DNA from: Armatimonadia bacterium
GTDB taxonomy: Bacteria > Armatimonadota > Zipacnadia > UBA1398
Direction: 5' to 3'
NCBI GenBank assembly: GCA_014730065.1
Contig: WJIW01000191.1
Span: 1-35,646, forward strand
Length of the DNA stretch: 35,646 nt
This document shows, piece after piece, positions 1 to 35,646 of the stretch. The notes beneath the pieces are model-generated. The model saw nothing but the letters and a program-made list of their open reading frames with translations. It was not told the DNA's origin and did no database searches. Within the stretch, counting starts at the first letter, position 1, and the number at the start of each line of letters is the position of its first letter. The position numbers were made by a program, and so were the translations under genes.

Positions 1-11
1 CTCGTCTCCAC

Positions 12-29
12 CGAGCGAGGGCTCGCTTG
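12..29. terminator. Possible hairpin terminator at the left edge
   Basis: Bases 12-18 pair with 23-29 (seven pairs, one of them G-U) around a GGGC tetraloop. On the plus strand a T-rich stretch (TCTCTGTTG) follows. It could end a plus-strand gene lying off the window, or the minus-strand gene that stops at 76. The stem is short and the T-tract is interrupted, so this is a weak call. Nothing else is recognisable in bases 1-75. Confidence 0.25.
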
Positions 30-75
30 TCTCTGTTGTCGGGCGATGGGGGGTGATTCTTGAGAATGGAGCTAG

Positions 76-969
76 CTACTGGGCGTCCGCGCGCTGGTCG
101 GCCAGGTGACCGAAGTCCCGTACATACCGCTCCAGCAGGCCGTCGAGGGAGCCCTCGTGAAAGTAGATGCGTCCGCGGACGGTCGCCTCGCCGCCGGCGG
201 GAACCGGGGGCCAGATGGGGTCGGCGTGGATGCAGGGGATCATGGCATTGTTCATGAGCATGCCGGGGTTCTCCCAGGTGAGCGCGATGAACCGGCCACC
301 CTGGGGCGTCTCCACCGCGATCAGCCCCTCATCGCCGGCCAGCCCGCTGATGCCCCAGACCTGCGGATCGGGCTGCTGCTCCATGTCGGGTCCGCCTTCG
401 AGGGGATACAGCGTCCACCGCGGGTTCATCGGGCCGCGATCCCGGCTAGCGGCCGTCCAGCCGCTCTCCGTGTGGATCCATGTGCGCTCGTAGTGGGGGT
501 CGGCGAACAGCTCCGATGGCGTGCACACCAGGCAGAACTGGGCCCCAACGTGGGTATCGCGGCCGGAGTCGTTCTCGACGGTGAAGGCCAGGTCCACCGC
601 ACCGGGCCGGGGAGTCGCTGAGGCGCGGTACGTGATCCCGTTCCCGAGAGTGCGGCTGTACCCGATGGAGCCGCCTGCCTCCCTCTCCCACTGAGGTAGG
701 GGGTATGAGGGGTAAAGGGGAGGCATGTCGTCCCGGTGATGATCGATGAACAGAAGTCCGTGGACGGTGTTGAGCGTCTCGGGCATGCGCAGGAGCATGT
801 GGCCGCCAGCACCCCATGGGTCGCTCACGACCACGGCGATGGTCGGGTTCTCGGCATCTCCCACATGCCCGCTGAGCTCGGGCACCGCCTCGCGCCGCAC
901 CTCGCCTCCGTCGGCCAGGGCGACGGTCACCAGTGCCAGACCGATGCCCGCGGTGACGATGCCTTTCAC
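76..969 (-). CDS. Secreted protein of unknown function, coupled to aspartate kinase
   Basis: Encodes 297 residues. The start is GTG at 969, overlapping the TGA stop of the upstream aspartate kinase gene in a GTGA, with GGAGG ten bases upstream inside that gene. This points to translational coupling. The N-terminus is a short Sec signal peptide (MKGIVTAGIGLALVTVALA, cleavage before Asp). The mature part is rich in aromatic residues, Gly and Pro, and reads like an all-beta extracytoplasmic domain; segments such as DPWGAGGHMLLRMPET and VDLAFTVENDSG resemble beta-sandwich strands. I recognise no catalytic motif and no named family. The pairing with aspartate kinase does not suggest a shared pathway, because one product is exported and the other cytoplasmic. 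The reading frame and export are secure; the function is unknown. Confidence 0.8.
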   Translation of the reverse strand: MKGIVTAGIGLALVTVALADGGEVRREAVPELSGHVGDAENPTIAVVVSDPWGAGGHMLLRMPETLNTVHGLLFIDHHRDDMPPLYPSYPLPQWEREAGGSIGYSRTLGNGITYRASATPRPGAVDLAFTVENDSGRDTHVGAQFCLVCTPSELFADPHYERTWIHTESGWTAASRDRGPMNPRWTLYPLEGGPDMEQQPDPQVWGISGLAGDEGLIAVETPQGGRFIALTWENPGMLMNNAMIPCIHADPIWPPVPAGGEATVRGRIYFHEGSLDGLLERYVRDFGHLADQRADAQ

Positions 970-2396
970 GATGCCCGGGCCTCCTCGTACTCGCTCTCGA
1001 CGAACTCCTGGTGAAGGGCGCTCACCGCCGCCGATGCCTGGGCGTCGCTGACCAGGACCGACAGGGAGATGCGCGAGTCGGCCGTCTGCAGGGGCTCGAT
1101 CCCCGCGCGCTCCAGCGCCCTCGCCATCCGGGCCATCACGCCGGGCGTGTCCTGGAGCAGCAGACCGATCAGCGAGACGATTCTCGCCTCCTGGCCGATC
1201 CGGGCGGTGACCGTCAGGGGGTGCATCTCCGGCGCGCCTTCGATCATCTTGCGCTGGACCTCGTAGGTGGCCGAGCCCGTACCCACACGCACGATGTACA
1301 CCCTCACGCCGCGCTCCGACGGCTTACGCACGGGCACAACCACGGCATTGAGCACGGCCTGGAGACGCTCGACGTTCGACTTGTCGAGGCAGAAGGTGAT
1401 GGTGGTCCGGGTCGTCGAGGCCAGGTACACGGGGATGTCGGCGGTGGCGAGCAGCCGGAAGATCTCGTGTTCGACCCACGGCTTGTCTTCCTCATCCTGG
1501 ATGTGGAGCGTGACGGGCGCCACCACGCCCGAGTGGGTGACCCCGGTGACCACCTTGGGATCGCCCTGGTCCGAGTGCTGGCAGATGAAGGTGCCGTCGC
1601 CCTCGCCCTTCGTCCGCTTGATCCATAGGGCCAAGTCGTGCTGCATGGCCATCTCCGCGGCCCGGGGGTGGATGACCTTGGCTCCCAGGTAGGACATCTC
1701 GCAGATCTCCTCATAGGAGATGGTGGGCAGCGTGCGGGCGGTGGGGACGATATCGGGATCGGCGGTGAGAACGCCGTTCACGTCGGTGAAGATCTCCACG
1801 GCCTCGGCCTGCATGGCCACTCCCAGGGCCGTGGCCGTGGTATCGCTGCCGCCGCGACCGAGGGTGGTCACCGCCCCATGGACGCCATGCCGGTCCTGCT
1901 CGGTGATCCCCTGGAAGCCGGCGACGATGGGTACCTTCTCGCGATCCAGGCAGTGCAGTAGGTAGTCGGGATGGATCCGCCGGATGCGCGCGTTCCCGAA
2001 GTCCCAGTTGGTGACGATGCCGGCCTGACCCCCCGTGACGGCCACGGTATTGATGCCGCTCAGGTGCCGGATGGTGTGGGCCATGATGACCGTGGAGATC
2101 AGCTCCCCGCAGGCCATGAGCAGGTCCAGCTCACGCCTTGCCATGTCCGGCCCAATGGATCGGGCGAAGTTGATCATGGTGTCGGTGGCGTACGGGGCGC
2201 CGTACCGGCCCATGGCCGACACCACGACCACGGGACTCATGCCGGCGTGCCGACTGGCGATGACCCGTTGGGCCGCCGCGTACCGTCCCGCGTCATCGGC
2301 GACGGAGGTGCCACCGAATTTCTGAACTACGATGCGCCGCTCCAAGGGTGACCGCCCTATCCCCGGGCACTGCCCGGATGCTACTGGTTGGTTCAT
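966..2396 (-). CDS. lysC: Aspartate kinase
   Basis: Aspartokinase phosphorylates L-aspartate to 4-phospho-L-aspartate, the first step towards lysine, diaminopimelate, threonine and methionine. The 476-residue product carries the N-terminal kinase signature VVQKFGGTSV (about residues 23-32). Further on are the GRGGSDTTATALG nucleotide-binding loop, FTDVNGVLTADP and YLGAKVIHPRA, all typical of the family. The last 150 or so residues contain the regulatory ACT-domain region, in which family members usually bind lysine or threonine; the effector cannot be read from the sequence. Length is normal for a monofunctional enzyme. The start is uncertain. The ATG at 2396 adds 17 residues unlike other aspartokinases and has GGAGG 16 bases upstream, which is too far. 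A TTG at 2345 would begin the protein MERRIVVQKFGGTS, as the family usually does. A 15-base palindrome lies between the two candidate starts. Confidence 0.95.
   Translation of the reverse strand: MNQPVASGQCPGIGRSPLERRIVVQKFGGTSVADDAGRYAAAQRVIASRHAGMSPVVVVSAMGRYGAPYATDTMINFARSIGPDMARRELDLLMACGELISTVIMAHTIRHLSGINTVAVTGGQAGIVTNWDFGNARIRRIHPDYLLHCLDREKVPIVAGFQGITEQDRHGVHGAVTTLGRGGSDTTATALGVAMQAEAVEIFTDVNGVLTADPDIVPTARTLPTISYEEICEMSYLGAKVIHPRAAEMAMQHDLALWIKRTKGEGDGTFICQHSDQGDPKVVTGVTHSGVVAPVTLHIQDEEDKPWVEHEIFRLLATADIPVYLASTTRTTITFCLDKSNVERLQAVLNAVVVPVRKPSERGVRVYIVRVGTGSATYEVQRKMIEGAPEMHPLTVTARIGQEARIVSLIGLLLQDTPGVMARMARALERAGIEPLQTADSRISLSVLVSDAQASAAVSALHQEFVESEYEEARAS
2363..2377. promoter_or_regulatory. 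Perfect 15-base palindrome between the two possible aspartate kinase starts
   Basis: CCGGGCA-C-TGCCCGG is a perfect dyad. If the kinase starts at the TTG at 2345, this lies in its 5' leader about 18 bases before the start and could be an operator or an RNA hairpin (six pairs, three-base loop). If the ATG at 2396 is used, it is coding sequence. Its function is inferred. Confidence 0.3.
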
Positions 2397-2428
2397 TGCG
2401 TGAAGTACAACACCTCCGAGACGCGGTC

Positions 2429-2451
2429 AAGAGGACCTCTTCCCGGGGGAA
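2429..2451. promoter_or_regulatory. Two abutting palindromes in the divergent kinase/E1-beta intergenic region
   Basis: AAGAGG-A-CCTCTT (2429-2441) is a perfect 13-base dyad. It overlaps by two bases a second dyad, TTCCC-GG-GGGAA (2440-2451). Both lie in the 89-base gap between the divergent starts at 2396 and 2486, where promoters for both genes must sit. They may be operators shared by the two genes. I could not place a convincing -35/-10 pair here. Confidence 0.35.
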
Positions 2452-2485
2452 CGAAAGATAGCGGCGCCCGGAAGGACGAGACTCC

Positions 2486-3463
2486 ATGGAGCGCGAGCTG
2501 TTCACGAGCTGGGCCTTGCGCGAGGCTCTGGCCCAGGAGATGCGACGAGACGAGACCGTCGTACTCCTAGGCGAGGACATCGCCGAATACGGCGGAGCCT
2601 TCAAGGTGACCGAAGGGCTCGTTCACGAGTTCGGACCCACCCGGGTCCGCAACACCCCCATCTCCGAGAACGGCTTCGTCGGCGTGGCCGTCGGCGCGGC
2701 CATGACGGGGCTGCGGCCCGTGACCGAGATCATGTTCATGGACTTCGTCGCTCTGGCCATGGATCAGCTCGTGAACCATGCCGCCAAGTTCCACTACATC
2801 TACGGCGACGGCGTGACCGTTCCCATGGTCCTCAGGCTGCCCGCCGGCGGCGGACGCGGCTACGGAGCTACCCACTCCCAGACCCTCGACTCCTGGTTCA
2901 TCTCGGTGCCCGGCCTGAAGGTTGTCGCTCCCTGGTCGCCCGCCGATGCCAAAGGCCTGCTGACCGCCGCGATCCGGGACGACAACCCCGTCGTCTTCAT
3001 CGAGCACAAACTGCTGTACCCCGCCAAAGGACCGGTGCCCGAGGGCGAGCATGTGGTTGAGATCGGGAAGGCCAACCGGGTCCGCGAGGGCAGCGACCTC
3101 ACGATCATCAGCTACTCCAAGATGATGGACGAGGCGCTCCGAGCCGCCGATGCCCTGGCCGAAGCGGGCGTCGAGTGCGACGTGATCGACCTCCGATCGC
3201 TGCAGCCGCTGGATGATGAGACTCTGGCTGAATCGGTGGCGCGAACGGGCAGGGCAATCCTCATCGAGGAGGGCGTCCGGCAAGGGGGGGTCATGGCCGA
3301 GGTGGCATGCCGGGTCATGGAGGCGGCCTTCGACTACCTGGAGGCACCCCTGATCCGCCTGGGGGGCGGCTTCGCACCCATCCCATGCGCCGAGGGCTTG
3401 GAGAGGACACTCATGCCCACGGCAGCGGATGTGGTGGCAGCGGCGCACTCAATCCTGGCTTAG
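2486..3463 (+). CDS. pdhB: Pyruvate/2-oxoacid dehydrogenase E1 component, beta subunit
   Basis: Encodes 325 residues, the normal length for E1-beta. The protein forms an alpha2-beta2 thiamine-diphosphate enzyme that decarboxylates pyruvate or a related 2-oxoacid and acylates the E2 lipoyl domain. Family signatures are VVLLGEDIAEYGGAFKVTEG (residues 24-43), NTPISENGFVGVAVGAAMTG (the segment with the diphosphate-contacting Glu), and the C-terminal transketolase region VIDLRSLQPLDDET. Start ATG 2486 is preceded by a purine-rich GGAAGGACGAG. No E1-alpha, E2 or E3 gene is adjacent, whereas beta usually follows alpha directly. The partner must be encoded elsewhere. The exact substrate (pyruvate, branched-chain 2-oxoacids or acetoin) cannot be fixed, so the symbol is provisional. 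Confidence 0.93.
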   Translation: MERELFTSWALREALAQEMRRDETVVLLGEDIAEYGGAFKVTEGLVHEFGPTRVRNTPISENGFVGVAVGAAMTGLRPVTEIMFMDFVALAMDQLVNHAAKFHYIYGDGVTVPMVLRLPAGGGRGYGATHSQTLDSWFISVPGLKVVAPWSPADAKGLLTAAIRDDNPVVFIEHKLLYPAKGPVPEGEHVVEIGKANRVREGSDLTIISYSKMMDEALRAADALAEAGVECDVIDLRSLQPLDDETLAESVARTGRAILIEEGVRQGGVMAEVACRVMEAAFDYLEAPLIRLGGGFAPIPCAEGLERTLMPTAADVVAAAHSILA

Positions 3464-3483
3464 TGGTGCGCTTTTGCGTCTAT

Positions 3484-3502
3484 TTTCGCGAAATGTTTCG
3501 AA
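3484..3502. promoter_or_regulatory. Overlapping TTTCG/CGAAA dyads downstream of the E1-beta gene
   Basis: TTTCGCGAAA (3484-3493) is a perfect 10-base palindrome. CGAAA-TG-TTTCG (3489-3500) is a second dyad sharing the CGAAA half, and it is followed by AA to give TTTCGAA. The cluster is in an AT-richer patch just upstream of a candidate promoter at 3519-3547, as expected for a regulator site. No hairpin-plus-T terminator for the E1-beta gene was found. This is inference from sequence symmetry. Confidence 0.35.
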
Positions 3503-3518
3503 TCTGAGCCATTTGAGG

Positions 3519-3547
3519 TTGGGCTTTTTGCGTGAGGCGGTTACACT
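3519..3547 (+). promoter_or_regulatory. Candidate sigma70-type promoter for the GT-C membrane protein
   Basis: TTGGGC (3519-3524), 17 bases, then TACACT (3542-3547), in the most AT-rich part of the 3464-3762 interval. The -10 matches four of six consensus positions and the -35 matches three. Transcription from here would give a leader of about 210 bases. A second weaker -10 (TATTCT, 3709-3714) lies nearer the gene. Confidence 0.35.
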
Positions 3548-3553
3548 ACGCCT

Positions 3554-3572
3554 GGGATGCCAATGGTATCCC
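3554..3572. promoter_or_regulatory. Near-perfect 19-base dyad at the expected transcription start
   Basis: GGGATGCCA-A-TGGTATCCC has nine-base arms with one mismatch. It begins seven bases after the candidate -10 at 3542-3547, the usual place for a repressor operator. The binding protein is unknown and no regulator gene lies nearby. Confidence 0.35.
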
Positions 3573-3573
3573 A

Positions 3574-3626
3574 CCCTCCTCCGATGACCCCCACACCCCC
3601 CATACGGACACCACATCGGAGGAGGG
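3574..3626 (+). repeat. Inverted repeat, 13-bp perfect stem, in the leader of the GT-C gene
   Basis: CCCTCCTCCGATG (3574-3586) and CATCGGAGGAGGG (3614-3626) are perfect inverted copies separated by 27 C- and A-rich bases. The transcript would form a very stable hairpin in the leader of the gene at 3763. No T-run follows, so it is not a typical intrinsic terminator. It may be a leader structure, a protein-binding dyad, or the end structure for the E1-beta transcript. Apart from this and the sites just upstream, I see no gene in 3464-3762. Confidence 0.5.
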
Positions 3627-3762
3627 CCCCTTCCCTTCCCGTCCATCGCGTTCCCGGCCGCCCCGCGCCACCTCGCCGTTGCGGCTTCCACGACGTGCGG
3701 CATTTGGGTATTCTGGTTGACTAGTTTCGCGGAGCCTGGGACCGAGTGGGAGGTCTGCTTTC

Positions 3763-5763
3763 ATGCGGAGAGGTCAAGGGAGCCCGCCGCCCGATGGCAG
3801 CGGTTCGGAGCAGGGATCCCCTCCTCGTCTTCCGGGCATCCCTCGCCACACCGGCGACGAGAGCCTTCCGCCATCGCCGCCAGCCCAGGCTCAGCCACCC
3901 AGCCGGCGACCGGTAGTGGGTGTTCCGCGGTCCGCCGATGGGCCATCCGCACCCCGCCGACGTCGACGGCTCACCGTTCCCATAGCGGCGGTGACGCTCA
4001 TCGTCCTGGGCCTGACGGGCTTCATCTGGCTTCGCAACGCCGCCGACGCCCGGCACGTGCAGCTCAGCCGAATGGCGATGGGGCACGCCCAGGTTGCACA
4101 GAATCTGAGCCAGGGCGAGGGCTTTCGCTCCGATGTCTACATGCCCATCAAGATCGGCATCTCCGATGAGGACCGGGACCTAACCCCCAAAGGGGGCGGC
4201 GTGGGCTGGAGCCGCGATCTGACCCGGCCTCCCCTCTACCCCGCCCTGCTGGCGGGCGTCTTCCGCGTCCTAAGCCCCAGCGACCGTGTCGTGAGACTGG
4301 TGGCCGCCCTGGGTGTGCTGTTCTGTGCCTTGGCCGCGGGACTACTGGCGGCCAGAATTGCCGGGGCCCGAGCTGGCTTGGTGTCGGCCGCCCTGGTGGT
4401 CCTCAACGTGGCCATGCTCCAAGGGGCAGCCCAAGGGGAGCCGGCGGCGTGGGTCGGGGGCTTCGTAGCGTTGGGCGCCGCAGCCATCTTCTGGTCGGCG
4501 CCCCGCACCCGAGGCACCCCTGAGCCTGCCGGTGAGATGGAGGCATTGCCGCAGCTCTCGTCGCGGCGGGTGTACGTGGGCGCGGCGGCGGTGGGGGCAG
4601 GCTGCGGACTGGCCTACCTCACCGAGTACACCATGCTGTATGTGATCATCGCCTTCGCGGCGATCCTCTTCGTGCGATCGGAGCCTCAGCGTCGCGGGCC
4701 CGCCGTCTTGGTGGCCTTGGGGGCCTTCCTGATCGTGGTCTTCCCTTGGTGGGTCCGCAATGCGGCCCTGACCGGCTGGCCCCTCTTCTCCCTTGACCGG
4801 TACGCTGCATTCATAGAGAGCGACGCCTACCCGGGGAGTGCCGTGTTCCGCTCGGCCGAGGATCCCCGCAGCCCTTACGCCTACGTGGCCAAGAACCCCG
4901 AGGTTGCTCTCAAGAACCTGTCGCTCCTGGGAGCCCACGTACAGATGTACGCCGCCGATCTGTTCGGACTGGTGGTGCTGGTCGGTGCCCTGGTGGGGAT
5001 GCTGACGCCCCTGGGGGGCGCCGGAGGGCGACCCCTTCGCTACGCCATAGCTGGCTGCTTCGGCGTACTGGTCCTGGGTATCGGTGCCACGATGCATGTC
5101 GTTCCCGCCAACTACATGCCGCTGCTGCCTCTGCTGGCGGCGCTGGCTGGCGTTGTCTTCGTCCGACTATGGGATGAGCTGCGGGGCGCGAGGCGCTGGA
5201 TTGCCGCGGGTGCCATCGTCCTCATCCTCCTCATCTCTTCGGTCTCGGCGAGTTACGGACTGCCGGTCCACTATTCGCAGGCCACCGTGAGGACCACGTC
5301 GGCGGGCCTGCAATGGCTGCGTGACGACGCGGAATCGGTGGGAAGCTACCTGGTCAATGGCACCGGCTTGGCCCCCGGCCGAGTGCCAGCCGAATGGCAG
5401 GATCCGATCATCATCACCGATGATCCGCAGCTCATCGCCTGGAAGACGGGCGCCACCTGCGTATGGCTGCCCCACGATGCCGATGACCTTCAGGCCGTGG
5501 CCGACGCGTTCGCGGACCGGGCGCCACTGCTGCTCTACCTGACGCCCGGCCTGCCGCAGATGGGCTATAACGAGGTACCATCGGGGTACGCGTTCTTGTA
5601 CGATCGGACGGCCGCGGCCGCGCCGTCCCCGCGGGAGCAGGCGAGATGGGCGGAGGTAATGGACATGATGTATCCCCTTGGGGGTGCCAGCGGTTACGCC
5701 TTCGGCGCCGGAAGAGCCTATCTCATCGCTCCCCCACCGCCCGATGGCCGTAGCCAGATGTAG
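3763..5763 (+). CDS. GT-C type multi-pass membrane glycosyltransferase-like protein (PMT/GT39-like)
   Basis: Encodes 666 residues. ATG 3763 has GGGAGG nine bases upstream. The first 65 or so residues are Pro/Ser/Arg-rich and probably disordered in the cytoplasm, ending in an Arg cluster (PRRRRRL) before the first membrane helix (about 70-88). The next segment carries NLSQGEGF and, further on, TRPPLYPALLAG. The PP-x-YP motif after a long first periplasmic loop is typical of bacterial GT-C enzymes, which use polyprenyl-phosphate sugars. About nine to ten helices follow, to about residue 500, then a soluble extracytoplasmic tail of about 160 residues. That tail has a nucleotide-independent look (IIITDDPQLIAWKTG). 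The usual acidic Asp/Glu pair of the first loop is not obvious; ADARH is the best candidate. Sugar donor and acceptor are unknown. It appears to be transcribed alone. Confidence 0.75.
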   Translation: MRRGQGSPPPDGSGSEQGSPPRLPGIPRHTGDESLPPSPPAQAQPPSRRPVVGVPRSADGPSAPRRRRRLTVPIAAVTLIVLGLTGFIWLRNAADARHVQLSRMAMGHAQVAQNLSQGEGFRSDVYMPIKIGISDEDRDLTPKGGGVGWSRDLTRPPLYPALLAGVFRVLSPSDRVVRLVAALGVLFCALAAGLLAARIAGARAGLVSAALVVLNVAMLQGAAQGEPAAWVGGFVALGAAAIFWSAPRTRGTPEPAGEMEALPQLSSRRVYVGAAAVGAGCGLAYLTEYTMLYVIIAFAAILFVRSEPQRRGPAVLVALGAFLIVVFPWWVRNAALTGWPLFSLDRYAAFIESDAYPGSAVFRSAEDPRSPYAYVAKNPEVALKNLSLLGAHVQMYAADLFGLVVLVGALVGMLTPLGGAGGRPLRYAIAGCFGVLVLGIGATMHVVPANYMPLLPLLAALAGVVFVRLWDELRGARRWIAAGAIVLILLISSVSASYGLPVHYSQATVRTTSAGLQWLRDDAESVGSYLVNGTGLAPGRVPAEWQDPIIITDDPQLIAWKTGATCVWLPHDADDLQAVADAFADRAPLLLYLTPGLPQMGYNEVPSGYAFLYDRTAAAAPSPREQARWAEVMDMMYPLGGASGYAFGAGRAYLIAPPPPDGRSQM

Positions 5764-5785
5764 CCCTTGCACGCGGCCGGAAGGT

Positions 5786-6286
5786 CTAGGGCGCCGCCCC
5801 CGCCGCTAGCTGGTCGAGTAGCGCGTACGCCTCCTCGCCCTCTCCCAGTAGCTCGCCCTCGACACCGTAGACGGCTACATGGGGCACCGACCGTATCCCG
5901 TACTGCCTGGCCACGGGTGAGGAGAAGTCGATGCTGCCCTCCCTCTCCGGCCGGTTGATGTTTACCAGCACCAGGTTGACCCCATCGCGTGCCTCGGCCA
6001 GCCGCTCCAGCTTGGGCTTCAGCTCCATGCACGGCGGGCAGTAGGGGCTGAAGAAGTCCACCACCGTCGTCCTCCCGGGCACCACGTACTCCATGATGTC
6101 GATCTCCCCGCCATGGGCCACCTCAACGATGGTCTCCTGCTCCGGCGAGCCCTTGGCGATGATGGCCTCGCCCCTCTCGGCGCGCTCCGCCATCGCCCCG
6201 GCCACCCCACCACCTCGCTGGCAACCCGGGGCTGCGAGCATCGCCACCACGAATCCCATCGCCAGCATCCCTCGCCCCACTCGCAT
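5786..6286 (-). CDS. Membrane-anchored thioredoxin-fold protein
   Basis: Encodes 166 residues. The N-terminus is hydrophobic and ends at LAAPGC22, an atypical lipobox, so Cys22 may be lipid-modified. The remainder is a thioredoxin fold: VVDFFSPYCPPCMELKP with the redox pair Cys83-Pro-Pro-Cys86, and YGIRSVPHVAVYG supplying the cis-Pro loop. It probably acts as a periplasmic thiol-disulfide reductase or oxidase. The start is ATG 6286, with GGAAGG about 12 bases upstream. A GTG three codons earlier (6295) is possible but sits too close to that site. The gene is divergent from the GH5 gene (145-base gap) and convergent with the GT-C gene (22-base gap). The partner protein is unknown. Confidence 0.85.
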   Translation of the reverse strand: MRVGRGMLAMGFVVAMLAAPGCQRGGGVAGAMAERAERGEAIIAKGSPEQETIVEVAHGGEIDIMEYVVPGRTTVVDFFSPYCPPCMELKPKLERLAEARDGVNLVLVNINRPEREGSIDFSSPVARQYGIRSVPHVAVYGVEGELLGEGEEAYALLDQLAAGAAP

Positions 6287-6431
6287 ATGACTCACTGTCC
6301 TTCCAGGATCCCCGCCTGCCGCCCCGGAACCAGTGTAACCAAGACGCGGCGGCGGTTGTGAGGTACGATCGGCACCGAAGTGGCGGTGACGTGGGAACGG
6401 TAGTACCAACACGCGGAATTGAGGTGCCCTC

Positions 6432-7973
6432 ATGCTTCGGTCGATGATCGCCGTGGGAGCCCTGTGCCTGATACCCTTCGGCGCGAAGGCCCAGATCCTC
6501 TTCAAGACGGACTTCGATGGCGATGAGCCGCTGGCCAGTTGGCAGGCCGGCTCCTCGGAGCTGGTGGAGGTCGGCGATGGTCGGTGCCTCCATGTGTCCG
6601 TCGATCCAGATGCCGAGCCGCTGGGCGCCGTCGCCCGGAAGCCGCTGGATGCCGACGACCTGAAGGGCAAGACCATCACACTTCGCGCCCGGGTCAGGGC
6701 CGAGGGCCTGAGCGAGAAGCCCAACCCCTGGAATGGCGTCAAGGTGATGCTGATCCTGGAGACCGAGGGCGGCACCGACTACCCGCAGCTCGACTTGCCG
6801 GGCGAGGACTTTCCGTGGGGCGAGGCCTTCGAGGTGCTGCGGGTGCCCGAGGATGTCACGGCGGCCACGCTGGTGCTGGGCCTGGAGATGGTCTCGGGGG
6901 AGGCGTGGTTTGATGACGTTAGCATCACCGAGGGCAACCGGATCTGGGACCAAGGCCAGCGGCAGGAGGAGCAGTTCGTCGGTCACGACGTCCCACGGCT
7001 CCGGGGCGCCATGCATGGTCCGGAGTTCGTGGAGGAGGATTTCCGGGCCCTGGTCGAGGACTTCGGAGCCAACCACATCCGCTGGCAGCTCAACTGGGTG
7101 CCCATGGACAAGGCCACCGAGTGGGCCCGTGACCTGGACGCATTCGACGAGTGGCTCGCGGGCGCCCTCGATGAGTGCGACAAGGCCATCGCTCTCGCCG
7201 AGGAGCTGGGCGTGCTGCTGCTGGTGGACCTCCACACACCCCCTGGCGGCCGAGCCGACGCCGGCGTGTGCCGGATGTTCCAAGAGCGACGCTATCAGGA
7301 GAAGCTCCTCGAGGTATGGGATACCATCGCCCGCCGGTACGCGGGCCGGGACGCGATCTGGGCCTACGACCTGATCAACGAGCCCGTAGAAGGGGTCGTC
7401 GCCGATGGCCTGATGGATTGGCGCGAGCTGGCGACGGCGGCGACGGACGTGATCCGGGCGGCCGACCCGGGCAAGCCCGTTCTGGTCGAACCGGGCCCTT
7501 GGGGCGGACCGCAAGGCTTCAGCACCTTCGTCCCCTTGGACCGAGAGCGGGTCATCTACGGCTTCCACATGTACCTGCCCCACCGCTTCACCCATCAGGG
7601 CGTCCACTCGGACCCGGTGGGCCCCGTGTACCCGGGGGAAGTCGCGGGGCGTGACTGGGACAAGGAGACGCTGCGGGAGGCTATGCGGCCGGCCATCGAG
7701 TTCCAGGAGCGGTTCAACGTCCACATCCACGTGGGAGAGTTCTCCGCCATCCGGTGGGCGCCCGAGAACAGCGCGTACCGCTATCTGCGGGATGTGATCG
7801 ACCTGTTCGAGGAGTACGGCTGGGACTGGTGCTACCACGCCTTCCGGGAATGGAGCGGCTGGAGCGTCGAGCACACCACGGACCCCGGCGACCTTGAGCC
7901 CGCTGAGGAGCCCACCGATCGCGAGCGGCTCCTCCGGGAGTGGTTCTCGCGGAACGAGCGGCCGGCGCTGTGA
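6432..7973 (+). CDS. Secreted GH5-family glycoside hydrolase with N-terminal carbohydrate-binding-like domain
   Basis: Encodes 513 residues with a Sec signal peptide (cleavage after FGAKA). Residues 21-165 form a beta-sandwich of the CBM4/9-like kind (ILFKTDFDGDEPLASW ... AWFDDVSITEG). The catalytic TIM barrel follows. NHIRWQLNW, LLVDLHTPPGG, and AYDLINEP with acid/base Glu317 match clan GH-A. HIHVGEFSA with Glu436 as nucleophile completes the retaining pair. This is the GH5 cellulase/mannanase-type fold; the actual substrate cannot be read from the sequence. ATG 6432 has GAGGTG six bases upstream. The stop codon overlaps the start of the next gene (GTGA), so the two hydrolases are probably co-translated. 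Confidence 0.9.
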   Translation: MLRSMIAVGALCLIPFGAKAQILFKTDFDGDEPLASWQAGSSELVEVGDGRCLHVSVDPDAEPLGAVARKPLDADDLKGKTITLRARVRAEGLSEKPNPWNGVKVMLILETEGGTDYPQLDLPGEDFPWGEAFEVLRVPEDVTAATLVLGLEMVSGEAWFDDVSITEGNRIWDQGQRQEEQFVGHDVPRLRGAMHGPEFVEEDFRALVEDFGANHIRWQLNWVPMDKATEWARDLDAFDEWLAGALDECDKAIALAEELGVLLLVDLHTPPGGRADAGVCRMFQERRYQEKLLEVWDTIARRYAGRDAIWAYDLINEPVEGVVADGLMDWRELATAATDVIRAADPGKPVLVEPGPWGGPQGFSTFVPLDRERVIYGFHMYLPHRFTHQGVHSDPVGPVYPGEVAGRDWDKETLREAMRPAIEFQERFNVHIHVGEFSAIRWAPENSAYRYLRDVIDLFEEYGWDWCYHAFREWSGWSVEHTTDPGDLEPAEEPTDRERLLREWFSRNERPAL

Positions 7974-9703
7974 GAAGTGAAGGAGTCCTACTCGGCATCG
8001 TGACGCTGATGGGGGTGGTCGCCGTACGAGCGGCCGGAGCTGAGATGAGCATCCTCCACTCCCAGGTCGGGTACGACGTCGGTGAGGCGAACCGGATCGT
8101 CGTATGTGCCGACCAGTACGACCCAGTGCTCGAGAGTGCAGAGCTGGTCCTGTCCCGCGCCGAGGGGGCGACGACTCTCAACACTCCTCTCGTCTACCGA
8201 GGCCGGCAGTGGGGCCGCCACTGGTGGATCGCGGACATCGCCGAATGCCGCTCGCCGGGGACCTACATGGCGCGGATCACCATGGGCGGGGAGACGCTGG
8301 CCGTTGGCGGGGCCTTCCAGGTCGGTCGAGACCAGCTCTGGGAGGCCTGCTATCGCGTCATCTGTTTCGAGCATCTCGATACGAGGGCCGAGCAAGCGGT
8401 CTCGGGCAAGGGATGGCGAGACTGCGGCAGCGACCTCCAGGAGCTGAGCAGCCATGTGGTCGCTCTGGACGCCATCTGCGATCTACTGGAGACGCCTGGA
8501 CTGGATCTCGACGCTTCGGGCCGCAGCCAGCTTCTTCGCCATCTCGTCATTGGGATCGGGTACGTGGCCCACCTACAGGACCGAGCCTCCGAACTGGGCC
8601 TGGGCGACGGCCCTGTGGTTCACGAGTTCCGCCAAGACCATGTCGTCACCGGCAATGTGGCAAAGGCCGCCATGATCCTGGCGCGGGTGGGACGGCTGCT
8701 TCGCGACACGGAGCCCGCGCTGGCTAGTGACTGCCTGAGCCGCGCCGAACAGGCCTTTGAGTGGATCAGTGTTCACGGGCCGATCGTGAATGAGGAGGAG
8801 CCGGTCTTCTTCCCGCCCGTCCACGGGGCGCCAGACGGTAGCGGCCCACCCCCTGACCAGTGGATGACAAGGGACCTGGTGATGATGGCCCGCGCGGCGG
8901 TGGAGCTGCACAAGGCCGGACTGTCCAGCTACCAGGTCCACGGCATCGGCTACGCCGACAGGGTCATGGCCCGGCAGGTCCCGCGGGCCTCCGCCGAGGG
9001 CGGTCTCTGGGGCCACTTCTACACCTATGACGACTACGAGCAGTACGGCGGGGCGCGCTTCACGGAGAAGGCCAACATCCACTGCGGGGCCTGGAGCAGA
9101 GATGGCCGCATCTACAACAAGGGCGGCCACTATCCCCACTACCTCATGCCGCTGATCGACATGCTGGGGCTCTGGCCCGACCATCCAAGGGCGACGGAGT
9201 GGCGGAGATGTCTCGAGCAGTTCGTGGAGGGCTACCTGATCCCAGCCATGGAGACCAGCCCCTTCGAGGTCCTCCCCGCGGGCTACTTCAGCGGCGAGGG
9301 CCTCCTGCACTTCAGCGGCTGGTACCACGCCCATAACGGCATGTACGCCCTGGCCGCCTCCCTGGCCCTGGAGCTGGACTCGCTACTCGGGTACCCGCGG
9401 CTTCGGGAGCTGGCGGTCGCGAACCTACAGTGGGTCGCCGGCCTCAACGTGGGGGTGTTCGATCCCGGATCGCCGGGCCATTACGTGCCCGTCAGCATGA
9501 TCACCGGGATCGGCCGGGAGCATCGGGGCGGCTGGACGGGAATTCCCGGGACTATCTGCAACGGCTTCGCGGCCACCCCTCAGTTCACGCTGGAGCCCCC
9601 GCGCGCCGAGACCGATGTGCCGGCACGTCTCCACGATGAGGGATACATCGCCCACAGCCTGCCCTTCGTGGCGGCCCTGGGCAGACTCCGAGCTTCACGG
9701 TAG
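7970..9703 (+). CDS. Secreted GH9-like six-hairpin glycosidase with N-terminal Ig-like domain
   Basis: Encodes 577 residues. The GTG at 7970 overlaps the GH5 stop and gives a signal peptide ending at AAGA. MSILHSQVGYDVGEANRIVV matches the Ig-like domain (CelD_N) that precedes many GH9 catalytic domains. The barrel contains GKGWRDCGSDLQ where GH9 enzymes have GGWHDAGDYGKY. The first Asp aligns, but the second, the catalytic base, is shifted. Near the C-terminus LQWVAGLNVGV corresponds to the GH9 LG-N-P region, and HDEGYIAHSLPFVAAL supplies a Glu where the GH9 proton donor sits. It could be an active but diverged GH9 enzyme, a non-hydrolytic homologue, or a relative from another (alpha/alpha)6 family. 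It forms an operon with GH5, which suggests action on the same glycan. Confidence 0.75.
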   Translation: MRSEGVLLGIVTLMGVVAVRAAGAEMSILHSQVGYDVGEANRIVVCADQYDPVLESAELVLSRAEGATTLNTPLVYRGRQWGRHWWIADIAECRSPGTYMARITMGGETLAVGGAFQVGRDQLWEACYRVICFEHLDTRAEQAVSGKGWRDCGSDLQELSSHVVALDAICDLLETPGLDLDASGRSQLLRHLVIGIGYVAHLQDRASELGLGDGPVVHEFRQDHVVTGNVAKAAMILARVGRLLRDTEPALASDCLSRAEQAFEWISVHGPIVNEEEPVFFPPVHGAPDGSGPPPDQWMTRDLVMMARAAVELHKAGLSSYQVHGIGYADRVMARQVPRASAEGGLWGHFYTYDDYEQYGGARFTEKANIHCGAWSRDGRIYNKGGHYPHYLMPLIDMLGLWPDHPRATEWRRCLEQFVEGYLIPAMETSPFEVLPAGYFSGEGLLHFSGWYHAHNGMYALAASLALELDSLLGYPRLRELAVANLQWVAGLNVGVFDPGSPGHYVPVSMITGIGREHRGGWTGIPGTICNGFAATPQFTLEPPRAETDVPARLHDEGYIAHSLPFVAALGRLRASR

Positions 9704-9705
9704 CG

Positions 9706-10848
9706 CTACCCGGCTTGCTGCGAGTCCGGCGAGACATCGCCCAGGGGAACTCCTCGCAGCGACAGATCGCGGATGACCATCGTCCCCCGGAAGGGCGAGG
9801 CGGGCTCCCAACCGATGTTGAAGCTGCTGATCGTGTAGCCGCCTAGGTCGTCTTCTGCATCGAGGAAGTCGTCTTTCTCGGCCTGGATCGCGCCGATGGC
9901 CGTCCGAGCTGCCTCCAACACGTCGATAGTCAGAGTGGTCCTGGTGCCGGCATGGAAGGCGGCGAGCTTCGCCGCGTAGTCGTCGCCATGGACGCTTCGG
10001 TCGCAGAGTCGATAGGCATAGGTGGCGTTGCCATCGCTCTCGATCTGGTCGCGCACGTGGGGGATGTGCGACTGGTACGGGACCTCGCCGTCGTACGCCC
10101 GGTAGCCAAGCCAGAAGAAGCGTCCATGGTAGGGGCTGTGGGGATCCCGGCAGTAGACCCGGAACCAGAACTGGAAGCAGTTGCGATTGTAGTGACGGCG
10201 ACGGTTCTCGGCATCATCGACGGCGTACTCATGGCGCAGGTCCGTCGCCTCGGCGAGGCGCAGGCTCATGGATAGCGTTAGCTCCTCGAAGGCATCCAGG
10301 TCGGGGAAGGTGGTGCCGTCGGGGGTCGTGTCCTTGTCCTCGGCTCCCCCGTAGCGCCTGACGCCATCGAAGTCCGGGTAGAAGTTGTGGCCCAGTAGCA
10401 CATGGGGCCGCCTCCGGCCCATCTGCTCGTAAGTGAGGGACATCTCGCGGTACACGGCTAGGGAGTCCACGGTTAGGCTCACCACCGGGTGGCCATCCTC
10501 ATCGACGCGGACCTCAAGCCCCTGGTAGTCGTTCTCCCACACCGACCGATCCCTGCCCGACAGCGTGCGGTGCTCATCGGATAGACTCTCGACACAGAAC
10601 CACTGGCTGAGTGTCCAGAAGGGCGCCTCGGCCTCGGGGTCCATGGCCGTCAGGTGGCCGAACTCAGCCAGCGGGATCTGGCGGGAGATCATCGGCGGCG
10701 ACACGGTGAAGCCGCGCAGAAAGGAGTCGGCGGGGAAGAACTCCTGGCCTTGAGCTGGCATCGTCAGCACCACCCATAGTACGGCCACGCCGACGGGCAG
10801 AGCGGCGCACCTATGCGCGCCGCGCAGTCTGCTCGCGTGGCACTTCAT
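9706..10848 (-). CDS. Secreted protein of unknown function
   Basis: Encodes 380 residues. The ATG at 10848 is chosen because GGAGG stands exactly eight bases upstream; an in-frame ATG further upstream (10890) lacks a site. A basic N-terminus (MKCHASRLRGAHR) and a hydrophobic stretch end at PAQG-Q, so the protein is exported. The mature region is rich in Tyr, Trp, Arg and Asp (for example NRNCFQFWFRVYCRDPHS and GRFFWLGYRAYDGE). A final strand-rich segment (TISSFNIGWEPASPF ... VIRDLSLRGV) looks like a jelly-roll or lectin-like sandwich. I recognise no family or active site. It is the last gene of the minus-strand run, 79 bases after the carboxypeptidase-regulatory-like lipoprotein, and its end lies two bases from the end of the GH9-like gene. 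A carbohydrate-binding role would fit but is not shown. Confidence 0.75.
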   Translation of the reverse strand: MKCHASRLRGAHRCAALPVGVAVLWVVLTMPAQGQEFFPADSFLRGFTVSPPMISRQIPLAEFGHLTAMDPEAEAPFWTLSQWFCVESLSDEHRTLSGRDRSVWENDYQGLEVRVDEDGHPVVSLTVDSLAVYREMSLTYEQMGRRRPHVLLGHNFYPDFDGVRRYGGAEDKDTTPDGTTFPDLDAFEELTLSMSLRLAEATDLRHEYAVDDAENRRRHYNRNCFQFWFRVYCRDPHSPYHGRFFWLGYRAYDGEVPYQSHIPHVRDQIESDGNATYAYRLCDRSVHGDDYAAKLAAFHAGTRTTLTIDVLEAARTAIGAIQAEKDDFLDAEDDLGGYTISSFNIGWEPASPFRGTMVIRDLSLRGVPLGDVSPDSQQAG

Positions 10849-10927
10849 CCGCTTGGCCTCCATAGTCATCCAATCACTCGCCCACACCAAGTCCGGCGGA
10901 CCTGCGCCCGCTGCTCGGATGCGGGAG

Positions 10928-12091
10928 CTACCCCACCGGCTCCAGCGTAACGGCGATGTCGCGCTGGGGGATGCCGAACTCTAGGTCGACCTCCAGGGTG
11001 ACCGGCTCGTACCCGTCGGCCAGGAAGCTGAGGGAGTAGGAACCCGGACCGACCAGGAAGGCGAAGGCGCCCGTCTCGTCGGTGTCCAGGGCATCGATGG
11101 TCGCCTCGGTGGCGCGGTCCCTCAGCACCACTCGGACGCCTTCGGGCGACTCGGCGCCCTCCAGTGCTACCGTTCCCGCGATGGTGCCCGGGCTCGGCGG
11201 CGGATCTCCCGATGCCTTGGCCATGCCGATGGTCAGGGGGTCGGGGTCGGCGAGAATCAGCGTCGTGACGAAGGAGGGGTCATAGCCGTCGGCATTGGCC
11301 CGGAAGGTCCGCTGGCCGACCAAGACATCGGTGAGCACGAAGTTGCCGTCGGCATCGCTGGTGGCCGTAGCCTCCTCGCGATCATCGGTGATGACCGCGT
11401 CGGCGATGGGCTCCCTGGATTCCACATCGAACACCCGTCCAGCGACCTCCACTTCGCTGGTGCCCTCGGTTAGGTCAAGCACCACGAGGGGGTTGGAGGC
11501 CCGGCCGGCGAGGATGTTGACGGTCTCGGAGGCAGGCAGGAAGCCATCGGCTACGGCCTCCACCACCACCTCGCCGATGGGGATCCCGCTCACCTGCCAG
11601 TTACCCTGCATGGAGGTGTGGGCGGTCTGCTCATCCAGCACCTGGATGCCCGACTCGACGCGCACGGTAACCTCGGCCCCCTGGATGCCCTCCTCGGTGA
11701 CGTCGTCGCGGACGGTGCCATCTAGGGTCCCCGAGGCCGCTGGATTGCTCACCGGCTGGAGCTGGACCTGGAGATCGCCTGGGGCGTCGAAGCGGAACGC
11801 GGCATCGAAGGTTCGGAAGCGGTCGCGGCTCACCGTGACCACCGACTCGGGATCCTCGGGGACGGGTATGCGCTCGATGAAGAAGGAGCCGTCCTCATCC
11901 GAGTACACCTCATGGCCCGCCAGGACTACGAAGGCGTTGTCGATGGGAGCGGCCGTGCCCGCCTCGGACACCTGGCCGCTGGCGATGGCCCACTGCTCAC
12001 CCACCGTGGGCGCGCAGCTCTGGAGCGCCGCTACCAGCACCAGCCCCGCAAGTGCCAGGGGTGGGCAGAGGAACCTGCCGCGGAGGCTCAA
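10928..12091 (-). CDS. Lipoprotein with repeated carboxypeptidase-regulatory-like domains
   Basis: Encodes 387 residues. I place the start at TTG 12091. It has GGAGG ten bases upstream and overlaps the TGA stop of the preceding gene in a TTGA. The GTG at 12100 is in frame but only one base from that GGAGG. The signal region ends in VLVAALQSC, a near-lipobox, so the protein is probably lipid-anchored. The rest is about four repeats of the CarboxypepD_reg type: GQVSEAGTAAPIDNAFVVL, GTVRDDVTEEGIQGAEVTV, GRVFDVESREPIADAVI and GTVALEGAESPEGVRVVL. Each continues into a D-x-x-G-x-F strand and a G-Y/F-x-P strand. Such modules act as structural or binding spacers rather than enzymes. It follows the large lipoprotein gene and is probably co-translated with it. 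Confidence 0.85.
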   Translation of the reverse strand: MSLRGRFLCPPLALAGLVLVAALQSCAPTVGEQWAIASGQVSEAGTAAPIDNAFVVLAGHEVYSDEDGSFFIERIPVPEDPESVVTVSRDRFRTFDAAFRFDAPGDLQVQLQPVSNPAASGTLDGTVRDDVTEEGIQGAEVTVRVESGIQVLDEQTAHTSMQGNWQVSGIPIGEVVVEAVADGFLPASETVNILAGRASNPLVVLDLTEGTSEVEVAGRVFDVESREPIADAVITDDREEATATSDADGNFVLTDVLVGQRTFRANADGYDPSFVTTLILADPDPLTIGMAKASGDPPPSPGTIAGTVALEGAESPEGVRVVLRDRATEATIDALDTDETGAFAFLVGPGSYSLSFLADGYEPVTLEVDLEFGIPQRDIAVTLEPVG

Positions 12092-14721
12092 CGGACCCAC
12101 ACCTCCACGCCGACAGCTCCGCCCATGTGCGGCACTGAGGCACCGTCACCGGGTCCCAGGACGACTCCACCGTCGAGCTCGATCTCACCCGACGCGACCT
12201 CCAGGCACACCGCCTCGTCCTTCTGGGAGGCGATGTGCAGCAAGCGACGGCCGCCGGGCCGCACGTCGACCCCCAGCGGTCCCGACGGGCTGTCGACGCT
12301 GGCGCGGAGGGTGGAGCCGGGCGGGGGCGGCAGCGCCTCCACGTCCCAGACAAGGTCCAGCGAGGACGTGGACGATGGGAGCCGGCCCAAGACCAGGCGC
12401 GCCCTGGCGTCGCCCTGGACCACATCGATCTCGGCGGCCGATCCACCCGCTGATCGGATGCGCTGGGCCGCTGGCGCCCGGGCCTCGCGAGAGGTCGCCT
12501 GGGTCGTGGTGCCGCCGAAGGCGATGTTGCAGCCATCGGCCACGATGCACCGCACCCATACGCCCTCCCAGCCGCGAATGGTCTGGGTCTCCTGGTACCC
12601 GCCGCTGAGCGGATCGTAGCCGAAGAAGATGCTCCGCACCCAGCCGTTCTGCACCGCCTGGGAGAAGCTGGCCGAGGCGCCGGCTCGGTCGAAGCGCAGT
12701 GCGTTGGGTGACACGGTGCCGGCATATGGCAGCCCGATCAGGTTCCAGCCGGGCTCGAGGTGGACCCGGTACGTCTCCTCAAGGGTCAGGGCGTCGGCGT
12801 TGAACTCCACGGGCACCGAGCTCTCCGCCTTGAGCCAATACCCGCGGCCGGGCTCGATGGCCGGTAGGTGCGGGTAGAGACGGTACTTGTCCTCGGCCGC
12901 GAGCTGAGGGTCCCACGCGGCCAGGAGCACGTCCTCCCGGTCCAGGCCGAGCACTTCCGACTCGTCCAGGCCCACGGGCCAGCCGGGGAAGGACACTAGC
13001 ATCAGGCCCGACTGTGGCGGCACGAAGGTATGGGTAAGCTGGCCACGCTTCTCCATGGCGTCCACGATGGCGTAATCGAAGTACCCCACGTTGATCTGCC
13101 GCTCGATGGTCTCGCCCGACACGTCCTCGAAGCTGAGCCGCAGCTTGCCGGGGGACAGGAATCCGTCACCGACGTGGCCGCGGAAGGAGCCTTGCGTGTA
13201 CTCCAGCTCCTCGGCCTCGGCCTCGCCCACGGCCACGGTCAGCTTCCCGTCATCCCGGCCGTCGATAGCCCCATATAGGTTGATGCCTTGCGGGTCGGCG
13301 TTCAGGTCCAGGTCTTCGCGACGGGAGTTATAGGGGTACAGAATGTGCTGGACCATGGGCGGCAGGGCCAGGTCGATGGTGATCCGCTGCTGGCCCCCGA
13401 TGTTGAACAGGGAGCCCGAGTACTCCCCGATCCCCGCCGAGCCTCCCGACTCGGGAATGGGGATCTCATAGCCCTCCTGCACGAAGAGGGAGAACTGATG
13501 GGTGTAGTCCCAGAACTCGAGGGCGACCCGGCCACCCAGCCCCTCCTCCACGCCCTCGGGCGTTGTGGTGGTGTGGGTCACGAAGAGGGCCACGGCCTCG
13601 AAGGTGGGGATCATGCCGACGTACATGCGCTGACCCACGGTCAGGCTCGTATCCAGGGCATACTGAAGCCGGAACCAGTCGTAGAAGCTCCGGCCCTCCA
13701 CCGCGGGTACGATGGCGGCCATGATGGCCTTGAGGCGCGGCACGTCCCCCGCTACGTCGGGATCGGCATCGAAGGCCGCATAATAGGCCGAGTTGAAGTC
13801 GACCATGGCCAGGGGATCCTCCACCAGGAGCTTCATCCACGCGCCGCTGGATAGGGCTAGGCGGGTTACGATCAGACCCGGGAAGCCCGTCTCCCAGATG
13901 GAGTCATTGCCCAGCTCTGGGCGGTTCATCAACTCGTACAGGTTCAGGCTGTACTCGGACCGCTCCAGGGTGGGGTCCCAATCGGAGTAGACCGAGGCCA
14001 TCACCAGGTTGGCGACGGCAAGAACGTGGCCATCCTCCCAGGCATCGTACAGCAGCATGGCGTCATCGCGCATGGCGTGGAGCATGTGCCGGGTGAGGGC
14101 GAAAGCCGTGTTCCGGTCATTGTCCGAGAGGGGCGCGAGGAAGATGGTATCGGTGCCCGCATCGTAGACTCCCTCGGCGAAGTTCCGAAGGGCCGGGTCG
14201 AGCTCCACGGAGACCTGGTGAGCGAAGGCGGGGGCGCCGTAGAACTGCTTCACGATGGGATAGATCTGGTCGATCAGATCCTCGAGGAGCTCGGTATTCG
14301 CGCCGGAGAAGCCGGTCACTGAGAAGGTCAGCTCCCCGCCCGCCTGGCGAGCCCCGGCCTCAGGCACACTGGGGCGAAGCACCCGGCCCTCGCGGATCGG
14401 CACCGCCCGCCGGTTGGGCATGAACGCCGTCCCGGGGCTCTTGCGGGTGTGGCGGGCGAGCATCTCGGGGAACCGTCGGGCGGCGGCCAGGCGGTCCGAT
14501 CGGACGCCCGCCTGGGCGGTGCGGGCGGACAGAGCCGCTCTCATGTCGCCGGGCGCCTCCGAGCGCGGCTCGTAGAGCAGCGCGCCCTTGGGGCCCAGGG
14601 TCCGGGTGGCGAAGGGCGTGTTGTCGATGTTGGCGAAGGGGCGCGCCTCGATGGGCGGAGACGGCCCTGCCGAGGGCGCGCACCCGGCGCCCAGGGTGAG
14701 CAGCATCGAGGCTAGCGCCAA
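12088..14721 (-). CDS. Large lipoprotein with degenerate metallopeptidase-like domain and two WNLIGLP-type modules
   Basis: Encodes at least 877 residues. LTLGAGC is a good lipobox. TTG 14721 has no ribosome binding site and leaves no basic residues in the leader. In-frame codons upstream encode HLRPSHIIATAI, and a CTG at 14760 has GGGAG eight bases before it, so CTG may be the true start. Residues about 130-400 resemble a zinc metallopeptidase: ALTRHMLHAMRDD followed by LLYDAWEDGHVLA. Where HExxH is expected there is RHMLH, and the Glu is missing, while the downstream WEDG acidic site remains; hydrolytic activity is therefore doubtful. The C-terminal half has two copies of a module seen as LVSFPGW...GRGYWLKA and GWNLIGLPYA...WEGVWVR. 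Function is unknown; surface binding is likely. Confidence 0.8.
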   Translation of the reverse strand: MALASMLLTLGAGCAPSAGPSPPIEARPFANIDNTPFATRTLGPKGALLYEPRSEAPGDMRAALSARTAQAGVRSDRLAAARRFPEMLARHTRKSPGTAFMPNRRAVPIREGRVLRPSVPEAGARQAGGELTFSVTGFSGANTELLEDLIDQIYPIVKQFYGAPAFAHQVSVELDPALRNFAEGVYDAGTDTIFLAPLSDNDRNTAFALTRHMLHAMRDDAMLLYDAWEDGHVLAVANLVMASVYSDWDPTLERSEYSLNLYELMNRPELGNDSIWETGFPGLIVTRLALSSGAWMKLLVEDPLAMVDFNSAYYAAFDADPDVAGDVPRLKAIMAAIVPAVEGRSFYDWFRLQYALDTSLTVGQRMYVGMIPTFEAVALFVTHTTTTPEGVEEGLGGRVALEFWDYTHQFSLFVQEGYEIPIPESGGSAGIGEYSGSLFNIGGQQRITIDLALPPMVQHILYPYNSRREDLDLNADPQGINLYGAIDGRDDGKLTVAVGEAEAEELEYTQGSFRGHVGDGFLSPGKLRLSFEDVSGETIERQINVGYFDYAIVDAMEKRGQLTHTFVPPQSGLMLVSFPGWPVGLDESEVLGLDREDVLLAAWDPQLAAEDKYRLYPHLPAIEPGRGYWLKAESSVPVEFNADALTLEETYRVHLEPGWNLIGLPYAGTVSPNALRFDRAGASASFSQAVQNGWVRSIFFGYDPLSGGYQETQTIRGWEGVWVRCIVADGCNIAFGGTTTQATSREARAPAAQRIRSAGGSAAEIDVVQGDARARLVLGRLPSSTSSLDLVWDVEALPPPPGSTLRASVDSPSGPLGVDVRPGGRRLLHIASQKDEAVCLEVASGEIELDGGVVLGPGDGASVPHMGGAVGVEVWVR

Positions 14722-14817
14722 GATGGCCGTGGCGATGATATGGCTGGGCCGTAGATGCAGAACAACCGCTCCCGTCGGTGGCTCGTACTAGCGTATCAGA
14801 CGCTCCGAGGGGTTCTC

Positions 14818-16506
14818 ATGTCCCGAACTGTTGATTGCCGCGGCGATGGACGCGATCCTCTACACCGCTCGCCACAACTGCTCGCGGCCCTGCTGGCTCT
14901 GCTCCTGGTAGCGGGCCCCGCCGGTGCCCAGCGGGAGCTGCCCAGGCCATCGCCCGAGAACACCCTGAAGGTGTACCTCCTCGATCCGGGCCTGCTCAAC
15001 CCCGACCTGACGCTGGATGCCAAGGTGGACCGCGCTCGCGACCTACTGCGTCGCATCGATCCCGGGGGGTTGTACGTGGGGGTGGGCGTTGCCCTACCCT
15101 ATCGCGCCGCGGGCGAAGAGGCCTTCGAGGCCGCTTTCCGTACCCGTATCCCGATTGCCCTTCTCGGTGGCCCGACCACACATCATACCCACGACTGGCT
15201 GCCCGCGGAGACCGTCGCCTCGGATCTACGGAACGCCCAATGGCTCGCCGATGGCGCTCTTGGACTGGGGTCTGAGCGCGAGCGGCTCTGGGCGTGCGCC
15301 TCGGTGTACGCTTCGGAGATCGTCGCTCACCGAACCGCCGCATCGCGCGGCATGGCCGAGCGGGTGACGAAGATCGAAGCGAGCCATCCGGGGGTTGTCG
15401 ATCTGGTGGCCGGTCCCCTGGAGCACGGCCTATCCACGGCGGGGTACCCCGACCGGTACGCCGACTACTCGCCATGGACCGTCGCCGAGTTCCGGGACTG
15501 GCTAACCCATCGCGGCATCTATGGCCCGGATGGGTCCCGAGCCGGTGAAGGGTGGCCCGGCGGCGCCCATCTCGCCGATGACCCGTCGCCCGCTCGATCG
15601 GCCGGTGAGGGCCGGTCCTTCAACGAGGTGTTCGGCACGAGCTTCGAGTCGTGGCACCTGCGGATCCACGAGCCGACGCGCGGCGGGCCCATCGCCGATA
15701 CCTCCGTACTCTCTCCGGGACCCGGTGATGGCGGCTACCTACGCGGCGGGTTCGATGCCCCACGAGCTCCCAATGCCCTCTCACCACTGTGGGCGGCATG
15801 GACTCAGTTCCGGGCCGAGCTGGTCCGGCGCTGGGCCGAGGATCATCTGCCGGAGCTACGCAGCGCGCTTCCCCATGAGGTGAGTGCCGCCGCGGTGGTG
15901 CATCTCCCCGGCGACCCCGCTTGGGCCGCCCTCTCCGCGGGGGCTGTCGAGCCCGAGGGCGCCGATCTCGTCCTCTTCGATGGCCGGCCGGCGGACATCC
16001 TCCAGGCGGTCGCCGCACGCGACTCGGCCGTTCCCTGGGGCGCTATCGTCGATGTGCCGGTGCCCATGCCCGCCGACTCCTCAGCCCGCGGTTGGCTGGG
16101 TCCGCTGGTGGACCGGGGCGCCCGGGTCTTGGTGATCCGAGCCTGGGAGGATTCGTCCGGCGGGTACGGGGCGCTCGCGCTCTCGGATCTGGAGGCCGAG
16201 GTCGCCGGTTGGCTCGAGACGATGGATGACCGCCCTCGCGGCGCGAAGCCCGGCGAGCGGTTCGTCCCGCCGGCTGTCCGCGAGGTCGCCGTGGAGCAGC
16301 GGGAGGACGGCAACCGGGTGACATGGAGCACCCACCCCTTCGAGGGGATCGCCATCCAGTGGCGCGACTGGCAGCCATTCAGCGAGTTCGCCGTCTCCCG
16401 CACCCATCCCCAGCCTCTGCGGCTCGGGACCACTACCGACGCCCACTTCATCGACGCCGATCCCCCGCAAGGGGCGCGCTATGAAGTGCGCGCGCTCGTG
16501 CGCTAG
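14818..16506 (+). CDS. Secreted protein of unknown function, possibly TIM-barrel glycosidase-like with C-terminal FN3-like domain
   Basis: Encodes 562 residues. ATG 14818 has GAGG seven bases upstream; an in-frame ATG at 14755 would fall in the divergent promoter region and lengthen the leader unnaturally. The signal peptide ends at AGPAGA-Q. KVYLLDPGLLNPDLTLDAKVDRARDLLRRIDPGGLYVGVG and the later GVALPYRAAGEEAF suggest alternating strands and helices. DYSPWTVAEFRDWLTHRGIYGPDG recalls the segment found in GH42-like and related secreted barrels, where the host glycosidase examines a long substrate. No pair of catalytic Glu residues can be assigned. The last 85 or so residues (REVAVEQREDGNRVTW ... 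GARYEVRALVR) read as a fibronectin-III-like domain. The gene is divergent from the large lipoprotein and overlaps the PBP4-type gene at the stop (CTAG). Confidence 0.75.
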   Translation: MSRTVDCRGDGRDPLHRSPQLLAALLALLLVAGPAGAQRELPRPSPENTLKVYLLDPGLLNPDLTLDAKVDRARDLLRRIDPGGLYVGVGVALPYRAAGEEAFEAAFRTRIPIALLGGPTTHHTHDWLPAETVASDLRNAQWLADGALGLGSERERLWACASVYASEIVAHRTAASRGMAERVTKIEASHPGVVDLVAGPLEHGLSTAGYPDRYADYSPWTVAEFRDWLTHRGIYGPDGSRAGEGWPGGAHLADDPSPARSAGEGRSFNEVFGTSFESWHLRIHEPTRGGPIADTSVLSPGPGDGGYLRGGFDAPRAPNALSPLWAAWTQFRAELVRRWAEDHLPELRSALPHEVSAAAVVHLPGDPAWAALSAGAVEPEGADLVLFDGRPADILQAVAARDSAVPWGAIVDVPVPMPADSSARGWLGPLVDRGARVLVIRAWEDSSGGYGALALSDLEAEVAGWLETMDDRPRGAKPGERFVPPAVREVAVEQREDGNRVTWSTHPFEGIAIQWRDWQPFSEFAVSRTHPQPLRLGTTTDAHFIDADPPQGARYEVRALVR

Positions 16507-17936
16507 GACCCTGGCTCCCTGAGATCCTCGGTCATCACCGCGGTCATGATGTCCTCCTGGGCCCGGTACACGTCGGAGATGGAGCACTCGTATCCGTTCA
16601 CCATGACGGCGAAGGTCATCAGGCTGCCGTCGGCGCGCGGCGCGTAGCCCGTCAGGCACGACACCCGGCTGAGGCTCCCCGTCTTGGCCGAGACCCGGCC
16701 CTCCACCACTCCCCCCTCGAAGCGGCTGCCGAGGGTGCCGTCCACGCCGGCCACGGGTAGGCATTCCTTAAAGACCTCGAAGTGGAGGGACCGGGTCATC
16801 TCGGCCAGGTGGAGCGCCAGGAAGCGGGGCGTAAGGTAGTTGTATCGGGACAGCCCGCTGCCGTCGGAGAGGCGCAGCCCGCCCATGGGCATGCCGCGAT
16901 CCTCCAGCCACTCGCTCAGGTAGGCCATGGCGTCGGCGAAGCGGGCTCCCTTGCCTCGCTCCACCGCGGTGTTCCACACCATCAGCTCGGCCCCCAGGTT
17001 GTCCGAGTACTTCAGCACGACCTCGATGGCATCGGCCAGGGGCGCCGAATCCACTCCCGCGACCTCCGTTGTGTCCTCGGGCGCGACCCCGTACCGCACA
17101 TCGCCCCGCACCTCGACGCCTTGGTCCCTCAGGCGCGCGGCGAGCACGGCGGCGGCGGCCAAACCCGGGTCGACGAGGGCCCGCCGGATCTCCTGGGGCT
17201 CGGAGCCCTCGGCGATGGTGCCGGTAACGGTGTACTCGTTCGACTCCAGGGCTCGGTCGATCCATAGCGAGGTCTCGTCATCAGCGGCGACAGTGACCGC
17301 CTCGCTGGTGACGCTGATGTCGGCCTCGGGGATGTCCCACGTCACCTCGGCGGGCTGGTCCTCCTGGGTCGGGCTGACGGTGAAGTACACGCGCTGGCGG
17401 TTGAGGTTGATGGCGTCGGGCCAGGCTCCGTAGTAGTACAGGAAGTCGTCGGCCGTCCAGCCCGATCGCCACCGGCGACCTTCGAAGCGTGAGACGTCGG
17501 CCACGATCCCGCCGGTGACGCGCTCCACGCCCGCCTCGGCGATGGCCTCGGCCAGGTCGGCGAAGGTGGACGCGTAGGTGTAGGGGTAGCCGGAACCGAC
17601 CAGGTACAGGGGCCCATCGATCACGCCGCCCGTCACCCCTGCCGCCTTCGCCTCGGTCCGGAAGGTATGCTTCGGCCCCAGCATCTCCAGAGCGAAGGCG
17701 CAGGATACCGTCTTCATGGTGGACGCCGGCAGCATGGACTTGCCGGCATTGCGCTCGTACAGCAACTCGGACGTGGCGGGGTCGCATACCGCCACGCCCA
17801 CCAGGGCGGAGGCGAACTCGGGCCTGGCTGCGACCTCGTCGATGGACTCGTGGAGGTCAGCCCGGGCTGGCGCGATGGCGACCAGCATAGCTACAAGCGG
17901 CAGTAGGCGGGAAGGTGAGTTAACCCTGGAGCGCAA
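16503..17936 (-). CDS. dacB: D-alanyl-D-alanine carboxypeptidase/endopeptidase, PBP4 (S13) family
   Basis: Encodes 477 residues. The start is TTG 17936, with AAGGAGG six bases upstream; earlier in-frame ATG codons lack a site and would add a spurious extension. A Sec signal peptide ends at APARA-D. The three penicillin-binding motifs are present: Ser72-Thr-Met-Lys75, Ser311-Asp-Asn313 and Lys418-Thr-Gly420. The wide gap between the first two motifs holds the inserted domains II and III that define PBP4/DacB proteins. The enzyme trims pentapeptides and cleaves D-Ala-meso-DAP cross-links in periplasmic peptidoglycan. It is transcribed alone, divergent from the secreted gene at 18097. The 160-base intergenic region contains a GGCGCCGGCGCC palindrome (17976-17987) but no convincing promoter. 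Convergent stops overlap by four bases with the neighbour at 14818-16506. Confidence 0.93.
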   Translation of the reverse strand: MRSRVNSPSRLLPLVAMLVAIAPARADLHESIDEVAARPEFASALVGVAVCDPATSELLYERNAGKSMLPASTMKTVSCAFALEMLGPKHTFRTEAKAAGVTGGVIDGPLYLVGSGYPYTYASTFADLAEAIAEAGVERVTGGIVADVSRFEGRRWRSGWTADDFLYYYGAWPDAINLNRQRVYFTVSPTQEDQPAEVTWDIPEADISVTSEAVTVAADDETSLWIDRALESNEYTVTGTIAEGSEPQEIRRALVDPGLAAAAVLAARLRDQGVEVRGDVRYGVAPEDTTEVAGVDSAPLADAIEVVLKYSDNLGAELMVWNTAVERGKGARFADAMAYLSEWLEDRGMPMGGLRLSDGSGLSRYNYLTPRFLALHLAEMTRSLHFEVFKECLPVAGVDGTLGSRFEGGVVEGRVSAKTGSLSRVSCLTGYAPRADGSLMTFAVMVNGYECSISDVYRAQEDIMTAVMTEDLREPGS

Positions 17937-18096
17937 AATGGGCCTCCTTGCAGTCTGAGGGACCGGCCGCCGAGGGGCGCCGGCGCCACTAACGCAGCGC
18001 ACTTGGCCTCATTGGCCCGCAACATCCGGGGATCCTCCGTCGTCTGAACCATGCGACCGCGAGGCCGCGGAGACACACGGCGAACGGAGTGAGCTG

Positions 18097-19002
18097 ATGC
18101 CCCCATCTTCGATGAGCCTGCGATGCCTGGCCGGGCTGGCCCTGGTGATGGTCGCCATGCCCGCACGGGCCGAGCCCGTCGAGCTGACGTACCTGCCCGA
18201 GGTGGGCAGTACGCGGGACTATTCTGTCAAGGTCCAGGGCGAGGTGCGAGTGGGAGAGTCGGGCGCTATGCCTCTGGACTGCTCGGTGCCCGTCCGGGTT
18301 CATGTCGCCGAGCGAGTTGAGGACGAGCCCCTGACCCGCCTGCGAATGGTGCTGGGCAAGGCTACCGTGGTGCTGGACGGCCAGCGCCTGCCGTGGCGGC
18401 TTGGCGGAGCGGGTTACACGGCGGAGCGGGACCTGCGGGGCCGGCTCGTGGGCGTGAGCAGCCGAGCTCCGGCCATGGCGGCCCGTACCGGCGACTTCGC
18501 CGCCCTGTTCCACGACGTACGCTGTGGACTCGTGCTGCCCGAGGAGCCCGTCGAGGTTGGGGACACTTGGACGGTGCACATCGAGGACGAGCCGTTCATC
18601 TTCGAGCCCCAACGAGCCGAGCGACGGGATCGCTCGGTGAAGGGCGAGCTGGTATGCGAGCTGACGGACTTCCGCCGGGTCGGCGAGGTGCCGGTGGCGG
18701 AGATCCACCTGAAGCTCAACCTCCGCACGAAGAGCGAGGCGGGCGCCGTAACCCTAAGGCAAGAGATGGACCTGGCCCTCGATGCCCGAACGGGCATGGT
18801 CATCCGCGGCGAGGGCGACCTGAGCCTGGCGCTGACGGCGCCATCGGGCACCCGCACCGTCTTCGAGAACCTGGAGGTTCAGATCCGCCGGGCCGTTGAT
18901 GAGCCCGGCGAGGAGGAGGCCCCGGACTCGCCCGAAGATACCGATGGCGGCGATCCCGAGCAGGCCGGAACGCACACACGGGCCGCGGGAACTAAGCAAT
19001 GA
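18097..19002 (+). CDS. Secreted protein of unknown function upstream of the serine protease
   Basis: Encodes 301 residues. ATG 18097 has GGAG seven bases upstream. The signal peptide ends at MPARA-E. The mature protein alternates beta strands: ELTYLPEVGSTRDYSVKVQGEVRV, a central LPEEPVEVGDTWTVHIEDEP, and a late LRQEMDLALDARTGMVIRGEGDLSLAL. This pattern (a GDTW strand in the middle and an internal-reference strand ending G-x-L at the end) is common in secreted beta-barrel or lipocalin-like proteins of unknown role in uncultured bacteria. The last 40 residues are acidic, Pro-rich and probably disordered. Its stop overlaps a possible ATG of the next gene in an ATGA, so it is probably in one operon with the protease and perhaps MurJ. 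I assign no activity. Confidence 0.78.
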   Translation: MPPSSMSLRCLAGLALVMVAMPARAEPVELTYLPEVGSTRDYSVKVQGEVRVGESGAMPLDCSVPVRVHVAERVEDEPLTRLRMVLGKATVVLDGQRLPWRLGGAGYTAERDLRGRLVGVSSRAPAMAARTGDFAALFHDVRCGLVLPEEPVEVGDTWTVHIEDEPFIFEPQRAERRDRSVKGELVCELTDFRRVGEVPVAEIHLKLNLRTKSEAGAVTLRQEMDLALDARTGMVIRGEGDLSLALTAPSGTRTVFENLEVQIRRAVDEPGEEEAPDSPEDTDGGDPEQAGTHTRAAGTKQ

Positions 19003-19016
19003 CGGGGAGGTTTCTC

Positions 19017-20114
19017 ATGGCCACCAGATGGACGCTGGCCCTCATGGGGCTGGCGATGCTATGCGCGATGCAGGCCCCCGCCCTGGCCGATCTGGACAGG
19101 GATACGGTGGATCGCATCAAGGACGCGACGGTGTACATAGACGTGACGAACCGGACCGAGGATGGGGTCGAGGACGGCTCCACGGGCTCGGGATTCGTCT
19201 ATGACCCCCGGGGGCTGGTGATGACGAACCAGCATGTCATCGATCCCCGGATCGAAGTGAGCCCGAACCGCTATGTGGAGGCCACGGAGCAGGAGGTGGT
19301 GGTCACATTCCACCGGGCCACCCCGCTGGAGATGTCTTACCCGGCCACGGTGGAGAGAGCCCATGGCGCCGCCGATCTGGCCGTCCTCAAGCTGCCCGAG
19401 GGCAACTACCCTTCACTGGAGCTGGGAGACTCCACCGAGGTCTTCGAGACCCAGACCGTCTACGCCGCCGGACACCCTCTGGGGCTGGACGAGATCTCCA
19501 TCCGCACGGGGACCATCACCTCCAAGCGCACCTTCGATGACCTGCCTTACCTGGAGCATTCGGTGAACGTGGAGCACGGGAACTCGGGCGGCCCGGTGTT
19601 CGACTCCGACGGCCGGGTGGTGGGCGTGGTGTGCTTCACCCTCAGCGCGGCCGAGCAGAACACCAACTTCGCCATCCCCTCCCAGACCCTGGAGCGCTTC
19701 CTCCAAGGGACGCTCCCCGAGCCTCAGCTTCAGGGCGGCTCCGACCGGGCGTTCCTCCAGGCCCTGCTCGATGGCACGGAGCTGACCTTCGAGGAGGCCG
19801 AAGGCGGGCTGTACCTGGTGCCCTTCGAGAATGACGTGAACGTCGGCGTCAGCGCATCGGAGGACTGGGTCCTGGTGCAGATCTACCTGGGCACGATCCA
19901 GGGCACGCCCGAGGAGGTGGCCTATATCCATGAGCAGCTTCTTCGGGCCAACTTCGACTACTACATCGGGAAGTTCGGCCTGGACGAGGACGGCGACCTG
20001 TGGGTCGAGCATCACCTCTCGCGAACCGACGTGGGACCCGAGGAGCTGGACGAATGCGTCCGGCTGCTGGCCCGCCTCGGCATCATGTGGCGCGATGGCA
20101 CACTGCTTCAATGA
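19017..20114 (+). CDS. Exported trypsin-like serine protease fused to a YbjN/CesT-like C-terminal domain
   Basis: Encodes 365 residues. ATG 19017 is preferred because GGGGAGG lies seven bases upstream; the ATG at 18999 overlaps the previous stop but lacks a site. The signal peptide ends at APALA-D. Residues 30-220 are a chymotrypsin-fold domain of the DegP/HtrA (S1C) type, with catalytic His73 (MTNQHVI), Asp120 (AADLAVLKL) and Ser190 (GNSGGPVF). No PDZ domain follows. Instead residues 235-365 (DGTELTFEEAEGGLYLVPF ... ANFDYYIGKFGLDEDGDLWVEHHL ... ELDECVRLLARL) have the strand-helix layout of YbjN-like proteins, which share the type III secretion chaperone fold. The C-terminal domain may bind substrates or regulate the protease. 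The protease assignment is firm; the C-terminal one is moderately firm. Confidence 0.88.
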   Translation: MATRWTLALMGLAMLCAMQAPALADLDRDTVDRIKDATVYIDVTNRTEDGVEDGSTGSGFVYDPRGLVMTNQHVIDPRIEVSPNRYVEATEQEVVVTFHRATPLEMSYPATVERAHGAADLAVLKLPEGNYPSLELGDSTEVFETQTVYAAGHPLGLDEISIRTGTITSKRTFDDLPYLEHSVNVEHGNSGGPVFDSDGRVVGVVCFTLSAAEQNTNFAIPSQTLERFLQGTLPEPQLQGGSDRAFLQALLDGTELTFEEAEGGLYLVPFENDVNVGVSASEDWVLVQIYLGTIQGTPEEVAYIHEQLLRANFDYYIGKFGLDEDGDLWVEHHLSRTDVGPEELDECVRLLARLGIMWRDGTLLQ

Positions 20115-20159
20115 GTCCTTAACGGGCGGGGTGCCGGCCCGGTAAGATGAGGGGCGCGC

Positions 20160-21815
20160 GTGAGCCGCGAGAATCCTCGGCCGGAGGTATCGCTGTTGGA
20201 TAAGCCTAAGGAGGAGCGCACGGGGCGAACCATCGCCGGAGCCGCCTCGGTGATCGCCCTCATGCACCTCAGCGCCCGCGCCGTGGGGTTCGTCGAGCAG
20301 ATCCTGCGCGGCAAGTACTTCGGCACCAGCCACCGGGCCGACGCCTACGAGGTCGCGTCCAAGGTACCCGCCACCATCTTCTACGGCTGCGAGAAGATCC
20401 TCAACCCCTCCTTCATCCCCAGCTTCATCGACATGAAGCAGAAGGAGGGCGAGGGGAAGGCCTGGCAGCTCGCGGGCACCACGCTCGCCATTCAGGCGGT
20501 CATCCTTACAGCCCTGGTTCTGGCGGGCCGAGCCTTCAGCGAACAACTCGTCCAGGCCATCGCCCCCGGCTTCTACCCCGATCAGGGCGGCAGCGAGCAC
20601 AAGGTTCAGATGACCGTGAACCTGATGAGGATCGTCTTCATCGCCGTCTTCTTCCTGGGCATCTCCTCGACCACGTACTGCATCCTCAACGCTTTCAAGC
20701 GTTTCGCCACGCCGGCCTTGGGCGATGTCCTCTGGAAGGTCGGAACCGTCGCCGGCCTGCTCATCCTCTACGGCCGGCTGGATGTGTACGCCATCGCCCT
20801 GGGGTTCCTCGCCGGGGCGGTCTTGAAGCTAGGAACTCACGTGGCAGCCCTGGGCCGGTGGCTCGCGCGGCTTCGGATCGGCGACGCCATACGGCATCCC
20901 ATCTTCAAGCGTATGCTCCTGCTGATGCTCCCCATGGCCTTCGGGTTCGCCTACTCCGAGGCCAGGCAGCTCTTCGATATACGCTTCGCTTCGGAGCTGG
21001 AGAAGGGCGCTGTCGCCGCCCTCAACTACCCTCGCCGCGTGACCGACCTGCCCTACCAGATCGTCGCGTACGCCCTGGGCATCGCCCTGTTCCCTTTCCT
21101 TTCTGAGTACGCTTCGAGCGGCAGGATGGAGGACCTGAAGAGCCTTCTGCTCTCGTCGCTGCGGATGCTGGTCTTCATGTTCGTGCCGGTGACCGTCGCG
21201 CTGTTCGTCCTCGCTGAGCCCACCATTCGGGTCATCTACCAGGCGGGGGAGTTCGATGAGAACTCGGTGAGGCTCACCACTCCGGTGCTTGAGTTCTACG
21301 CTCTGGGGATGCTGGCCCAAGCCCTGGAATGTGTGATCCTCCAGACTTTCTACTCCCTGAAGAACACCCTGGTACCCACCATCATCGGTTTCTCCACCTC
21401 ACTGCTGCATATCGGCCTGGCCTGGTGGTTCGTTCAGACCATGAGCCACACCGATCCCCGCGGCCTGGCTCTGGCCTACACGCTAGCGCGGTCGGTGAAG
21501 GTGGTCCTTGCCTTCGTCATCCTCGCGGTCATCCTGAAGGGGCCATCCCTCAAGGGCCAAGGCGGATTCGTCCTCAAGATAGCCGGCGCCACGGCGACCA
21601 TGGCCTTCATCATGTACCTCGTCTACCAGCAGGTGGTGGCCGTCCGGCCCATGGAGGGTCGCGTGGACGGCATGATCGTCTTCATGGCGTGCGCGGCGGT
21701 GGGCGCGGTGGTCTACCTAGGCGCGTCCTGGATGCTGCGGGTCCCGGAGGTCAGTGACGCCGTCGCCGCTGTACGGAAGCGCCTGAGACGCCGGAAGTCC
21801 GAGGGCGAGGGCTAG
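20160..21815 (+). CDS. murJ: Lipid II flippase MurJ (MviN family)
   Basis: Encodes 551 residues, within the usual range. MurJ moves the peptidoglycan precursor lipid II across the inner membrane. The start is GTG 20160 with GAGGGG about six bases upstream. About 14 membrane segments are visible. Family features are AGAASVIALMHLSARAVGFV in the first helix region and RADAYEVASKVPATIFYG near the first loop. KILNPSFIPSF matches the conserved N-P-x-F/L-P-x-F turn, and NYPRRVTDLPYQIVAYALGIALFPFLSEY matches the central cavity region. A weak TTAACG-18-TAAGAT could be its own promoter, but that would leave a leader of only about five bases, so read-through from the protease gene is as likely. It ends two bases from the convergent sensor-kinase-like gene. 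Confidence 0.92.
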   Translation: MSRENPRPEVSLLDKPKEERTGRTIAGAASVIALMHLSARAVGFVEQILRGKYFGTSHRADAYEVASKVPATIFYGCEKILNPSFIPSFIDMKQKEGEGKAWQLAGTTLAIQAVILTALVLAGRAFSEQLVQAIAPGFYPDQGGSEHKVQMTVNLMRIVFIAVFFLGISSTTYCILNAFKRFATPALGDVLWKVGTVAGLLILYGRLDVYAIALGFLAGAVLKLGTHVAALGRWLARLRIGDAIRHPIFKRMLLLMLPMAFGFAYSEARQLFDIRFASELEKGAVAALNYPRRVTDLPYQIVAYALGIALFPFLSEYASSGRMEDLKSLLLSSLRMLVFMFVPVTVALFVLAEPTIRVIYQAGEFDENSVRLTTPVLEFYALGMLAQALECVILQTFYSLKNTLVPTIIGFSTSLLHIGLAWWFVQTMSHTDPRGLALAYTLARSVKVVLAFVILAVILKGPSLKGQGGFVLKIAGATATMAFIMYLVYQQVVAVRPMEGRVDGMIVFMACAAVGAVVYLGASWMLRVPEVSDAVAAVRKRLRRRKSEGEG

Positions 21816-21817
21816 TC

Positions 21818-24800
21818 CTAAACCATCTCCATCTCGATGGTGACCTCGGTGCCAAGACCGGCGCCGGGGCTGTGGATACTCAAGCTGCCGCCGGGTATCG
21901 CTCGCAGGATGTCTCGGGCATTGGCCAGACCGGTGCCGCGTCCCCTGCCCTTAGTGCTCACAACAGCACCCGACTGTAGCTGGTGTAACAGGTGCACCGG
22001 AATGCCCGGACCGGTGTCCCGTACGGTGAACCGGGCCATTCCGTCCTCGGCGCTAGTCAAAATGGTGATGATGCGCTCTCCGCTTGGGTGAGCGCCTTCG
22101 TCGTCGCCGAAAGCCTCGACGGCATTGCGTACGATGGAGCTGAGGATGTCGATGACCAAGTCGGGATCGGCACAGACCCTGGCGGTTCGGGCGCCCGCAT
22201 GCTCCAGCCGGATCTCGGCGCCCCGTCCTCGGGCCGCGGCGTCCATCTCGTACGCCACGGCTCGCGCGATGTTGCCTACGTCGTACCGAACGAGAACGGC
22301 CCGTAGCCGGCTCAGCAGGCCATCATCCCCAGCCAGGAGGCCATGGAGGCCATGGAGCTGTGATTCCGCCATGGCCACCAGCTCATCGGGCGGAGGGCTG
22401 CCCGACACCTCGTACTCTTCCCACCTTCCACCCGTGCGAAGCACGTCGTCAGCTCGGGCGACGACGGCGCGAGTCATCTCCAGCAGGTCAGTGACCAGGC
22501 CAGTGAGCCGCGCTGTGGGCAGGCGGGTGGCGGCCCTCTCCGCGCCGATCAAGGGCGCCGTCAGCTCGCGAATCTCAACCGCCAGCTCCAGGGCGCGGCT
22601 GGAGTGGCGAGAGAGGGCCGTCAGGTTCTGAGGCTCCAAGCAGTAACTCACCGCCTCCCTGTCCGGGCCTTCGGCCCCCGGCGTGGGGAGGATCGTTGCG
22701 GTGTTCTTCAGGGCATGCACCGATCCGTACAGCTCGTCCAAGAGAAGCAGCGCGCGCTTCAGCACCCCCGGCTCCCATCCGAGGGAGGCAGCTCGGCGGG
22801 CCGCGGCGAGAAGTGACGTCCACTGCTTAACCCGCGGCCACGCCGCCATGAGCGCGACAGAGGCGATGGCGGCCGCGATGCCGGCGAGGAGCGTCCACCG
22901 AGTCAGCCGCTGGCGGTGGATCCGGTCGATCGCCGTGGGGATGGAGGCGATGGGGTCGCCCTCGGGTATGCGGGGCCGGACCAAGTAGACGGTGCCGCCG
23001 GAGTAGTAGGCCACATCGCGCTCCGACTCACCCCACCACACCAAGGCCTCCGCACCGTGGGCAAGAGGGGCCATCTGGCCCGAGCTTGGCTGTACTAGGG
23101 TCACCTCGTAGAGTCCCGACACGGGCCCGTAGGGTGCCGGCGGTGCTTTCTCGTGGTCACCCACGGTGCGGCGAAGCGTGACCATGGTCAGGCCGCGAGG
23201 CGACCAGCTCGGCTGGAACAGGCCCTGCTGCTGATCGACCTCGCTCTTCCATAGGTGCCTCCCCGACGGATCGGACAGGTACAATCCCGAGCGGCTCACG
23301 CAGAGGGAGACCGGTGCGAGGGGATCGGCATAGGCTCCGCCCCGGGCCGAGCCACCCCAAGGGTGCCAGCGCCTGCTCAGTGGTGCGTCGCTGAGGAAAA
23401 ACACACTGCATGAGAAGGCGATCGTGCAGCCATCGGGTGTCCAGGAGGCTCCGCTCACCAGCGGGGACATGGGCCTCCCCACCACATTCAGCGGTGGGCC
23501 CCACATCCGCCCAACGGCCGCCCATGCATCCAGCATCGCGCCGTCGCCGGTGATGCAGACCGCGTCGCCACTGTCCCGATGGTGGATCCAAAGGTCGCGG
23601 CGAGGAGGGAGGCGCAAGTCTCCGGCGCCCGTCTCCCGTACGAAGGCAATCATGGTCCCATCGGGCGACCACAGGGGGTCACTATCGATGCCCTCGCCCT
23701 CGGTCACCCGATGGATCGGGCCATCGGGCAGGGATTTGATGAACAGGTCGCCACTGATGCACACAGCGACCTCCCGCTCGTCGGGCGACGGCGCGGCGTC
23801 AACTAGGCCGGGCGCGGACAGAACGGTGGTCTGGGAGAAGTCGGGGGCACGGGCCATGCGAACCTCACTCATGTCGCCCCTTCGTCCCATCACCGCCAGC
23901 GTCTCGCCGCTGGACGACCAGCTCGCCGTGGAGCCTGGCCCGGTGTCCGGTAGAGGCGTCTCTGTACCGCCATCCAGATCGGCAACCGCCAGTCCCTCGC
24001 GACGCCGCAGCACGAGGTAGCGGCCGCCCGGTGACCAGGCAACGGGATCACCCGTCAGGCCAGTCACGAGAGGCACTGGATCATCGGCGCGCTCGCCCAT
24101 GAGATCGAGGGCCTCCAGCTCCATCAGGCGAGTTAGCCGGGCGGTCCCGGTAACGGGGGTGTACGCGCACAGTGTCTCCAGATACCCGTCGGAGTCGGGA
24201 TCGGCCGGTACCCATGCGCTGGGCATGGCGTCGCCCAGGTCGATGGGGTTGACCCGGCGAGAGGGGTAGAGGTCGACGACGAAGGCCTCGTCACCGCCCT
24301 GGGCCATGATCTCATGGGCCCCATCCCCATCGAGGTCAGCGATGGCTCTGAGGTCTGTGTAGCGGCGCCCCAAAGGAATGTCATCCTCCAGGGTCAGGTG
24401 CTCATCGAAGACCAGAACCCGTCCCATGGAGCCACCGACGATCTCCAGGACCCCATCACCGTCCACGTCGCCGACCACGATGGGGTCGCTCATGGGGACG
24501 TCCAGGATGCGGTCACGCAAGGTGCGGCCCGTGGCGGGATCGAGGATGCTGAGCCGGGCCCCAGCCTCCCCCGTGATGCCGCTTGTGGAGGAGCTGAGGC
24601 ACACCAGCTCCATGCGTCCGTCCTGTCCGAGGATGTCGCATGGGAGGGCCCGGCAGTACCAGCCATAGCGCTCGTCAGGCCGGGGGGCACCTTCGGGTCG
24701 GTCCGGCTCGATGCACCAGATCTCCCTGCCCCGGCTGTCCAGCAGCAGCAGATAGACGTGCAGATCGTCCCGCGTCACCATCCGGCCCTTGGCATCGGGG

Positions 24801-25666
24801 ACCTCGGCGAAGTACCTGTTGCCATGAGCGTTGCCTGCGATGAGTAGCTCCAGACCCGGCGCATCGGTCAGATCGACGGGCACCACGTACGGGTGTAGGG
24901 GGTGAATGCGCGTCCAGTCCCGCTCCCAGGTGACGGTGTCGATGGCCGCGATATGTCGCTCAAGGGCCCGGTGCCCCGGGCCTCCGGGCGGGGGAGTGGT
25001 GGCGACGGCGATGATCAGCTCCGCGTTGCCATCGTCATCGATGTCGGCACAGCCCGTCGGGCGGAAGACGTTCAGCTCCTCACCGGGCACCGCTGGGCGA
25101 TCCACGGCCTGGCGGATGACGCGATCCCCGTCACCATCGACGTTGATCACATGAATGGCCCGCGCGCCTTCGCTTCTCCCCTCGGGGGTCAGCGGGTCAC
25201 GCTTCACTGCGTGGGTGGCGGCGATGATCTCCAGGGCGGGGTCGTTGTCCACATCGCCCAGGATCACCGTCCCGACCTGGTGGGGTAGAGTACGACTCCA
25301 CCGGACCTTACCGGCCGCGCTGTAGGCCTTCAGCTCGCGGCCCGTGCTCAGTACGACCTCACGCTCGCCGTCACCGTCCACATCGCCCACGAGGGGATTG
25401 TCGCCCTCCAGCACCGCCGAGAACCGCATGCCCACCGAGGAGCCAACGGCCACAGGTGGCCTTGGGAACGCCGGCAAGCCGTAGGGCGCAAAGGAGGGGT
25501 TGAGCCAGAGGCCATCGCTCATCTCGGGACAAGGGGGATGCCACTGGTCGGCGAGCTCCGCCGGAGCGATCCCACTGGCGACCAGAAAGGCCAGGGCGGT
25601 CAGCACCCCGGTGCTTCCCAGTGCCGTTTGCAGGCGGGCGTGACGCGAAAGATGGCTTGGGCCCAC
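21818..25666 (-). CDS. Membrane sensor-kinase-like protein with FG-GAP and PD40 beta-propeller exterior and histidine-kinase ATPase domain
   Basis: Encodes 1282 residues. The start is GTG 25666, with AGGA five bases upstream and a signal/anchor helix at about 12-30; the open frame continues upstream but is antisense to the M42 gene and lacks coding character. Residues 85-500 hold about six FG-GAP/VCBS-type repeats (GDVDGDGEREVV, GDVDNDPALEII, DIDDDGNAELII, GDVDGDGVLEIV, DLDGDGAHEIM, DPDSDGYLET). Residues 535-900 hold about seven PD40/TolB-like blades (AWSPGGRYLVL, LWSPDGTMIAFV, SWTPDGCTIAF and others). A membrane helix spans about 920-942. Inside, VHALKNTATIL places His984 in an H-x-L-K-N phosphoacceptor-like motif. 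The ATPase has the N-box Asn1181 (VRNAVEAF), G1 DTGPGIP (1217) and G2 GRGTGLANA. No response regulator is nearby. Its ligand is unknown. Confidence 0.85.
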   Translation of the reverse strand: MGPSHLSRHARLQTALGSTGVLTALAFLVASGIAPAELADQWHPPCPEMSDGLWLNPSFAPYGLPAFPRPPVAVGSSVGMRFSAVLEGDNPLVGDVDGDGEREVVLSTGRELKAYSAAGKVRWSRTLPHQVGTVILGDVDNDPALEIIAATHAVKRDPLTPEGRSEGARAIHVINVDGDGDRVIRQAVDRPAVPGEELNVFRPTGCADIDDDGNAELIIAVATTPPPGGPGHRALERHIAAIDTVTWERDWTRIHPLHPYVVPVDLTDAPGLELLIAGNAHGNRYFAEVPDAKGRMVTRDDLHVYLLLLDSRGREIWCIEPDRPEGAPRPDERYGWYCRALPCDILGQDGRMELVCLSSSTSGITGEAGARLSILDPATGRTLRDRILDVPMSDPIVVGDVDGDGVLEIVGGSMGRVLVFDEHLTLEDDIPLGRRYTDLRAIADLDGDGAHEIMAQGGDEAFVVDLYPSRRVNPIDLGDAMPSAWVPADPDSDGYLETLCAYTPVTGTARLTRLMELEALDLMGERADDPVPLVTGLTGDPVAWSPGGRYLVLRRREGLAVADLDGGTETPLPDTGPGSTASWSSSGETLAVMGRRGDMSEVRMARAPDFSQTTVLSAPGLVDAAPSPDEREVAVCISGDLFIKSLPDGPIHRVTEGEGIDSDPLWSPDGTMIAFVRETGAGDLRLPPRRDLWIHHRDSGDAVCITGDGAMLDAWAAVGRMWGPPLNVVGRPMSPLVSGASWTPDGCTIAFSCSVFFLSDAPLSRRWHPWGGSARGGAYADPLAPVSLCVSRSGLYLSDPSGRHLWKSEVDQQQGLFQPSWSPRGLTMVTLRRTVGDHEKAPPAPYGPVSGLYEVTLVQPSSGQMAPLAHGAEALVWWGESERDVAYYSGGTVYLVRPRIPEGDPIASIPTAIDRIHRQRLTRWTLLAGIAAAIASVALMAAWPRVKQWTSLLAAARRAASLGWEPGVLKRALLLLDELYGSVHALKNTATILPTPGAEGPDREAVSYCLEPQNLTALSRHSSRALELAVEIRELTAPLIGAERAATRLPTARLTGLVTDLLEMTRAVVARADDVLRTGGRWEEYEVSGSPPPDELVAMAESQLHGLHGLLAGDDGLLSRLRAVLVRYDVGNIARAVAYEMDAAARGRGAEIRLEHAGARTARVCADPDLVIDILSSIVRNAVEAFGDDEGAHPSGERIITILTSAEDGMARFTVRDTGPGIPVHLLHQLQSGAVVSTKGRGRGTGLANARDILRAIPGGSLSIHSPGAGLGTEVTIEMEMV

Positions 25667-25754
25667 GTTGATCCTGTCCCCCCGGACCGCGTTGCCGGCC
25701 GCGCACGGCGGCCTTGAGTGATCTTCGGCAACTCCCATCGGAATGCCTGCGTCC

Positions 25755-25784
25755 GGCCCGGGCCCGCGGGAGGCCCCGGGGGCC
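25755..25784. repeat. GC-rich palindromes in the kinase/M42 divergent region
   Basis: GGCCCGGGCC (25755-25764) and GGCCCC-G-GGGGCC (25772-25784) are perfect dyads a few bases apart. In DNA this GC-rich such short dyads can arise by chance, but they sit with a longer inverted repeat at 25819-25849 between divergent starts. Confidence 0.3.
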
Positions 25785-25818
25785 GTGGAGGGCAGGGAGG
25801 CCATCGGGCGGAATGTGG

Positions 25819-25849
25819 TCGCGCGCACTCCGGTCGCCCGTGCGCGCGA
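25819..25849. promoter_or_regulatory. Inverted repeat with perfect 10-bp arms between divergent starts
   Basis: TCGCGCGCAC (25819-25828) and GTGCGCGCGA (25840-25849) are perfect inverted copies with an 11-base spacer. The repeat is 61 bases before the M42 start (25910) and 153 bases before the kinase-like start (25666). It is a candidate shared operator or leader hairpin. No T-run follows, so a terminator is unlikely. Confidence 0.4.
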
Positions 25850-25909
25850 TGCAGCCCATGGCAGGGGGCCTGCTGGCGACCGATCACAGACGGGAAGAAG
25901 GGGTGTCAC

Positions 25910-26935
25910 GTGGGCATCGACGCGACGGCGCTGGTAGCGCTGTGTGATTCGGTGGGGGTGGCCACTGCCTGCGGCCCACCCTTGGGATGGGTAACCGAGC
26001 GGCTGCCGGGCTGGCAGCGCCACGTCGAGCCCGACGGCTTCGCGTTCCATCGCGCCCCGGGGGCCGAGCTCGCCGACATTCGCGTCGTCTACCTCTGCCA
26101 CGTTGACGAAGTGGGCGCATGGATCGGCCCCAGCGCCGGTGGCGATGGCGCCTTCCTGGCCGCACCCTTCGGACTCACGCCCGCCTCCCTGGCCGGGGCC
26201 GACCTGGTCGCGCAGGACTACCTCGATGAGACGGGCGCCACCACTCGCCCGGCCCGAGCCGAGGTGCGGATGCAGCGGGGGCCCAGAGCCCGCGGTCTGC
26301 GCTGGCTGGGCCGCCGGGTCCATCACCATTTCGCCAGCATGGTCGCCGACCAGCTTGTGGTCCATGCAGAGCACCTGGGGCCCTTCGAGGCGGTCTGCAC
26401 CTTCCGGGGCGAGGGGCTGGTCGATGGGGAATACGTCGTCGCCAAGGCCATCGATCCCCGGTCCACGGTCTTCGCCATGACCGAGGCGGCAAGGCGCCTC
26501 GCACGGGCCGACACGGCTTGCCTGTTCTACATGGCCGAGGAGTGCTCGACGCCGTCCGTGCGAAAGGCCGCCCGCTTCCTGCAAGATCAGCTTCCGGCTC
26601 TGCGGTTGATCGTGTCCGGTGATTCGGTGGAGATCGGATCCGTGATCCCGTCGGCGCCTGAGAGCACGGCTGTCATGCGGCTGCGCGAGAAGACCGACTT
26701 CATCGACCCCAACATCGCTCTCAGGTTACGGGACCGCCTGCGAGGCGACGGCATGGAGCTGCCCGTCGTAGCCGACTCCAGGGCATCGAAGACTCACTTC
26801 GTCTCGTGGGTCGCCCCCACGGTTTCCATGGGCATACCAGCCCGGGGCCAGCACACCCCACGCACCCGGGTGCACCTCGCGGCGATCGAGCATGCCATCG
26901 AGGTACTGACGCGGATTCCCTCTCTCCTGGGATGA
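25910..26935 (+). CDS. M42-type (TET/FrvX-like) co-catalytic metallopeptidase
   Basis: Encodes 341 residues, close to the usual length of 340-360. The start is GTG 25910 with AAGGGG six bases upstream; upstream in-frame sequence is non-coding in character. All five positions of the M42 two-metal site can be aligned. They are His64 in LCHVDEVGAW (family H-x-D-E-x-G), Asp182 in KAIDPRS, Glu210-Glu211 in YMAEECS (catalytic base and ligand), Asp238 in VSGDSVEIG, and His315 in ARGQHTPRT. The spacing matches that of archaeal TET aminopeptidases. Differences from typical members are ID-PR in place of LDDR and SGD in place of the usual D-x-D/E strand. No signal peptide is present, so the enzyme is cytoplasmic and probably forms a large oligomer that trims peptides. 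It could instead be a non-peptidase relative. Confidence 0.82.
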   Translation: MGIDATALVALCDSVGVATACGPPLGWVTERLPGWQRHVEPDGFAFHRAPGAELADIRVVYLCHVDEVGAWIGPSAGGDGAFLAAPFGLTPASLAGADLVAQDYLDETGATTRPARAEVRMQRGPRARGLRWLGRRVHHHFASMVADQLVVHAEHLGPFEAVCTFRGEGLVDGEYVVAKAIDPRSTVFAMTEAARRLARADTACLFYMAEECSTPSVRKAARFLQDQLPALRLIVSGDSVEIGSVIPSAPESTAVMRLREKTDFIDPNIALRLRDRLRGDGMELPVVADSRASKTHFVSWVAPTVSMGIPARGQHTPRTRVHLAAIEHAIEVLTRIPSLLG

Positions 26936-27125
26936 GTGCGACACCCCGGCGCGAACCCTGCAACGGAGGAGGTGTCACACCGGTCGGGGGGAAGGTCTAA
27001 CTGTAGGTCTGGCCGCTCGACACCGATTCATCCGGACCCGCCCCGGCACTCGGCAACGTGGGCAGAGGGGAAGCTCGGGAGGCGCGTCCGACGAGGCCCG
27101 GCGATCCGAGGCGACACGGGTCGCG

Positions 27126-27175
27126 CTACCCCTCGCTGATCGATGACCATCGAGATGGCATCAAGGAAGGGGTAG
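27126..27175 (+). promoter_or_regulatory. Leader hairpin that would sequester the ribosome binding site of the alpha-2-macroglobulin gene
   Basis: CTACCCCT (27126-27133) and AGGGGTAG (27168-27175) are perfect inverted copies. The right arm contains the gene's ribosome binding site (AAGGGG, 27167-27172), six bases before the ATG at 27179. Two more pairs (27123-27124 with 27177-27178) extend the stem beyond one mismatch. The loop holds a second dyad, TCGATG-AC-CATCGA (27140-27153). Folding would block ribosome entry, suggesting translational control. The trigger is unknown. Confidence 0.45.
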
Positions 27176-27178
27176 GGC

Positions 27179-30100
27179 ATGCTCAGACGCAGGCTGCGCC
27201 AACGGGATCTGGCCATCGGAGGGCTGTTGGGGGTTGCGGCCGTCGCCGTCCTTCTGATCGCCAACCTGGGCAACTCCTCCGATAGCGTCATCGCCGCCGC
27301 CGACCCAGCGACCCTGGCGATCACCGCCCAGGACGGCGAGCCGGTCCAGGCGCTGTCGGCCATCGACGATGGGCCTGGGCAAGGCGAAGTGCCCGACGGC
27401 GACCTGGAAGTCGTCTTCCACCGGCCCACCTCCGAGGCACCGTACCACAACCAGATCCAAGTGGGCTTCGATGCGCCCCTGATCCCGCTCTCAAGCATCG
27501 ACGATGAGAGCCGCCAAGAGGCCCTGTCCCACTTCAGCCTCAACCCGCCGGCCCCCGGCACCTTCCGGTTCGTCGGCCCACAAGCGGTGGTGTTCTCGCC
27601 CGAGACCACCTTCCCGCCGGCCACCCGCTACACGGTGACCATCTCCGAGGGCCTGACCGATGTCCATGGCCGCCAACTCGCCGAGGCCTTCACCTGGCAG
27701 TTCCATACGGCCATGCTGCACCTCAGCTTCCCCGATCGGCGGAACTCCGATGGCGAGAACCTGGACCTGGAGCCCGAGCTGGTCCTGGAGAGCAGTGGCG
27801 CGCTCGATCTGGGCTCACTCCGGGAGCGCATCAGCCTCGTGCGGGTGACGGACGATGATGGCACCGAGCCCGTGGACGTCCGGTGGACCGTCAAGGCCGA
27901 CGCCGATAACCCGCCGGCCGTCCAAGAACCTGGTACCTATCGCAGGGACTACGTCTACCACTTGGAGCCCACTCAAGTGCTGGAGAAGGCGACCGACTAC
28001 CGGATTCGCATTGCCGCCGGAGTGCGGCCCGACCATCCGGGTGAGCCAACAGGCAGCGGTACCACCTTCGACTTCAGCACCTACGGCCCCCTCGCGTTCG
28101 AGTTTGACACGGACAAGAACGGGGGCCGTTGGCATAAGGATGAGTACTTCATCCGGCCCACCACCGACCTGGACAAGGACACCCTCGAGGGCGAGATCCT
28201 TCTCGACCCGCCCATTGAGGGCGAACCGGTTTGGAGCCATGGCCACAGTAGCCTGCTGTACCTCGCCGATGGCGAGCTGCGCCCCGACACTGAGTACACG
28301 GTGACCGTGGGTACCGGCGTTCGAGACGTGCACGGCCAGCGTCTATCCGAGCCATGGACCCACACCTTCCGTACATCACACCTCCGAACCCGCATCCAGG
28401 TCGACCAGGGCCTCCAGCTTGTGACGCCGCGCACGGAGGCCCTTCTGCCCTTCCGCGCCGTGAACCCCGGCGGCGTGTCGGTGAGTCTGCTTCCGGTACC
28501 GGCCGAGCGCTTCGCCGAGTGGGCCCTGGGCCCCGACATGCACCGCACGTCGGAGATCATGGAGCAAGGCGCCGCCCGCGTGCGGCAGTTCGTCGAGGAG
28601 TACGATGAAGACGCCGTCGAAGTGCGGGACGTCCCCTTCGGGCGAGTCCTCAACGACGCCGGACGGGGGCTGGTGGTCTTCGACCTGGAAGCCAGTCGCC
28701 GGGTGCCCAGCGGCTCGCGGCCGGTGAGGGGCGCGGGCGCCATTCTCCGCACCAACTTGGCCCTTCATGCCCGCATGCTCCCCTCGGAGCTGCACGTCAT
28801 CGCCACCCATCTGACCGACGGCTCCGCCGCCTCGGGCTGCGATGTGGAGGTCTACTACGATCCCGAGGACGAGGGCGACGCCGAGTTGATCGCCACCGGC
28901 CGCACCGACGGCGACGGCTGGCTGAAGATCCCCGCCGAGGAGCTTGGGGTGCGGGCCACTGGCGAGAGCTTGCTTAGCTCCCGGCCGGAGGAAGCCGCGA
29001 TCGTGGTATCCGACGGTGATGACTTCGCCTTCCTATGCGCCAGCGGGCCGCTGCGGACCCGGGTCGGGGGGTACTACACGTGGGAGTCCTCCGAGCCACT
29101 GGGTCTGGGCGACATCTTCAGTGACCGGCAGCTCTACCAGCCGGGCGATGACGTGTCGCTCAAGGGCGTCCTCCGGGTCCGCCGGGGCGGGCTCATCGAG
29201 ACGCCAGATGCCATGCCCCTGGACGTGACCCTGGAGACGCCCACAGGCGTCGAGCGCGACCTCGGGCAAGTGACCACCGATGAGTACGGGTGCTTCTCCT
29301 TAGAGGTCACGCCCGAGCCCGGCGACCCACTGGGCTACTACGACGTCGTTGCGCGCAACGAGTCCACCGGCGTGTCCATTACCGGCAGCTTCCGACGGGC
29401 CGACTTCAACCCACCCCGCTACAAGACGGACCTCAGCACCGAGCAATCCGTCTACACCGTCGGTGAGCGGATCAATATGGAGCTTCGCTCCGAGTACCTC
29501 TTCGGGGCCCCGCTGGCCGGCGGAGGAGGGCAGTTCCGGGTCAACATCCGAGGCTCGAGCTTCCGGCCCGACGGCTGGCCCGGGTTCCAGTTCTCCATTC
29601 CCTCGTGGATCGCCGATGAGCTGAGCGGACGCGAGGCCCCCGAGAAGACCCTCGTGGATGAGACCCGGGAGCTGGACGATGACGGCTTCGCGTCGGTGTC
29701 CGTGCCCGTGGTCGCCGAGGACGTGCCGGTCACCATGGCCTACGAGTTGTCGGTGGGAGCCAGCGACGTATCAGGCCAGACCGTGGGTGATGCCAAGACG
29801 GTCACGGTCCTGCCCCATGGCCGGATTACGGGGGTTCGCCTTGGCTCGGGCTTCGTCAGCGCTGGCTCTCCATGCACCGCCCAGGTCATCGCGGTCGACC
29901 CCCAGGGCGAGGCCCTGAGCGGTGTGGCTCTGGAAGTGGAGCTGCTCTCGCTGGATTGGGTCGAGAAGGAGATCGAGGACGAGGACCGCGTCTACACCGA
30001 GTGGGTGCTGGAGCCCGAGGTCGTCGCCACCGAGCGCGTGCGCAGCGACGACGAGGCCGTAACCGTCGAGCTTACTCCCTCTTCGGCGGGCAGCCACCTG

Positions 30101-32947
30101 GTGGTGGCGAGGCTTGCGGGCGTTGAGGATCCCGGAACCGAGGGCGCGGCATGGCTCTACGTGACCGGTACCGACATCTCCGAGGGCAAGCCCGGTATCG
30201 GACTGGACATCTACGTCGATCGCGATGAGTACCAGGTCGGCGACGAGGTGCAGGTCGCCATCGAGTCACCCTTCGATGAGGCCCGGCTCCTGCTGAGCGT
30301 GGAGCGGGAGAAGGTCTTCGAGCAGCAGTCCGAGGTGGTTGGTAAGGGCATCGCGACCTACAGTTTCACGATCACCGACGAGATGATCCCCAACCTGTAC
30401 GTCCATGCGATGCTCACCGAGATGGGTCCCGAGGACGGCAACCTCTTCGGGGACCCCGACAGCACCCCGTACCGCCGGGGCAGTGAGGAAGTCAGCGTGT
30501 CTCGGGACAGCCACCGGCTCGATGTCGAGGTGCTGCCCCATGACGACGAGTGCCGCCCGGGGGACACGACCACCGTGGACTTCCGTGTCGAGGATCACCG
30601 CGCGCGCCCGGCGCCTTCGCAGCTCACCGTCATGGTCGTCGATGAGGCGATCCTCCAGATGAACGGCTACCGCCCGCCGGACCTGGTCCGCTGGATCTTC
30701 CGACACCGGGGGCACAGCCTGCACATGCTCGACAATCGACCGTGGGTCGTCCACGCCGAGGAGCACCTCAAGCCGCCGCCCAAGGGCTGGGGATATGATG
30801 GCGGCCCGGGCGGCGCCGGTACGCCCGGCACCTACCTGCGCGAGGACTTCGAGCGGCTCGCCTACTTCAACGCCGACCTGCGCACCGACTCCCAAGGCCA
30901 CGCCTCGTGCGAGTTCGAGCTGCCCGACAGCCTGACCACATGGCGAGTCCTGGCCGTGGCGGTGGGCCGGGAGAACGACTTCGGCCAGGGTGACAACACC
31001 TTCGTCGTCAACCAGCCGCTGATGCTCAACGGCCTGCTGCCCCGGTTCGCCCGGGTCGATGATGAGATCACAGCGGGGGTCTCCATCAACAACCAGACTG
31101 GCGGGCCGGGCCATGCCACGGTCCAGCTCACAATGCCCAAGGGCGAGGAGCTGCTGGAAGGCGACAGCGCGGAAGATACCGTGGGGATCGCGCCCAACCG
31201 AACGGCGGCGGTGCGCTTCCCCCACGTCGCCCGGGGCATGGGCGAAGCGGCGCTGGAGTTCGAGTGCGTGTTCGAGGGCGATGGCATCCGCGAGGTGGAC
31301 CGTCTGCGACTGCCCCTGATCGTCGAGGAGCCGGCGTTCCTGGAGACGGTGGCGGTGGCGACCGAGATAGGCAATGCCCGCACCTTCCCCATCGAGCTGA
31401 GTGACCTCATGCGCCAGGACGTGGGCGCGGTCAACGTATCCCTCAGCTCCACCGCCTTCGGCAACCTGGCGCCCGAGATCGAGTACCTCATCCGCTACCC
31501 TTACGGCTGCGCCGAGCAGGTGGGCTCCATCGTCTATGGCCTCCTCGCCGCCGAGGAGCCGATGCGCCGGTACGGATTCGAGGTGGAGCCTGAGGAGCCG
31601 CTGGCCGACATGGTTCAGGCGGGGATCAGCGACATCTTGGCCTGCCAGACCTATAGTGGCGGCTTCAGCTACTGGGCGGGATCGGACCATGCGAGCCGGT
31701 GGCTGTCCTGTTACATTGCGGTGGTTCTCGCCGAGGCACGGGACCACGGGTACTCGGTGCCCGAGGACGCTATGGAACAACTCGCGGGCTACCTCGAGAG
31801 CACTCACGTCCATGACCTACCGCGGCGTAGCCTGCTTCACTTCCGGTGCCAGCAGGCAGTCGCGCTTTCGGCCCTGGGCCATGAGTACACGGAGCATTAC
31901 GGCACCCTGGTCCAAGGGAGCGACGAGCTCTCGCTCATCGACCGGATGCGTCTGGCCCGGGTACTTTCGCGAAGCCCCGAGTGGCGCGGGGAGGCCACGG
32001 AGCTGTACGAGGACGTGCAGGAGCGGAGCTGGATGACCGCGCGGGGAGTGCAGATCCAGGACTCCGGCGTATCCTCGCTCTTCGGGTTCTACTCCGACAG
32101 CACTGCCGCGCTGACCGCCGAGGGTCTACAGCTCAGCCTGCTTATGGAGCCCGCCGGCGAGCGGCCCGCCATGATGGCCAGCTCCCTGGTGAGCCGCCGG
32201 GAGCATCGCCGATACCGCACCACCTACGGATCGGCCCAGGTGCTTCACGCGCTTTCCGAGTACATGGAAGCCCGGGAGGCCACCCCGCCCGACTTCACCG
32301 CACTGCTGGAGCTGGATGGGGCCGAGGAGACCTCCATGGCTTTCCAGGGCTTCGAGCTGGGCCGCCGTACCTATGCCGTCCCGCTATCCGAGCTGGGCCT
32401 CGGCACCCACCAGCTCACGATCCACAAGAACGGAGCGGGCAGCCTGTACTCCACCGTGGAGCTGGAGTACGCCCCCGCCGGCGAGACCGACCCGCGGTGC
32501 GAGGGCTTCTTCATCGAGCGCACCATGACCAATATGCGCACAGGCCAGGTCATCGATGGCGTGGATGATGAGATTCTCGTCGGCGACATGGTGCGGGTCG
32601 AGCTGATGGTGAACAGCCCGCAGGATGCGCCCCAGGTCGTGGTGGAGTCGCCGGTGCCCGCCGGTCTTGAGCCCGTCGACACGAGCTTCGCCACCACGCC
32701 CCAGTGGGCCGGGGAGGGGACTTCCAGCACGTGGCGCTGGGATCCCTTCAACCGGATCGAGCGGCACAAGGACCACATCGCCCTCTTCGCCCAGGCCGTG
32801 CCCCCGGGGGTGTACTCCCACGAGTACGTGCTCCAGGCGACCAACCCCGGCGAGTTCTCATACCCCGCCACTCGTATCTACCGGATGTACGAGCCCGAGG
32901 AGTACGGCGCCACGGGCTCGAGCCGGGTGCGCGTCGGGGAGAGTTAG
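27179..32947 (+). CDS. Bacterial alpha-2-macroglobulin (thioester protease trap)
   Basis: Encodes 1922 residues. ATG 27179 follows AAGGGG. Bacterial alpha-2-macroglobulins guard the periplasm: a protease cuts the bait region and is covalently trapped by the activated thioester. A membrane anchor occupies about residues 11-30, with no lipobox, unlike the E. coli lipoprotein. Big_5/MG-like beta domains follow (VQVGFDAPL, YTVTISEGLTDVHG). A macroglobulin signature MVVDEAILQMNGYRPPD precedes a Gly/Pro-rich putative bait segment (KPPPKGWGYDGGPGG, about 1195-1220). PDSLTTWRVLAVA comes next, and the thioester motif Cys1444-Ala-Glu-Gln1447 in YPYGCAEQ is intact. The (alpha/alpha)6 thioester domain continues to about 1750, then a final MG10-like domain. 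It is one base upstream of the PBP1C gene, the classic pairing for this family. Confidence 0.93.
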   Translation: MLRRRLRQRDLAIGGLLGVAAVAVLLIANLGNSSDSVIAAADPATLAITAQDGEPVQALSAIDDGPGQGEVPDGDLEVVFHRPTSEAPYHNQIQVGFDAPLIPLSSIDDESRQEALSHFSLNPPAPGTFRFVGPQAVVFSPETTFPPATRYTVTISEGLTDVHGRQLAEAFTWQFHTAMLHLSFPDRRNSDGENLDLEPELVLESSGALDLGSLRERISLVRVTDDDGTEPVDVRWTVKADADNPPAVQEPGTYRRDYVYHLEPTQVLEKATDYRIRIAAGVRPDHPGEPTGSGTTFDFSTYGPLAFEFDTDKNGGRWHKDEYFIRPTTDLDKDTLEGEILLDPPIEGEPVWSHGHSSLLYLADGELRPDTEYTVTVGTGVRDVHGQRLSEPWTHTFRTSHLRTRIQVDQGLQLVTPRTEALLPFRAVNPGGVSVSLLPVPAERFAEWALGPDMHRTSEIMEQGAARVRQFVEEYDEDAVEVRDVPFGRVLNDAGRGLVVFDLEASRRVPSGSRPVRGAGAILRTNLALHARMLPSELHVIATHLTDGSAASGCDVEVYYDPEDEGDAELIATGRTDGDGWLKIPAEELGVRATGESLLSSRPEEAAIVVSDGDDFAFLCASGPLRTRVGGYYTWESSEPLGLGDIFSDRQLYQPGDDVSLKGVLRVRRGGLIETPDAMPLDVTLETPTGVERDLGQVTTDEYGCFSLEVTPEPGDPLGYYDVVARNESTGVSITGSFRRADFNPPRYKTDLSTEQSVYTVGERINMELRSEYLFGAPLAGGGGQFRVNIRGSSFRPDGWPGFQFSIPSWIADELSGREAPEKTLVDETRELDDDGFASVSVPVVAEDVPVTMAYELSVGASDVSGQTVGDAKTVTVLPHGRITGVRLGSGFVSAGSPCTAQVIAVDPQGEALSGVALEVELLSLDWVEKEIEDEDRVYTEWVLEPEVVATERVRSDDEAVTVELTPSSAGSHLVVARLAGVEDPGTEGAAWLYVTGTDISEGKPGIGLDIYVDRDEYQVGDEVQVAIESPFDEARLLLSVEREKVFEQQSEVVGKGIATYSFTITDEMIPNLYVHAMLTEMGPEDGNLFGDPDSTPYRRGSEEVSVSRDSHRLDVEVLPHDDECRPGDTTTVDFRVEDHRARPAPSQLTVMVVDEAILQMNGYRPPDLVRWIFRHRGHSLHMLDNRPWVVHAEEHLKPPPKGWGYDGGPGGAGTPGTYLREDFERLAYFNADLRTDSQGHASCEFELPDSLTTWRVLAVAVGRENDFGQGDNTFVVNQPLMLNGLLPRFARVDDEITAGVSINNQTGGPGHATVQLTMPKGEELLEGDSAEDTVGIAPNRTAAVRFPHVARGMGEAALEFECVFEGDGIREVDRLRLPLIVEEPAFLETVAVATEIGNARTFPIELSDLMRQDVGAVNVSLSSTAFGNLAPEIEYLIRYPYGCAEQVGSIVYGLLAAEEPMRRYGFEVEPEEPLADMVQAGISDILACQTYSGGFSYWAGSDHASRWLSCYIAVVLAEARDHGYSVPEDAMEQLAGYLESTHVHDLPRRSLLHFRCQQAVALSALGHEYTEHYGTLVQGSDELSLIDRMRLARVLSRSPEWRGEATELYEDVQERSWMTARGVQIQDSGVSSLFGFYSDSTAALTAEGLQLSLLMEPAGERPAMMASSLVSRREHRRYRTTYGSAQVLHALSEYMEAREATPPDFTALLELDGAEETSMAFQGFELGRRTYAVPLSELGLGTHQLTIHKNGAGSLYSTVELEYAPAGETDPRCEGFFIERTMTNMRTGQVIDGVDDEILVGDMVRVELMVNSPQDAPQVVVESPVPAGLEPVDTSFATTPQWAGEGTSSTWRWDPFNRIERHKDHIALFAQAVPPGVYSHEYVLQATNPGEFSYPATRIYRMYEPEEYGATGSSRVRVGES

Positions 32948-32948
32948 G

Positions 32949-34985
32949 ATGCGGCCCCGTGATCCTTCGGAGACCTCGAAGACACGGGGCCGACGCTCCT
33001 CCTGGCGCCGGTTGATGAAGTGGATCCTGGGACTCGTCGCTGCCCTCGGCCTGTCGGTGCTCGCGCTGTGGGTGTCGGCGCGCATGGACCCCCTCACCGC
33101 CGGCGATCTGGAGTCCGAGGGCGGGCGGCTCGTCCATTTCACCGACCGCTCGGGCGAGCCCATCGGGAGTGTCTTGGTCGATGGCGAGCGTGCCTGCCAG
33201 CCCGTGACCCTCGACCAAGTCCCGGCCCATCTCACCCAGGCCCTCATCGCCGCCGAGGATCAACGCTTCCGCGAGCACGGCGGCGTGGACGCGAGGGCTT
33301 TGGGGCGTGCGGCGCTCCAGAACCTGAAGGCCCGATCGATCGTTTCCGGGGGCTCGACCCTGACCATGCAGCTCGCCCGCATGCGGAAACCCAAGCCCCG
33401 CACCCTCTGGAACAAGATCGTCGAGGCACGCACGGCCTGGCGGCTCGAAGCCGGGATGAGCAAGGACGAGATCTTGGAGACGTATCTCAACCGAGCACCC
33501 ATGGGGAGCAATCTGGTGGGTGTGGGGATCGGCGCCGAGGTCCACTTCGGCCGCGACATGTCCGAGCTGAACCTCGGCCAATGCGCCGCCCTAGCCGCCA
33601 TCCCCCAGGATCCCGAGGCGAATCTCCCCGGCACCCCTCACGGCGAGGAGCGCCGCTCGTACATCCTGGAGCGAATGGTCGAGGACGGCTACATCACCGC
33701 CGAGGAGGGCGAGCTGGCAGCGAAGAGCCGCGTCGAGGCCCGCGGTGACCACGCGCCATTGGCAGCGTACCACCTGATGTTCCGGGCCATCGAGGACGCG
33801 CCCGCGGACGCGGTCGCTCTCGAGCTGACCATCGACAGCGACGTCCAGCGGATGGTCGCCGGACAGGTACGCCGCATCGTGGGTGAGCTGGAGGCCCAGG
33901 GCGCCACCAACGCCGCGGCCCTCGTTGTCGACAACGACACGGCCGAGGCGCTGGCGTACGTGGGCTCGGCGGAGTACTTCGATGACGAGGCGGGGCGGGT
34001 CGACGGCGTGCGGGCTCTTCGGCAGCCGGGGTCGACCCTGAAGCCCTTCGTATACGCCTTGGCGCTGGAGTCCGGCTACACCCTCGCCACGCCCCTGCCC
34101 GACGTTCCCGCCTCCTACCCCATGGCGCCGGGCCAGTGGTACGAGCCCGAGAACTACTCCACTACCTTCCACGGCCCGGTACGGCTCCGGGCCGCCCTGG
34201 CGAACTCCTACAACCTGCCCGCCTGTCATGTGGCGGTGAAGGTCGGTGTGCCCGAGGTGCTGCGGACCCTCCATCGAGCGGGCTTCGAGTCCCTGGACCA
34301 AGACGCCGACTACTACGGGCTCGGGCTCGTCCTCGGAGGCGGCGAGGTGACCCTGTACGAGCTGGTGCGAGCCTACTCCGCCGTGGCAAGGGGAGGCGAG
34401 CTGAGGCCGCTGTTTGCCTGGTCATCTGTGGAGGGGGAACCGGGCGATGACTCCGCGGAGCGGTCCCAGGTATGCGATCCCCTCACCGCGTACCTCATCA
34501 CCGACGCGCTCTCCGACTCGGCGGCAAGGGCGCCCTCCTTCGGCGCTTCGTCGCCCCTCGATCTGCCCTTTCCCTGCGCGGCGAAGACGGGCACCTCATC
34601 GGGGCACCGGGACAACTGGTGCATCGGCTACACCCCCGACTACACCGTGGGCGTGTGGGTGGGGGACTTCCGGGGCGAGCCCATGCACGATGTATCGGGC
34701 ATCTCCGGCGCGGGGCCTCTCTTCGGCCGCATCATGCTCCATCTCTACCAGGGGCACGCCGAGCCCGAGCCGCCCGAGCGGCCCAGCGGGATCGTGGAGC
34801 GCCCCGTCTGCAGCCTGTCGGGAGCCGCGCCCGGTCCTTACTGTCCTCACCATGTTCGGGAGCTGCTTAGGCGCGACAGCCTTGCCGGCTACGAGTCGAG
34901 CACCTGCGACTGGCACCGGCTTGGCCCGGACGGAGAGATCCGCGCCGTGGTGCCCGAGGAGTTCCGGGTTGAGGGCGGGGCGTGA
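32949..34985 (+). CDS. pbpC: Penicillin-binding protein 1C, bifunctional GT51 glycosyltransferase/transpeptidase
   Basis: Encodes 678 residues. ATG 32949 has GGAG seven bases upstream and lies one base after the alpha-2-macroglobulin stop. A single membrane helix (about 19-39, KWILGLVAALGLSVLALWV) anchors it. The GT51 domain has AAEDQRF with catalytic Glu103, then GGSTLTMQLARM and the second acidic region ETYLNRAPMGSNLVG. The transpeptidase has Ser362-Thr-Leu-Lys365 (nucleophile Ser362), Ser420-Tyr-Asn422 and Lys546-Thr-Gly548. The tail GIVERPVCSLSGAAPGPYCPHH, with later Cys and DWH, is the PBP1C-type Cys-rich end. The protein stops there, so the C-terminal BiPBP_C domain of E. coli PBP1C (about 770 residues) is absent. 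Its role is probably repair of the peptidoglycan breach where alpha-2-macroglobulin acts. Confidence 0.93.
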   Translation: MRPRDPSETSKTRGRRSSWRRLMKWILGLVAALGLSVLALWVSARMDPLTAGDLESEGGRLVHFTDRSGEPIGSVLVDGERACQPVTLDQVPAHLTQALIAAEDQRFREHGGVDARALGRAALQNLKARSIVSGGSTLTMQLARMRKPKPRTLWNKIVEARTAWRLEAGMSKDEILETYLNRAPMGSNLVGVGIGAEVHFGRDMSELNLGQCAALAAIPQDPEANLPGTPHGEERRSYILERMVEDGYITAEEGELAAKSRVEARGDHAPLAAYHLMFRAIEDAPADAVALELTIDSDVQRMVAGQVRRIVGELEAQGATNAAALVVDNDTAEALAYVGSAEYFDDEAGRVDGVRALRQPGSTLKPFVYALALESGYTLATPLPDVPASYPMAPGQWYEPENYSTTFHGPVRLRAALANSYNLPACHVAVKVGVPEVLRTLHRAGFESLDQDADYYGLGLVLGGGEVTLYELVRAYSAVARGGELRPLFAWSSVEGEPGDDSAERSQVCDPLTAYLITDALSDSAARAPSFGASSPLDLPFPCAAKTGTSSGHRDNWCIGYTPDYTVGVWVGDFRGEPMHDVSGISGAGPLFGRIMLHLYQGHAEPEPPERPSGIVERPVCSLSGAAPGPYCPHHVRELLRRDSLAGYESSTCDWHRLGPDGEIRAVVPEEFRVEGGA

Positions 34986-34992
34986 GGCTCGC

Positions 34993-35174
34993 TTATAGCG
35001 CCTCCCTCAGCGCCTTCAGCCGCTCCAGCGCTTCCTCTTCCAAGACCCGGGCTGCGCGGATGCGCTCCGCCAGCTCCGCGCGGTAGGCGGGATCGAGGAT
35101 CTTGAGCCGCTGAGGCCGTCGGCCTCCATGATGCGGGACACCTCCGAGGTTCGCTGGGTTTCCTCTGCTCTCAT
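34993..35174 (-). pseudogene. Small helical protein gene interrupted by an apparent one-base frameshift
   Basis: One frame from ATG 35174 reads MRAEETQRTSEVSRIMEADGLS and then loses coding character. Near 35105-35113 the +1-shifted frame takes over as RLKILDPAYRAELAERIRA and continues ARVLEEEALERLKALREAL to TAA at 34995-34993. Both halves have strong GC3 bias. The span is 182 bases, and restoring one C (AGCGG to AGCCGG, 35107-35111) makes 61 clean codons for a 60-residue, highly charged helical protein. AGG lies eight bases before the ATG. It may be a true mutation or a base-calling error in a CC run. The family is not recognised. It is convergent with pbpC (seven-base gap) and divergent from the SGNH gene. 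Confidence 0.55.
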
Positions 35175-35249
35175 AAGCGGACCTGGTAGGGACCGGCCCC
35201 CACTCAGCCGAAGCCCCGGAGCCGAGACCCATCGACCAAGGAGCCCGCC

Positions 35250-35646
35250 ATGCCACCCATCCCCGCTTCGCTGCTGCTGTGCTGTGGACTCGTGAGCGCC
35301 GCCAACGGTGCCCAAGCCGACATCACCGTTCGGGTCGCCTGCGTCGGAGATAGCATCACCTTCGGCGCGGGCGTGGAGCCACGGGAGCGCTCGTGCTATC
35401 CCGCTCTACTGGGCCACCTTCTCGGCGAGGGCTACGAGGTCCGGAACTTCGGGGTCAGCGGCGCCACGGTTCTCTCCCACGGCGACCTGCCCTACATCGA
35501 CCAGCCCGCCTGCCGGCAGGCGCGCGAGTGGCAGCCCCACATGGTCGTCATCATGCTCGGTACCAATGACACCAAGCCCCACAACTGGGAGCGCCGCGGC
35601 GCTTTCGTCGATGACTACACCGACCTGGTGGAGTCCTTCCAGGCCC
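35250..35646 (+). CDS. Secreted SGNH/GDSL-family hydrolase (partial, runs off the window)
   Basis: The frame is open for 132 codons to the window end, so the C-terminal part with the catalytic Asp-x-x-His is not visible. ATG 35250 has AAGGAG six bases upstream. The signal peptide ends near GAQA-D. Block I is CVGDSITFGAG with nucleophile Ser35; block II is the Gly of NFGVSGATV (about residue 70); block III is MLGTNDTK with Asn106. This three-block pattern defines SGNH hydrolases, which include sugar O-acetyl esterases and lysophospholipases. Secretion and the nearby glycoside hydrolases favour a carbohydrate esterase, but the substrate is inferred. The 75 bases between it and the divergent small gene hold no clear promoter. 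Confidence 0.88.
   Translation, partial: MPPIPASLLLCCGLVSAANGAQADITVRVACVGDSITFGAGVEPRERSCYPALLGHLLGEGYEVRNFGVSGATVLSHGDLPYIDQPACRQAREWQPHMVVIMLGTNDTKPHNWERRGAFVDDYTDLVESFQA

Follow-up and report, generated by a model that had tools for sequence, protein, structure and literature searches.

A predicted sensor histidine kinase with two extracytoplasmic propellers of different classes in an Armatimonadia bacterium

In a 35,646-nucleotide stretch of DNA from an Armatimonadia bacterium (contig WJIW01000191.1, hereafter the window), a gene on the minus strand (21818..25666, 1282 aa, GTG start) appears to encode a non-hybrid transmembrane sensor histidine kinase that carries two propellers of different classes outside the membrane. 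This reading is supported by domain profiles, by conserved catalytic boxes, by two full-length homologues (L038 and L039) and by the fold of the catalytic domain. Taken as a whole, the best explanation, to which we assign a probability of roughly 0.6, is a polymer-sensing kinase that would use His984 as its acceptor and a regulator built of receiver, AAA and winged-helix parts (REC-AAA-winged-helix) as its partner; within it, we infer the ligand, the phosphotransfer and the target genes.

The reading frame is open from the GTG at 25666 down to 21818, and 5 nt before the GTG stands AGGA, a possible ribosome binding site judging by sequence (25672..25675, minus strand). The product runs from a signal peptide through an FG-GAP propeller, a PD40/TolB propeller and a transmembrane helix to an H984-x-L-K-N motif and a HATPase_c domain, with Pfam matches above the cut-offs for FG-GAP_3 (2.4e-8, three stretches), PD40 (3.1e-8) and HATPase_c (1.3e-12). 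The last of these is also the protein's last domain, the C-terminus carrying neither a receiver nor an HTH domain in Pfam. Both membrane helices of the original prediction are present. The first, then described as a signal or anchor helix (residues 12-40; 25547..25633, minus strand), has the look of a signal peptide with a cleavage site (APAELA/DQ), not of an anchor, given its hydrophobicity and the similar N-termini of L038 and L039; the second (residues 925-943; 22838..22894, minus strand) is the sole other membrane helix by hydrophobicity. With one cleaved helix and one retained, about 885 residues would therefore be extracytoplasmic, close to the 890 or so first estimated.

Searching for the same domain order across genomes, as had been proposed, returned two full-length relatives at about 30% identity: a paralogue in the same genome, G000 (contig C112, L038:116-3859, 30%), and a homologue in G032, a genome from a different family (L039:404-4180, 29%). 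This genome encodes many PD40 and FG-GAP proteins, and a chance fusion or an assembly artefact might be imagined to have joined propeller genes to a kinase gene; yet the complete order is kept in three full-length copies on three contigs from two genomes of different families, making such an origin vanishingly improbable, and the conservation of the whole order at this level of identity rules out an assembly fusion. A C-terminal fragment of the kinase occurs in genome G066. Because a profile search found the acceptor segment of the kinase in only 3 of 291 Armatimonadota genomes, and not in G001, the sole other genome of the same genus among those searched, the gene is, across these sequences, rare and patchy, and its family a small one in a phylum that has received little study. 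Synteny with G001 (S13 peptidase, trypsin-like peptidase, MurJ) ends right after MurJ, some 600 bp from the contig end. Wider scans of genome contigs yielded only a fragment from Armatimonadetes CG06 and a Streptomyces match of generic kinase type, a plasmid search nothing but generic catalytic-domain matches, and a rough motif screen of long ORFs in the examined loci no further propeller-kinase fusions outside this family.

The first propeller (residues 90-530; 24077..25399, minus strand) is assigned to the FG-GAP/VCBS class by Pfam, by PDB profile matches to the PL11 proteins YesW and YesX and by motif counts. Five D-x-[DN]-x-[DN]-G loops were observed in residues 41-560 against 0.08 expected, a number equalled in none of 20000 shuffles, and the repeated D-x-[DN]-x-D-G blades by which FG-GAP/VCBS propellers are recognised are present in the window protein. 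Of the six FG-GAP repeats originally counted, the repeats are real but the number changes: to the five canonical loops are added three degenerate D-x-D-x-D-G-type loops, at 138, 265 and 344, and these together with the loop spacing suggest about eight blades rather than six. A profile of the three homologous ectodomains, compared with the PDB, matched PL11 rhamnogalacturonan lyases over its first half. YesW is itself an eight-bladed propeller with D-x-[DN]-x-D-G calcium blades (PMC3123361); YesW and YesX share such blades with the kinase and are reached by its ectodomain profile, but they are enzymes rather than receptors, and the match spans just part of the kinase propeller. Close connections link the VCBS, FG-GAP and RGL11 propellers, and carbohydrates are the typical target of the VCBS-like ones (PMC8023676, PMC9218822).

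For the second propeller (residues 535-905; 22952..24064, minus strand), assignment to the PD40/TolB class draws on Pfam, a PDB profile match to TolB, TIGR02800 and blade motifs. The predicted seven or so PD40/TolB-like blades can each be located by a W-S-P-D-G-type motif, near residues 541, 580, 622, 664, 740, 819 and 875; one stretch alone passes the Pfam PD40 cut-off, the others being weaker, and PD40 in L038 and L039 falls just under it. Over its second half the ectodomain profile matched TolB/DPPIV which, set beside the PL11 match in the first, points to two propeller classes in tandem. TolB of the Tol-Pal system has the PD40 propeller in common with this half of the ectodomain, but is a soluble periplasmic protein with an extra N-terminal domain, and the NCBIfam TolB model (TIGR02800) matches the kinase over residues 534-676 with 43 bits, far under the equivalog cut-off of 343. 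A blade profile built from the window protein recovers that protein by construction, so that its matches to L038 and L039 are the informative ones. The structure prediction that had been advised as a check gave a divided answer: a two-sequence model agrees with the expected catalytic-domain fold, whereas the propeller rings were unconfirmed, being unreadable in a single-sequence AlphaFold2 model of the ectodomain (pLDDT 36, about 75 residues confident), and the propeller fold consequently rests on sequence profiles.

Inside the cell, the HATPase_c catalytic domain (residues 1167-1280; 21827..22168, minus strand) contains the predicted N, G1 and G2 boxes (N1181, D1217-x-G-x-G and G2), and its two-sequence model lies close to solved kinases (3a0t, TM 0.81 by target). 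His984 (22715..22717, minus strand), in the H-x-L-K-N motif, is the likely phospho-acceptor: none of H984, L986, K987 and N988 varies among the three complete homologues, which share no cytoplasmic His other than H984. Homologues without the His and the kinase boxes would have indicated a non-kinase protein, but motif, N box and G boxes are invariant among them. The surrounding helical acceptor/dimerisation segment (residues 955-1125; 22292..22804, minus strand) is less conventional. No acceptor (DHp) family in Pfam matches it at His984, even at E 10, HisKA_2 and HWE included, so that of the profiles suggested at the outset FG-GAP, PD40 and HATPase_c were recovered and HisKA was not. Position H+1 is occupied by A, N and A in the three homologues rather than by an acidic residue, and the distance from the His to the N-box Asn is 197, 179 and 202 residues, compared with 110-119 in 14 canonical kinases taken from the loci examined in this analysis. 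In HxxKN-box kinases (HWE/HisKA_2, PrsK) a K stands at H+3 and an N at H+4, as they do here, but the PrsK profile matches the catalytic domain alone of the window kinase.

It is improbable, though these oddities invite the thought, that the protein lacks kinase activity and is instead a pseudokinase, or a receptor acting only as a phosphatase, whose ATPase domain is a remnant. Such a receptor would fit the non-acidic H+1 position, an acceptor region outside all known Pfam families and the shortened ATP lid of L038; yet both the window protein and L039 retain intact N, G1 and G2 boxes, H-x-L-K-N has stayed invariant despite an overall identity of 30%, and a regulator is linked to the kinase in G032. 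An active kinase is the reading we prefer. In a model of low confidence in this region, the His helix and a long helix are followed by a second hairpin that has no conserved His and then by the catalytic domain, and the odd spacing could reflect either an extended insertion or, as in CheA, a His module of its own. If H984 is the acceptor, its unusual place implies a different layout of the kinase core. We entertain, as a speculative possibility well short of even odds, a separate Armatimonadota kinase family with two propeller classes outside, a new phospho-acceptor type inside and a dedicated REC-degenerate-AAA-winged-helix regulator, in which the His would sit on an upstream helical pair, the hairpin on the catalytic side would lack a conserved His and labour would be divided as in CheA.

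As first noted, the kinase has no adjacent response regulator in the window, and the suggested search for a distant partner by co-occurrence led, through G032, to a likely partner class. There, the gene for a REC-AAA regulator precedes that of the kinase in the same orientation, the gap between them being 100 bp; by sequence, the regulator's AAA part is without GAFTGA and the Walker A motif is degenerate in its relatives, and the C-terminus has a weak winged-helix likeness (Trans_reg_C, E 0.06, in two of the three regulators). Of the regulator's two relatives in G000, the first is encoded on C339, and the second seems to straddle two contigs, with one part at the end of C435 and the rest at the start of C648 (L051:8624-8986 and L052:1-1185), an arrangement that would join these two contigs. 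When the AAA and C-terminal parts were made into a profile and run on the 291 genomes, only these three regulators exceeded 600 bits, with at most 65 bits elsewhere, and no full-length regulator of this type was found in the other 289 genomes, G066 with its kinase fragment among them. Complete kinases and regulators number two and two in G000, and one and one in G032; linkage in the latter and the matching counts, across as few as two informative genomes, suggest that they form pairs, and the pair here is open to direct testing. In G000 the regulators are linked to neither kinase, which, like the non-acidic H+1 residue, the unmatched acceptor family and the unusual His to N-box spacing, counts against the best explanation, as do the G066 kinase fragment with no such regulator in its genome and the shortened ATP lid of L038. 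Also near the G032 regulator are a protein combining an AAA lid with a weak cyclase domain (L039:5913-7052) and a receiver-cyclase protein (L039:12924-14000).

The kinase gene converges on murJ, whose stop lies at 21815, and on its other side is transcribed divergently from an M42-peptidase-like gene with a likely start near 25912. A trypsin-like protease fused to a YbjN-like domain (18999-20114, plus strand) adjoins MurJ and the S13 carboxypeptidase and is kept in G001. On the other side (27179-34985, plus strand), a bacterial alpha-2-macroglobulin gene (1922 aa), absent from G001, is followed by a transglycosylase/transpeptidase PBP gene in a yfhM-pbpC-like arrangement. Two large ORFs of 877 aa (minus strand) and 583 aa (plus strand) at 12088-16506 are without a Pfam match, and GH5 cellulase-like and GH9-like genes lie side by side at 6432-9703 (plus strand), about 12-19 kb from the kinase. 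The G032 kinase-regulator pair is itself near a GH2-like gene and a CBM_4_9 stretch.

These surroundings bear on what the kinase most likely senses, which we take to be an extracytoplasmic polymer. Polysaccharide is favoured because of the propeller classes, the GH2-like gene and CBM_4_9 stretch near the G032 pair and the cellulase-like genes in the window, although in this phylum glycoside hydrolase genes nearby may be no more than background; an envelope signal is possible because of the TolB likeness and the wall-related neighbours. On the latter grounds the protein could be an envelope-stress sensor whose TolB-like propeller binds a lipoprotein or a peptidoglycan-linked partner instead of a glycan nutrient, and whose kinase part regulates genes for the wall or envelope. 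Among structural classes the second propeller fits TolB best, and MurJ, the S13 PBP, the alpha-2-macroglobulin and the transglycosylase/transpeptidase PBP are all nearby; but gene order past MurJ is not kept in the same genus, the G032 homologue is accompanied by carbohydrate genes instead and the first propeller bears a likeness to glycan-active propellers, leaving this a competitor that we consider unlikely. Under the polymer-sensing reading, the signal peptide would be cleaved and both propellers would then lie outside the cytoplasmic membrane, the calcium-loop FG-GAP/PL11-like one and, nearest the membrane, the TolB-like one. A bound polymer, for which a polysaccharide or a component of the envelope is most likely, would shift the single transmembrane helix and alter autophosphorylation of His984 by the HATPase domain, and the phosphoryl group would pass to the REC-AAA-winged-helix regulator, whose gene adjoins that of the kinase in a relative and is unlinked to it here.

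Two propellers on one kinase had been thought an unfamiliar architecture, and this holds in part: a pair of FG-GAP/VCBS and TolB class on one kinase was not found in the literature searched, where no paper combined FG-GAP, histidine kinase and beta-propeller, and the three that mention both FG-GAP and histidine kinase do so once or twice each and, by title and abstract, treat other subjects, but double-propeller kinases themselves are already known. The nearest known system is the Bacteroidetes HTCS, a hybrid kinase that bears a YYY domain and two Reg_prop propellers of seven blades each (PMC3243724, citing Menke 2010), and glycan sensing by HTCS with this double Reg_prop propeller has been demonstrated (PMC3243724). 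The general plan is common to both systems, in which a transmembrane histidine kinase carries a large periplasmic sensor made of two propellers. They differ in that HTCS combine Reg_prop with YYY and carry a receiver and HTH on the same chain, whereas the window kinase combines FG-GAP with PD40, ends with HATPase_c, matches neither Reg_prop, YYY nor receiver in Pfam and has an acceptor region unlike that of HTCS. What is new here is thus the other propeller classes, the non-hybrid layout and the unusual acceptor region, and double-propeller kinase sensing extends past the Bacteroidetes Reg_prop HTCS to another phylum and to other classes of propeller.
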